Below, piece by piece: positions 1-64,000 of a DNA stretch of 64,000 bases. The position numbers and the translations under genes were made by a program. The stretch lies in assembly GCA_032622095.1 (NCBI GenBank), contig CP136064.1, positions 169,950,310 to 170,014,309 of the forward strand, given 5' to 3'. This DNA comes from Siphonodentalium dalli. Lineage: Eukaryota > Mollusca > Scaphopoda > Gadilida > Siphonodentaliidae. Under the pieces are notes generated by a model. The model had not been told where the DNA came from. It was given only the letters and a program-made list of their open reading frames with translations, and did not search any database. Position 1 is the first letter of the stretch. Every line of letters starts with the position of its first letter.

Positions 1-2462
1 GACCAGTGTTGTCCCTAAACGATCGTGAGTATGTGGTCTTATCTGTATGTATAGTATGTCGACCATTGTTGTCCCTAAACGATCGTGAGTATGTGGTCTT
101 ATCTGTATGTATAGTATGGCGACCATTGCTGTCTCTAAACGATCGTGAGTATGTGGTCTTATCTGTATGTATAGCATGGCTACCATTGTTGTATCTAAAC
201 GATCGTGAGTATGTGGTCTTATCTGTATGTATAGTATGGCGACCATTGTTGTCCCTATACGATCGTGAGTATGTGGTCTTATCTGTATGTATAGTATGGC
301 GACCATTGTTGTCCCTATACGATCGTGAGTATGTGGTCTTATCTGTATGTATAGTATGGCGACCATTGTTGTCCCTAAACGATCGTGAGTATGTGGTCTT
401 ATATGTAGGTATAGTATGGCGACCATTGTTGTCCCTAAACGATCGTGAGTATGTGGTCTTATATGTAGGTATATTATGGCGACCATTGTTGTCCCTAAAC
501 GATCGTGAGTATGTGGTCTTATCTGTATGTATAGTATGGCGATCATTGTTGTCCCTAAGCGATCGTGAGTATGTGGTCTTATATGTAGGTATAGTATGGC
601 GACCATTGTTGTCCCTAAACGACCATGAGTATGTGGTCTTATCTGTATGTATAGTATGGCGACCATTGTTGTCCCTATACGATCGTGAGTATGTGGTCTT
701 ATCTGTATGTATAGTATGGCGATCATTGTTGTCCCTAAACGATCGTGAGTATGTGGTCTTATCTGTATGTATAGTATGGCGACCATTGTTGTCCCTATAC
801 GATCGTGAGTATGTGGTCATATCTGTATGTATAGTATGGCGACCATTGTTGTCCCTAAACGATCGTGAGTATGTGGTCTTATCTGTATGTATAGTATGGC
901 GACCACTGTTGTCCCTAAACGATCGTGAGTATGTGCTCTTATCTGTATGTATAGTATGGCGACCATTGTTGTCCCTAAACGATCGTGAGTATGTGGTCTT
1001 ATATATGTAGGTATAGTATGGCGACCATTGTTGTCCCTATACGATCGTGAGTATGTGCTCTTATCTGTATGTATAGTATGGCGACCATTGTTGTCCCTAA
1101 ACGATCGTGAGTATGTGGTATTATATGTAGGTATAGTATGGCGACCATTGTTGTCCCTATACGATCGTGAGTATGTGGTCTTATATGTAGGTATAGTATG
1201 GCGACCATTGTTGTCCCTATACGATCGTGAGTATGTGGTCTTATCTGTATGTATAATATGGCGACCATTGTTGTCCCTAAACGATCGTGAGTATGTGGTC
1301 TTATCTGTATGTATAGTATGGCGACCATTGTTGTCCCTATACGATCGTGAGTATGTGGTCTTATCTGTATGTATAGTATGGTGACCATTGTTGTCCCTAA
1401 ACGATCGTGAGTATGTGGTCTTAGCTGTATGTATAGTATGGCGACCATTGTTGTCCCTATACGATCGTGAGTATGTGGTCTTAGCTGTATGTATAGTATG
1501 GCGACCAGTGTTGTCCCTAAACGATCGTGAGTATGTGGTCTTATCTGTATGTATAGTATGTCGACCATTGTTGTCCCCAAACGATCGTGAGTATGTGGTC
1601 TTATCTGTATGTATAGTATGGCGACCATTGCTGTCTCTAAACGATCGTGAGTATGTGGTCTTATCTGTATGTATAGCATGGCTACCATTGTTGTATCTAA
1701 ACGATCGTGAGTATGTGGTCTTATCTGTATGTATAGTATGGCGACCATTGTTGTCCCTATACGATCGTGAGTATGTGGTCTTATCTGTATGTATAGTATG
1801 GCGACCATTGTTGTCCCTATACGATCGTGAGTATGTGGTCTTATCTGTATGTATAGTATGGCGACCATTGTTGTCCCTAAACGATCGTGAGTATGTGGTC
1901 TTATATGTAGGTATAGTATGGCGACCATTGTTGTCCCTAAACGATCGTGAGTATGTGGTCTTATATGTAGGTATATTATGGCGACCATTGTTGTCCCTAA
2001 ACGATCGTGAGTATGTGGTCTTATCTGTATGTATAGTATGGCGATCATTGTTGTCCCTAAGCGATCGTGAGTATGTGGTCTTATATGTAGGTATAGTATG
2101 GCGACCATTGTTGTCCCTAAACGACCATGAGTATGTGGTCTTATCTGTATGTATAGTATGGCGACCATTGTTGTCCCTATACGATCGTGAGTATGTGGTC
2201 TTATCTGTATGTATAGTATGGCGATCATTGTTGTCCCTAAACGATCGTGAGTATGTGGTCTTATCTGTATGTATAGTATGGCGACCATTGTTGTCCCTAT
2301 ACGATCGTGAGTATGTGGTCATATCTGTATGTATAGTATGGCGACCATTGTTGTCCCTAAACGATCGTGAGTATGTGGTCTTATCTGTATGTATAGTATG
2401 GCGACCACTGTTGTCCCTAAACGATCGTGAGTATGTGGTCTTATCTGTATGTATAGTATGGC
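1..2462. repeat. Higher-order duplication inside the satellite (1,502-bp period)
   Basis: The run of variant monomers starting at position 1 (marker GACCAGTG, then GTATGTCGACC, then GCTGTCTC, then GCTACC) recurs in the same order starting at about 1503. Marker GACCATGAG at about 622 recurs at about 2124. The block is about 25 monomers plus 2 bp. The same ordered set appears again from about 4565 and 9603, and partly from 11041, so this is a repeatedly amplified higher-order unit rather than a single duplication. Confidence 0.8.
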
Positions 2463-5400
2463 GACCATTGTTGCCCCTATACGATCGTGAGTATGTGGTC
2501 TTATATGTATGTATAGTATGGCGACCATTGTTGTCCCTAAACGATCGTGAGTATGTGGTCTTATCTGTATGTATAGTATGGCGACCATTGTTGTCCATAA
2601 AAGATCGTGAGTATGTGGTCTTATCTGTATGTATAGTATGGCGACCATTGTTGTCCCTATACGATCGTGAGTATGTGGTCTTATTTGTATGTATAGTATC
2701 GCGACCATTGTTGTCCCTAAACGATCGTGAGTATGTGGTCTTATCTGTATGTATAGTATGGCGACCATTGTTGTCCCTATACGATCGTGAGTATGTGGTC
2801 TTATCTGTATGTATAGTATGGCGACCATTGTTGTCCCTAAACGATCGCGAGTATGTGGTCTTAAATGTATGTATAGTATGGCGACCATTGTTGTCCCTAA
2901 ACGATCGTGAGTTTGTGGTCTTATCTGTATGTATAGTATGACGACCATTGTTGTCCCTAAACGATCGTGAGTGTGTGCTCTTATACGTATGTATAGTATG
3001 GCGACCATTGTTGTCCCTAAACGATCGTGATTATGTGCTCTTATCTGTATGTATTGTATGGCGACCATTGTTGTCCCTAAACGATCGTGAGTATGTGCTC
3101 TTATCTGTATGTATAGTATGGCGACCATTGTTGTCCTTAAACGATCGTGAGTATGTGGTCTTATATGTAGGTATAGTATGGAGACCATTGTTGTCCCTAT
3201 ACGATCGTGAGTATGTGCTCTTATCTGTATGTATAGTATGGCGACCATTGTTGTCCCTAAACGATCGTGAGTATGTGGTCTTATCTGTATGTATAGTATG
3301 GCGACCATTGTTGTCCCTAAACGATCGTGATTATGTGCTCTTTTCTGTATGTATAGTATGGCGACCATTGTTGTCCCTAAATGATCGTGAGTATGTGCTC
3401 TTATCTGTATGTATAGTATGGCGACCATTGTTGTCCCTAAACGATCGTGAGTGTGTGGTATTATATGTAGGTATAGTATGGCGACCATTGTTGTCCCTAT
3501 ACGATCGTGAGTATGTGGTCTTATATGTATGTATAGTATGGCGACCATTGTTGTCCCTATACGATCGTGAGTATGTGGTCTTATCTGTATGTATAATATG
3601 GCGACCATTGTTGTCCCTAAACGATCGTGAGTATGTGGTCTTATCTGTATGTATAGTATGGCGACCATTGTTGTCCCTATACGATCGTGAGTATGTGGTC
3701 TTATCTGTATGTATAGTATGGTGACCATTGTTGTCCCTAAACGATCGTGAGTATGTGGTCTTAGCTGTATGTATAGTATGGCGACCATTGTTGTCCCTAT
3801 ACGATCGTGAGTATGTGGTCTTAGCTGTATGTATAGTATGGCGACCAGTGTTGTCCCTAAACGATCGTGAGTATGTGCTCTTATATGTATGTATAGTATG
3901 GCGACCATTGTTGTCCCTAAACGATCGTGATTATGTGCTCTTTTCTGTATGTATAGTATGGCGACCATTGTTGTCCCTAAACGATCGTGAGTATGTGCTC
4001 TTATCTGTATGTATAGTATGGCGACCATTGTTGTCCCTAAACGATCGTGAGTATGTGGTCTTATATATGTAGGTATAGTATGGCGACCATTGTTGTCCCT
4101 ATACGATCGTGAGTATGTGCTCTTATCTGTATGTATAGTATGGCGACCATTGTTGTCCCTAAACGATCGTGAGTATGTGGTATTGTATGTAGGTATAGTA
4201 TGGCGACCATTGTTGTCCCTATACGATCGTGAGTATGTGGTCTTATATGTATGTATAGTATGGCGACCATTGTTGTCCCTATACGATCGTGAGTATGTGG
4301 TCTTATCTGTATGTATAATATGGCGACCATTGTTGTCCCTAAACGATCGTGAGTATGTGGTCTTATCTGTATGTATAGTATGGCGACCATTGTTGTCCCT
4401 ATACGATCGTGAGTATGTGGTCTTATCTGTATGTATAGTATGGTGACCATTGTTGTCCCTAAACGATCGTGAGTATGTGGTCTTAGCTGTATGTATAGTA
4501 TGGCGACCATTGTTGTCCCTATACGATCGTGAGTATGTGGTCTTAGCTGTATGTATAGTATGGCGACCAGTGTTGTCCCTAAACGATCGTGAGTATGTGG
4601 TCTTATCTGTATGTATAGTATGTCGACCATTGTTGTCCCTAAACGATCGTGAGTATGTGGTCTTATCTGTATGTATAGTATGGCGACCATTGCTGTCTCT
4701 AAACGATCGTGAGTATGTGGTCTTATCTGTATGTATAGCATGGCTACCATTGTTGTATCTAAACGATCGTGAGTATGTGGTCTTATCTGTATGTATAGTA
4801 TGGCGACCATTGTTGTCCCTATACGATCGTGAGTATGTGGTCTTATCTGTATGTATAGTATGGCGACCATTGTTGTCCCTATACGATCGTGAGTATGTGG
4901 TCTTATCTGTATGTATAGTATGGCGACCATTGTTGCCCCTATACGATCGTGAGTATGTGGTCTTATATGTATGTATAGTATGGCGACCATTGTTGTCCCT
5001 AAACGATCGTGAGTATGTGGTCTTATATGTATGTATAGTATGGCGACCATTGTTGTCCCTAAAAGATCGTGAGTATGTGGTCTTATCTGTATGTATAGTA
5101 TGGCGACCATTGTTGTCCCTATACGATCGTGAGTATGTGGTCTTATTTGTATGTATAGTATCGCGACCATTGTTGTCCCTAAACGATCGTGAGTATGTGG
5201 TCTTATCTGTATGTATAGTATGACGACCATTGTTGTCCCTATACGATCGTGAGTATGTGGTCTTATCTGTATGTATAGTATGGCGACCATTGTTGTCCCT
5301 AAACGATCGCGAGTATGTGGTCTTATATGTATGTATAGTATGGCGACCATTGTTGTACCTATACGATCGTGAGTATGTGGTCTTATCTGTATGTATAGTA

Positions 5401-8400
5401 TGGCGACCATTGTTGTCCCTAAACGATCGTGAGTATGTGGTCTTATCTGTATGTATAGTATGGCGACCATTGTTGTCCCTAAACGATCGTGAGTATGTGG
5501 TCTTATATGTATGTATAGTATGGCGACCATTGTTGTCCCTAAACGATCGTGAGTATGTGGTCTTATATGTAGGTATAGTATGGCGACCATTGTTGTCCCT
5601 AAACGATCGTGAGTATGTGGTCTTATCTGTATGTATAGTATGGCGATCATTGTTGTCCCTAAACGATCGTGAGTATGTGCTCTTATATGTAGGTATAGTA
5701 TGGCGACCATTGTTGTCCCTAAACGATCGTGAGTATGTGGTCTTATCTGTATGTATAGTATGGCGACCATTGTTGTCCCTAAACGATCGTGAGTATGTGG
5801 TCTTATCTGTATGTATAGTAAGGCGATCATTGTTGTCCCTAAACGATCGTGAGTATGTGGTCTTATATGTAGGTATAGTATGGCGACCATTGTTGTCCCT
5901 AAACGATCGTGAGTATGTGGTCTTATATGTATGTATAGTATGGCGACCATTGTTGTCCCTAAACGATCGTGAGTATGTGGTCTTATCTGTATGTATAGTA
6001 TGGCGACAATTGTTGTCCCTAAACGATCGTGAGTATGTGCTCTTATCTGTATGTATAGTATGGCGACCATTGTTGTTCCTAAACGATCGTGAGTATGTGG
6101 TCTTATATGTAGGTATAGTATGGCGACCATTGTTGTCCCTATACGATCGTGAGTATGTGCTCTTATCTGTATGTATAGTATGGCGACCATTGTTGTCCCT
6201 AAACGATCGTGAGTATGTGGTCTTATATGTAGGTATAGTATGGCGACCATTGTTGTCCCTATACGATCGTGAGAATGTGCTCTTATCTGTATGTATAGTA
6301 TGGCGACCATTGTTGTCCCTAAACGATCGTGAGTATGTGGTCTTATATGTAGGTATAGTATGGCGACCATTGTTGTCCCTATACGATCGTGAGTATGTGG
6401 TCTTATCTGTATGTATAGTATGGCGACCATTGTTGTCCCTATACGATCGTGAGTATGTGGTCTTATCTGTATGTATAGTATGGCGACCATTGTTGTCCCT
6501 AAACGATCGTGAGTATGTGGTCTTATCTGTATGTATAGTATGGCGACCATTGTTGTCCCTATACGATCGTGAGTATGTGGTCTTATCTGTATGTATAGTA
6601 TGGCGACCATTGTTGTCCCTAAACGATCGTGAGTATGTGGTCTTAGCTGTGTGTATAGTATGGCGACCATTGTTGTCCCTAAACGATCGTGAGTATGTGG
6701 TCTTATCTGTATGTATAGTATGACGACCATTGTTGTCCCTAAACGATCGTGAGTATGTGGTCTTATCTGTATGTATAGTATGGCGACCATTGTTGTCCAT
6801 AAACGATCGTGAGTATGTGGACTTATCTGTATGTATAGTATGGCTACCATTGTTGTATCTAAACGATCGTGAGTATGTGGTCTTATCTGTATGTATAGTA
6901 TGGCGACCATTGTTGTCCCTATACTATCGTGAGTATGTGGTCTTATCTGTATGTATAGTATGGCGACCTTTGTTGTCCCTATACGATCGTGAGTATGTGG
7001 TCTTATCTGTATGTATAGTATGGCGACCATTGTTGTCCCTATACGATCGTGAGTATGTGGTCTTATCTGTATGTATAGTATGGCGACCGTTGTTGTCCCT
7101 AAACGATCGTGAGTATGTGGTCTTATCTCTATGTATAGTATGGCGACCATTGTTGTCCCTATACGATCGTGAGTATGTGGTCTTATCTGTATGTATAGTA
7201 TGGCGACCATTGTTGTCCCTATACTATCGTGAGTATGTGGTCTTATCTGTATGTATAGTATGGCGACCATTGTTGTCCCTATACTATCGTGAGTATGTGG
7301 TCTTATCTGTATGTATAGTATGGCGACCATTGTTGTCCCTATACTATCGTGAGTATGTGGTCTTATCTGTATGTATAGTATGGCGACCTTTGTTGTCCCT
7401 ATACGATCGTGAGTATGCGGTCTTATCTCTATGTATAGTATGGCGACCATTGTTGTTCCTATACGATCGTGAGTATGTGGTCTTATCTGTATGTATAGTA
7501 TGGCGACCGTTGTTGTCCCTAAACGATCGTGAGTATGTGGTCTTATAAGTAGGTATAGTATGGCGACCATTGTTGTCCATAAACGATCGTGAGTATGTGG
7601 TCTTATCTGTATGTATAGTATGGCGATCATTGTTGTCCCTAAACGATCGTGAGTATGTGGTCTTATATGTAGGTATAGTATGGCGACCATTGTTGTCCCT
7701 AAACGATCGTGAGTATGTGGTCTTATCTGTATGTATAGTATGGCGACCATTGTTGTCCCTAAACGATCGTGATTATGTGGTCTATCTGTATGTATAGTAT
7801 GGCGATCATTGTTGTCCCTAAACGATCGTGAGTATGTGGTCTTATATGTAGGTATAGTATGGCGACCATTGTTGTCCCTAATAGATCGTGAGTATGTGGT
7901 CTTAGCTGTATGTATAGTATGGCGACCATTGTTGTCCCTAAACGATCGTGAGTATGTGGTCTTATCTGTATGTATAGTATGGCGACCATTGTTGTCCCTA
8001 AACGATCGTGAGTATGTGCTCTTATATGTATGTATAGTATGGCGACCATTGTTGTCCCTAAACCATCGTGATTATGTGCTCTTATCTGTATGTATAGTAT
8101 GGCGACCACTGTTGTCCCTAAACGATCGTGAGTATGTGCTCTTATCTGTATGTATAGTATGGCGACCATTGTTGTCCCTAAACGATCGTGAGTATGTGGT
8201 CTTATATGTAGGTATAGTATGGCGACCATTGTTGTCCCTATACGATCGTGAGTATGTGCTCTTATCTGTATGTATAGTATGGCGACCATTGTTGTCCCTA
8301 AACGATCGTGAGTATGTGGTCTTATCTGTATGTATAGTATGGCGACCATTGTTGTCCCTAAACGATCGTGAGTATGTGATCTATCTGTATGTATAGTATG

Positions 8401-10140
8401 GCGATCATTGTTGTCCCTAAACGATCGTGAGTATGTGGTCTTATCTGTATGTATAGTATGGCGACCATTGTTGTCCCTACACGATCGTGAGTATGTGGTC
8501 TTATCTGTATGTATAGTATGACGACCATTGTTGTCCCTAAACGATCGTGAGTGTGTGCTCTTATACGTATGTATAGTATGGCGACCATTGTTGTCCCTAA
8601 ACGATCGTGATTATGTGGTCTTATCTGTATGTATAGTATGGCGACCATTGTTGTCCCTAAACGATCGTGAGTATGTGCTCTTATCTGTATGTATAGTATG
8701 GCGACCATTGTTGTCCTTAAACGATCGTGAGTATGTGGTCTTATATGTAGGTATAGTATGGAGACCATTGTTGTCCCTATACGATCGTGAGTATGTGCTC
8801 TTATCTGTATGTATAGTATGGCGACCATTGTTGTCCCTAAACGATCGTGAGTATGTGGTCTTATCTGTATGTATAGTATGGCGACCATTGTTGTCCCTAA
8901 ACGATCGTGAGTATGTGCTCTTATATGTATGTATAGTATGGCGACCATTGTTGTCCCTAAACGATCGTGATTATGTGCTCTTTTCTGTATGTATAGTATG
9001 GCGACCATTGTTGTCCCTAAACGATCGTGAGTATGTGCACTTATCTGTATGTGTAGTACGCGACCATTGTTGTCCCTAAACGATCGTGAGTATGTGGTCT
9101 TATATATGTAGGTATAGTATGGCGACCATTGTTGTCCCTATACGATCGTGAGTATGTGCTCTTATCTGTATGTATAGTATGGCGACCATTGTTGTCCCTA
9201 AACGATCGTGAGTATGTGGTATTATATGTAGGTATAGTATGGCGACCATTGTTGTCGCTATACGATCGTGAGTATGTGGTCTTATATGTATGTATAGTAT
9301 GGCGACCATTGTTGTCCCTATACGATCGTGAGTATGTGGTCTTATCTGTATGTATAATATGGCGACCATTGTTGTCCCTAAACGATCGTGAGTATGTGGT
9401 CTTATCTGTATGTATAGTATGGCGACCATTGTTGTCCCTATACGATCGTGAGTATGTGGTCTTATCTGTATGTATAGTATGGTGACCATTGTTGTCCCTA
9501 AACGATCGTGAGTATGTGGTCTTAGCTGTATGTATAGTATGGCGACCATTGTTGTCCCTATACGATCGTGAGTATGTGGTCTTAGCTGTATGTATAGTAT
9601 GGCGACCAGTGTTGTCCCTAAACGATCGTGAGTATGTGGTCTTATCTGTATGTATAGTATGTCGACCATTGTTGTCCCTAAACGATCGTGAGTATGTGGT
9701 CTTATCTGTGTGTATAGTATGGCGACCATTGCTGTCTCTAAACGATCGTGAGTATGTGGTCTTATCTGTATGTATAGTATGGCGACCATTGTTGTCCCTA
9801 TACGATCGTGAGTATGTGGTCTTATATGTATGTATAGTATGGCGACCATTGTTGTCCCTATACGATCGTGAGTATGTGGTCTTATCTGTATGTATAGTAT
9901 GGCGACCATTGTTGTCCCTAAACGATCGTGAGTATGTGGTCTTATATGTAGGTATAGTAAAGCGACCATTGTTGTCCCTAAACGATCGTGAGTATGTGGT
10001 CTTATATGTAGGTATATTATGGCGACCATTGTTGTCCCTAAACGATCGTGAGTATGTGGTCTTATCTGTATGTATAGTATGGCGATCATTGTTGTCCCTA
10101 AGCGATCGTGAGTATGTGGTCTTATATGTAGGTATAGTAT

Positions 10141-12620
10141 GGCGACCATTGTTGTCCCTAAACGACCATGAGTATGTGGTCTTATCTGTATGTATAGTAT
10201 GGCGACCATTGTTGTCCCTAAACGATCGTGAGTATGTGGTCTTATATGTATGTATAGTGTGGCGATCATTGTCCCTAAACGATCGTGAGTATGTGGTCTT
10301 ATATGTAGGTATAGTATGGCGACCATTGTTGTCCCTAAACGATCGTGAGTATGTGGTCTTATCTGGATGTATAGTATGGCGACCATTGTTGTCCCTAAAC
10401 GATCGTGAGTATGTGGTCTTATCTGGATGTATAGTATGGCGACCATTGTTGTCCCTAAACGATCGTGAGTATGTGGTCTTATCTGTATGTATAGTATGGC
10501 GACCATTGTTGTCCCTAAACGATCGTGAGTATGTGGTCTTATCTGTATGTATAGTATGGCGACCATTGTTGTCCCTAAACGATCGTGAGTATGTGCTCTT
10601 ATCTGTATGTATAGTATGGCGACCATTGTTGTCCCTAAACGATCGTGAGTATGTGGTCTTATATGTAGGTATAGTATGGCGACCATTGTTGTCCCTATAC
10701 GATCGTGAGTATGTGCTCTTATATGTATGTATAGTATGGCGACCATTGTTGTCCCTAAACGATCGTGAGTATGTGGTCTTATATGTAGGTATAGTATGGC
10801 GACCATTGTTGTCCCTATACGATCGTGAGTATGTGGTCTTATCTGTATGTATAGTATGGCTTCCATTGTTGTCCCTATACGATCGTGAGTATGTGGTCTT
10901 ATCTGTATGTATAGTATGGCGACCATTGTTGTCCCTAAACGATCGTGAGTATGTGGTCTTAGCTGTATGTATAGTATGGCGACCATTGTTGTCCCTATAC
11001 GATCGTGAGTATGTGGTCTTAGCTGTATGTATAGTATGGCGACCAGTGTTGTCCCTAAACGATCGTGAGTATGTGGTCTTATCTGTATGTATAGTATGTC
11101 GACCATTGTTGTCCCTAAACGATCGTGAGTATGTGGTCTTATCTGTGTGTATAGTATGGCGACCATTGCTTTCTCTAAACGATCGTGAGTATGTGGTCTT
11201 ATCTGTATGTATAGCATGGCTACCATTGTTGTATCTAATCGATCGTGAGTATGTGGTCTTATCTGTATGTATAGTATGGCGACCATTGTTGTCCCTATAC
11301 GATCGTGAGTATGTGGTCTTATCTGTATGTATAGTATGGCGATCATTGTTGTCCCTAAGCGATCGTGAGTATGTGGTCTTATATGTAGGTATAGTATGGC
11401 GACCATTGTTGTCCCTAAACGACCATGAGTATGTGGTCTTATCTGTATGTATAGTATGGCGACCATTGTTGTCCCTAAACGATCGTGAGTATGTGGTCTT
11501 ATATGTATGTATAGTGTGGCGATCATTGTCCCTAAACGATCGTGAGTATGTGGTCTTATATGTAGGTATAGTATGGCGACCATTGTTGTCCCTAAACGAT
11601 CGTGAGTATGTGGTCTTATCTGGATGTATAGTATGGCGACCATTGTTGTCCCTAAACGATCGTGAGTATGTGGTCTTATCTGTATGTATAGTATGGCGAC
11701 CATTGTTGTCCCTAAACGATCGTGAGTATGTGCTCTTATATGTATGTATATTATGGCGACCATTGTTGTCCCTAAACGATCGTGATTATGTGCTCTTATC
11801 TGTATGTATAGTATGGCGACCATTGTTGTCCCTAAACGATCGTGAGTATGTGCTCTTATCTGTATGTATAGTATGGCGACCATTGTTGTCCCTAAACGAT
11901 CGTGAGTATGTGGTCTTATATGTAGGTATAGTATGGCGACCATTGTTGTCCCTATACGATCGTGAGTATGTGCTCTTATATGTATGTATAGTATGGCGAC
12001 CATTGTTGTCCCTAAACGATCGTGAGTATGTGGTCTTATATGTAGGTATAGTATGGCGACCACTGTTGTCCCTATACGATCGTGAGTATGTGGTCTTATC
12101 TGTATGTATAGTATGGCTTCCATTGTTGTCCCTATACGATCGTGAGTATGTGGTCTTATCTGTATGTATAGTATGGCGACCATTGTTGTCCCTAAACGAT
12201 CGTGAGTATGTGGTCTTATCTGTATGTATAGTATGGCGACCATTGTTGTCCCTATACGATCGTGAGTATGTGGTCTTATCTGGATGTATAGTATGGCGAC
12301 CATTGTTGTCCCTAAACGATCGTGAGTATGTGCTCTTATATGTATGTATAGTATGGCGACCATTGTTGTCCCTAAACGATCGTGATTATGTGCTCTTATC
12401 TGTATGTATAGTATGGCGACCATTGTTGTCCCTAAACGATCGTGAGTATGTGGTCTTATCTGTATGTATAGTATGGCGACCATTGTTGTCCGTAAACGAT
12501 CGTGAGTATGTGGTCTTATCTGTATGTATAGTATGGCTACCATTGTTGTATCTAAACGATCGTGAGTATGTGGTCTTAACTGTATGTATAGTATGGCGAC
12601 CATTGTTGTCCCTAAACGAT
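10141..12620. repeat. Higher-order duplication inside the satellite (about 1,258-bp period)
   Basis: Two unusual variants recur 1,258 bp apart: a monomer with a 3-bp deletion (GATCATTGTCCC) at about 10264 and 11522, and a monomer with GGCTTCCATTG at about 10859 and 12117. Marker GACCATGAG also recurs at about 10162 and 11421. A block of about 21 monomers was therefore duplicated in tandem, recently enough to keep the rare variants. Confidence 0.75.
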
Positions 12621-13358
12621 CGTGATTATGTGGTCTTATCTGTATGTATAGTATGGCGACCATTGTTGTCCCTATACGATCGTGAGTATGTGCTCTTATA
12701 TGTATGTATAGTATGGCGTCCATTGTTGTCCCTAAACGATCGTGAGTATGTGGTCTTATATGTAGGTATAGTATGGCGACCATTGTTGTCCCTATACGAT
12801 CGTGAGTATGTGGTCTTATCTGTATGTATAGTATGGCGACCATTGGTGTCCCTATACGATCGTGAGTATGTGGTCTTATCTGTATGTATAGTATGGCGAC
12901 CATTGTTGTCCCTAAACGATCGTGAGTATGTGGTCTTATCTGTATGTATAGTATGGCGACCATTGTTGTCCCTATACGATCGTGAGTATGTGGTCTTATC
13001 TGTATGTATAGTATGGCGACCATTGTTGTCCCTAAACGATCGTGAGTATGTGGTCTTATCTGTGTGTATAGTATGGCGACCATTGTTGTCCCTAAACGAT
13101 CGTGAGTATGTGGTCTTATCTGTATGTATAGTATGGCTACCATTGTTGTATCTAAACGATCGTGAGTATGTGGTCTTAACTGTATGTATAGTATGGCGAC
13201 CATTGTTGTCCCTATACGATCGTGAGTATGTGGTCTTATCTGTATGTATAGTATGGCGACCATTGTTGTCCCTATACGATCGTGATTATGTGGTCTTATC
13301 TGTATGTATAGTATGGCGATCATTGTTGTCCCTAAACGATCGTGAGTATGTGGTCTTG

Positions 13359-14080
13359 TCTGTGTTAATTGTGAAGAATACCTTAGTTATAAAAGAATTT
13401 ACATTGGAACAGTTTGTTATTCACCTCTAATGTTAAGTAAATATAGAAAATACGCAGGCGAACACAGAGGGATATATATATATATCTGATGGTGGAAAAT
13501 GTTCATGTAATAATCTCAACAAACGGCTGCTGAACTTATTATCTGAACATTTTCTAAGGGAACTACTCGTCGGTGGGTATTTATTAAATAAAGTTTTAAC
13601 ATGCGTGAACGCATTCAAATAAATAGGTCTCTCTCTCTCATTCGCTCTCCCTATCTCCTCCATCTCTCTCTCACTCTCTCTCTCTCTTGAAGGTTTCGAC
13701 CTCGTGGCTCGCGTCAGCATTTAATACAACATTACCACACTATTACATGCAAAATACCAAGCCATTTATGTGACAAATTGTGTACTAATATACAACATAA
13801 CGCATTCGAATTGCAAAGAGTAACACAAATTAATGCAATGACATGCATGGAGTATTCGCTGTATATAACTCGCATACATGGCATAATATGGCAGTGTTCC
13901 GCCGTTGCCAGATGCGTCACATGAAACAAGAAACCCATAGTTAGAAATGGTAACACCACCAAGATAATATTATTAGCCATAAATATAAATTATAATATAA
14001 AATATATTGGTTACATGAATGCACCGCCTCAGAAATCCGTTAAAACAACTAATCCTTCAAATTATTACAAAAATCTACGG
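13359..14080. other. Satellite edge and flanking non-coding DNA
   Basis: The last satellite monomer degenerates at 13358-13370. The rest is AT-rich and I see no gene. Short open frames at 13433-13720 and 13732-13980 show no recognisable domain, and the first is created by the CT-rich tract at 13627-13687. The part from about 13905 belongs to a dispersed repeat described separately. Confidence 0.6.
13627..13687. repeat. CT-rich microsatellite
   Basis: Imperfect (CT)n/(TC)n tract of about 60 bases, interrupted by ATTCG and CCCTAT, directly visible in the sequence. Confidence 0.9.
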
Positions 14081-14091
14081 CTTATTACTGC
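14081..14091 (+). repeat. Target-site duplication of the 308-bp MITE (left copy)
   Basis: CTTATTACTGC is identical to the right copy at 14400-14410 and directly abuts the element ends. Confidence 0.8.
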
Positions 14092-14399
14092 TGAAAGGGT
14101 CACTCGCACCAAAAAAAAGTGCTTACGGGTACATAGGATTTTCAAAATGTGCTGAAGGGTAGACAGGTTTTGAAATGTCATTGTAAAGGACATTCAGTCT
14201 TCGTATGTGCCATGATTACTGTCAGAGAATAATTGTTTACGTTCCAATGAATATTAAAATCTACTGAAAACAAACTGCTAATGGGTGCCATACCTTCATA
14301 AACACAATGGTGTTCGTGCCGATCACAAACCCTGTGTACCCTTCAGCACATGCTCAAACCCTGTGTACCCTTCAGCACTTTTTTTGGTGAGAGTGACGC
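14092..14399. mobile_element. Mutator-like MITE (308 bp)
   Basis: The element has imperfect terminal inverted repeats of about 75 bp. The left starts near GGGTCACTCGCACC followed by an A tract and AGTGCT; the right is its reverse complement, ending GGTGAGAGTGAC. The subterminal motif GTGCTGAAGGGTA(G/C)ACAGG is repeated. The 11-bp sequence CTTATTACTGC flanks both sides exactly (14081-14091 and 14400-14410). A target duplication of 9-11 bp together with long inverted repeats is characteristic of the Mutator/MULE superfamily. There is no transposase inside, so it would have moved in trans. The superfamily call rests on target-duplication length and repeat structure only. Confidence 0.75.
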
Positions 14400-14410
14400 C
14401 TTATTACTGC

Positions 14411-15296
14411 ATGTTTTTCATTCACCAAACCAGAAAGCTTCCAAATGCAGATACAAAATTGTGTTCCCGCCATAAAATCTTCAAGTGTGCACGACCCAGC
14501 CATTGTTCATACCTAAACATCGAACGCAATTAACGCGTCATAATACACGTAGTTATATACTGTAACTATAAGACATCCAGCGAATACACACACCACGAAA
14601 ACGCGAAATGTGTTGTCCTGCGAGATATTCCATCGCTATGGCTCAATTTGACACGGCCAGATTAGCTTTTCTACAATATCCTAAAACAATAAAGCTTCTC
14701 AAATCATCGGCATAGTCAATAGAACTTTCACGAACGTCGACATTCCAACTACAGCTTTTACGGGACTCGGGGTCGCAGCACAATTTTAACGCGTCCCAAA
14801 ATAACCGGAAAAAAACAATTATCTATTTATAAAACCTACATAGGACCATGGAATTCTATAATTTGGCCCACAGTATACACCTGGTGGTGTTAATAATGAG
14901 ATTTCCGCACATATTCATGAGTGGGGTGAGCTTATGGCAGTTAGGAGTCAATTCTGCAGAAAGTTTAAAGGTTCTCAATCCGATCAGACGGTCCCCATAC
15001 CATCAAGATACAACAACACCATTTCTTCAAAATATGCTTTAGTTATTAGAATCGATTTATTGCAACAAAATAATGCTAACTACTGTCAACTATGGTATCA
15101 AATTTCCCAAAACTTGTTATTTATCAACATTTTGTTCAACAAAATATGGGCGTATTATCACTTGATTTTAGAGTTATCCATCTTCATCTGCAATTTTGTC
15201 CGAGACCCTCCGTTTAACCACGTGTTTCTGGGCCACATATTATTATACATCTTGAGAAATAACAAACTTCACAAATTTATATCTGATCACTCTGAG
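14411..15296. other. Non-coding, repeat-derived DNA
   Basis: The first part is the continuation of dispersed repeat copy A. The stretch at about 14985-15110 resembles 46583-46690 (both contain a GTCCCCATA box and later an AAAATAATGCTAAC box), so it is another dispersed repeat family. Overlapping open frames at 14848-15302 have no recognisable domain and I do not call them genes. Confidence 0.5.
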
Positions 15297-15385
15297 ATTT
15301 GATGGCGATGAAGATGACATGATGGGAATGAGAATGATGATAACGATGATGAATATGGTGATGACAATTGTGATGATGAATTCAC
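15297..15385 (+). repeat. GATGA-rich low-complexity tract
   Basis: Imperfect repeats of GATGA/GATGATGAT over about 90 bases (for example GATGGCGATGAAGATGACAT). Confidence 0.8.
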
Positions 15386-15429
15386 CTGGCTGTATGAGAA
15401 GAAAAACCGCGGGTTGATGTATATATTGT

Positions 15430-17590
15430 ACTAGCAGGGTGACTTCGTCCGGTCTGTTTCCCCTCTGCTTTTAGGCGAATTGCGCGATTTGACCTTGAAT
15501 TGTCCATTTTGAAGGTCAAGGTCATGTGGGGTCACGATTTGACCCGTTCAAAACACTGTCCGGACAAAGGTACCCGACAAAAGTACCCGTCGAAATCCAT
15601 CCGGTTTTACCCGATTTGACCTTGAATTGATCATTTTGAAGATCAAGGTCAGGTCGGGGTCACGATTTGACCCGTCCAAAACACCTAGTGGACAAAAGTA
15701 ACCCTATGTATCAAATTTCGTACCCGACAAAAGTACCCGTCGAAATCCATCCGGTTTTACCCGATTTGACCTCGAATTGATAATTTTGAAGGTCAGGTCG
15801 GGGTCACGATTCGACCCGTCGAAAACACTCAGTGGAGAAAAGTAACCCAACGTATCAAATTTCGTCGAAATCCGATAAAAATTCGCGATTTGACCTTGAA
15901 TTGACCCGATTTCAAGGTCACGTCGCACGGGCAAAGGAATAGGCTTACGACACTCCCCACATGAAAGTAAGCCTAGACACTAATTTTCATCGAAATCCTG
16001 TGATACTCGGGCGTTTGACTTTGAAATGACCCGATTTCAAGGTCAAGGTCACGTCGCACGGGCAAATTAATAGGCTCATGCCAGTCCTCGACCGAAAGTA
16101 ACCCCACATACCAAGTTTCATCGAAATCAGCTCGGCCGTTTTCGAGTCCATCGCGAACACACACACAAACAAACAGACAGATCTTCCAAAATATATAATA
16201 GACTAGAAGGTGACCCGACTTCGTCCGGGCTTTTACCTTGAATTGTCCATTTTAAAGGTCAAGGTAAAATGGGGTCACGATTTGATCAGTCCAAAATACT
16301 GCACGGACAAAAGTACCCGACAAACGTGCTCGTCGAAATCCATCCGGTTTTACCCGATTTTACCTTGAATTGATCATTTTGAAGGTCAAGTTCAGGTCCG
16401 GGTCACGAATCGACCCGTCCAAAACACTCAGTTGACAAAAGTACCCCCATATATCAAATTTCGTCGAAATCCCATCAAAATTGGCGATTTGACCTTGAAT
16501 TGACCCGATTTCAAGGTCAAGGTCACGTCGCACGGGCAAACGAATATGCTTATGAGACTCCCCATACGAATGTAGCCCCACATACCAAGTTCCATCGAAA
16601 TCCCGTGATATTCGATCGTTTGACCTTGAAATGACCCGATTTCAAGGTCAATGTCACGTTGCACGGGCAAATTAATAGGCCTATGCCAGTTCCCGGCCGA
16701 AAATACACCCACATACCAAGTTTCATCGAAATCGGTTCGGCCGTTTTCGAGTCCATCGCGAACAGACAGACAGACACACAGACAGACAGATCTTCCAAAA
16801 TATATAATAGATAGACTAGAAGGTGACCCGACTTCGTCCGGGCTTTGACCTTGAATTGTCCATTTTGAAGGTCAAGGTCAAGTGGGGTCACGATTTGACC
16901 AGTCCAAAACACTGCCCGGACAAAAGTACCCGACAAACGGGCCCGTCGAAATCCATCCGGTTTTACCCGATTTGACCTTGAATTGATTATTTTGAAGGTC
17001 AACCCCGTCAAGGTCAGGTCGGGGTCACGATTTGACCCGTCCAAAACACCCAGTGGACAAAAGTAACCCTATATATATATGTATAAAATTTCGTCGAAAT
17101 CCCATCAAAATTGGCGATTTGACCTTGAATTGACCCGATTTCAAGGTCAAGGTCACGTCGCACGGGCAAATGAATATGATTATGAGACTCCCCATACGAA
17201 GGTACCCCCACATACCAAGTTTCATCGAAATCCCGTGATATTCGGGCGTTTGACCTTGAAATGACCCGATCTCAAGGTCAATGTCACGTCGCACGGGCAA
17301 ATTAATAGGCCTATGCCACTCCCCGGTCGAAGGTACCCCCACGTACCAAGTTTCATCGAAATCCCGTGATATTCGGGCGTTTGACCTTGGAATGACCCGA
17401 TTTCAAGGTCAAGGTCACGTTGCACGGACAAATTAATAGGCCCATGCCACCCCCCGGCCGAAAATACCCCCACATACCAAGTTTCATCGAAATCGGGTCG
17501 GCCGTTTTCGAGTTCATTGCGAACACACACACACACACACACACAGACAGACAGACAGACAGATTTTCCAAAATATATAATAGATATACG
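15430..17590 (+). repeat. Three-unit tandem repeat rich in TCAAGGTCA motifs
   Basis: Three units start with similar sequence (ACTAGCAGGGTGACTTCGTC at 15430; ACTAGAAGGTGACCCGACTT at 16201 and 16813) and end with a CA/GACA tract plus CCAAAATATATAATAGA (about 16183, 16796, 17569). The units are about 770, 612 and 770 bp. Each holds shorter subrepeats of roughly 130 bp with the order TTTGACCTTGAA, GACCCGATTTCAAGGTCAAG, CACGTCGCACGGGCAAA, ACATACCAAGTTTCATCGAA. The last box and the CA/GACA tail are of a type common in mollusc and other invertebrate dispersed repeats (recalled, not searched). The short minus-strand open frames here are by-products of the repeat. Confidence 0.85.
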
Positions 17591-18668
17591 TGATGTCTTT
17601 CTTTAATTTTTGCTGTTTATCTTTTGTAAAAAAAAAACACATTTCTGTTTTCTCAATGTCCATATAGTATATCTTGGATCAGAGAATAAAGCATATATAC
17701 AACAAACAATAGGCAATTTAACACTAAGAGAGTGCGAATATATCAAAATTAGGGCCAAGAAAGAAGGTTCAATGAAGCAAGCAACCGGCTCGGTCGCTGA
17801 TTGGAAGAACATGTCTGCTAACTGTTATCTGAAAGGAAAGTCTGTGGAAATGTCCATTAAATATCCTTTAGGGGGGTGATTTGTGTAGTATCATTATTTA
17901 TTGCCTAAGGTAGGGAGAGAGTTGTCCAAATAATGCCAATAATAACGATCATTGCTTAAAGGTCAAATGAAGTGGAAGTTTTCGCATCGACTTAAGACGA
18001 ATTATTGCGCCATACAGTGAGCGTTATTCTGCACAATATTTTGATAAGTATGACATCACAAGAGTTTTCCTCGAGGTGGTGCAGGGTTGGTGACCACCGC
18101 GAAGATGCTACTCTTTTCCTCCTCAACTACCCCTTTTGCATGTCTGAACGGAAAACTAGATGCTCATTAAATTACTATACACTGCGGTATAAGCACCAAT
18201 GGAGTATATAGTAGTAGACCTTCTCTTTGGGAAATGGTATATGCAAAGCACCATGAAATTTCACGGATCGCCACCACCATTTAGTCTTTCATTGCCTCCT
18301 CTGGCAGCTTTTAATATTTAAAACATTAGCTAAAACATGCATTGAGTTCGTCGACAGGCAGTGAGACCCGAACCAAATTGGTAAGGAAACCATTTGGTCC
18401 CAAAATGAGCGGAACGGTTTCAGAACAACATGTATCCAAAATACGCTAAAATCTGCTTTAGGGAAAATTCCCAATTCAATGTCGACGTCCAAAATTGCCG
18501 TCGGCATCGGAGAATGCTGATATTTACTGCGGAATGTGCACAAATTAGTAATAAATTGAAATATACAATTACAATACATAGTCGTAAATGATATATGTTG
18601 AACTGATGTCCCAAAAATAGCCGCCACAATAATGTACAAAATTTATACTTTGTGCAAAATTTAATAGC
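17591..18668. other. Non-coding DNA, no gene recognised
   Basis: AT-rich, with an A run at about 17627. Open frames at 17610-17879 and 18289-18639 show no domain and are bounded by repeats. Nothing else is recognisable. Confidence 0.5.
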
Positions 18669-19200
18669 TAGTACAAGAAAACCATAGTCAGAAATGGTAA
18701 CGCGCTCAAGATCATATATTATATACCCATGATTGTAATTATAGAATATAAAATATATTGGTTTCGCGAATGACCAACTCAGAATTCCGGTAAAATAACA
18801 ATAACAACCACCACCTAATTAACGAACCGGCGGCCGACTCCGACCACAACCATCAGTGGGCTGCAGAACGAAAAATATCTATAAAAGTGGAAAGATAAGA
18901 CTTAAAAAGTATCTTTTAAATTTCTTTTATTGGTAATTGACATAGCTTGTCACAAACCAAAAATCAACATTATTGGCATAATAATGTAAAGGACATTAAA
19001 CGAAATTGAAATTACCAACTACACCTTTTACCGGACACGGCCTCCTGGTCGCGCAGTTCGACTTTTAAACCGGAAAAAGCAATTATTTATAAATAAAATC
19101 CCCATGGGACCACGGCTATCAAGAAATTGCCGAACAGTATACACGCGGTGCGCGCGCTAATAAGAGATATTTATGATGACAGACGTGCGTATTCCCTCTG
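18669..19200 (+). repeat. Dispersed repeat, copy B
   Basis: Matches copy A (13905-14965) at both ends: 18672-18795 against 13923-14045, and 18945-19195 against 14700-14965, in the same order and orientation. It lacks the 308-bp MITE and is therefore closer to the uninterrupted arrangement. Confidence 0.7.
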
Positions 19201-19754
19201 ATGTATCGCACGAGAGAGCAGGCGAAAGCAGGATCTCATACAACAGTTGACTTTGGTCTTTTTGGGCGCCTAGAAGCGGATAAACTCTACAGTGTAATCT
19301 GTGCCGTTTATCTTGAATAGTATTGAATGGGATTTAACATGGATGTACTGATTATATGACAATTTATACCACGATCGCCTATCTTACTATATAAATGAAA
19401 CGTGCCTACTGTTGATTAAACTTCGCAGAGTGGATTAAACTTTCTCCATACAATTTGAACGGAAAAGTGTTTATCCATCGCAGGAACTACGATACGTTTG
19501 ACCTTTCGTGACCCGGACAAGTGCACCGGTGTGAGTTATTTTTAGCGATGATTGTTATTGTGGATGACGTAACGTCTTTGCGCTGTAGCAGCAGCATTGA
19601 TGGATCGTCGAAATTCATGTCGGCTTCGTGGAACGCATGAACGGAACGAATGCAGAATAGTGACAACGTATGTGGAATGGAACGGCGGTCACGGTGATAC
19701 CATTTTCTAATGATTTGGACAACTAGGTGATGTTTCTGAAGAGTTTATGTTTTA
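19201..19754. other. Non-coding DNA upstream of a LINE remnant
   Basis: No open frame of note. It may be the decayed 5' part of the LINE whose end lies at 19755-20206, but I see no recognisable reverse-transcriptase motif here. Confidence 0.4.
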
Positions 19755-20206
19755 GTGTTAATTCTACTGAATTATTCTGGAATGGAAGTTGATGACTTCA
19801 AAGACGTGCATAACATTGGCACTGTACTGGAAACTAGAACTGAACTTGTTATAGAGAAAACAACTGATGGTAGGGAACTGCGCTCGAATGGGATGAACTT
19901 ATTAGAAGAGCGCAGAAGTTGCAGTCACTCCGGAGATCGTGCTTTCAGTGTTTGCGATCCACCATTGTGGAACTCTCTGCCTGGTGAAATCCGAGGCTGA
20001 TGGGACTTAATGGAGTTTCGTCATCTGTTAAAGACTCGTTTCTTTAAAATAGCTTTTGAAACTGACTAACGTGCAGCTACTGGTATCGTAATTTGTATTT
20101 CTCGACAACTTTTTTCAGACTCGTGTAAACTATAACTTTGTTGCACATGTGAACATGTATATGGAATTTGCGCGTTATAAATGTATTAAATAATAATAAT
20201 AATAAT
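19755..20206 (+). pseudogene. 3' end of a CR1/Jockey-type LINE (5'-truncated)
   Basis: The frame from 19755 ends with GDRAFSVCDPPLWNSLP, the well-conserved extreme C-terminus of the ORF2 reverse-transcriptase polyprotein of Jockey/CR1-group non-LTR retrotransposons. An in-frame TGA follows at 19998. The frame then continues with the expected tail (residues like FRHLLKTRFFKIAF) to a stop at 20069. After a short 3' UTR, the copy ends in an (AAT)n tail at about 20188-20206, typical of these elements. No palm or fingers motifs of the polymerase are present upstream, so this is a 5'-truncated dead copy. The family is clear; the exact clade is not. Confidence 0.75.
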
Positions 20207-20432
20207 CTCGCGGAAACAATTGGACTTACTCGGTTCATTATACAAACAAAAACCGAAAATAAACGCTAAGGAAGACATTTTAATGTCTGTTGTATCGCAA
20301 TTGATACAAATAACACAATACAGTACCGGTATGTTTTTCTCAATATATTTTTATCTCGAATAAATTATTAAAATGAACAAGGTACCGACATTGGAAAGTA
20401 CGTTTCGGATGTAAACAAATGTTCGTAATTGT

Positions 20433-22036
20433 ATGGAACGTCTGCACCGTATCAATTTAGAAATTAATGTCAGAATATTGTTGTTGATGGAAGTTCTAGC
20501 GATGTTTGGCGGGTTTACTATTTCGAAAGACTTGCAAGATATCTTTGATGACACAAGACCAATGATGCATTTCCAGGAATACTTTGTTCTCGATGAGGCT
20601 GTGCCTCAAGCCAGGATTTTAGATGAAATATTTGACTTGGACAGTCTGTTACAGACTATGTGCCCCTTGAAGTTCCAGTTGCTGTGGGCCTATCCAGTTC
20701 TGACACTATTGAGACTGTGAGTACCAGTAATGCCGCTGCAGATACAGTGCGGACAGGGATGCAGTTCGATTAAATGGAGTGCGAGACCGAGTCGGAGGTT
20801 ACTAACCCGACGGACATGCCTAATGACCCAATGTCAGCCGCTTCAAATTCCAGCGCAAATTCAAGGTGTGTTGATGTCGAAAACGTTGAAGGATTTATCG
20901 GCGGCCAAGATAACAGATACACGCTTAACAAATCTCTAAGTGACATTCGTTTGTTCGAAGCATTTCTGCAGACAAATGATGAGAATAGGCCTATTTACCA
21001 GATTCCAGAAGATGATCTTGACACGTTTGTAGCAAGTTTTCTACTGTCAGTTCGCAGAAAGGACGGGGAAGAATTTGAGCCATCCAGCATAAGGGGTTTT
21101 GTTGCGAGCATTGACAGGCTTTGCTAACGGACCAAATATGGGAAAACGATAATGAATAAAAATGACTACTGTTTAGATACAAGTCGACGACAACTAAAGG
21201 CGAAGCTGAAGCAACAAAAAAGAGCCGGAAAAGGCAACAAACCGAAAAGAGCAGAACCGATGAGATTGAGCAATTGTTCGAGTTAGGGATTCTAGGATGT
21301 GGTTCTCCAGAAGCGATTCTAAACATGATATGGCTGAATAATTGTTTATAGTTTGGCCTTCGCGGGATTACCGAACATTACAACTTACAATGGGGTGACG
21401 TCGTCTTGAAAACGTCTGTAGACGGGAAAGAATTCCTAGAACTTAACGAAAGGCAAACAAAAACACGCACCAGGGAAGATATAAGGAATATTCGTGACGT
21501 GACGCCAAAGATGTATTCGACGGGCAGTGAGGATGATCGTAATCCTGTTTATGTTTTCAAACAGTACGCCAAGTTACGACCATTAGGCTATTGCGAAGCT
21601 ACTGACCCATTTTACATTGCGACTCGGACAGTGGCAGTCGACCCTGAAGATGATTCATGCATTTGGTTTAAGAAGCAACGAGTGGGTGTTGTTAACAAGC
21701 TCGTAAATATCATGAAAATAATGGCCAAGAAGGGAAACTTGTCGGACAGTAAGCGATTAACAAACACGAGTGCGAGAAAACCTCTTGTCCAAAAGTTACG
21801 TGAAAACAACGTAGCGGCGGTTGATATTGAGCTCCAATGTTGATAATCTACCAAGTTTACATACAGAAAGTGCTGTTGTTCCAACTGAACCTACACATAT
21901 GTAACGCAGTCATTCCTATTGAATCTTCCACTGGCCTACCTGCAGTTACTTCCGGGTTTCTAAATCAAATTCAACATTCTCAAGCTCGAAATTTCAATTC
22001 CATGGACATTGAACAAATAATCCATCAGGAATACTG
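20433..22036 (+). pseudogene. Degenerate Crypton-type tyrosine recombinase (DUF3504 / ZMYM-like) gene
   Basis: The region carries broken pieces of one gene. The frame at 20774-21127 encodes a SAM-like core-binding segment (…LNKSLSDIRLFEAFLQ…, then EFEPSSIRGF…). After stops and frame changes, the catalytic half resumes at about 21349-21843: FGLRG, a basic KTKTR-type segment, FYIATR, IWFKKQRVG and LTNTSARK. This order is that of the Crypton-derived DUF3504 domain found in KCTD1-like, ZMYM and QRICH1-type proteins, which are domesticated tyrosine recombinases. The conserved first arginine (FGLRG) is present, but the expected His in the LTNHSxRK motif reads Thr. The frame breaks before the region expected to hold the nucleophile tyrosine; a +1 continuation (SSNVDNLPS…) runs for about 25 codons. 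The frame at 20433-20720 is probably its N-terminal part. It is not functional as it stands. Confidence 0.7.
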
Positions 22037-22483
22037 AACAGCCTGTTTAACAACAACAGAATACAAATAAACACTCTCGACATCCACATGAACGGCAATT
22101 AACGCTTGAATTTGTTCATTCATATCAGTTCATATTCGTAATTTCCATTGTGACATTTAACTCACGAAATGACTTCCGCGGATAAAAAATAGTTCCTTCC
22201 AGAAAAGTTGTCACGGACACACATGCAGTGTGATGCACACATGGACAATTCATAAATTGTGATATTGAAAGCTGTGATATATATATCTATTATTTGTTTA
22301 AACTATAACTTGTTCACTTAAAATAGGTCTGTATTGTTTACTTACTTTCCAGTGTTTCCTGTGGTATCGAAAAATAGGTGCCGTTGCAAAGCGTAAACGG
22401 ATCATGTTTTCGTCGTTTGAAAATAGTTTGATGGCGATTTAAATTGGAAATAACGATTTTCACATTGTAAAGATCGTGGCATA
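22037..22483. other. Non-coding DNA
   Basis: AT-rich, no open frame of note, no recognisable element. Confidence 0.5.
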
Positions 22484-22637
22484 TACAAAATATACGCATA
22501 GTGTTTCTGAATAACAAATTTAATCCACTCGTGGGATTGGCGATTTACACCACTCGCTGAAGCTCGTGGTGTAAATCGCCTATGCCACTCGTGGATTAAA
22601 TTTGTTATTCAGAAACACTATGCGTATATTCTATATT
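22484..22637. mobile_element. Fold-back (palindromic) MITE-like element
   Basis: The sequence from about 22484 to 22556 is almost the exact reverse complement of 22566-22637. The arms share TACGCATAGTGTTTCTGAAT and, nearer the centre, ATCCACTCGTGG and GGCGATTTACACCACTCG boxes, leaving a loop of about 10 bases. The transcript or single strand would form a hairpin of about 70 bp. No clear target duplication is seen. A second fold-back with similar CACTCG boxes lies at 61919-62077. Confidence 0.7.
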
Positions 22638-23551
22638 TAAAGGAGCAGAAATATATGGACTCCGAGCACGAATGTGACCGATCAACATGTATTTTGATAT
22701 TTACAACGTCATGCCTTTCAAAGTACACTGTTATTGAACAGAATGAGAGATATTCGTGACGTACTGGGAAAATTGTATAGTTCATATTGTCTGTGTCTCA
22801 GTCATCTCTGCATCCGATCAAGTGATGAAGCACGAATATTTCGCTTTCTTAACAAGAATGCATCGTGGTATATTATGAACACAATTTATCAAAACACATA
22901 CCATAGACTATCTTCAATACATAATAAACATGACCAAAAGTGTCTACATGCGCTGTGGAGGAGACTATATGTTTGTACCTGAAAATTATATTCGGTTATA
23001 TTCCCCAAGGTCATATATACCCGATATGTACTACTTATTCAGCAACCGCATTACGGTGTTTACCCCGTCCCTCTAATGTTATGTTACACACATATACTGT
23101 ACACAACCATAAATAGCAAACATTGAGTGAATGGGCAAACTGAAATAACAGCTTTAAATGCTGATCACCTGATATAAGTACGGTGGGTGGTATTTGCAAA
23201 CAACAAGATACCGAAAACGAATAACGTGCATTGCGTTGTTGCATATTCTAGTTGCCAAGTGCCCACTGGGGGGATTTGAACGACATTGTCCACTGAGAAA
23301 ACCGGTTTTGTAGCAGCATAAAAATTTGTCTCACTTAAAATTCAGATACTTTGTTCCAGCTCGATTTTCTATTTATCCAAATGGGCACTTTATACCACGC
23401 TTTGTGCCATATATGTACCACAAGACGACATTCGTAATCTAGAATGGTCACGTCTCCCAATTGATGCACGGGAACCTCTATCAGAGAAATAGTTCCCGCC
23501 AAGCACCCGCCCAGAATAAACATCTGCATAGTACTTATGAACCCACACGTA
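22638..23551. other. Non-coding DNA left of the palindromic element
   Basis: The open frame 23335-23529 (minus) and shorter ones have no recognisable domain. Given the terminal exon at 32624, this stretch may belong to an intron of the same host gene, but I cannot identify any exon here. Confidence 0.4.
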
Positions 23552-23557
23552 ATTAAT
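23552..23557. repeat. 6-bp target-site duplication ATTAAT (left copy)
   Basis: ATTAAT abuts the AGAAGAATAGGG end of the palindromic element and is repeated at 32222-32227 next to the other end. A 6-bp duplication is the Polinton/Maverick length. Caveat: ATTAAT is itself palindromic, so it could also be part of the inverted repeat. Confidence 0.6.
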
Positions 23558-23583
23558 AGAAGAATAGGGGGCTCGTTACCGTC

Positions 23584-23830
23584 ACATCTAAAAATAGAAT
23601 CTTTGGGGTCTAAAATTGTTTGTACTAAAATATTCCCAAAATATCAAAACCCAAAAAAAAATTTCAAAACTTCAAAAATTTATTTTTTCAAAAAATTATT
23701 TTTTCCAAAAATTATTTTTTCCAAAAATTATTTTTTCCAAAAAATTTATAAATTTCCAAACTTCCAAATTATCAAAACCCCAAAATTTCCAAACTTCCAA
23801 ATTATCAAAACCCCCAAAATTGTTTAAATA
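23584..23830 (+). repeat. Outer terminal box and AT-rich tract (left arm)
   Basis: The box begins CATCTAAAAATAGAATCTTT and runs to TATTCCCAAAA at about 23640. An AT-rich tract of short AAAACTTC/AAATTATTTTTTCC repeats follows to about 23830. The same box recurs in direct orientation at 27604-27658 and, inverted, at about 28141-28195 and 32140-32197. Confidence 0.85.
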
Positions 23831-24831
23831 AAAAATTTATAACGAGTTTTCGGTTTCTGATAAACTCGATATTAAAAAATGTCGAATGTTAAATTATTTG
23901 CGCGTAATATCTTTCGTAATATTTTTTTGTTCAAATATTTTTCATGAATTTATTAATCGATGTTTAGAAATAGCTTTATTGGACATTGTGACCATCGATA
24001 TGAATGCATACATTCCAGTGTTTTATCGACGCAGTTCATATAATTGTCATACCTGAAAATAGACACCATTACTTTTACATAAATAATCAACAGCGTTTAT
24101 TCTTTACACTCTCTCTATCCCATATGACAGGCGTGTATTTTCGTCAATTATTGGAAGTATTGAAATGTACTATGTTGAATTACTAACGGTCGAAAATGGT
24201 AAGGCGAAATTACAACCCTCCAGAATGAATTGTCATATTGAATGAATGATGATTTAATCTCAGCCATTTTTACATGGAACATGAGCGATGTACACGCAAT
24301 CACACACGCCACATTGGTGTTAACAATGTGTCTTTCACACCTTTGCTTTACCAAATGAATTCTATTATTTCCCCGGTCACAGCTATATGGTATTCAGAAA
24401 ACAAATCGATTTAGAACAAAACGAGTTAGTATCAATTAAGGTTGATAAACTGTGTCATTCACGCGATAATTAGTTATCCATAAAACATGCATACATATTA
24501 AGTCAGGTCGTGAGACACTCAATTATACAAATTGCTTTGATCACATTGTTATAACAACATTACGTAATAACCCCTTATCACTCCAGTCACACTTACGATC
24601 ATATACCCCCACATTCATACTTACGCTTTGGACATTTTATCAGTTTATCGCGTGATCACTAAATGTGGCAATCGGGTATCCTCCGATGTCTGCAATATAT
24701 TATTTATAATAATTGGACTCATTGATCTCACGTGAATAATACTCTTAGTTGTTCCAATAAAATAGTTATCAAATTCGATCACCAATAGATTTGACTGTGG
24801 AATGTAATGACCTTTAACTTATTTATCGATC
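23831..24831. other. Left-arm non-coding segment of the palindrome
   Basis: AT-rich DNA with only short open frames (24004-24186, 24148-24354) lacking recognisable domains. The mirror copy is at about 30970-31960. It may carry element regulatory sequence, but nothing specific is visible. Confidence 0.5.
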
Positions 24832-25540
24832 TAAAGGGACACTCATTATGAATGAATGTTAACAATACAAGCGCACGAATGAAGAGCGTTGAACATATAC
24901 GAAATTACTACACGAATGAATTGAACCTTGAAATTTATATTTCACATCTTACCAACAACAGATACAGACATAGTCATAGTGTTATACTATCTTACATGTA
25001 CCCATGCTATGACATCATTCGAATGGGCAATACACTCAAGGAGTTAAAGTGACACGAAACAAGGGACGTGATGTAATATTGGTGTATGAATCTTAAAGGA
25101 ACACAAGACACTCTAAAGGGACACTCATTATGAAGGAATGTTAACAATACAAGCGCACGAATGAAGAGCGTTCAACATATACGAAATTACTACACGAATG
25201 AATTGAACCTTGAAATTTATATTTCACATCTTACCAACAACAGCTACAGACATAATCATAGTATTATACTGTCTTGCATGTACACACGCTATGACATCAT
25301 TAAAGGCGGACAATCCACTCACGGTGTGACAACAGATACGGACATAGGCATAGTGTTATACAGTCTTCTATGTACCCACGCTATGACATACTTAAAGGGG
25401 GATAATGCACGCACGGTGTGGAATGTTAAAGTGACACGAAACAAGGGACGTGATGCAATATTGGTGTTTGAATATTAAAAGGAACACAAGACACTCTAAA
25501 GGGACACTCATTATGAATGAATGTTAACAATACAAGCGCA
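24832..25540 (+). repeat. Tandem repeat in left arm (about 2.2 units)
   Basis: A unit starting AAGGGACACTCATTATGAA occurs at about 24833, 25117 and (partial) 25497. It contains short open frames repeated with the unit (…HIRNYYTNELNLEIYISH…), whose recurrence looks like a by-product of the DNA repeat. The mirror copy is at about 30250-30965. Confidence 0.8.
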
Positions 25541-25715
25541 GTGGTTGAAAGTTAAAATGACAGATCAATATTTAAGGGTCAAATTTTCGGGCACTTAATG
25601 CACCTTTTGTCATTACGTATCGTTTCTCACTCTACAATTCCCAATAATCCACACACTCTCTCCCCCCTCCAGCTTATAGATATATAACGAAAACGAGAAT
25701 ATCATGTTGATGAAG

Positions 25716-25721
25716 TTTATT
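25716..25721 (-). promoter_or_regulatory. Polyadenylation signal of left-arm ATPase gene
   Basis: TTTATT on the plus strand (AATAAA on the minus strand) lies 5 bases beyond the stop codon of the minus-strand gene. The same signal is at 30074-30079 for the other copy. Confidence 0.6.
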
Positions 25722-25726
25722 GAAAT

Positions 25727-27499
25727 TTAATCGTCCGAATTGTCATCACTTTCGCCAGAAGTGTCATATGTTACGTCCATGAATTTTTCTAGCATCGGTT
25801 TGTACTTTAATATTGACATTTTCACTGCATCACGTTCTCCATAACCATTATTCAAATATTTGTCGACTTTATCCATGACTCTGTTGTGCAGAGTCCCATT
25901 GCGCAGCTGCAGATACGATACTATTGTCCAAGCATAATCAGTCATAAAGTGTATCATATCTTTACTTTTAAGGTCCTTGTCAGCTTGTTCTTTTGCTTCT
26001 GCGTCTTTCGAGCCATTTTCCTTATACGTGTCCACTTTATCACTCCATTCCTCACGTGTTTTATCTCTACTTTCATCACGCAAACTTTTGAAGTATTCAT
26101 CTTCATTCAATTTAAATTCCTTATTCTCACTATCATCCGGGTCCTCAGTTAATTTTCGTTTTAACTTATTTTCTTGACACCAGTTTTTTACGTGTCTCTG
26201 AACATCATAATGATCTGCGAACAAAAGCCCGCATTCATTACAAGGGTACGACATGTCTTCTTGAATGTCTCTGTTTTGATGGTTCTTCTTATTGATTTCA
26301 TCGAGCTCACCAGGTGGCCGTATGTCGTTAGTATAGTCATTATGTTGACCCTGGGGCACAATATAATTATATGTTATGCCCTTCTGTTGACGGGGGAGTT
26401 CTCTGTCATCGTATTTCATCGCATTCTGTTGACCCTGGGTCTCAGTGTCTTTTGTATGTTTTTTCATCCCATTCTGTTCATCTGGGTGTTCTCTGTCTTT
26501 TTGGAGATTATATTTCATGCCATTCCATTCACCCCTATGTTGGTTCGTGTCCTCTTTTAGTACATTCTGTCGCAGACGTAATGTGTCCGGTGTTGCGGCT
26601 TTTAAATCCACCAGTAGGTAACCGTACGGTTCACTCGTCGCTTCCGAAAACTCTCGAACCATACGCTGAGGACATTCAGGATACATCTGTCTTGATAATG
26701 TTGAAATTAATCCCTTGTCGATTGGGTTATTGAACAATACCAAATATTGACAATTTCGTCGTTGCGTTGGATCTTTGTTGTAGTAGAAATTCTGGTTCAA
26801 ACTTATCAAAGATAAGTTCAAATGGTGACTTCCTTCGGAATGCAAATCATTAACTCTCTGGTCTTTTGATGAAGTTTGCATCAAGTCATCGAGTATAACT
26901 AGATTTTTATACCGGGGGTTGATAAGAGAATCCAAGTTTGCTGGTATTCCTCGTATAAAGTTGACCTGAGGGGTGACGGTATACTTTAATTCGTCATATA
27001 GGGGCTGCCAATATTTATAAAACCATATTATTCTGTCAGGTGCGGGTGATATTTTTGAGGCAGACTTTTGTAGCAAGGTTTTCACGAAGTATGTCTTACC
27101 ACAAGATGTAGGTCCACTTACACATGCCGTGAATGGATGCTTGAAAATAAAATCTTCATGGACATTGGCCATTGGATCATCAAAGCAGGATGTTATGTCG
27201 CTTTGTTGCTGTGTCCCCTGCTGGTGTTGTAGTATCTGGTGTTGCTGTAATGGCTGTTGTTGTGGCTGATGATACTGCTGCCTGTTGCTGCTACGGTCTG
27301 TTGCTGTTGCTTGGTGCTGCTGCTGTGGGTGTCGGTTAACAAACTCAGTGTGCTTAGATTGTACATGTCTTATCAAATCATGTTGGTGCTGCTGCTGTGG
27401 TTGTCGGTTAACAAACTCAGTGTGCTTAGATTGTACATGTCTTATCAAATCATGGTTCCGCACATACCCCCTAGAGCAAATTGAACACTGGTGCTTCAT
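25727..27499 (-). CDS. Zinc-finger / A32-like packaging ATPase fusion, left-arm copy (590 aa)
   Basis: This is an intact single-exon frame. Residues 5-26 form a C2H2 finger (C5-x2-C8-x12-H21-x4-H26). Its second half (HDLIRHVQSKH) and the following linker are tandemly duplicated, giving a finger remnant without cysteines at about 40-50. A Q/H-rich linker (about 52-100) follows. The ATPase core has Walker A GPTSCGKT (129-136), Walker B LVILDDLM (200-207), a polar SLNQN motif (233-237) and arginines at 247-248 before QYLVLFNNP. This layout is that of A32/FtsK-HerA-type genome-packaging ATPases of Polintons, adintoviruses and large DNA viruses, which pump DNA into a capsid. Residues 318-390 are degenerate (E/Q)QN(G/A)MKY repeats. 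A second finger is C2HC (C420, C423, H436, C441). An acidic/basic charged segment (450-512) and a helical tail follow. The start is the first Met before the finger; AATAAA follows the stop. Enzyme activity is inferred from motifs only. Confidence 0.8.
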   Translation of the reverse strand: MKHQCSICSRGYVRNHDLIRHVQSKHTEFVNRQPQQQHQHDLIRHVQSKHTEFVNRHPQQQHQATATDRSSNRQQYHQPQQQPLQQHQILQHQQGTQQQSDITSCFDDPMANVHEDFIFKHPFTACVSGPTSCGKTYFVKTLLQKSASKISPAPDRIIWFYKYWQPLYDELKYTVTPQVNFIRGIPANLDSLINPRYKNLVILDDLMQTSSKDQRVNDLHSEGSHHLNLSLISLNQNFYYNKDPTQRRNCQYLVLFNNPIDKGLISTLSRQMYPECPQRMVREFSEATSEPYGYLLVDLKAATPDTLRLRQNVLKEDTNQHRGEWNGMKYNLQKDREHPDEQNGMKKHTKDTETQGQQNAMKYDDRELPRQQKGITYNYIVPQGQHNDYTNDIRPPGELDEINKKNHQNRDIQEDMSYPCNECGLLFADHYDVQRHVKNWCQENKLKRKLTEDPDDSENKEFKLNEDEYFKSLRDESRDKTREEWSDKVDTYKENGSKDAEAKEQADKDLKSKDMIHFMTDYAWTIVSYLQLRNGTLHNRVMDKVDKYLNNGYGERDAVKMSILKYKPMLEKFMDVTYDTSGESDDNSDD

Positions 27500-27600
27500 T
27501 TATACTTTACTAAAATGTCTCGGTATTTCAAAATGTACAAGTCACTCTTTTTTCTGCATTTTATTTTAGAAAGTTTATCGACTCTTATAAAAATCGATTA
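27500..27600 (-). promoter_or_regulatory. Probable 5' flank / promoter region of left-arm ATPase gene
   Basis: AT-rich 100 bases between the start codon and the inner terminal box. No convincing TATA box can be singled out. The mirror is at about 28199-28298. Divergent transcription from the shared centre is inferred from gene orientation. Confidence 0.3.
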
Positions 27601-27780
27601 TTGCATCTAAAAATAGAATCTTTGGGTCTAAAATTGGTTGTACTAAAATATTCCCAAAAACCCAAAACTTCAAAAATTTCAAAAAACTTCAAAAAACTTC
27701 AAAAATTTCAAAAACTTCAAAAATTTCAAAAATTTCAAAAACTTCAAAAAACTTCAAAAATTTCAAAAACTTCAAAAATA
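27601..27780 (+). repeat. Inner copy of the terminal box plus TTCAAAAA tract
   Basis: GCATCTAAAAATAGAATCTT to TATTCCCAAAAA (27602-27660) repeats the outer box at 23584 in the same orientation. About 120 bases of (AAAACTTC/AAAATTTC)n follow. The mirror is at about 28020-28197. Confidence 0.85.
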
Positions 27781-28018
27781 AGACCCCGGCGGCGGCGGCG
27801 GCGGCGGCGGCGGCATTGCGGTAATGCCGGTATTTGCCGCCGGCGGCGGCGGCGGCGGCATTGCGGTATTTTACTGCGGCGGCGGTGCCGCCGCCGCCGC
27901 CGGGGGGCCGCCGCCGACGGACCCCCGCAGTAAAATACTGCAATGCCGCCGCCGCCGCCGCCGGCGGCAAATACCGGCATTACCGCAATGCCGCCGCCGC
28001 CGCCGCCGCCGGGGTCTT
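27781..28018. repeat. CGG/CCG-rich centre of the palindrome
   Basis: A GC-rich island of nearly 240 bp in AT-rich surroundings, with runs of (CGG)n on the left side and (CCG)n on the right. These are interspersed with smaller inverted motifs (GCATTGCGGTAATGCCGG; TATTTTACTGCGG). The axis is at about 27900, with an unpaired core of about 45 bases (27880-27924). It separates the two divergent ATPase genes. CGG runs are prone to hairpin or quadruplex formation. Open frames here are arginine- or alanine-rich artefacts of the repeat. Confidence 0.9.
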
Positions 28019-28298
28019 ATTTTTGAAGTTTTTGAAATTTTTGAAGTTTTTTGAAGTTTTTGAAATTTTTGAAATTTTTGAAGTTTTTGAAATTTTTGAA
28101 GTTTTTTGAAGTTTTTTGAAATTTTTGAAGTTTTGGGTTTTTGGGAATATTTTAGTACAACCAATTTTAGACCCAAAGATTCTATTTTTAGATGCAATAA
28201 TCGATTTTTATAAGAGTCGATAAACTTTCTAAAATAAAATGCAGAAAAAAGAGTGACTTGTACATTTTGAAATACCGAGACATTTTAGTAAAGTATAA

Positions 28299-30068
28299 AT
28301 GAAGCACCAGTGTTCAATTTGCTCTAGGGGGTATGTGCGGAACCATGATTTGATAAGACATGTACAATCTAAGCACACTGAGTTTGTTAACCGACAACCA
28401 CAGCAGCAGCACCAACATGATTTGATAAGACATGTACAATCTAAGCACACTGAGTTTGTTAACCGACACCCACAGCAGCAGCACCAAGCAACAGCAACAG
28501 ACCGTAGCAGCAACAGGCAGCAGTATCATCAGCCACAACAACAGCCATTACAGCAACACCAGATACTACAACACCAGCAGGGGACACAGCAACAAAGCGA
28601 CATAACATCCTGCTTTGATGATCCAATGGCCAATGTCCATGAAGATTTTATTTTCAAGCATCCATTCACGGCATGTGTAAGTGGACCTACATCTTGTGGT
28701 AAGACATACTTCGTGAAAACCTTGCTACAAAAGTCTGCCTCAAAAATATCACCCGCACCTGACAGAATAATATGGTTTTATAAATATTGGCAGCCCCTAT
28801 ATGACGAATTAAAGTATACCGTCACCCCTCAGGTCAACTTTATACGAGGAATACCAGCAAACTTGGATTCTCTTATCAACCCCCGGTATAAAAATCTAGT
28901 TATACTCGATGACTTGATGCAAACTTCATCAAAAGACCAGAGAGTTAATGATTTGCATTCCGAAGGAAGTCACCATTTGAACTTATCTTTGATAAGTTTG
29001 AACCAGAATTTCTACTACAACAAAGATCCAACGCAACGACGAAATTGTCAATATTTGGTATTGTTCAATAACCCAATCGACAAGGGATTAATTTCAACAT
29101 TATCAAGACAGATGTATCCTGAATGTCCTCAGCGTATGGTTCGAGAGTTTTCGGAAGCGACGAGTGAACCGTACGGTTACCTACTGGTGGATTTAAAAGC
29201 CGCAACACCGGACACATTACGTCTGCGACAGAATGTACTAAAAGAGGACACGAACCAACATAGGGGTGAATGGAATGGCATGAAATATAATCTCCAAAAA
29301 GACAGAGAACACCCAGATGAACAGAATGGGATGAAAAAACATACAAAAGACACTGAGACCCAGGGTCAACAGAATGCGATGAAATACGATGACAGAGAAC
29401 TCCCCCGTCAACAGAAGGGCATAACATATAATTATATTGTGCCCCAGGGTCAACATAATGACTATACTAACGACATACGGCCACCTGGTGAGCTCGATGA
29501 AATCAATAAGAACCATCAAAACAGAGACATTCAAGAAGACATGTCGTACCCTTGTAATGAATGCGGGCTTTTGTTCGCAGATCATTATGATGTTCAGAGA
29601 CACGTAAAAAACTGGTGTCAAGAAAATAAGTTAAAACGAAAATTAACTGAGGACCCGGATGATAGTGAGAATAAGGAATTTAAATTGAATGAAGATGAAT
29701 ACTTCAAAAGTTTGCGTGATGAAAGTAGAGATAAAACACGTGAGGAATGGAGTGATAAAGTGGACACGTATAAGGAAAATGGCTCGAAAGACGCAGAAGC
29801 AAAAGAACAAGCTGACAAGGACCTTAAAAGTAAAGATATGATACACTTTATGACTGATTATGCTTGGACAATAGTATCGTATCTGCAGCTGCGCAATGGG
29901 ACTCTGTACAACAGAGTCATGGATAAAGTCGACAAATATTTGAATAATGGTTATGGAGAACGTGATGCAGTGAAAATGTCAATATTAAAGTACAAACCGA
30001 TGCTAGAAAAATTCATGGACGTAACATATGACACTTCTGGCGAAAGTGATGACAATTCGGACGATTAA
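28299..30068 (+). CDS. Zinc-finger / A32-like packaging ATPase fusion, right-arm copy (589 aa)
   Basis: This is the mirror copy of the gene at 25727-27499 and has the same domains in the same order. I see two coding differences: one lysine fewer in the KKN run at about residue 404, and Tyr instead of His near residue 537 (GTLYNRVM against GTLHNRVM). Both copies keep Walker A, Walker B and all zinc ligands. Two open copies with so few differences imply a very recent duplication, ongoing gene conversion between arms, or an assembly of one arm read twice. Transcription runs outward from the CGG centre. What it packages or acts on in the absence of capsid genes is unknown. Confidence 0.8.
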   Translation: MKHQCSICSRGYVRNHDLIRHVQSKHTEFVNRQPQQQHQHDLIRHVQSKHTEFVNRHPQQQHQATATDRSSNRQQYHQPQQQPLQQHQILQHQQGTQQQSDITSCFDDPMANVHEDFIFKHPFTACVSGPTSCGKTYFVKTLLQKSASKISPAPDRIIWFYKYWQPLYDELKYTVTPQVNFIRGIPANLDSLINPRYKNLVILDDLMQTSSKDQRVNDLHSEGSHHLNLSLISLNQNFYYNKDPTQRRNCQYLVLFNNPIDKGLISTLSRQMYPECPQRMVREFSEATSEPYGYLLVDLKAATPDTLRLRQNVLKEDTNQHRGEWNGMKYNLQKDREHPDEQNGMKKHTKDTETQGQQNAMKYDDRELPRQQKGITYNYIVPQGQHNDYTNDIRPPGELDEINKNHQNRDIQEDMSYPCNECGLLFADHYDVQRHVKNWCQENKLKRKLTEDPDDSENKEFKLNEDEYFKSLRDESRDKTREEWSDKVDTYKENGSKDAEAKEQADKDLKSKDMIHFMTDYAWTIVSYLQLRNGTLYNRVMDKVDKYLNNGYGERDAVKMSILKYKPMLEKFMDVTYDTSGESDDNSDD

Positions 30069-30073
30069 ATTTC

Positions 30074-30079
30074 AATAAA
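30074..30079 (+). promoter_or_regulatory. Polyadenylation signal of right-arm ATPase gene
   Basis: AATAAA 5 bases after the TAA stop at 30066-30068, mirror of 25716-25721. Confidence 0.6.
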
Positions 30080-30249
30080 CTTCATCAACATGATATTCTC
30101 GTTTTCGTTATATATCTATAAGCTGGAGGGGGGAGAGAGTGTGTGGATTATTGGGAATTGTAGAGTGAGAAACGATACGTAATGACAAAAGGTGCATTAA
30201 GTGCCCGAAAATTTGACCCTTAAATATTGATCTGTCATTTTAACTTTCA

Positions 30250-30965
30250 ACCACTGCGCTTGTATTGTTAACATTCATTCATAATGAGTGTCCCTTTAGA
30301 GTGTCTTGTGTTCCTTTTAATATTCAAACACCAATATTGCATCACGTCCCTTGTTTCGTGTCACTTTAACATTCCACACCGTGCGTGCATTATCCCCCTT
30401 TAAGTATGTCATAGCGTGGGTACATAGAAGACTGTATAACACTATGCCTATGTCCGTATCTGTTGTCACACCGTGAGTGGATTGTCCGCCTTTAATGATG
30501 TCATAGCGTGTGTACATGCAAGACAGTATAATACTATGATTATGTCTGTAGCTGTTGTTGGTAAGATGTGAAATATAAATTTCAAGGTTCAATTCATTCG
30601 TGTAGTAATTTCGTATATGTTGAACGCTCTTCATTCGTGCGCTTGTATTGTTAACATTCCTTCATAATGAGTGTCCCTTTAGAGTGTCTTGTGTTCCTTT
30701 AAGATTCATACACCAATATTACATCACGTCCCTTGTTTCGTGTCACTTTAACTCCTTGAGTGTATTGCCCATTCGAATGATGTCATAGCATGGGTACATG
30801 TAAGATAGTATAACACTATGACTATGTCTGTATCTGTTGTTGGTAAGATGTGAAATATAAATTTCAAGGTTCAATTCATTCGTGTAGTAATTTCGTATAT
30901 GTTCAACGCTCTTCATTCGTGCGCTTGTATTGTTAACATTCATTCATAATGAGTGTCCCTTTAGA
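30250..30965 (-). repeat. Tandem repeat in right arm
   Basis: Mirror image of the left-arm tandem repeat (24832-25540), same unit and order when read on the minus strand. Confidence 0.8.
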
Positions 30966-31960
30966 TCGATAAATAAGTTAAAGGTCATTACATTCCACAG
31001 TCAAATCTATTGGTGATCGAATTTGATAACTATTTTATTGGAACAACTAAGAGTATTATTCACGTGAGATCAATGAGTCCAATTATTATAAATAATATAT
31101 TGCAGACATCGGAGGATACCCGATTGCCACATTTAGTGATCACGCGATAAACTGATAAAATGTCCAAAGCGTAAGTATGAATGTGGGGGTATATGATCGT
31201 AAGTGTGACTGGAGTGATAAGGGGTTATTACGTAATGTTGTTATAACAATGTGATCAAAGCAATTTGTATAATTGAGTGTCTCACGACCTGACTTAATAT
31301 GTATGCATGTTTTATGGATAACTAATTATCGCGTGAATGACACAGTTTATCAACCTTAATTGATACTAACTCGTTTTGTTCTAAATCGATTTGTTTTCTG
31401 AATACCATATAGCTGTGACCGGGGAAATAATAGAATTCATTTGGTAAAGCAAAGGTGTGAAAGACACATTGTTAACACCAATGTGGCGTGTGTGATTGCG
31501 TGTACATCGCTCATGTTCCATGTAAAAATGGCTGAGATTAAATCATCATTCATTCAATATGACAATTCATTCTGGAGGGTTGTAATTTCGCCTTACCATT
31601 TTCGACCGTTAGTAATTCAACATAGTACATTTCAATACTTCCAATAATTGACGAAAATACACGCCTGTCATATGGGATAGAGAGAGTGTAAAGAATAAAC
31701 GCTGTTGATTATTTATGTAAAAGTAATGGTGTCTATTTTCAGGTATGACAATTATATGAACTGCGTCGATAAAACACTGGAATGTATGCATTCATATCGA
31801 TGGTCACAATGTCCAATAAAGCTATTTCTAAACATCGATTAATAAATTCATGAAAAATATTTGAACAAAAAAATATTACGAAAGATATTACGCGCAAATA
31901 ATTTAACATTCGACATTTTTTAATATCGAGTTTATCAGAAACCGAAAACTCGTTATAAAT
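30966..31960. other. Right-arm non-coding segment of the palindrome
   Basis: Mirror of 23831-24831. Short open frames only; nothing specific is recognised. Confidence 0.5.
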
Positions 31961-32221
31961 TTTTTATTTAAACAATTTTGGGGGTTTTGATAATTTGGAA
32001 GTTTGGAAATTTTGGGGTTTTGATAATTTGGAAGTTTGGAAATTTATAAATTTTTTGGAAAAAATAATTTTTGGAAAAAATAATTTTTTGAAAAAATAAA
32101 TTTTTGAAGTTTTGAAATTTTTTTTTGGGTTTTGATATTTTGGGAATATTTTAGTACAAACAATTTTAGACCCCAAAGATTCTATTTTTAGATGTGACGG
32201 TAACGAGCCCCCTATTCTTCT
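31961..32221 (-). repeat. Outer terminal box and AT-rich tract (right arm)
   Basis: Reverse complement of 23558-23830, but with one fewer copy of the roughly 16-bp AT-rich repeat (TTTTGGAAAAAATAAT type). The box lies at about 32140-32197, and the element ends with CCCTATTCTTCT at 32221. Confidence 0.85.
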
Positions 32222-32227
32222 ATTAAT
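32222..32227. repeat. 6-bp target-site duplication ATTAAT (right copy)
   Basis: Second copy of the duplication at 23552-23557. Outside it the flanks differ (CCACACGTA on the left, TTCCTAGCAGG on the right), so the palindrome ends here. Confidence 0.6.
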
Positions 32228-32623
32228 TTCCTAGCAGGTAATGGCTTCCTGCTAATTTACCAGGCAATTCTTTAAGGATTGGCCATTTATAAATGAACAA
32301 TCGAAACCCAAAAAGGCCATTAATATATGGTCAATCGCAAACACGCGTGGTCAATTGTCCATTTAGAAAGAACAATCAACGCTAATCATTTAAGTTAATT
32401 TTTATTAACTAAATAACGGAGATATTTGAAGAAGTGTTTTTTACGAAATAACGGAGATATTTGAAGAAGTGTTTTTGACGAAATAACGGAAATATTTGAA
32501 GAAGTGTTTTTAAAGAGCGTTGTCGATGAGAGGTTACAAATAAAATACGAACAACCATTCGAATTGATTGTATGAAAACAGAAAATGCCAATTCTCACAT
32601 GTACGCCGAAATTTTTATTGCAG
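32228..32623. other. Probable intron end between the palindromic element and the terminal exon
   Basis: Contains a small hairpin immediately outside the element (TAGCAGG…CCTGCTA, about 32232-32254) and three exact 35-bp tandem units (described separately). It finishes with a pyrimidine-containing stretch and ATTGCAG at 32617-32623, a good splice acceptor. Confidence 0.5.
32411..32515 (+). repeat. Three 35-bp tandem repeats
   Basis: Units starting AAATAACGGA(G/A)ATATTTG at 32411, 32446 and 32481, each 35 bp long, differing at only a few positions. They lie in the presumed intron just before the acceptor. Confidence 0.9.
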
Positions 32624-33229
32624 GTTCACGAATTGGGCGAGTTACAGCTAGGATACAACGATCAAGTGATAAAGGCCGGTGATAACGGCGATGGCACGGC
32701 ATATATTATAGCGGGCGTGGGCGTCGCACTGGCTGGGCTTGGGATTGCAGGACTTCTTTATCGTCGACATCGAAAGAATCGAATCTCCTCCTCGCGTGGT
32801 GGTTCCCCGACGTCTTTGAATTCCTTTGAATCTGCCGGGACAACAGAACCAACGTTTCCTTTAGCACCGGTAGGTGGGGGAGAAAATGAACCTCTCGCGA
32901 AAAATAAGCCGAAAACGAATAAAAAGACACGCGGACAAGCCGGTCCCAGTAAAGGGGCTGGTCCTGGAACGAGGGCAGGTGGTCAGTATAAGGTCGCTGG
33001 TGCGTCTAATAAGGGAGCTGGTGCTGCTAAAACTGGAGCGCAGGGTGCAACTACTGGTGGCGGGAAGGCAACTGGTGGGCCGAAGAAAGCCACAGCGGGA
33101 ACGAAAACAGCTAGTAGAACTAGCGGACCGACGAAACCTGGCGGAAAGGCATCTACTACAGGCAAATCGGTGAAGCCGAATGGCGGTAATAATACCGGAG
33201 CAAAAAGGGCGACTGGTAAAAAACCATAG
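32624..33229 (+). CDS. Terminal exon of a single-pass membrane protein with a basic Gly/Ala/Lys/Thr-rich tail
   Basis: An open frame starts directly after a splice acceptor (ATTGCAG at 32617-32623), in phase 0, and runs 201 codons to TAG. Exon residues 1-25 look extracellular. Residues 26-46 form one strongly hydrophobic, glycine/alanine-rich helix. RRHRKNR (47-53) follows as a stop-transfer signal, so the tail should be cytoplasmic. Residues 54-95 are Ser/Pro/Glu-containing. From about 100 to the end the protein is a low-complexity, highly basic tail rich in Gly, Ala, Lys and Thr (recurrent GA, TGGGKA and KPGGK patterns). The upstream exons are not identifiable in this window. An open frame continues upstream to 32585, but the acceptor makes that part intronic. 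Family unknown. The palindromic element lies about 400 bp upstream. Confidence 0.6.
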   Translation, partial: VHELGELQLGYNDQVIKAGDNGDGTAYIIAGVGVALAGLGIAGLLYRRHRKNRISSSRGGSPTSLNSFESAGTTEPTFPLAPVGGGENEPLAKNKPKTNKKTRGQAGPSKGAGPGTRAGGQYKVAGASNKGAGAAKTGAQGATTGGGKATGGPKKATAGTKTASRTSGPTKPGGKASTTGKSVKPNGGNNTGAKRATGKKP

Positions 33230-33414
33230 CTTCCATAGTTCCAGAGAGCAGAATTTGGGCTGAAGTCGTAAGGTACATGCGTGGGTTCGTATTGCATGGT
33301 TGATGATGATATGGATGCACGTTCAAGCATACGGGTGTTTAGATGAGGATTACGGGTGACGATGGATTGCGCTGTATATGGCTATACATGTATATACTAT
33401 GAATTACATTTATC
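33230..33414 (+). other. Presumed 3' UTR or flank of the membrane-protein gene
   Basis: About 190 bases between the stop codon and the next transposon. No AATAAA is seen before the transposon boundary, so the transposon may sit within the transcribed 3' region. Confidence 0.35.
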
Positions 33415-33419
33415 GTAAT

Positions 33420-35123
33420 CAATCCCGTGTACCTGGTATCACCAAATCGGAAGGTATCACCAAAACGGACCATGCGGGGAAGTCATTTTCACGTATATGA
33501 TATGGGAATGTCTGTGTTTCTAATTACAAAACAGACAACGGACAAAACATGTGTGCGTCCACACGAAGCAGGAATAATTACCTACCCGATGTCAGTCGGT
33601 TCTCCCAAATCAAACCGTTCACAATTTTTTTCAAAAGTGTTTTTGCATTTGCTATCTCAAATTTTTCGATAACATCTATTCGCTAGTTTAACCCCTGACC
33701 TACGCTGTCGGGAATTTGTCTGGGTATAGCTGAATATATCAATATGCGCGCGATATGGTCGCGGATCAAGATGTCACTAACATCCGATCTTAGGGGCTTC
33801 TGATAAGTTTTCGCGTGTTACAATTGGACTACGAATCTAAAACTGAAATATGAATCCATAACATTTTCGAAAAAAATGTGTGCATATCTATTATGAATGG
33901 ATTTTAATTGATATTAATTGAACATACATCTCAGCATTCAAATTTGCTCATTGAAAACGGCGAATGAACGATAACGTAATGCCTTGATCACACGCACGTG
34001 AACACTGTCGTCCATGCACGTGCGTGGGCTTCCCAAGCTCACCACCGACCATTTGTTCTGTTTTTTAATCGGGTAATTCATCCACTCATTCACTTACAGG
34101 GATGTGACATGCCCCCATACGTTGGTAAAAATCTGGTAATTTCTTGCCAGACACAACCTCCGTTGCAGATATCAGACTAATTTTGGTTCAAATTGTTTAG
34201 TATTTAGTGTAAAACTTGTTGTTTTCATACAAAAAGCCGCATAATTATACAATTTGAATAATTTCCATTAAATTTGTGAATTGAAATGCCACAAGTTATA
34301 ACAAATCCAATTTAGTGGGTAATCATATCGAACAGCTGAAGAACTCTTTGTAAACTCGATGAAAACTACAACCTAACAGGGGTGCAAATGGATGTTCCCG
34401 AAAGGGGCGGGTTGCATTAAGAAACTCTTTAATGTTTCGGGCCTATATACTATATTCAATTTCACAGCATAATAGCATATACTAATAATATGGCATTTGA
34501 ACATAAAAACACAAACAAATGCACATGTACCCTCACCCGAACACACAAAAAACAATAACGAAAGATCGTACATGTACCTGATAGATATTGGGGATATTTT
34601 CAGACAGAAAGAGTCATAATGCAAATTATATAATCCGTATCTTTTACATCCAAAATCAGTTTTGGTGACATATTATTGCAGCATATATCCGCGGCTTTGA
34701 TATCAGCAATGCTGATCGCACGTGATCGCAGATAGTATTTTTGAGAAACGCACTGTAGTGTAGAAAATTTTAATGTTAACCGAAAACATACATATTTTTT
34801 CTATCGATACACGTATTCCCCGCCGTCAATGGCTGATAATTAAGTCACAAACGAACAACCTAACATCAAAAATGGTATATTATTTATGATAAAATCGGAA
34901 GTGAGCCGGAATTTCCATTAAATGCGTGTGAGTGAGAGAAAGATATGATCGCTTTCCCATTGATGGAGCATTCCGCTTTACGAAAGTATGTTTTGAATTG
35001 TGGATATCATCATTCAACTTGGCGATAAAACATTCATCTGCGGGAGCTATGTTCATTTATCAAAAACCTCATGGTCCGTTTTGATGATACCTTCCGATTT
35101 GGTGATACCGGGTACACGGGGTG
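33420..35123. mobile_element. Non-autonomous DNA transposon with CAC-type ends (1.7 kb)
   Basis: The left end (33420, CAATCCCGTGTACC) and the right end (reverse complement CACCCCGTGTACC, ending 35123) begin an inverted repeat of about 50 bp with few mismatches. It contains two copies of the motif GGTATCACCAAA(T/A)CGG. Both sides are flanked by the 5-bp sequence GTAAT (33415-33419 and 35124-35128). Internal sequence (for example GAAGTCATTTTCACGTATAT and the GATCACACGCACGTGAA box) is shared with the larger element at 40811-44001. CAC termini plus a 5-bp duplication match Transib/RAG-like transposons (established knowledge). There is no transposase, so the superfamily is an inference. Confidence 0.7.
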
Positions 35124-35128
35124 GTAAT

Positions 35129-36640
35129 TATCTTAATTTTTTTCAATAATAATACTATATTATTACAATATAATTAATTAGGTAAAATTAACTTGAAGAA
35201 AAAAGGTTATTCCTCACTAATTTATACCTCTTTTAGTATATAATTTGGAATATTTTACTACAAGAACGGTGGTATTTCGAGGGGGGATTTCCACCTATAC
35301 AAATATAAATGCTCCCTCAATATCTTTCGGGAAATTCTTCGTGAAATTTTGCAATATCAGCCAAATGTTGACCGGAACTCACAACGCACATCACCCGTTG
35401 CTTAAGTAGTTGGAATATTCATTCAGACATCACAATTGATATATATGTCTAATCTGAACAACGTTGTAACTCCAACGAGGTCTGTAAACCAGAGTTTGGA
35501 ATTTCAAATTAAAAAATTTACAACTTGTAACTTCTATTCTGAAATATTGTTTTTCGGTATAACGTGGGCGCAAATGTTCGTACACATACTGGCAAATTTG
35601 CTTTTCAATTTCTTCGGCGTGCTCTAGCATACGAACGACAAACTGTCTATAATATGCGCACATGCCACAGTTTACCCCATGACCAACTAGATCCCTCTAA
35701 GTCCACCCTCGTGAGGATATAAATTACATTTATAAGATGTCAAACTTGAAAACAATCTGGCAAGAACCAATCATACAATCACCGGGTATTTCACAGCTTA
35801 CGACATACACAACAATTGACGGTAAACAGTACACTCGATTATCTCGAAATATGTATCTCTCAAAATGTGCAATATCTACCCAAACAAGGATGAAATGTCT
35901 GAAAAATGACACGCAAATTTGCTAGGTGTGTGATCGTACTCGTAGCCTATAGAAATTATCAGAAGAAAAAAAAAACTCAGTTCTCAATTCAATCGACACT
36001 TTTTTCCACACGAATGAATATAATCATATAACATTGTATTATATATTTGGTGTGAATCTGATTAGCGAATACAAATCTCATATAAGCGAGGTAAGCTCAT
36101 CGGATCACTGAACAAATTGTCCGTCCGTCCATCACTTCATATATTTCGTTTACGGATCGGGGGGGGGGGGGGTGGGTGGATATTAAAATATTTGCAGAAA
36201 GGTATGCCGGGGTGGATGGGTGGTCCGAGAGGCAAAATGCATTTTTAGCACCTCGTGCAGTTTGTTTTTTACTAAAGACCTTTTGTGCCAATATTTGACA
36301 TTTGTAACAGTTTAAAACATATTGTAATTGCAAAAACAACATACTTGTGTTACTGGGACCTCATATGGGCCTTAGTGGAGATGATATTAAACTATGGCAT
36401 TTTGCATATGGGACGGGAGGTGAAAACGTTTCTTCCCAACGCCATTCGGAAAGAACCCGCTATAGACAATAGATATAGACAATAACTGTCATCAGTGCAT
36501 CGAGACAATCAATGAATTATTTTCATATCTATAAACTCAGATGACCAAATAACCCCCACAAAACCTAAATTGTCCAAGTCTCGTATAGTAACTGCTTATC
36601 ATTTAGTGTAATAGTAGTTGCTCAAATAGATTAGCAAAAG
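35129..36640. other. Non-coding DNA with a G run
   Basis: AT-rich. Open frames at 35430-35663 (minus; contains a charged EHAEEIEKQICQYVYE stretch) and 35737-35925 (plus) show no domain I recognise. A run of 12 or more G lies at about 36159-36171. Nothing else is supportable. Confidence 0.45.
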
Positions 36641-36689
36641 TTATGTGGAGAAAGACTAATAAGAAAATAGTTAGAAATTATGGAATTGT

Positions 36690-36900
36690 GGGTATCCTGC
36701 ACACAGAGACGTGGCGACAGGGGGGGGGGGGTTGGGGGGGGGGGGGTATCTCACCCCCCGAACTTTGGTCAAAATTTTCAACAGTTGGAAATTTCATACC
36801 TGCCAAAACATTAGTTGGAAATTTCACACCAACAATAGGTTGAAAATGTTCTTGTAGTTTGATTTTCAAACAATTTATTGGGGGGAATTAATTGTTTTTG
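36690..36900 (+). repeat. Dispersed repeat with poly-G tracts, copy 1
   Basis: GACGTGGCGACAGG is followed by two G runs (about 36720-36731 and 36734-36746). A similar arrangement, inverted, is at 37130-37275 (GGGACGTGGCTAGAGG then a G run, on the minus strand), so these are probably two copies of one repeat family in opposite orientation. Confidence 0.5.
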
Positions 36901-37129
36901 GACCAATATTTGCAGATTTTATTGTATAGTTTTCAAATTGTTCTCACACCAGGCGGAACAACCATGGTCAGCCCGGTGTGTCCTGGTCTCTTGCCCGTAG
37001 CCGTGTGCATTTGTCTGGAGTTAGACCACTAGATGTTAGGATTTATGCAATTTTTCAGGTTAAAATATCTTAATGTTCTCATATCGGGAATTCAGAACCA
37101 TGGTTTATGAATATATAGGAGATAAGGCC

Positions 37130-37275
37130 TGAGAGCACTGAGGTGCAAGGGGGGTGCAAATGGAATTATGCAAAACTTGTGTTTGGTCCGAATCTGATTC
37201 AAGGGGGGGGGTGCAGTTGGAATTTTCCAAGGCTGACACCCCCCCCCCCACGGAGATCCTCTAGCCACGTCCCTG
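37130..37275 (-). repeat. Dispersed repeat with poly-G tracts, copy 2
   Basis: Read on the minus strand it starts GGGACGTGGCTAGAGG and has three G/C homopolymer tracts (37149, 37203 and 37243 regions). Resembles copy 1 at 36690-36900. Confidence 0.5.
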
Positions 37276-40200
37276 CCTGCAAAATGATCTAGGCTTGCTA
37301 ATATCAGCAATTGATCAAATAATAGTTCCAATTGCACCAAGTATATGACGTCTCTGTGTATCTAATTTTAAAATATGTCAACTCTAGTTGAATTGGAGCT
37401 CAACAACTGATATGTCTCGGACGTGTCTACAAAATGTCAGCAGTGTTTCGTCAAGATTGAGTTCACTGTCCTGATATAATGCTATCAGCTAATAATGTAT
37501 TACAGCTAACTAACCAAACACATGTTCGGTTCATGTAACACTCTAACTTGCAGGGGAAATTGATATCTCACTGGATATGTATACACAAAATTGTAAAATT
37601 GGATGCATGTGCCTTATACTATAGTGTTAGTATGTGCAGTAGCTACCAGCTTCTGAATGGCTACTGTATTTGTCCACTACATCAATGCATTATAATTTCC
37701 ATTTAGCAGTCTGGAATTTGACCACCAGACTGACCTACCATACTCTCATCACCCATCAGTCAGACTGAGTCAGTACTAGAACAATTTCAATTTTCATTTT
37801 AAAATAGCTGCTAAAACTGGCTAGACTGTCATTTGGACTAAAGGAGATAAGTTCCCTCTGGTATGAGCAATATATGTAAGGTTTTAAGCGGTTTCGGACC
37901 AACATTAGTGAACATTGGTGGGAGTGTGTCAAAAAACATTATTTTGGCAGGTGTGGGGGTGGTGGGTGCCCGAAAATTGTAAAAAGGGCATGTTAACTGA
38001 ATGGAATGAGATTTGGTATACATGTTTATAATCATAACATACGTGTGAAGCTTGATCTGGGGCTCCGTCGGCCCATTTTACCAGAATTACGAATCTAAAC
38101 AGACTTTGCAATTGGTGTTGTCTTGATTTTAAAAAAACTTTTAATTTTATTGGTGTCATGTTGATGAGGCTACAGGACGAAACATACAAAACGCTAAATT
38201 GTTGACACACAACGCTGTCAGTATGCCATGCACGTGATTGTTGGGTATATGTACACTTGATCTTAATTAAGTAAGTAATGCTTTATTCTCAGCCAATCCA
38301 GTACGTGATATTCTATGCCTTATGATTCGATCTGAGTACCATCTGACCGTAGCGAGGTAACGTACATATCACACATCATCAGAGGCCTTTTGCTAGTTAG
38401 TCCAAGATACCCACCATTTTGAAAAAAACTCAAATATTCAAATATTTGAATATTTCTCGAAACAACAGTCTATTACCCACCAAATCTAGCCAAACATCAC
38501 ATAATTTGTAAATGCCATGCATGAATTGTTTTAAAAATGTAATTTAACCCCGTGCCTTTGCAAGTATAGAAGTCGTACTCGCACACGTCATCCGCTTGTA
38601 TACAAACGTGTAGAATCACGTGATCTGTGACGATAGCGTATACTATCACCACACAACCATAATCGCTTGGAGCTTAATCTCTCTTATTATCTACACGTGT
38701 CAACTTCGATCTCTCCAGCCACAAAACTTGTAACTTCTTGCATATGGGTATCGTTAAAGTAATCACATAGAAGCGAAAGCCGTTAGTACCACGCACGTAT
38801 AACTGAAGCTAGCTATTGTGGCTACTATACATGTATGCGTGTACTCCATAAGGTAAAATGCATGTGTGTTCACATGTTCTCATTGACTACTTGGCTATCT
38901 CGCGTCACCTTGTATAATAAGCGAAAACACGTGTGGTGATATGTTGTAGCAAACAATTCAGTTGTACCTTAGGTATACCACATTAAAGTGAGGTTGATCG
39001 AATAGGAAATTTAAATCTGAAGAGAATATTTCTTTGCACAAATAAGTTATTGTCCCAAGTTTCACATCCACACAACGTCATTCGTATGTGTGCATTCAAT
39101 ATGCAGTGACGCTTGTTGTCGGAATATCTGGTGCTTTACTATAGTCCCGCATTATAGAAAAACTTTATTACATTTAACCCCAGTTCAGACGATATGTTTT
39201 CCAAAATGAACCAAAATAATATCATATATCATTGCATACCCAAGTGAGCAGTTAACACGACTAAGAGAAAGTAAGCCATACGTTGCCACACTTTCCAAAA
39301 AGTAGAAAGTGATATTGGAGATATGATTCGTTTTGTCCAGTGTTCCTATTCCGGTTGTCATTTTGACAACCATCTTGCTGGTGATGTAACAATGTTTCCT
39401 AATATAGGTAGTATAGTGCACAAGCATCTCAACATTATATACATTTGATGCGTTATTCTCTCCAACCAACAACACGTATCAAATTGACTTAGAACGCAGT
39501 TTGTAAAGTGACAGTCATGTTGGGTGCCATCTTGAAAAAGCTCAATGGTAATAATAACTTCACTCACACCAAGAAACTGAAGCGCATATATACTATCCAG
39601 AATCACAATAAATGTGGTATGTCTGGTTGAATGTTGTGATCTGGGTTTTTTTGTGATATCACAGGATATCTACATATATGGGCGGTGATAACTATATTAA
39701 CTTCTTGGAAAACAGATATAAAATGTAATGTAAGTTTCGTAGATTTTCATTAATAAAATATTGTATTTACTTTGTATTAATTGTTGTTTTTCTTTATAAC
39801 TATGTTGGCATATTGTACCATTTTGTGGGCGATCGACACCCGTTTTTCTCAATTGACTAATGTATTTCAAAGTCACATAACAATTGAAACAAGCGAAACG
39901 TATATACAATATGTGCAAAAAACCTTCATCATTGGTCATTTTATAATGTACAAATATGTTGTAACAATCAAAGATGGTATATGTAATAATGGTGCCACTT
40001 CCGACAACAACAACATTTCTATGAAACTCGTTTTTATGGCACATCTGTTGTTCCCACAAAAACAGGCGCGCTTTCGACCGCGTAATTTAGCAATGGTGTG
40101 TATATGCAGCCAATACTCCAAGGATTGTATATAAACAATATCCAATCTGAGTAACAGGTGACACGTGATGCTCAATTAAATATCAGAATGTAGCTTATCA

Positions 40201-40805
40201 ATATAATCTGGTCAGAAGGGGGATAACCGGTGTCACTAGCCACTACTAAATATCAGATTGTGTAACTTTTGTTGAAACGGAACGTTAGACTGTGTATGGT
40301 GTTAATTAACCAGACATATCTTTAACCACGCTAGCGCGACATTCACACAATATGGTCGTGCTGCAAAGTTATATTCATTAGATTGACAAGTTCGGAACAG
40401 CAACTTGAGGCATCGAACTTACATATCAGATACAATTTTTTGTAAGGTCGCTAACATATAACACTGTACATTGAGCCCTATTTGGTTTACTCCACCCGGA
40501 ACCACCCCCTTTTAACTTTATAAAAAATGTGTTTGCGACTTCGGGTATATAAATGCACTAAAGTTTTACAAACAACGATATATCGGGGTTCCAAGTTATG
40601 TTAATATTATGGAATTTATTGTATATCACTATCATGTGTATATAGCACAACACCGGGGCTTTTGCATATATGTTAATATACTAACAAGGCCTACTGTTAT
40701 GCGACTAGTTCCCACATAAGCTGCATGGTTAGAAAACTGAAATATCGACACTTACAGCATAACTTATAATCCCACAATATATACCCTCATATTTATAGCA
40801 CAATA
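37276..40805. other. Long stretch without a recognisable gene
   Basis: AT-rich DNA of about 3.5 kb. Open frames (for example 37929-38210, 39185-39475, 39697-40059) overlap on opposite strands and have no recognisable domains or splice structure. I see no clear repeat boundaries. TACATGTA-type words are frequent. Confidence 0.45.
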
Positions 40806-42001
40806 AACAACACCCCCGTGTACGTGGTATCGCCAAAACCGAGAATATGGGAAAGTCATTTTCACGTATATGATATGGGGATATGTTTGTTTCTCATCGT
40901 AATACAGGTATCGAGCATCGTATGTGTATGTCCACGCGAAGCAGTGGTATTTATCCACTAGTTGTCATTTAGTTTTCCCAGATCAGACCATTAATTTTTT
41001 TTTGGCGAATTTTTTCAATGGTGTTTTTACTTTTGCTCACTCAAATTTTCGAGAACATCCATTCACTGGTATAGTTCCTGAACTCCCACGCTTCCAAAAC
41101 AAATGCCGGTATATAGTTGAATCTGTCAATGAAGCATACGATTTGAGAGAATTTAAAAAATCCCTGTCGTTCTCAATATCCGCGCGATATGAAGGAACCA
41201 CTGTCGGTCCAGAAAGATGCGAACGGCACAGATGAAGATGCGCCAAACGTCGAGTTTCTGTGCAGTAAATATGGGTATTACTCAAGGAGTTGTGATGAGT
41301 TTTCGAGTGTTTTTATGTGTATCTGAGACTGGTAAATTGGACTGCGAATGTCATCTGAAATATGAATCCATAACATATTCGAAATATTGTGTGCATATAT
41401 ATTATGAATGTGTTTCAATTGAAATTAATTGAACATCCATCTCAGCATTCAGATTTGCGATCTCAAGAACGTGAATGAATGATAGCGCGATGCCTTGATC
41501 ACACGCACGTGAATGCTGCCGTTTGCATGGATGCACCTAATCGGATATTCGTTTAGTATTAACATGCTTGGAGTTTGTATATAGACCGCACATGCCGGAC
41601 GACACGTTACGGCGTATCAACGATTTGTTATAATCATGTTTATTTTACAGACTTTATGACTCGTTCCCACTCGAGTAGACCGTTCCGCGACAATGAAACC
41701 GAATCATCTTATCGAATATGCATATATCGTATTGCTCCAAATTATGCAATTCTGGCTTTTTAAGAGTCATCAGATAATATTGTAACGATTCTATGTTAAC
41801 CTTAAACATCCGTACATGTATCATCACAATGTGCTATGTGTGGCACACGTGTGTGCCTTCTTATCTGGATGTCGATGGGCCTCTGTATTGTGTCTATGTA
41901 GCACATGTAGTCAGCTTACCAACTTATAACACCATGTTTAAACAAACTCAAACCAGACCATGCGGTTTTTTTTATAAATAACGTATCTTCCTCAGATGAA
42001 G

Positions 42002-42002
<1 letters not shown>

Positions 42003-42037
<35 letters not shown>
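42003..42037. repeat. (TA)n microsatellite
   Basis: About 17 perfect TA dinucleotides inside the spacer of the 3.2-kb transposon. Confidence 0.95.
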
Positions 42038-42039
<2 letters not shown>

Positions 42040-42914
42040 GGGGAAGTGTTATGTTACACCAACACACCACTGTCACATCCCTATAACCGAGTGGATGAAT
42101 TAGCCGACTAAAAGACAGAACATGTGGTCTTCGGATGTAGCCTAGTATGTTCGCGGATAGAGCACGTGTAAATATTTATCTTTTTTCCTGTGATGTTTTG
42201 TATAAGAATTATCATTGGAAATTGCTCGTCTGACCGCCACCATGTGCTATGGTGTCCATTTTTCTCTGTTGAATGGTTTGACAGAGGTTAAGACTCCGCC
42301 CCAACAAAACAAGTACTCTCCCCGAAGACAAATAAATTTATGATGAATGACACGTTATTCTCACCATCGGGCCTCGTGAAAGTTTGCACGAGTGGAGCTA
42401 TAATCACAACAATTATCTCTGTCTGTGAACAAAGCAAAAAACAGCCAGTCCGCATAAAATCATAATAAAATTATAATGGATCCCTTAATCAGTCAATTCG
42501 TCCGGTCCCTTGTGTGTTGCGCGGATATTTCGTGGCATCTCGAATTTAGTATTATGAAATATCATGTCTGAATCAGATGCGCCATTGGAAATTGTGCCCA
42601 TAGACGAAGCGTTAGGGAAAGTCAGATGCGACTTGACGCTGAACATCCATAACAATTTTGGTTAGAACCATAAATCAAACTCAGGACGGAGATAAGATTC
42701 ATTTCGGTTAAACATACATATCAATTACAGTATATGCAACCTATACGATAACATAATGAAGTCTTGTGTAAATATTATGCCCACGAAATATGTGGTCCTA
42801 AGGCTAAATTAGAAAAGTTATAAACTATAGTGCAATTTACATGTGCACATAACAATCATGGCAGTATACACATGTTCCACAGTGAAGTGTTTATTATAAA
42901 TAGCAGTAACTTTG

Positions 42915-42948
<34 letters not shown>
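42915..42948. repeat. (TG)n microsatellite
   Basis: About 17 TG dinucleotides at the inner border of the right arm of the 3.2-kb transposon. Confidence 0.95.
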
Positions 42949-42950
<2 letters not shown>

Positions 42951-44006
42951 ATATATGTTCGGATGGTTAGTGTGTTAACATAGAATCGTTACCATTTTAT
43001 CTGATGACTCTCAAAAAAGCCAGAATTGCATAATTTGGAGCAATACGATATATATATGTATATTCAATAAGATGATTCGGTTTCATTGTCGAGTAACGGT
43101 CTACTTGAGTGGGAACGAGTCATAATTTAAAGTCTGTAAAATAAACATGATTATGACAAATCGTTGATACGCCGTAGCGTGTCGTCTGGCATGTGTGGTC
43201 TATATACAAACTCCAAGCATGTTAATACTAATCGAATAACCGATTAGCTGCATGCATGCGAAACGGCAGCATTCACGTGCGTGTGATCAACAGATCAAGG
43301 TATCGCGTTATCATTCATTCACGTTCTTGAGATCGCAAATCTGAATGCTGAGATGAATATTCAATTAATTTCAATTGAAACACATTCATAATATATATGC
43401 ACACAATATTTCGAATATGTTATGGATTCATATTTCAGATGACATTCGCAGTCCAATTTATCAGTCTCAGATACACATAAAAACACTCGAAAACTCATCA
43501 CAACTCCTTAAGTAATACGCATATTTACTGCACAGAAACTCGGCGTTTGGCGCATCTTCATCTGTGCCGTTCGCATCTTTCTGGACCGACAGTGGTCCCT
43601 TCATATCGCGGAGATATTGAGAACGACAGGGATTTTTTAAATTCTGTCAAATCGTATGCTTCATTGACAGATTCAACTATATACCGGCATTTGTTTTGGA
43701 AGCATGGGAGTCCAGGAACTATACCAGTGAATGGATGTTCTAGAAAATTTGAGTGAGAAAAAGCAAAAACACCATTGAAAAAATTCGCCAAAAAAAAATA
43801 ATGGTCTGATCTGGGAAAACTAAATGACAACTAGTGGATAAATATTCCTGCTTCGTGTGGACATATACACATACGACGCTCGATGTCTGTATTACGATGA
43901 GAAACAAACATATCCTCATATCATATACGTGAAAATGACTTTCCCATATTCTCGGTTTTGGCGATACCCTCGGTTTTGGCGATACCACGTACACGGGGGT
44001 GAACAA

Positions 44007-44510
44007 GCGTGAGCGTTGTCATGAACATATTATGGTTAACTGACCGCAATTGAAATACGAAAGACGTGTCACCCCTCCCAATCTTGAAACCGAATGCACG
44101 ATTGCTTGGTATGCCTAGATACAATACGAATAATGTATACAGTGTCATCAGTTAACGTGTGATTCGACCCATTAAACGCCCCCCCCCCCATATCTGTGTT
44201 CGGTGGTTCAGTGACAAACGATTTTGATCTCTTCGTGGTATGAGGAAGTTATGTTTCAGGGGTTGTTCAATTAATTACAGATGGAACTTGTTACTACGAA
44301 GTTATTTCGTAACCAAATATAAACGTTCGTAATCGCCGTATAACGAACTTTTGAAGAACATACTTTTAATTTAATCAGTTTCGGTCGAATAATTTAGCTT
44401 TTAAAGTTTTTCTGGTGAAAAAAAAATAGCTGTCCGTATTATTCCCACCAGATTTCGGTCCAAAAAAAATCGTACCTATATTGCTGATGACAGGTAATAG
44501 TTGCACAGGT
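44007..44510. other. Non-coding DNA
   Basis: Contains a C run at about 44181-44189 and AT-rich sequence. No gene is recognised. Confidence 0.45.
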
Positions 44511-44806
44511 GGTGTGGCAACAAGTATATACGGTTGGAAGTTAAATGCCACCATATTTAAAGTAAAATATATTAAACGTGCTTGATTATATTTACAAAGA
44601 ACATAATGCCTAGAAAATTTAAATCGAAATATTTATTATTCAGATCAACATTAACCACCACATCCGGAAATAAATCGCGTTCAAAATGCACGGTACAACA
44701 GGCTATAGTCAAAGACGAGTCATATTCAGAGTCATGGTAGATAGTCCTAGTACTAGTACTACTAGCAGTGAACAACACCATGATGAAGTTGAACATGCGA
44801 CTGTGA

Positions 44807-45031
44807 GTGCGAGTTCCGAATCAAGTCAATTTTGCCAAAACTCTGTCTCATGAGACTGAAGCCAGCAGTGAAGAAACAACGTCAAATGATTCTCCGGTGC
44901 GAACCTGCAAGGTCAAGACTGGCAAGAGATATGTGGACAGGAAAAGGGTTGAGGTAGAAGACTGGCAGTCACTGCGGGATGAATTGTACAACACATTAAT
45001 CGAAATTCAAGTAAGAATATGCGAAAAATGA
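44807..45031 (+). pseudogene. Exon-like open frame, unit 1 (unknown protein)
   Basis: Open segment of unit 1 downstream of its frame break. After a short non-conserved start it encodes the acidic SHETEASSEETTSNDSP stretch, the basic CKVKTGKRYVDRKRVEV stretch and EDWQSLRDELYNTLIEIQ, ending at a GTAAGA donor-like site. The same residues recur in unit 2 in another frame. The unit structure suggests one ancestral exon of about 110 codons. Function unknown. Confidence 0.35.
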
Positions 45032-45280
45032 TATTGCGAAAAGTGAATAAATAGGTCAGATATTCAGATGCCGTCTGTTTTGTTATATTTGAAATAGAAT
45101 TCTGAACTTATGGGAAGCCAACAAGTATATACGGCTGGAAGTTAGATGCCGCCATATTTAAAGTCAAATAAATTAAACGTTCTTGATTATATTTATAAAG
45201 AACATAACGCCTAGTAAATTTAAATCGAAAAATGTATTATTCAGATCAACATTTATTCAAATAAATCCCGTTCAAAATGC

Positions 45281-45514
45281 ATGGTACAACAGGCTATAGT
45301 CGAAGGGGAGTCAAATACGAGTCATACTCAGAGTCATGATAGTGATAGTCCTAGTAGTAGTAGTAGTACTACTAGCAGTGAACAACACCATGATGAAGTT
45401 GAACATGCGACTGTGAGTGCGAGTTCCGAATCAAGTCAATTCTGCCGAAACTCTCTGTCTCATGAGACTGAAGCCAGCAGTGAAGAAACAACGTCAACTG
45501 ATTCTCCGATGTGA
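45281..45514 (+). pseudogene. Exon-like open frame, unit 2 (unknown protein)
   Basis: Encodes a 77-residue Ser/Thr/Glu/Asp-rich peptide with a variable serine run (AGT repeats). It stops where unit 1 reads into the basic CKVKTGKRY segment. The serine-run length differs among the three units, which is replication slippage. Function unknown. Confidence 0.35.
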
Positions 45515-46054
45515 ACCTGCAAGGTCAAGACTGGCAAGAGATATGTGGACAGGAAATTGGTTGAGGTAGAAGACTGGCAGTCACTGCGGGATGAATTGTA
45601 CAACACATTCATCGAAATTCAAGTAAGAATATGCGAAAAATGATATTGCGAAAAGTTAATAAATAGGTCAGATCTTCAGATGCCGTCTGTTTTGTTATAT
45701 TTGAAATAGAATTCTGAACTTATTTGAAGCCAACAAGTATATACGGCTAGAAGTTAGATGCCGCCATATTTTAAGTCAAATAAATTAAACGTTCTTGATT
45801 ATATTTATAAAGAACATAACGCCTAGTAAATTTAAATCGAAAAAAGTATTATTCAGATCAACATTTATTCAAATAAATCCCGTTCAAAATGCATGGTACA
45901 ACAGGCTATAGTCGAAGGGGAGTCAAAGACGAGTCATACTCAGAGTCATGATAGTGATGGTCCTAGTACTAGTAGGAGTAGTACTACTAGCAGTGAACAA
46001 CACCATGATGAAGTTGAACAGGTGACTGTGAGTGCGAGTCCTGAATCATGTTGA

Positions 46055-49000
46055 CGCCATTTTATGGCTCCAGTCATAAATTCAATTTATATCAAATTAT
46101 TAACTTTTAAATTATTAAATTTTAAGATAGCCTATTAACTCGAGCGTTTACAGAATACATCTTCGACTCAAATTACTTATGTTTCTATATATTATCGATA
46201 TTAGATCGTTGTTGTCACCGGAAATTTAATGAAAATGGCGTACATTACCCCTTTAAGCTTTATCTTTTAAGAGTGCTTTTGGGTTTTTCAGCTATCTTAC
46301 CTCAAGTATAAATTAAAATGCTTTTTATGATGTACATAGGTTACTGGCGATTAGTAATGTTTCAGCTTGACGGGAGCTCTATGAGAGTGTATATGAATTA
46401 TGCTTACTAGTATGGATGTTTCCTGATAAAACAATTTTGAAGAAAAAAATTAATTTCCGATGCCCCTACTTTTTTTACGACTTTTTGAAAAAGGTTATGT
46501 GCGGTTTTGAAATTTCATTTCGATTTTTGTATGGTTTCGGTTTTGGATACGGTTTTAATTAAATTTTCTCAATCCAATTTGATGGTCCCCATATAATGAG
46601 ATTCCAACAACAGTTATCAGAATTGATTAATTGCCCAAAAATAATGCTAACCACTCTTCTATAGTATATGCATTCGTTAAGGTGAACATCCATACCAATT
46701 TTCATTGAGATTATTTAACTTATAGACAGAGAAGAATAACTTAACATAATACCAAATTTCCAATAAATCTGACACTATATGGTTGAGATATCTTGACAAC
46801 CATCATTTCCAGTTAAACAAAGGATACCTTTGGAACATAAAATATGAACAATTCGCCCCTCTTGTGACAATACTGCTGACATCAAACCTGAAATACTGAA
46901 ATTCATTGTGAAACGATAAGCCATGCCTGAGATATCTGCAAATCATTATTTCTAGATAAACAATAAAGGATAGAATATAAAGTCTAGAACAGGAAATGCA
47001 AATGTCATTGGGACATATTTTGATACTACTCCTGATGGCGAACCTTCATAAATTAAAATTGCCCCAGTTGAGTCTTGGGACAGAATGTATTGTTTAACCA
47101 TCAGATCCGTTGGAAATAAACTCAAAGTGTTCCACTCATTTTGCTTTTACTTATATATATACTCTTAAGATCAGTTCAGGTACATCCTGAATTTAACTAT
47201 TATATATCTATATAAGTTATATTTAACTCTTGATTCTGACAGTGCTAAATCCACATTTTCTCTTTTTGGAGGAAACTTTGGAATTGTGCATCACAGGGCA
47301 CAATCAAATTGCATAGTACAGCATTGCTGTAAATGAAAAGTCTCCAGATAAAATGATGATCCAGTGGTGATGCAATCTCACTGAAAACTTCAAATTGCAC
47401 ATGCTGTCTGCCAAAGGGTTCCAAATGGGGACTGATTTTCCTGAATAATTTTAGAGCAGTGCATGTTTAGCACAATACAGTTTTATGCGAAAAGCCACAC
47501 CTACCATGCCTGATAGATTGTTGTAGCACGTCCGGACCAGATATTGGATTGTACCAGGCAACATTGGATAGCTATATAGTTTTATGACGAGCCTCACACG
47601 CCCTTTCCTGGACTTTGCCATTTTATACCAAAATGCCTGGCACTGCTCGTGTTGAGCTTGACATATTAAACAGGCCCAACTAATGTGGTCTATATCTTGT
47701 TGATTATTCCCTGCTTGAATGAACCAAATGCATACGAACATATATTCATCATAATGCTTTCAATTTCATTACATCGTGCAATTCAAAATTTAACTCAACA
47801 TTGACTGACACATCTTTCCATAGCAGTTAAAATTCCCTGTTTCTGTGTGAACAATATTTGATCACGCACTGTGTTTTGGGTTAGTGAGTATTGCAAGAGC
47901 GGATTGCGGAAGGATTGTAATCTCTAACTTAACCAACACAAGCGAGGCTCTATATTTATTACGACTTGGTTAGACATCCAAGTCGTTTACAACATACCAT
48001 TATATAGCATTCGCTAATCTTCGCCTCACAGTATTTGTGCTGAATGAGTCATTGTGCATCACTCGCATAACAAACGGCCACTTTTACAGTGGTTTGCTTA
48101 TCACTATTTACATTCTGTATATAAACAAACACTTGGCTCACAAAAAGTGTTTTGTGGAAAATATCTTATTTATACTATCATTATACTATACAGTATTAGT
48201 ATATTCTTGAGGAAATTTTCTTAACTTGGTAACTGCTATATTTAAATTATGACTTATAACAAAGGCCATCCATGCCTTTAAAGAGACAAGAGAATAATCT
48301 ATTTAAAGGTTATTGGATTGTTGCGTGATATTACTAAATATTCCAGCAATTATCACTGCTTATTACTCCTAAGATGTAAACATGAAAATGGTATTACAAC
48401 CTCTGAAATGTATTGAATAAAATCCATTATTTTTATTTTCTCTTAATGTGTATTGTGAAGAATTTTCACTCATGTTTTCAATGACATTTATTGTTGAAAA
48501 TGTCTTGGCAAAGTTTGTCTGGATTTGTGCCAAAGCCGGGCCTCAATGTCTTGCATTTTTTGCCGTGATGACTCTTGATGAAAAGTCAACATCTGAAATA
48601 TTGTCAGATATGGTCATTGCTGTATCTCTTCCATGAACTTTTCTATATATTTGATAGTGTAAAATATTAATATTTAATGATTCCAGGAAACCAGTCAACT
48701 GGAAGTGCTGTCACTAGGAAATTAACTTTTGTATGAATTTTTATTTATGAATTAGGTCAGTTTATGTGGCTATTTTTAAAACATTACTACATTACTTATT
48801 GAAAATGTTATGATCAAAACACTTCTATGTGAAATATTTGTTTTATGATATGTTTCTCATGTGTTTCTTTGGAATCAGCAGTATAAAAGGTGCCTTTAAA
48901 ACGAGTTTTTTGGTAATTTTGTTGCTGTAGAAAGTGGCAGACTGAAAGCACAAATTATACATGTTTATTTTGATATTTTTATTTTCAGCAATGTCATATG

Positions 49001-50940
49001 TATAATTATCAATAAAATTGTAAACTGACATTGTTTCATGTTGCTTCCTTGATATACTAGAGTAAAGTAAGTTGTACAATTGTAGCCAATTACTTACATA
49101 AACTGGTCAAGTGTATTGTGACGTCACATACAGAGCTAACCTTACTAAATCATGCGAGTCATAATTTACCACAATCACCTTCAAGATCACTCAATATACC
49201 CTACCTGTTGTGTAGACCAAATATTCTCGGCCCACAACAGCTTGGGATATCGGTTGGGCTAATGCTGTTTTGGACCGAGTCATGCCGTTTAATCTTTAAT
49301 GCCCGGACTCTACATGTAAATGTACATTGTTCCTGATTGTTCCCAAATATTTTACTGGACAGAAAGTTAAAAGACAACAAAAATTAATTTATTTCTGGAC
49401 CGATTGGAACAATAGTTTTTCTCTAAATAGCCCGGATGAAATCGGGCACGTCAGCTAGTAATTTATGATTATGATATATTCCAATAGTTATGGGCATTGT
49501 TGACTACGGCATTGAACTATTATATATTGACAATCGATAAACTGCTGGCTGAATAATGCCAATTTATACCCTACATCATCTTAATTAACACACTTCCATT
49601 TTTCTTTTGTATGTAAAATCTTTTGAGTCATACTATTTTTCACTCTCAGTTTTAAATTCACGCACTGATGGGTGAGTGAAAAATTATACTGCGTGAATTT
49701 AAATTTGAGTAAATTATTTTATCTAAGATAACAAAATTATTTGAGAGGACAATTAACAATTTCATCCAAAGAAAGAAAACATACTTACGTTTCTAAAATG
49801 TACATATAAATCAAAATTTGAATCAAGGCAGCCAATTTCAATTTGAATCAGACAAACGATTCCGAATCACATTTTATCAATTACAGGGCCATTTATTAGG
49901 ATATATAGACTACCCGACTACTCTTAATTTTCAGAAAATGATTAGTGCTTCAGCTTAAAGACATAGTATGCACTTGTTCGGGTGTGTGAAACTGATAAGT
50001 TAATGTTCAGGCGGTATGTCAACTGGAGGAATGTAACATTCTACTGACATCGCCGAAAAATCTCAAGCAAATTGACCATATCACTCCATAGAAAACATCG
50101 TCAACGCTCAATTTTAAATATTTACTACTCGATTCGGGACGCATCTATTGGCCATAAACCAAAGAAACCCCGCATATATTGGCATTAAACTAACGAAACC
50201 CATTTTGCCATCGATATTGGTTGCATTTAATTAATATATAAGAATGATGGTATGTGTTGTCAATTTGGATATAATATTTGTAAAAATAATTACTTTGAAC
50301 AAGAATATTCTTCATTTCTATCTGATCACCCTACCGGGGTGTTTCACATCACTTTAAATGATTTGCGCTTCAGAATAAATATTCCCGCTGAATAATTCCT
50401 ATTATTTTTGCTCAGTGTAACTATTTATGCTTCAGCTCAAATAAGGAATAAATGTGAAAAAGGCCTCCCATATAGAATCAGTATAGAATCAGTACATCTA
50501 GAATTTAGATATTGGATTTGGCAGACCATTTGACTGATTGGGTTATTTAGTGAAGCTGCACACAATGCACACTATTCATTTATTATATACATCAGTCATA
50601 TTGGTCGGTACATTAATATATAATTACCTAATCGTTACTACATGCACCAATGAGTAATATTTTTGGGAAATCTAATAAAATACTTGAATCGATATTCGAT
50701 ATAAAAGTTTATTGTTCTACACAACCACGCCCACACTAGCTTTTTAAAGACGCATCCAAACGTTAGGATTTGGACGTGAATGATATCAATCTACCAACTC
50801 AAATCCATTTTTGATATTTTCCCTGCAAATGTTCCACGCAATCAGCTCCAACAACGGCTATTCTCAATTGTTTAACATGTTTCGTTCAGCGACATTGACA
50901 CTTATCACATTGCGTATGATCAGAGAACCCTGAATTTCCT
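46055..50940. other. Long AT-rich stretch without a recognisable gene
   Basis: About 4.9 kb. It contains a piece of the dispersed repeat family shared with 14985-15110 (46583-46690), and sequence resembling ageing transposon tails (46700-47150; 49400-49460). A small inverted repeat at about 49637-49711 has TTTTCACTC…GAGTGAAAA and GTTTTAAATTCACGCA / TGCGTGAATTTAAAT. Open frames (47451-47741 minus, 48448-48636 plus, 49118-49336 plus) show no domain. No gene is supported. Confidence 0.45.
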
Positions 50941-50968
50941 CGAAGCGACGCTAAGAAAACATACCAAG

Positions 50969-51121
50969 ATGGCGGCAATTGGGATTAAATCAAGATACTC
51001 ATTTCGATATTCAAACGTGTGCGTATTAGATGGTACATGCGTGCCTGCGTTTGACCATAACCTAGTGCCCGGTGTTATTCTTTTGAATGGAAATCAGGCT
51101 CGACTGTTGTTGTTAGATTGG
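50969..51121 (+). CDS. Possible first coding exon of a host gene (weak)
   Basis: CCAAGATGGCGGC gives an ATG in good initiator context; AAGATGGCGGC is also the YY1-type motif common around animal transcription starts. The frame encodes about 51 residues (MAAIGIKSRYSFRYS…, ending …RLLLLDW). TTAGATTG followed by GTAAAGG is an acceptable splice donor just before the in-frame TAA. No downstream exon could be assigned, and the peptide is not recognised. It may be a chance frame. Confidence 0.25.
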
Positions 51122-52271
51122 TAAAGGGATTGTCGGGTAAGATTTTATGTTTGAACTATGTCTGAGATCAATGCACTTTTATATACTAGAATTTGCGCAT
51201 CAGGAGCGCGAGGAAATCGCACGTCATGTTGGTTTAAAGTTGACACGCAACGGACTCTATTGTTCGACAAACATTTGAGACACATTTTGTGTAAATTAGA
51301 CTTTGTGCATGCAGGAATATATAAAATATTATAATACCACTGGTTTGTTTGTTGCAGAAAACAAAGATCATTAGCTAGAACTTGTATTATTTATTTTCGG
51401 TTTATCGAAACATATCCGGCAGATGCAATATAATTCATGTTGAATTGTTGCGTGCATGACCACAATAGAAGTATCTAGCTCAATCTTTGTATGGTGGATT
51501 CCTTGAAAACACTATTTATTTTTCTGAGAAATGTATAGGTCTAATTGTGGGAACACAGATTATTAAACTGTCGTCTTAACTAACTCAATTTCATTAGAAC
51601 AAGCGCTCTCATTCGGAATTCCATCAGTATTTTTCTGATTCTGGAATTGTGACATTAAATTTTGACCTCTGACATTTCCTATAAACAGAAAATAGTAGTT
51701 CCGGGAATCTTGATTTGTCAGTGCTGTGTACTCGCTACTCAATCGCTAAATACAAACCCCACAACCGCTGAATACAAACCGCTCAACATATATCAATCAA
51801 CTTGTTGAGTAGACATTTTATCCAATTAAATTTATGGTGTATAAAAAGCACCATGGTACTACCACGGTAAATTGATATTTACCATGTTTTACAATGGAAC
51901 TCTACTAGGGTACTCTATCGTGTTACTGTTGGTACTACCTTGGTAGTCGCAACCGGTGGTGGATATATCTGCTCGGACGGACAAAAAAACATTTCCAGAT
52001 AAACAAAGATGAATAACTCAATATAAATAGAAAAAAATGATTGAATACTCCGCCGAATACCCTCATAGTAGTGAACATCCATACCAAATGCTATTCAGAT
52101 TCGACTAGTTTCTGATATATATGCACGGATAGACGGACGAAAAACGGAGGGATAGATGTCTGGACGGACGGACGAGGTTAATCCAGTATACATCCATTCT
52201 ATTCGAGAGTGTGGGTATAATTAAACTGGTGCAAATCAACGATGCATCTAAAGTACAATGCCTTATGGGAC
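51122..52271. other. Non-coding DNA
   Basis: AT-rich. Around 52060-52185 there is a repeat-like stretch ending in GGACGGACGGACGAGG-type short repeats, similar in style to dispersed repeats at 55650-56030. No gene. Confidence 0.45.
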
Positions 52272-52620
52272 GTTAAGATTGTCAAGTCAGTGATTTCAAA
52301 TACAAATGTATTATTCATGTCACAGAAATCCTAAGACAATACCCAGTATCAAATGCAAAAGTGGAACGAGTATTTTTTTGCTCTAAATTTAGTTAAGCCG
52401 GATTGGCGATGGAGCGCTATGCTGGACAATCATATAAGAATTGACCTAGATTCACTCGTTCGATTCAAAACCAATTTCAGGAAAGTTCTTTGCAAAAAGA
52501 AGGCACCAAATGTTATGTCTTGTGGACCAAGGAAGAGAACCAAACTAAATTTGGACTGGGAGTCTACGTGCAGTGTTGCTGATACTCACGAAGGACATCA
52601 AGCCAAGTATGGAAGTTGAC
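52272..52620 (+). pseudogene. hAT transposase C-terminal fragment (frameshifted)
   Basis: One frame reads …IIHVTEILRQYPVSNAKVERVF up to about 52373. After a frameshift in a T run, the next frame continues ALNLVKPDWRWSAMLDNHIRI (to about 52445) and on to a stop at 52619. The PVSNAxVERVFS and later DNxIRI pattern is the conserved C-terminal dimerisation segment (Dimer_Tnp_hAT) of hAT-superfamily transposases. The catalytic RNase H core and BED finger are absent. The frameshift and missing upstream domain show a dead relic. Downstream residues (a lysine-rich stretch, then RKRTKLNLDWES) are not typical of the core family. Confidence 0.55.
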
Positions 52621-52720
52621 AACAAGAGTGGGTTTTCTAAAACGGGAATATTTCTCTTATCGATAGAACAAGCCATCTGCCAATTCATGTAATGATTCGG
52701 TTTACGTAGCACGTCTAGCA

Positions 52721-52936
52721 GTGGTGTTTCAAAGAGATCATCTGATTCAATTGTACGAAAAGTTCCGCTTCAAAGAAACTGAAAATGGGCCCACTAAAAA
52801 GAAGAGGAAGTTGTCTGTTCCATCTGGACGTTCCCGACATATGCCATCCGATGATGAAACATATTCCGATGAAACAGGTAGTGACAGCAGTTCCGATGAT
52901 ATCGAGTCACAAGCTAACACTGTCGAACCAGAATAA
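52721..52936 (+). pseudogene. Open frame with nuclear-localisation-like and acidic stretches, linked to the hAT relic
   Basis: 71 residues: a short hydrophobic/charged start (…HLIQLYEKFRFKE…), a basic KKKRKL cluster like a nuclear-localisation signal, then a Ser/Asp-rich acidic tail (DDETYSDETGSDSSSDD). It lies 100 bases after the hAT fragment on the same strand. It may be the C-terminal extension of that transposase-derived protein or an unrelated exon. Not recognised. Confidence 0.25.
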
Positions 52937-55900
52937 ACGGGTTCCTCTGAAGATAGTGAAAGCGAAAGGATTGGTAAATACGTGGACCGACCACAACACA
53001 AAGGATATTTCATACTTGTGATCGGTCCTACTAAAAGCGAGAGGGCAAGTCGCTAGCTGTAGCGGAAATGAATATATGAACCCATATCCAACCTGGTAAA
53101 TAATGAGCAAATGATTATGAAATGTTACATACATTATTGAGATGCTATGAGATCAATAGATGATAGCTATCAATTTGAACGCGTGTTGATGAGAAACATT
53201 ACCACCTGTATACAGACATATCTGATGTTTCTGATTCTCAAGTTGTTGGTATTGTAGAAAATCAACGACGTGATCTACAGAAGTTAAATGTAAATACAAA
53301 CCAGTGGTCATAGACTATTCCGTCATCGGACATCTACTCCGGCTATGCCCGTATAGGTCATACTAAACCAGTTCATAACCTGGAAAGTTTTTTTATGCTA
53401 TTGACAGGGAAGTTTATAACATTGGAAAACAAAACAGTGCATGTAAATATATTTCTGAGTTAATATATGTCCATTAATAATGTATTTTACAGTAAGTGAA
53501 GGTCCTAGCCCGAGACGAAATGATTTATGTGACATCGTTTAGCCGATTAATTCGCTTATAATCGCGGAAATTCTGCTGGGAAATAATTAAATGTTTATTT
53601 TGATATCGACGCGCAAACTTTAAAAGGGACACATATTTGTTCTATTTTTATAAGACCGTTCAGGCGATATCAGATAGAGATTGTTAGAGTGCTCCAATTG
53701 CTACGCACCGAACGTCAAATGTATAATTGTTTGTCTGTATTGTTACATTCTATATTTACAAGCGATCGAGTATATTTAACGTTTATTTGTGACAAAATTA
53801 CACAATAGGATTTCTGGTCTGTCAACAGTAACCACTTTTCAATGTAAGGCTGGAGAAGCATTGCTTCATCATCATCCCATTCTAAATTATGTTGAGTTGA
53901 ATAGCCGAAAGCGAGAATGCTGTCAGCCAAAGCGACTTTGCATTCTATACAATGAGTAACGGGAAGCAGATTATCAAGAATTACTCTTATAGATATGCGC
54001 TAAACAGTGAAGGGGCCAACGAAAGACATTGGTCTTCGTGGATCCACATGCAAAGGACTCAATTGTTGGGATGCTCATTCTCATATTGTCCAGGGAAACT
54101 AAACTGCAACAGAAGTTGTGGAGGTTATGGAACTTGTCATACAGGTAAAATTAGACCAAGTCAACAGCCAATGATTGAAATATATATATATATATTCAGA
54201 AAACAGTTAACACAATCATTTTAATACAATGGTAAAATTCACGCCAAATGATGTGATCAGAAAACATTGAAGGGTGGCAATAACCAAGATTTAGTGACCC
54301 GAGTGCATTGTCAGTGAAAAGGGCAACTCGTACCTCTTGCAAACAGTAGCGGATCCAACCATGATTCGAACACAGGTTCTTCAGTCACCCAAGTCTGGTT
54401 GTGATCAAGCAACCATAACTGACGTTATCATCTGGAAACTAAGAAAACTTAATTTTCTGTGTAGAAAAAGCCCCAAAACTCTTGCAAAAATTATCGGACC
54501 GAACCGCGATTCAAACTTAGGCTGTAATTTTCGCTTATAAACGCGTACATAAAATTTCATTCATTGACACTGAAGCCATCATTCGAAAATTAAATTGATA
54601 CATGTAGTACAAAAGATCATCTAATTTGGCATGACATATCTATAACACAATTAAATTACTATTATTTTACTTAGAGTTGATACGAACAAATGATCTTGTG
54701 TTGACATGACAATTTCTAAAAAAAAAACCCATTAAATTAGTACAATAAATATTCAAGCACCAACTGTTTATCAGATATGGCATCGAACATATATAAAATA
54801 ATTAAACTAACATATGGACATTAAATATTTGAGGATTAATATTTAATGTTCATCAGATATATAAATGAATTATAATAAATTGCAGGTTCAAACATTTGCA
54901 CATTTTCCATTACCATTTATAACTTTAAATGGTAGGCGTTGTCAGACACCCTGATATTATTCAAAATAAATATTATGGAAAACTTAATCAGAGTGCATTC
55001 CTTATGACCAGGTCCCTGGGTTGGCAGGCAAAAGACCATTTTGATTATATATCAATATTTAAAAATTCTAAATATTTCAGAAATGGTGTGAATGCCTGAA
55101 TCTCCAACCAGGTACTGATTAGAGAAAATTATCTATAGAAATAGTCGATATATTTGTTCATCATACAGAAGATTTCAATTACATAGATAATTGGCCACAT
55201 GGAACCGATTTCCATTGGAGTATGAACCACTATATTTTATCAGTTAGGTAGATGAAGTTGAAACTCAACTACTACTCTTTTGCAGATTGCTTGAAAAATA
55301 TCCACTCAGGTTTGCAAATGCATAACTGTTTTGTAAGGGTAGTGTGAAAAATTATTATCTCAAATATATACCAATGGAATATTGAAGTAATTGGTCAGCA
55401 CGTCTCACCAACAGTGGCACTTGCGCCATAATCAAGGCCAATTGCAATTGCTGACAGAACGAAGCATTCAATAATTTCCATAAGGAGTAGTGGGGCCAAA
55501 CCATATGAAGTTTATAGGCGCCAGTTGGCTGAAGTAGATGATAATCTTAATGAGGCTCTCCAATACTGCAGACTGAATCCCATCCGATAGTGAAAAGTGA
55601 AAAATTGCTAATGAATACAGAGAAGAGGTCAGAAATCGAATTATTTTTTTCAAAGGGCATTAACTCTGGACAAAATCGACGGGCATGTCTGGAAAACACT
55701 ACCAACCTGTACTTTCATACGGGCATACCATATATGTATACCAAATATGATGCAGATATTTCCCAATGATTCCAATGAGGTTTTGTGATGATCGGATGAG
55801 GGATGTGGCCTGTAAAGTGTGCCAAAGGATTTAGAGATGCAAAGAGTAAAATCCAAGATGGCTGCCAGCGGCCACGTTTGTTATCGAAATTTTTTCATAT

Positions 55901-57861
55901 TTAATATCTCCCATCTATAGTTTAATACCAAACATGCAAAGACAGCAAATTTTCAAAACATTTCGCCCATAGTTATGTGCTGCAAGGTGTGCCAATGGAT
56001 TCAAATTGTTGGTGGACCGACGGACGACCAATCAATGGCAAAATAGCTCAGACTAGACTGTCAAGTTGAGCTTAAATAGGCGATCGGAGCTAAAAATCGA
56101 ACTTGACCTTTACTTTCATATGGCTGCAGGTATATATTTTTTGGCTAGCGCGGCTGTACACTCGGATCTGAAAATGTGTAAGTTCATGCAATGTGTTGTT
56201 TAACCCCAGATAATTGTTTTAAATGTGACTTAAAGTGCAACTAATAAATTACGCATGTTCACCTCAGCAACGCCGGGTACCGGTACCCCATATAGTTACT
56301 TTATATTGTCTAATATATAATATTCTGACAAAAACAGTGGCTATTCTAGAATCATTATTAGTAAAGTCTTGATTCCGAATCTGTTAAGAGTATTTGACAT
56401 CTGTTAAATGCTTGTTATTAAATCGTAAATATAATCAGCTTAAAATATATTTTCACCCGAAAAACATGGGCCAGTGCCAACACTATATATGTTTATCCCT
56501 ACCAAGGATGATGGCCCCTGCTTAATGACTGCCATAATCTAACACAGAACTGTATCTGGCTGCCCTGCCATTTTTATGCTGACGGGAAAATAGAATGGTT
56601 TTACTATCAAGAAAGGCCTTCAAGCAATCCTAAAAATGTACTATGCAGTCGAAGTGACTGTGACCAACAAAACAGGTACCGTACATAACATATCAAGGGA
56701 ATTTCTACAGAGAAACTGCCTGTCACAAAGATGAACCATTCAGACCGTTAATAATGCAGATGCTGGTGTAAAGGCTTGTCGAGAATTTGAACTCACAGTT
56801 ATTCTCTGTTGATGGCATATTGTTAAGGCCATGGTGGAGAGAATAAAACACGTTACGAATTGACATTGTGCATTCTTATCTCATTATTCTGGGATTCAAG
56901 GCTGTAGCTCGTTCACCGACTGAAGAAACACATGAACATTCGAATCTTTATTTACATAAAGGTATGCTATTTGTATCAATAGTAACTCAAATCAAGACAG
57001 CCAATGACTGTCTGTACACTCACCAGACTGAAGAGACTGTTCAGTTGTCACTTTAATGTCTTCTATAGAATGCACGATTCAAAAATACTTCTTTTTCTTT
57101 AAAGCCATAATTTGTAAAATTAGAAAACAAGATTTGTAAATGTCGTGGATTCCCGTAAAATTAGAAAACAAGAGATTTGTAAATGTCGTGGATTCCCATT
57201 CATTCATTTGTACCGTTGTTCATTCGTTTGTCGAAAATATTATCTCAACATCCCTACTAATGCATGGCAATATTATTTATCTCTCAGTCACCCATTGTTA
57301 TTAGTTATCTCTATAAACAATTGTTATATAAGGAACATTCACACCAAATTTCAGGCGAATCAGTAAGTAGTTTTGGAGGAGCAACATGTATCCTGAACCC
57401 GTTTCGGTACACTAGTAATACAAATGTCACAGTGCCCTTCAAATGCATAATATAACACCGGTATGTAAAATTAAGAAATTGTGTTTGTTAGTATGCCAGT
57501 AACTCGTTTCAAACAATTAAAATGAATTAAGATTCACTCAGAAAGTGAAATAGTGCACGAAATAGTGCAAAGCTCCGATCCTCGTGTTCGTATTTACAAC
57601 TAACAATATATATATAGTATGCATAAACTGGCCATTTCTTTTATGTGCATGTGCATCAACAGTCGAACAGTTCTGCAATTTGGTTAAACATTGGTCCACA
57701 TTTCCATCGTCCGTTATCCTGTACGATATTTCAACGCACATTGTTCATTCAAGCTTCCACGTTATGTCTACGTAATTTAGAAAGAGGTATATAAGACAGG
57801 TTGAAAAATAGAATAACAATTGATATACCGGCACCATATGCTCTGAAAATACGTTCCATGG
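52937..57861. other. Long AT-rich stretch, no firm gene
   Basis: About 4.9 kb. A weak exon-like frame at 53952-54144 encodes a cysteine-containing C-terminal part (GKLNCNRSCGGYGTCHT) and ends at ACAG/GTAAAA. It could be a fragment of an EGF-like cysteine-rich exon, but this is not firm. The stretch 55650-56030 is a dispersed repeat with GTGTGCCAA(A/T)GGATT boxes and a GGACCGACGGACGACC end. The rest holds only short, unrecognised frames. Confidence 0.4.
57117..57197 (+). repeat. Tandem duplication of about 40 bp
   Basis: AAAATTAGAAAACAAG…GTCGTGGATTCCC occurs twice back to back (57117-57156 and 57157-57197). The second copy has 2 extra bases (AGAG). Confidence 0.85.
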
Positions 57862-58550
57862 ATGGTCACAGCCATTTTCGTTCAGTTTTCAATTTTTCGC
57901 ATGAAAGTGAAACAAACGCTCTGTATTGCTACCATATCAGACAGACAAGCTATCGAGAGAGGTGAGTTTCAAACAAAACTTGACGCCTTGAAGAGAAAAA
58001 CGGACAATCAAATCAAGGAATGTCAGAAACAGCAAGCACAATCGTTTGAACTACAGAAAACTGAGATAAAGCAATTACAAGAAAAGTTAGAAATGAACAT
58101 AAACGAGACATTGAAAAGTGTTAGAAAACACAAAAACATCGTAGAAAACAGAAACAACAACACCATAGTAGCAAACATACCGAGGGATCAACCGTAGAAG
58201 CAGATCTGACTCAAATATCAAAAACAGTAATAAAAATGACAAAATGTGAGGCGACTGAAGTACTGTCATACCAGCGGATTGGTCACAAAACTGAAAACAA
58301 ACATCGACCAGTGAAATTGATATTAAATTCTAAACATTCACGAGACCAAATGATACAAGAACCGATTTTATTCAATAAAAAAGAAATCGGAGTAAATGGA
58401 CAACTAAAAATATATTTCAATCGAGAGTATTCAAGAAAGGAAATAGAAGAACTTTATAAACTCAAAGTTGAACTAGAAAAAAAGAAGAGAAAAAATGAAC
58501 CAACAAAAAGATTTTTTATCCAAGACATGGACATTGTCGAATGTCGATGA
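57862..58550 (+). pseudogene. LINE ORF1-like (L1-type RNA-binding protein) relic
   Basis: Two adjacent frames form one broken gene. 57862-58197 encodes a long charged coiled coil (QTKLDALKRKTDNQIKECQ…). After a frameshift near 58195, the second frame (58236-58550, readable back to about 58160) has the order RIGHKTENKHRPVKLIL, then a lysine-rich IYFNREYSRKEIEELYKLK segment. Coiled coil followed by an RRM-like and a basic C-terminal domain is the layout of L1-type ORF1 proteins, which coat LINE RNA. No reverse-transcriptase ORF follows. The call rests on layout and sequence flavour, without a database search. Confidence 0.45.
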
Positions 58551-59006
58551 CTTACTAACTATTGTGACAAATTGAAAATTGTTAATGTTCACATTGTAAA
58601 ATTGGAATAAGGGTCCATTCGACTCTGTCTCCCAATTAATTGATTACAAATAAATGTATTATCATTAGTACAGAAACAAAAAAGTCGCAAGACTTGTTCC
58701 AAGAACATGATGATGATCAGGAATAGACTAATACGGAACGCTCTTTTCGGTTCCATGCCGTGCCAATCAATGGCTGTTTTTGTTTTGTTTCGGAAGCGGA
58801 TATTATTAGGTGCATTTCGGAGCGATAACCACAAAGTGGCTTTAAATTGTTAACATTTTGATTTCCCATTTTTGAGTTCAATTCAGTTCAGTGGATTTTG
58901 TATGCTCTGTGGCAAGTTTACGACTTGTAAATTACTTACTTTTGATAATTTGGTTCACGATGATTAACTCTGGTTTGTTTTATTCCACAGGAGCTGAATT
59001 GCACTT
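58551..59006. other. Non-coding DNA
   Basis: No gene recognised between the first ORF1-like relic and the hAT-type MITE. The 246-base open frame on the minus strand (58589-58834) has no domain. Confidence 0.45.
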
Positions 59007-59014
59007 GTTGACTA

Positions 59015-59120
59015 CACAGGTCCCTGGCACAATAGACCCCAACCACCCATAGACATATCTATAAGTCTTATATAATTATATGTCTTTGGGTGGTTGGGTC
59101 TATTGTGCCAGGGACCTGTG
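59015..59120. mobile_element. hAT-type MITE (106 bp) with perfect 8-bp target duplication
   Basis: The ends read CACAGGTCCCTGGCACAATA inward on both strands. The arms pair over about 44 bases with one or two mismatches around a short AT-rich loop (TATAAGTCTTATATAATT region). GTTGACTA flanks it exactly (59007-59014 and 59121-59128). An 8-bp target duplication and a CA…TG end fit the hAT superfamily. A hAT transposase relic lies about 6.6 kb to the left but is too broken to be a source. Confidence 0.8.
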
Positions 59121-59128
59121 GTTGACTA

Positions 59129-59509
59129 CTGTTGCAGATGAGCTGCAATAGCTGGAGTAATGTGAATGTGCGGGCCTATCTGTGCTTTGGTATCTTTTTC
59201 TTCGAGTGGTTGACGTATAGTAGGCCTATATGGTTCCTGCTCGAGGTGGTTGGAGTGTAGTCACCTTGAATTTTGAGGGTAATTTTCGGGCAATAAATTA
59301 TGTGTGTACGCAAATCTAGTGTCTAAAATTACATTCTTGTTCTCTGAAAGTAAACCGGTATACATTGTGAAAACCACAAAAACTACAGAAAGTGCAATTT
59401 CTTCATACGACGTGGCAGGTAGGCTCGTGCCTCTCCTATTTTCGTGCCAAAAAAAACAAACATAAACAATACAGGATTTTACCCCCAAGTGTGTCAATCG
59501 CAAAATAGT
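59129..59509. other. Flank between MITE and ORF1-like gene
   Basis: No feature recognised. The ORF1 frame is open upstream to 59444, but the first good start codon in context is at 59510. Confidence 0.4.
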
Positions 59510-60671
59510 ATGGCATCTGGACTCGCTAGTGATGGCTATGCATCTGACATGGACAAGACTGTTGGTACAGGTAGTAATCCCCTCCCAGAATGTGGTAACA
59601 AGAGGAAAAATAAAGTGGACACTTCGCCTTTCGATCAACGCTCAACGAGAATACGCTCATCAGTCCCAGAGTTTAAACTGCCTGAGCTTGGCGAGTATGA
59701 CAGTGATTCTGCATTACTTTCACAAGATAAATCCACCAAATCTAAAGTCAAACCTAGAACCACTAGGAAAAACACAAATTCCACTTCTGCTATTGTTGAA
59801 TCTTCTGAATTCCAAAACATGTGCCAGTCATTAATCATTCCTCAACTGCAGCAAAGTCTAAAGGAGTTGGTTGAAACCAAAATTGTTGGAATTGTTAACT
59901 CTGCGATCAAAGATGCAGTAGACACAGCTATGAGTGGTATCCCTGATGCTGTAAAGTCTTCAGTTAATAAAGTTGTTACTGATTCTCTAAAGGATGTGTC
60001 TGCAATGAAAATTGATATCAACCAGTTAAAATCTCTTAACCATCAACTCATGAAAAAGATACATGACTTGGAGAGCAAACTTGAACATAATTGCCAGGAC
60101 AGGGTAGAGTCACTGGAGCAGCATGGTAGAGGTAATAGCCTGAGGTTTCTGAACATTCCACTTAATGATGACACCCAAGACCAGTGGAAAATTCCTAGCA
60201 GAAAACTGATTGTCAACTTCTGCAAAGACAACTTGGGCCTCGAAATTAAACCCACTGTCATTGATAAAGCTCACCCCCTGAGTAGAATAAGAGAAATTCC
60301 AAGTAAATTCAGCACTCCAGCCTCTGATTCCACTGGACCACTTGATGCACATAAGATTCGTGTTGTTAATGTTATAGTTAGATTCAAAGACTGGTATGTG
60401 AGGAAAAGTATATTCGACTCCAAAGTATATTCGACTCCAAATGCTGAAAGGGAAATCGCGTGCATTTATTTGCGAACACCTCACACCTAAACGCCAGGAG
60501 ATCGTGAAAATTCTTGCTGGCTACAAGTATGACAAGAAAATTGACTCATTCTGGACTGCTGAGGGGGAAATATTCTTCAAACTAACTGCCAATTCCAATA
60601 AACTCATGATCAATGTGAAAGAGCTTGCCAAAGATCAGATCGACAGAGCCATCGCCGAACAAGACAGATAA
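59510..60671 (+). pseudogene. LINE ORF1-like protein gene with a late frameshift
   Basis: From the ATG at 59510 the frame runs to 60490. It encodes a Ser/Lys-rich, basic N-terminus (1-100), an amphipathic region (110-155), a coiled coil (about 160-200) and the motif RVESLEQHGRGNSLRF (198-213). An RRM-like part follows, with IDKAHPLSR and VIVRFKDWYVRKSI. This order is typical of ORF1 proteins of non-LTR retrotransposons common in molluscs and other invertebrates. The expected C-terminal part (LTPKRQEIVKILAGYKY, then DSFWTAEGEIFFKL) is in another frame, 60441-60671. The break lies beside a 17-bp tandem duplication (AGTATATTCGACTCCAA twice, about 60407-60440). No reverse-transcriptase gene follows; an A-rich tract (AATAAAAACAAAACAAAACA) at 60901-60924 may be the 3' tail. 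Confidence 0.6.
60407..60440 (+). repeat. 17-bp tandem duplication at the frameshift of the ORF1-like gene
   Basis: AGTATATTCGACTCCAA occurs twice in a row. It coincides with the switch between reading frames of the ORF1-like protein. Confidence 0.8.
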
Positions 60672-61918
60672 AGTGACAATTAAGGTCCCAAATTGACCAT
60701 ATTGGTGTGTTTGATACAATCACTGTATATAATATGCATTAATAACTAGTCAACTAATATATATGTAACCTACAGTCAAAGAAAGCAAAATGCAGTTGGG
60801 CTTCTCTATCGTCCATGTTTAGAATATACTGAGCCATAGAGATACGTTTCTTCTTACCTTGTTCTAAAAAAAATATAGTTAGAAATTGTGTGGGGGGTGT
60901 AATAAAAACAAAACAAAACAAAATCAACCCAAAGTCTTAATGAGGTTATTTCCCAATAAATTTAAAAAAAGAGTATAAAGTCGATACGAAACCAACTAAA
61001 CAAAATTACAGATTAATTTCTTACAATTATAAAAAAATTAAAAAACAAAAACAAACAATCATAAGAAAAACAATTACCCCACACTCTAACACAACCTGCA
61101 TCTAGCTTTCTTTGACCAAGCGTTACAGTGAAATGTATCCCATCTTTTATATAAATGCTGATATATATTAGCATGTTCAGATCGTTTCGTTTTTCCGCGT
61201 TTTGCATCTGTCGAAACGGAAAAACCCCATTTGCATTTTCACTATAACACGCGAGTGATACGACTTTGATTTACACGGTAATAAGAAGAATAAACTACAG
61301 ATATATCGATAAAGTTTTGGAACATGTATCAATAACACTTGATAGCAGCTAATTTCGACTTGACATTTTGTTATTCAGGAAAATTATATTTTGTCATGTA
61401 CCAATTTTTCCTATTTTCGACGTTCGTCTAAAAATTAAACTACATCAAACTGCTTCACTGTAAATGATTTTGGGCTAATTATTTAACGTAACAGATTAAA
61501 ATAGCCACTTGCTTGATATGTATGCCAATTGTTTTTTCATTTTCTGGATTTTTAAGGTTTGTTTTCTTAGGTTTAACTCGCCTAACTTTGTCAATTAAAA
61601 AAACAATGAACGAATCGCCTCTTATCATTCATCATCTGTATCAATGCAAAGCACAGTTCAATAATACATTTAGCAAAGGAGTTTTCGATGAACGGCATTC
61701 CTAAGTGTTCAGTTTTGTATTATTAGTAGGTGTAAAACATGAAGATCTCGTTGTTGTAAAATGAAGTACATGAAGTTTGCCTCAACCACAAAACTGGAAC
61801 TATTTAAATAAAAGAATCGTCACACATGACAAAAACGCACTGTGTGACCCTAAATAAAGCTTCTAATCCTGTACCGGTATTGTAATGCACAGATTCTAGA
61901 ACGCGGCACGTGTAATAA
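60672..61918. other. Non-coding DNA after the ORF1-like gene
   Basis: A-rich tract at 60899-60925, otherwise AT-rich. A weak inverted match (AGTCAAAGAAAGC near 60776 and GCTTTCTTTGACC near 61107) could mark another decayed element. Open frame 61513-61704 has no domain. Confidence 0.4.
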
Positions 61919-62077
61919 ACACAGAACGACACGATGTGTAAATGGGATTGTCGGTACGGCACTCGTTCTGTTGCGGAAGGTTAGAACTCGAGGTGCAAGC
62001 GCCTCTCATTCTATCCTTCCGCGACAGCACTCATGCTGTATCGACAAACCCATTTAAACATCGTGTCGTTCTGTGTA
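61919..62077. mobile_element. Fold-back (palindromic) MITE-like element
   Basis: The left arm (ACACAGAACGACACGATGTG … CACTCGTTCTGTTGCGGAAGG) is the imperfect reverse complement of the right arm (CCTTCCGCGACAGCACTCAT … CATCGTGTCGTTCTGTGT). The arms are about 70 bp around a GC-rich loop near 61990-62000. Similar in style to 22484-22637. It lies about 180 bp upstream of the first identified exon of the gene at 62258. Confidence 0.7.
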
Positions 62078-62257
62078 GATATTTGGTATAAACTCGAATT
62101 TAGGTCTTTCACATTTTAAGGCAAAACATGTTTCACATTAAATCTGAAATTGATCATTTTGCCCACCACATGCCTTGTGCTTGAATTGATACTTACATGT
62201 ATATGCATGGAGAGAATATAAATGTTGTATAAAATTTTCATTTCTGTTTCCTTACAG

Positions 62258-62437
62258 GACATATAAACAAGAAACAGAATTCAATAGCTTGTTATGAGCA
62301 ACCTTGACTCTCAAAGAGATCTGTTTGTTTCATGGGATAGTGAGCCAGATATTATACTAATCTCAGACTCTGATTCCGATAGTGACGCCACTCAGCCTCC
62401 TGAAAGCTGTGATCTTGGTTGTGTTACAGGGTTATTG
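62258..62437 (+). CDS. Exon of a host gene with start codon; acidic protein with SUMO-interacting-type motif
   Basis: The exon follows a strong acceptor (TTTCCTTACAG, ending 62257) and closes at TTATTG/GTGAGTAT, a near-consensus donor. It has 36 bases of leader with in-frame stops, then ATG at 62294 and 48 codons. The peptide includes DIILISDSDSDSDA (residues 19-32). A hydrophobic V/I core directly followed by Ser/Asp repeats is the classical SUMO-interacting motif, whose serines are often CK2 sites. This hints at a nuclear, SUMO-binding protein. An upstream untranslated exon must exist outside the recognised sequence. The family is not recognised. Confidence 0.6.
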
Positions 62438-62661
62438 GTGAGTATATTTCCTGTATCTCCTGATAACACCAATCTGCTGATGTGCTAGTATTTCCAAAAG
62501 AAACAAAAAATATTTAAATGTTCTTATGAGCGGTAGGGTTGTTTGTTGATATTTGTTCTAAGAAGTATGATTGACATTGCACTGATGGGGTCTAGTTATA
62601 ATCAATTCAGCAGCTGGAATCAGTCTGATGTTAGAACTTTAGTAATGCTCACTCACTTCAG

Positions 62662-62807
62662 GTTTGTACATGACTGACAAATTAGTATTTAAACATCACA
62701 AAACAGTCTTCAAATTACCCAGCACATTGGATCCCACTGCATTATCAAATATCATGGGAAATTCCATGTCAACATGTGAGTCTAACGTGCCATGTGTCGC
62801 ATTCCTA
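62662..62807 (+). CDS. Second exon of the same host gene
   Basis: Bounded by CACTTCAG (ending 62661) and CTA/GTAAGT. The open frame reads LYMTDKLVFKHHKTVFKLP… to …CVAFL, 48 codons from 62664. If the first exon ends at 62437 the frames do not match (the exon starts two bases before this frame). Either the donor is four bases further (GTGA/GTATAT), or an unseen exon lies between. The outgoing phase (0) fits the third exon perfectly. No domain recognised. Confidence 0.5.
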
Positions 62808-63297
62808 GTAAGTTTGTCATTGGACATTGTTGTTAATTATGAGGGCTGAAAAAATAAATATTGCCATCAAACTTTTGATATCTGATATTTCTGTTGTGAA
62901 TTTTTTGTCTGTTTATTGATTCTGACTCAGTTCCACTGATTGAATAGACTACAATGTACATGTAGTTCAGTTTCTGTTACGAAACTGAAAGAACATGTAA
63001 CAAAACATATTGCTTTAACCAGACCTAATTGATCATCCCAGCTGTTGCGATGTTATTGCATCCCATTGCAGAACAGTTGATTTGTCATTATTTTGCTTTC
63101 CAAATAGCTTACCCATATTTATATTCATCCAATCTCACCCAATGTTAATTTTTTTGCCCATTTTTAAAACTGAGCAAACGATAATACTGCACAAATTTAA
63201 ATTTGAGTAAGGGAGTACACATATACCCATTTGCAAAAGGCATTAAAGGTCATTCATTGTCTACTTATCAATATATAAGATTTTTTATCGTCTTCAG

Positions 63298-63393
63298 GAA
63301 AGGCAAAACGAAGACAGATTACAAGGGGTGTCAACCAAAGAAGTTTCAGTCAAGAGATTGAAAACAGAGGTCTTCATTCCTGATTCCAAATTG
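63298..63393 (+). CDS. Third exon of the same host gene
   Basis: Bounded by GTCTTCAG (ending 63297) and AAATTG/GTTAGT. It is exactly 96 bases, phase 0 on both sides, open throughout, and encodes ERQNEDRLQGVSTKEVSVKR and 12 further mostly charged residues. The rest of the gene lies beyond the window. No domain recognised. Confidence 0.55.
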
Positions 63394-64000
63394 GTTAGTA
63401 TTTATTATTGATAAACAAAGTATTTCTGCAGAATGAATGATGACCGGAAAAAACATGAACGTGACAGAACGTCACATATATAGCTTGAGATCATTTAATT
63501 GCAAACTATTTATTTCCTTTTCATGAGAATCGTGTTTATATCAGACCGTGCAGAAGTGGCAAAGAAAGACCTAAAATAATTACTTGTTTATCATGCTTGT
63601 TTCTTTATCCAACTGGTTTTTATTCTTCAGTCTGTAATATTTGAGATAGCAATTTTTTAAATGTGTTATTTTTCACCACGTGGAATATTTGGTGGCCTGG
63701 CAAATATTCGAGAAAGCTGACCTACATACTTTCGATACCAAATTTGGTAGAAACAAAATGTTGATATATAACACTTTTTGGGCAATATTATACTATGGTT
63801 GACAGTGGTCAGCATTATTTTAAAGCAATTAAAGGAGATGGAAATTATTGCATACCGAAGAGGCATGTATTAAGCAAGCTGTTCTCTGTTCGTGTGTAGT
63901 TTCAGCTCAAATCTCCACACACGATCAGAGATATTTCATCTCAAACTAATCTCGGCTAGCATTTGCTTGAGAAAATTTACGCTACCTTTATAGTTTCTGA
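63394..64000. other. Probable intron of the host gene
   Basis: AT-rich. A short open frame on the minus strand (63666-63866) has no domain. No further exon is recognised before the window ends. Confidence 0.45.

Follow-up and report, generated by a model that had tools for sequence, protein, structure and literature searches.

A giant palindromic element with Polinton ends and two packaging ATPase genes, a probable Polinton satellite, in the scaphopod Siphonodentalium dalli

The window analysed here, a stretch of 64,000 nucleotides from Siphonodentalium dalli, contains a palindromic element of 8664 bp that probably belongs to a large family of non-autonomous palindromic Polinton satellites, which would have originated by fold-back, would be mobilised in trans and would carry a private packaging ATPase. 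A previous sequence-only reading had claimed two near-identical arms in inverted orientation, AG-starting ends flanked by ATTAAT, and one intact A32-like ATPase gene per arm; our analysis recovered all of these features, whose positions are as follows.

23558..32221, no strand: whole palindromic element, 8664 bp, with AG..CT ends
23552..23557, no strand: left target-site duplication ATTAAT, as read in the sequence
32222..32227, no strand: right target-site duplication ATTAAT, likewise
23558..23589, plus strand: left terminus, AGAAGAATAG followed by variable block GGGG, CTCGTT, variable block ACCGT and CACATCT
32190..32221, minus strand: right terminus, variable blocks as at the left terminus
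23558..24602, plus strand: left terminal segment, matching each of the two terminal repeats of the full Polinton C1:80481133-80497344 at 95.3-95.4% identity
31193..32221, minus strand: right terminal segment, the mirror copy
24603..25726, no strand: left stretch from terminal repeat to ATPase gene, with internal repeats; no gene recognised
25727..27499, minus strand: ATPase gene of the left arm, 590 aa
28299..30068, plus strand: ATPase gene of the right arm, 589 aa
27534..27595, no strand: segment upstream of the ATPase gene, 93.5% identical to Polinton L031:3339-3399; mirror near 28203-28264
27604..27780, plus strand: inner copy of the terminal repeat, degenerate and directly oriented, about 77% identical; mirror near 28018-28194
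27785..28012, no strand: GC-rich (78%) palindromic centre, the proposed fold-back point

Three inverted pairs of stretches (23674-26290/29505-32121, 26286-27808/27990-29512 and 23551-23727/32052-32228) are each scored as 100% complementary, and an arm-arm alignment with the centre excluded revealed 1 substitution and 2 gaps over 3857 columns. The window has two occurrences of the terminal motif, both exact, while 0.04 are expected at up to two mismatches. A degenerate terminal repeat lies inside the inner end of each arm (arm positions 4047-4223, about 77% identity to the Polinton repeat), and the Polinton stretch resembling the segment upstream of the ATPase gene (L031:3339-3399) is located upstream of a 110-aa ORF and within the end of a 145-aa ORF. 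The two ATPase ORFs point away from each other, and both match the Pfam family Pox_A32 above its cut-off (25.3 bits; cut-off 22.8). They are the only ORFs of at least 150 aa in the element. Ten further ORFs, 60-128 aa long and drawn from the left arm and the centre, gave no Pfam match above the cut-off, and when 15 separate Polinton frames were compared with the window arm, the matches were confined to the ATPase (31%) and a small piece of one ORF. The PolB frames of Polintons found no counterpart in the arm, and we detected no gene for a protein-primed PolB in the element; likewise, ORFs, Pfam and the Polinton frames disclosed neither an rve integrase gene nor genes for an adenovirus-like protease or a capsid. 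As far as these searches reach, the earlier statement that the arms hold nothing else recognisable stands.

The mobile-element claim, set against an assembly fold-back, had called for other insertions with the same ends and for sites without the element. The terminal end pattern was found at 1041 sites in the genome, and the reversed pattern used as control at 0. All 20 copies with recognisable ends are palindromic, measure 8.3-9.15 kb and, consistent with the Polinton-type ends proposed before, were inserted as single units with exact 6-bp duplications on both outer sides. Among the first 100 end sites, all situated on C1, 88 pair up, giving 34 elements that measure 3.1-11.1 kb and 10 that measure 15.6-17.4 kb. 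Three of 10 satellites spread over the size range were non-palindromic where sampled. Since elements with the same ends that lack the ATPase exist as well (L030, and C1:108052905 within the arm stretch read), the ATPase is unnecessary for mobilisation as such. Related sites without the element were also found: joining the two flanks gave a query for which 7 of the 40 matches listed extend past the insertion point (75-81% identity), in 4 cases by at least 31 bp.

A full Polinton, postulated in the sequence-only reading as a possible helper, is present with the same ends in the same genome at C1:80481133-80497344, where it is bordered on both sides by TCTTTC (the element was read in two pieces). 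Its terminal repeats are 99.2% identical to each other, and the outer 1045 bp of the window element are 95.3-95.4% identical to both of them. PolB (123 bits), an rve integrase (55.6 bits) with a chromodomain, a protease and an ATPase are all encoded in it. The window element thus lacks genes for replication and integration while having its cis-acting ends in common with a full element of the same genome. The 10 large elements on C1 contain either a PolB motif (8) or an integrase match (the other 2); none of the 34 smaller ones was met among the 100 listed of the 209 places with a PolB motif in the genome. Matches of a genome search for the rve family were dominated by other integrases. Most of the 150 integrase matches listed sit in open 384-aa frames.

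The satellite ATPase of 590 aa comprises a C2H2 finger, a Q-rich linker and a packaging ATPase core of the A32/FtsK-HerA type, followed by a second zinc-finger-like motif and a helical C-terminal domain. Its best structural match in the PDB is the STIV packaging NTPase B204 (E 1.8e-6), and among viral structures, A32-like packaging ATPases and adenovirus IVa2 are matched too. Searching the PDB by sequence gave weak zinc-finger matches only, and a PHROGs search with 5 proteins gave 0 matches. The genome has 457 Walker-A sites (up to two mismatches), a count from which roughly 200 ATPase palindromes are estimated, and the full-length frame is intact in 39 of the 40 arms of 20 copies. Where both arms of a copy share a variant, the scaled N/S is 0.45-0.48, as against 1.68 for variants private to one arm. 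By Fisher's test this contrast is marginal (p 0.054 when every both-arm variant is counted, 0.095 when these are limited to variants found in at least two copies). All 7 Polintons checked possess a short ATPase with about 31% identity to that of the satellite, which groups with another Polinton lineage and not with the same-ended Polintons. We therefore rejected direct descent from the same-ended Polinton, and the earlier suggestion that the element keeps the packaging motor of its helper did not hold.

Two further elements proved to be palindromes of the PolB half of the Polinton, folded at its GC-rich tract; for the second, on C3, the check covered the part inside its outer ends. Their sampled arms are 100% identical to each other and 98.2-98.5% identical to the Polinton, and both turn at or just past its tract of 91% GC, with junctions that differ between the two. 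These palindromes show one route by which satellites can originate. A GC-rich centre is likewise present in 19 of 20 satellites, L009 being without one; in 18 of 19 fetched copies the 200 bp richest in GC are central, and the centre of the window copy has 78% GC. Fold-back of the same-ended Polinton cannot by itself have produced the ATPase palindromes, because their ATPase stems from another lineage.

Within copies, the arms diverge by 0.024-0.28% and carry private substitutions. Judged by the ATPase only, the sister arm is the single closest one for 28 of 40 arms; the remaining 12 represent ties or reversals at 1-4 differences. In 43 of 44 end pairs both ends have the variable blocks in common, as against a mean of 1.35 and a maximum of 8 pairs after shuffling; the one other pair differs by a single base. 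The blocks also match in non-palindromic Polintons, whose ends lie 16 kb apart. Terminal repeats and ATPase bodies are uncorrelated (Spearman -0.01, 20 copies). These matched hypervariable ends are relevant to how linear, protein-primed genomes keep two ends identical.

We propose that, while the Polinton PolB replicates DNA by protein priming, the growing strand may stall at a GC-rich, hairpin-prone tract and then fold back, which would yield a linear molecule consisting of one end and its adjacent genes, with that end in two copies. Since each tip would carry a replication origin and an integrase site, the PolB and integrase of a helper could copy and insert such a molecule in trans. In any replication round, one arm may be re-templated from the other, so that arms and terminal blocks would stay identical. 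The long zinc-finger ATPase was presumably acquired from a second Polinton lineage and kept for a benefit to the satellite, which most likely lies in loading palindromic DNA into capsids that the helper supplies. Capsid piracy of this kind is a plausible hypothesis. A more far-reaching version is offered tentatively: the satellite may be an animal counterpart of capsid-pirating phage satellites, its zinc-finger motor from another lineage directing satellite DNA into the capsids of a different, active Polinton, and a two-part hypervariable end code, shuffled among elements and matched at both tips, may set helper-satellite recognition. If our proposal is right, one Polinton feeds a large inherited population of satellites made by fold-back replication that keep a packaging motor of other descent. 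A packaging ATPase on an otherwise gene-poor element makes most sense if packaging happens, and the family would therefore offer a natural way to find out if the Polintons of animals still form particles.

The palindrome is no assembly artefact, as the 20 of 20 palindromic copies with exact duplications and the ATPase frame in 39 of 40 arms testify. Near-perfect inverted repeats are a known product of sequencing, but a fold-back of reads or assembly is extremely improbable given these duplications, the private substitutions of the arms and the related sites without the element, and we rejected it. Equally remote is a foldback element or other non-Polinton DNA transposon that captured an ATPase: very long inverted repeats recall foldback elements, but over its outer 1045 bp the window element shares 95% identity with a full Polinton's terminal repeats, and AG ends with 6-bp duplications fit a Polinton integrase; an unrelated foldback transposon was rejected on account of these shared ends. 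A multipartite Polinton-like virus, with PolB, ATPase and capsid genes on separate palindromic segments, is also quite improbable. PolB-half and ATPase palindromes do coexist, and one palindrome has a truncated start of what we take to be a capsid-like gene, but this piece is truncated, and a single Polinton with PolB, integrase, protease and ATPase, together with the 209 PolB sites and the mostly open integrase frames among the 150 matches listed, makes a splitting of genes unnecessary.

Two readings concern parts of the proposal. The ATPase might be a passenger, with only terminal repeats and palindromic form mattering and the gene persisting since the copies are young. We regard this as rather unlikely: elements free of the ATPase amplify too, arm-arm divergence does not exceed 0.28% and the selection test is marginal, but the 457 Walker-A sites, the full frame in 39 of 40 arms and a scaled N/S below 0.5 for both-arm variants speak against it. 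Arm identity by itself fits either origin and could also stem from gene conversion after insertion, as long palindromes convert in some chromosomes. That conversion within the chromosome, and not insertions starting with two copies of one arm, accounts for it is nonetheless unlikely, because the variable blocks also match between the two ends of non-palindromic Polintons, at a distance of 16 kb, and the PolB-half palindromes point to formation by fold-back.

With Polintons/Mavericks (polintoviruses), the satellite shares AG..CT termini, 6-bp duplications, the terminal repeats and an A32/FtsK-like packaging ATPase. Unlike them, the window element consists of two mirror copies, PolB, integrase, protease and capsid genes were not found in it, and the same-ended Polintons carry a different ATPase. 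Non-autonomous Polinton derivatives exist in repeat databases; like these, the satellite has its ends in common with a full Polinton on which it presumably depends, but it is a giant palindrome with a private ATPase kept in 39 of 40 arms examined. In a literature search with little coverage of subscription journals, no palindromic Polinton satellite and no non-autonomous Polinton derivative appeared among the papers listed, and searches on adenovirus symmetric recombinants, protein-primed hairpins and the phage-satellite parallel yielded no direct precedent. Phage satellites (PICIs) have their own integrase and virophages their own capsid. The logic proposed here would resemble theirs in combining own packaging specificity with the capsid of a helper, whereas the window element, in which no integrase or capsid gene was found, resides in an animal host and is a putative pirate. 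Symmetric (SYREC-type) adenovirus genomes are palindromic. Snapback defective genomes join an end of a replicating virus to its mirror copy and depend on the parent virus (PMC6696905). The satellite resembles both in having an end plus a mirror copy and in its presumed dependence on a parent, but it differs from them in being chromosomal, in its many copies and in its apparently conserved gene.

The palindrome in the window (G000:C4:169950310-170014309, within a 2.2-Gb animal genome of 9 contigs) spans 8664 bp at window positions 23558-32221 and has ATTAAT on either side. Each arm carries one ATPase gene, both transcribed outwards. The sequence-only reading had recognised nothing else in the arms, and among ten other ORFs (60-128 aa) from the left arm and the centre none has a Pfam match above cut-off. 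Elsewhere in the window, positions 1-13363 are taken up by a large tandem array of a 60-bp unit (about 223 copies, several frames open); a 348-aa ORF at 59444-60490, which we take to resemble a retrotransposon ORF1, lacks a Pfam match above cut-off.

When one arm was used to query the genome, many copies appeared as mirrored pairs among the best 40 of 5195 candidates. We fetched 20 loci from the arm matches, selected by ATPase similarity; one of them (L011), palindromic across 7.0 kb, has ends that fall outside the end motif and was excluded from the end counts. The 19 other fetched copies and the window copy (8312-9151 bp) are all palindromes with exact 6-bp target duplications (20/20), which bears out the earlier proposal of a mobile element. 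The ATPase frame is full-length (566, 589 or 590 aa) in 39 of 40 arms; the remaining arm belongs to L022. In L024, the exact GPTSCGKT motif is missing from one arm. The same reading had suggested looking for empty sites: joined-flank queries crossed the insertion point without an element in 7 of the 40 places listed (1210 candidates), in four cases by 31 bp or more. At 75-81% identity, these are related repeats that lack the insertion.

Genome-wide, the terminal pattern occurs at 1041 sites (532 forward, 509 reverse), and its reversed-pattern control at none. Among the first 100 sites, all within the first 205.5 Mb of contig C1, 44 plus-minus pairs lie less than 20 kb apart and 12 sites are unpaired. 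The pairs fall into two size classes, 34 at 3.1-11.1 kb and 10 at 15.6-17.4 kb, with a gap separating them. The satellite ATPase motif (33 bases, at most 2 mismatches) has 457 genomic sites; 90 of the 100 places listed make 45 divergent pairs at 1.0-1.8 kb spacing, and ten, including the last one listed, are unpaired. Eleven smaller C1 elements were picked with size and ends as the only criteria. One of them, L030 (3.1 kb), was read whole and is palindromic, as are seven of the ten sampled by mirrored 600-bp windows; the other three (4724, 6512 and 7106 bp) are non-palindromic where sampled.

Several same-ended elements have other features. A different, C2H2-tailed gene occurs in L034, L038, L042 and L052; L042 and L052, which belong to one element, also hold Polinton gene pieces (a short capsid-like start and a 107-aa ORF resembling the 110-aa one of the Polinton), with no ATPase core within the stretch read. 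Three elements (L032, L033, L046, L048), two of them palindromic where sampled, contain short tandem arrays whose translation gives AHLLIFLLICSF-like repeats. Six same-orientation terminal sites at about 5.4-kb spacing, followed by one reverse site, make C1:159746518-159783981 a possible tandem array of elements, and the same end occurs twice, 480 bp apart (G000:C1:98435711, 98436191), ahead of one reverse end.

The larger size class includes a full Polinton of 16.2 kb, the proposed helper, read as two unjoined pieces (L029 and L031 coordinates refer to it). It is flanked by TCTTTC on both sides and has the same ends as the window element. The standard Polinton gene set is taken from PMC4028283.

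Features of the full Polinton
C1:80481133-80497344, within: integrase with chromodomain
C1:80481133-80497344, within: adenain-like protease (20.0 bits, slightly below the family cut-off of 21.3)
C1:80481133-80497344, within: short ATPase, 221 aa
L031:3-407, plus strand: PC4-like coactivator (24.9 bits, slightly below the cut-off of 25)
L031:419-943, plus strand: TATA-binding protein, TBP (PF00352, 111 bits)

Its PolB is spread over separate frames (introns or breaks), and there are frames that we take to be capsid-like. The TBP and PC4-like genes hint at a transcription system of its own. Its terminal repeats are 99.2% identical to each other over 1.16 kb, and both match the outermost 1045 bp of the window element at 95.3-95.4% identity. 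The PolB motif has 209 genomic sites (at most 3 mismatches). Among the 100 places listed, eight of the ten large C1 elements are represented, one of these eight being a palindrome of the PolB half rather than a full Polinton; the 34 small elements are not. Both large elements missing from these places have an integrase match.

In this PolB-half palindrome (C1:95377025-95392671), two oppositely oriented PolB sites lie at mirrored positions; the sampled arms show 100% identity to each other and 98.2-98.5% to the Polinton. A second one on C3 behaves alike in its sampled arms. The turn-back of the first lies within the 91% GC tract of the Polinton (L029:7641-7860); the C3 palindrome runs beyond the tract to about L029:8044 and re-enters within it, so that the fold junctions differ. 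Near the centre, arm likeness is lower (93.6% and 97.9%). In 18 of 19 fetched ATPase palindromes the GC-richest 200 bp (68-84%) lie at the centre or at most 8 bases off it; the centre of the window copy has 78% GC, and L009 has no GC-rich centre. These data support formation of palindromes by fold-back during replication, and the ATPase palindromes may have arisen by the same route. Within a copy, the arms diverge by 0.024-0.28%, centre excluded; in the ATPase frame, among the 40 arms of the set used for the selection test (L011 included, L022 excluded), 28 are strictly nearest to their sister arm. The others tie or reverse this order, at 1-4 differences.

All six further Polintons sampled carry the short ATPase (98-99.5% identical to the first), which shares 30-31% identity with the zinc-finger, A32-like satellite ATPase. 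A tree built from 118 ATPase cores places the satellites within a long zinc-finger group and the Polintons within a short group, with 100/100 support on each side, a grouping partly determined by the searches because the relatives came from two query lists (60 of 120 rows and 50 of 120). Relatives of the element's ATPase with a named source are mostly bivalve (Pecten, Mizuhopecten, Argopecten, Pinctada, Ruditapes, Mytilus, Mya, Mercenaria), and one is filed under a gill symbiont of the bivalve Solemya. Since bivalve gene models fuse the long ATPase to integrase, chromodomain or protease (P0037, P0042, P0057, P0083, P0084), we take it to be the motor of a second Polinton lineage. Among the best 150 of 1729 candidate matches in this genome to that lineage's integrase, four loci show 50-55% identity, three of them with stops, and the remaining 146 show 43-45%. 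A long ATPase (37.6% and 56.5% identical to the satellite's) adjoins the integrase in two of three upstream stretches examined and is absent from the third. The satellite thus combines one lineage's ends with the motor of another, which, as far as the matches listed show, survives here mainly as relics. The predicted structure of the satellite ATPase (mean pLDDT 71.6, core mostly above 80; pTM 0.47) has the STIV packaging NTPase B204 as its best PDB match; A32-like packaging ATPases and adenovirus IVa2 are among its viral matches.

Selection was assessed in 20 copies, L011 included and L022 excluded. Differences between the arms of one copy comprise 4 synonymous and 28 non-synonymous changes (scaled N/S 1.68); variants in both arms comprise 14 and 27, with scaled N/S of 0.48 (one copy) and 0.45 (two or more copies). 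This contrast is of marginal significance (Fisher p 0.054, or 0.095 when only variants in two or more copies are counted). It suggests that the gene is conserved while copies transpose and drifts once they are inserted.

With gaps counted, the terminal repeats of three other copies share 81-88% identity with that of the window copy. Counting substitutions only, the average difference between terminal repeats is about 8%, and that from the nearest other is 1.2-5.8%; the window copy's nearest match is the Polinton's (1.4%). Terminal-repeat and ATPase distances are uncorrelated (Spearman -0.01, 20 copies). Genome-wide, each terminus has a hypervariable block on either side of CTCGTT, and in 43 of 44 pairs the two ends carry identical blocks. 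The two blocks combine almost freely between elements: the 44 pairs hold 37 distinct combinations, compared with 38.8 expected under independence (permutation p for association 0.04).

Symmetric recombinants exist in adenoviruses; the literature searched yielded none. The portions of PMC6431247 and PMC10294476 consulted do not mention a palindromic Polinton satellite. Snapback genomes, as described in a review of defective genomes (PMC6696905), form a general class.
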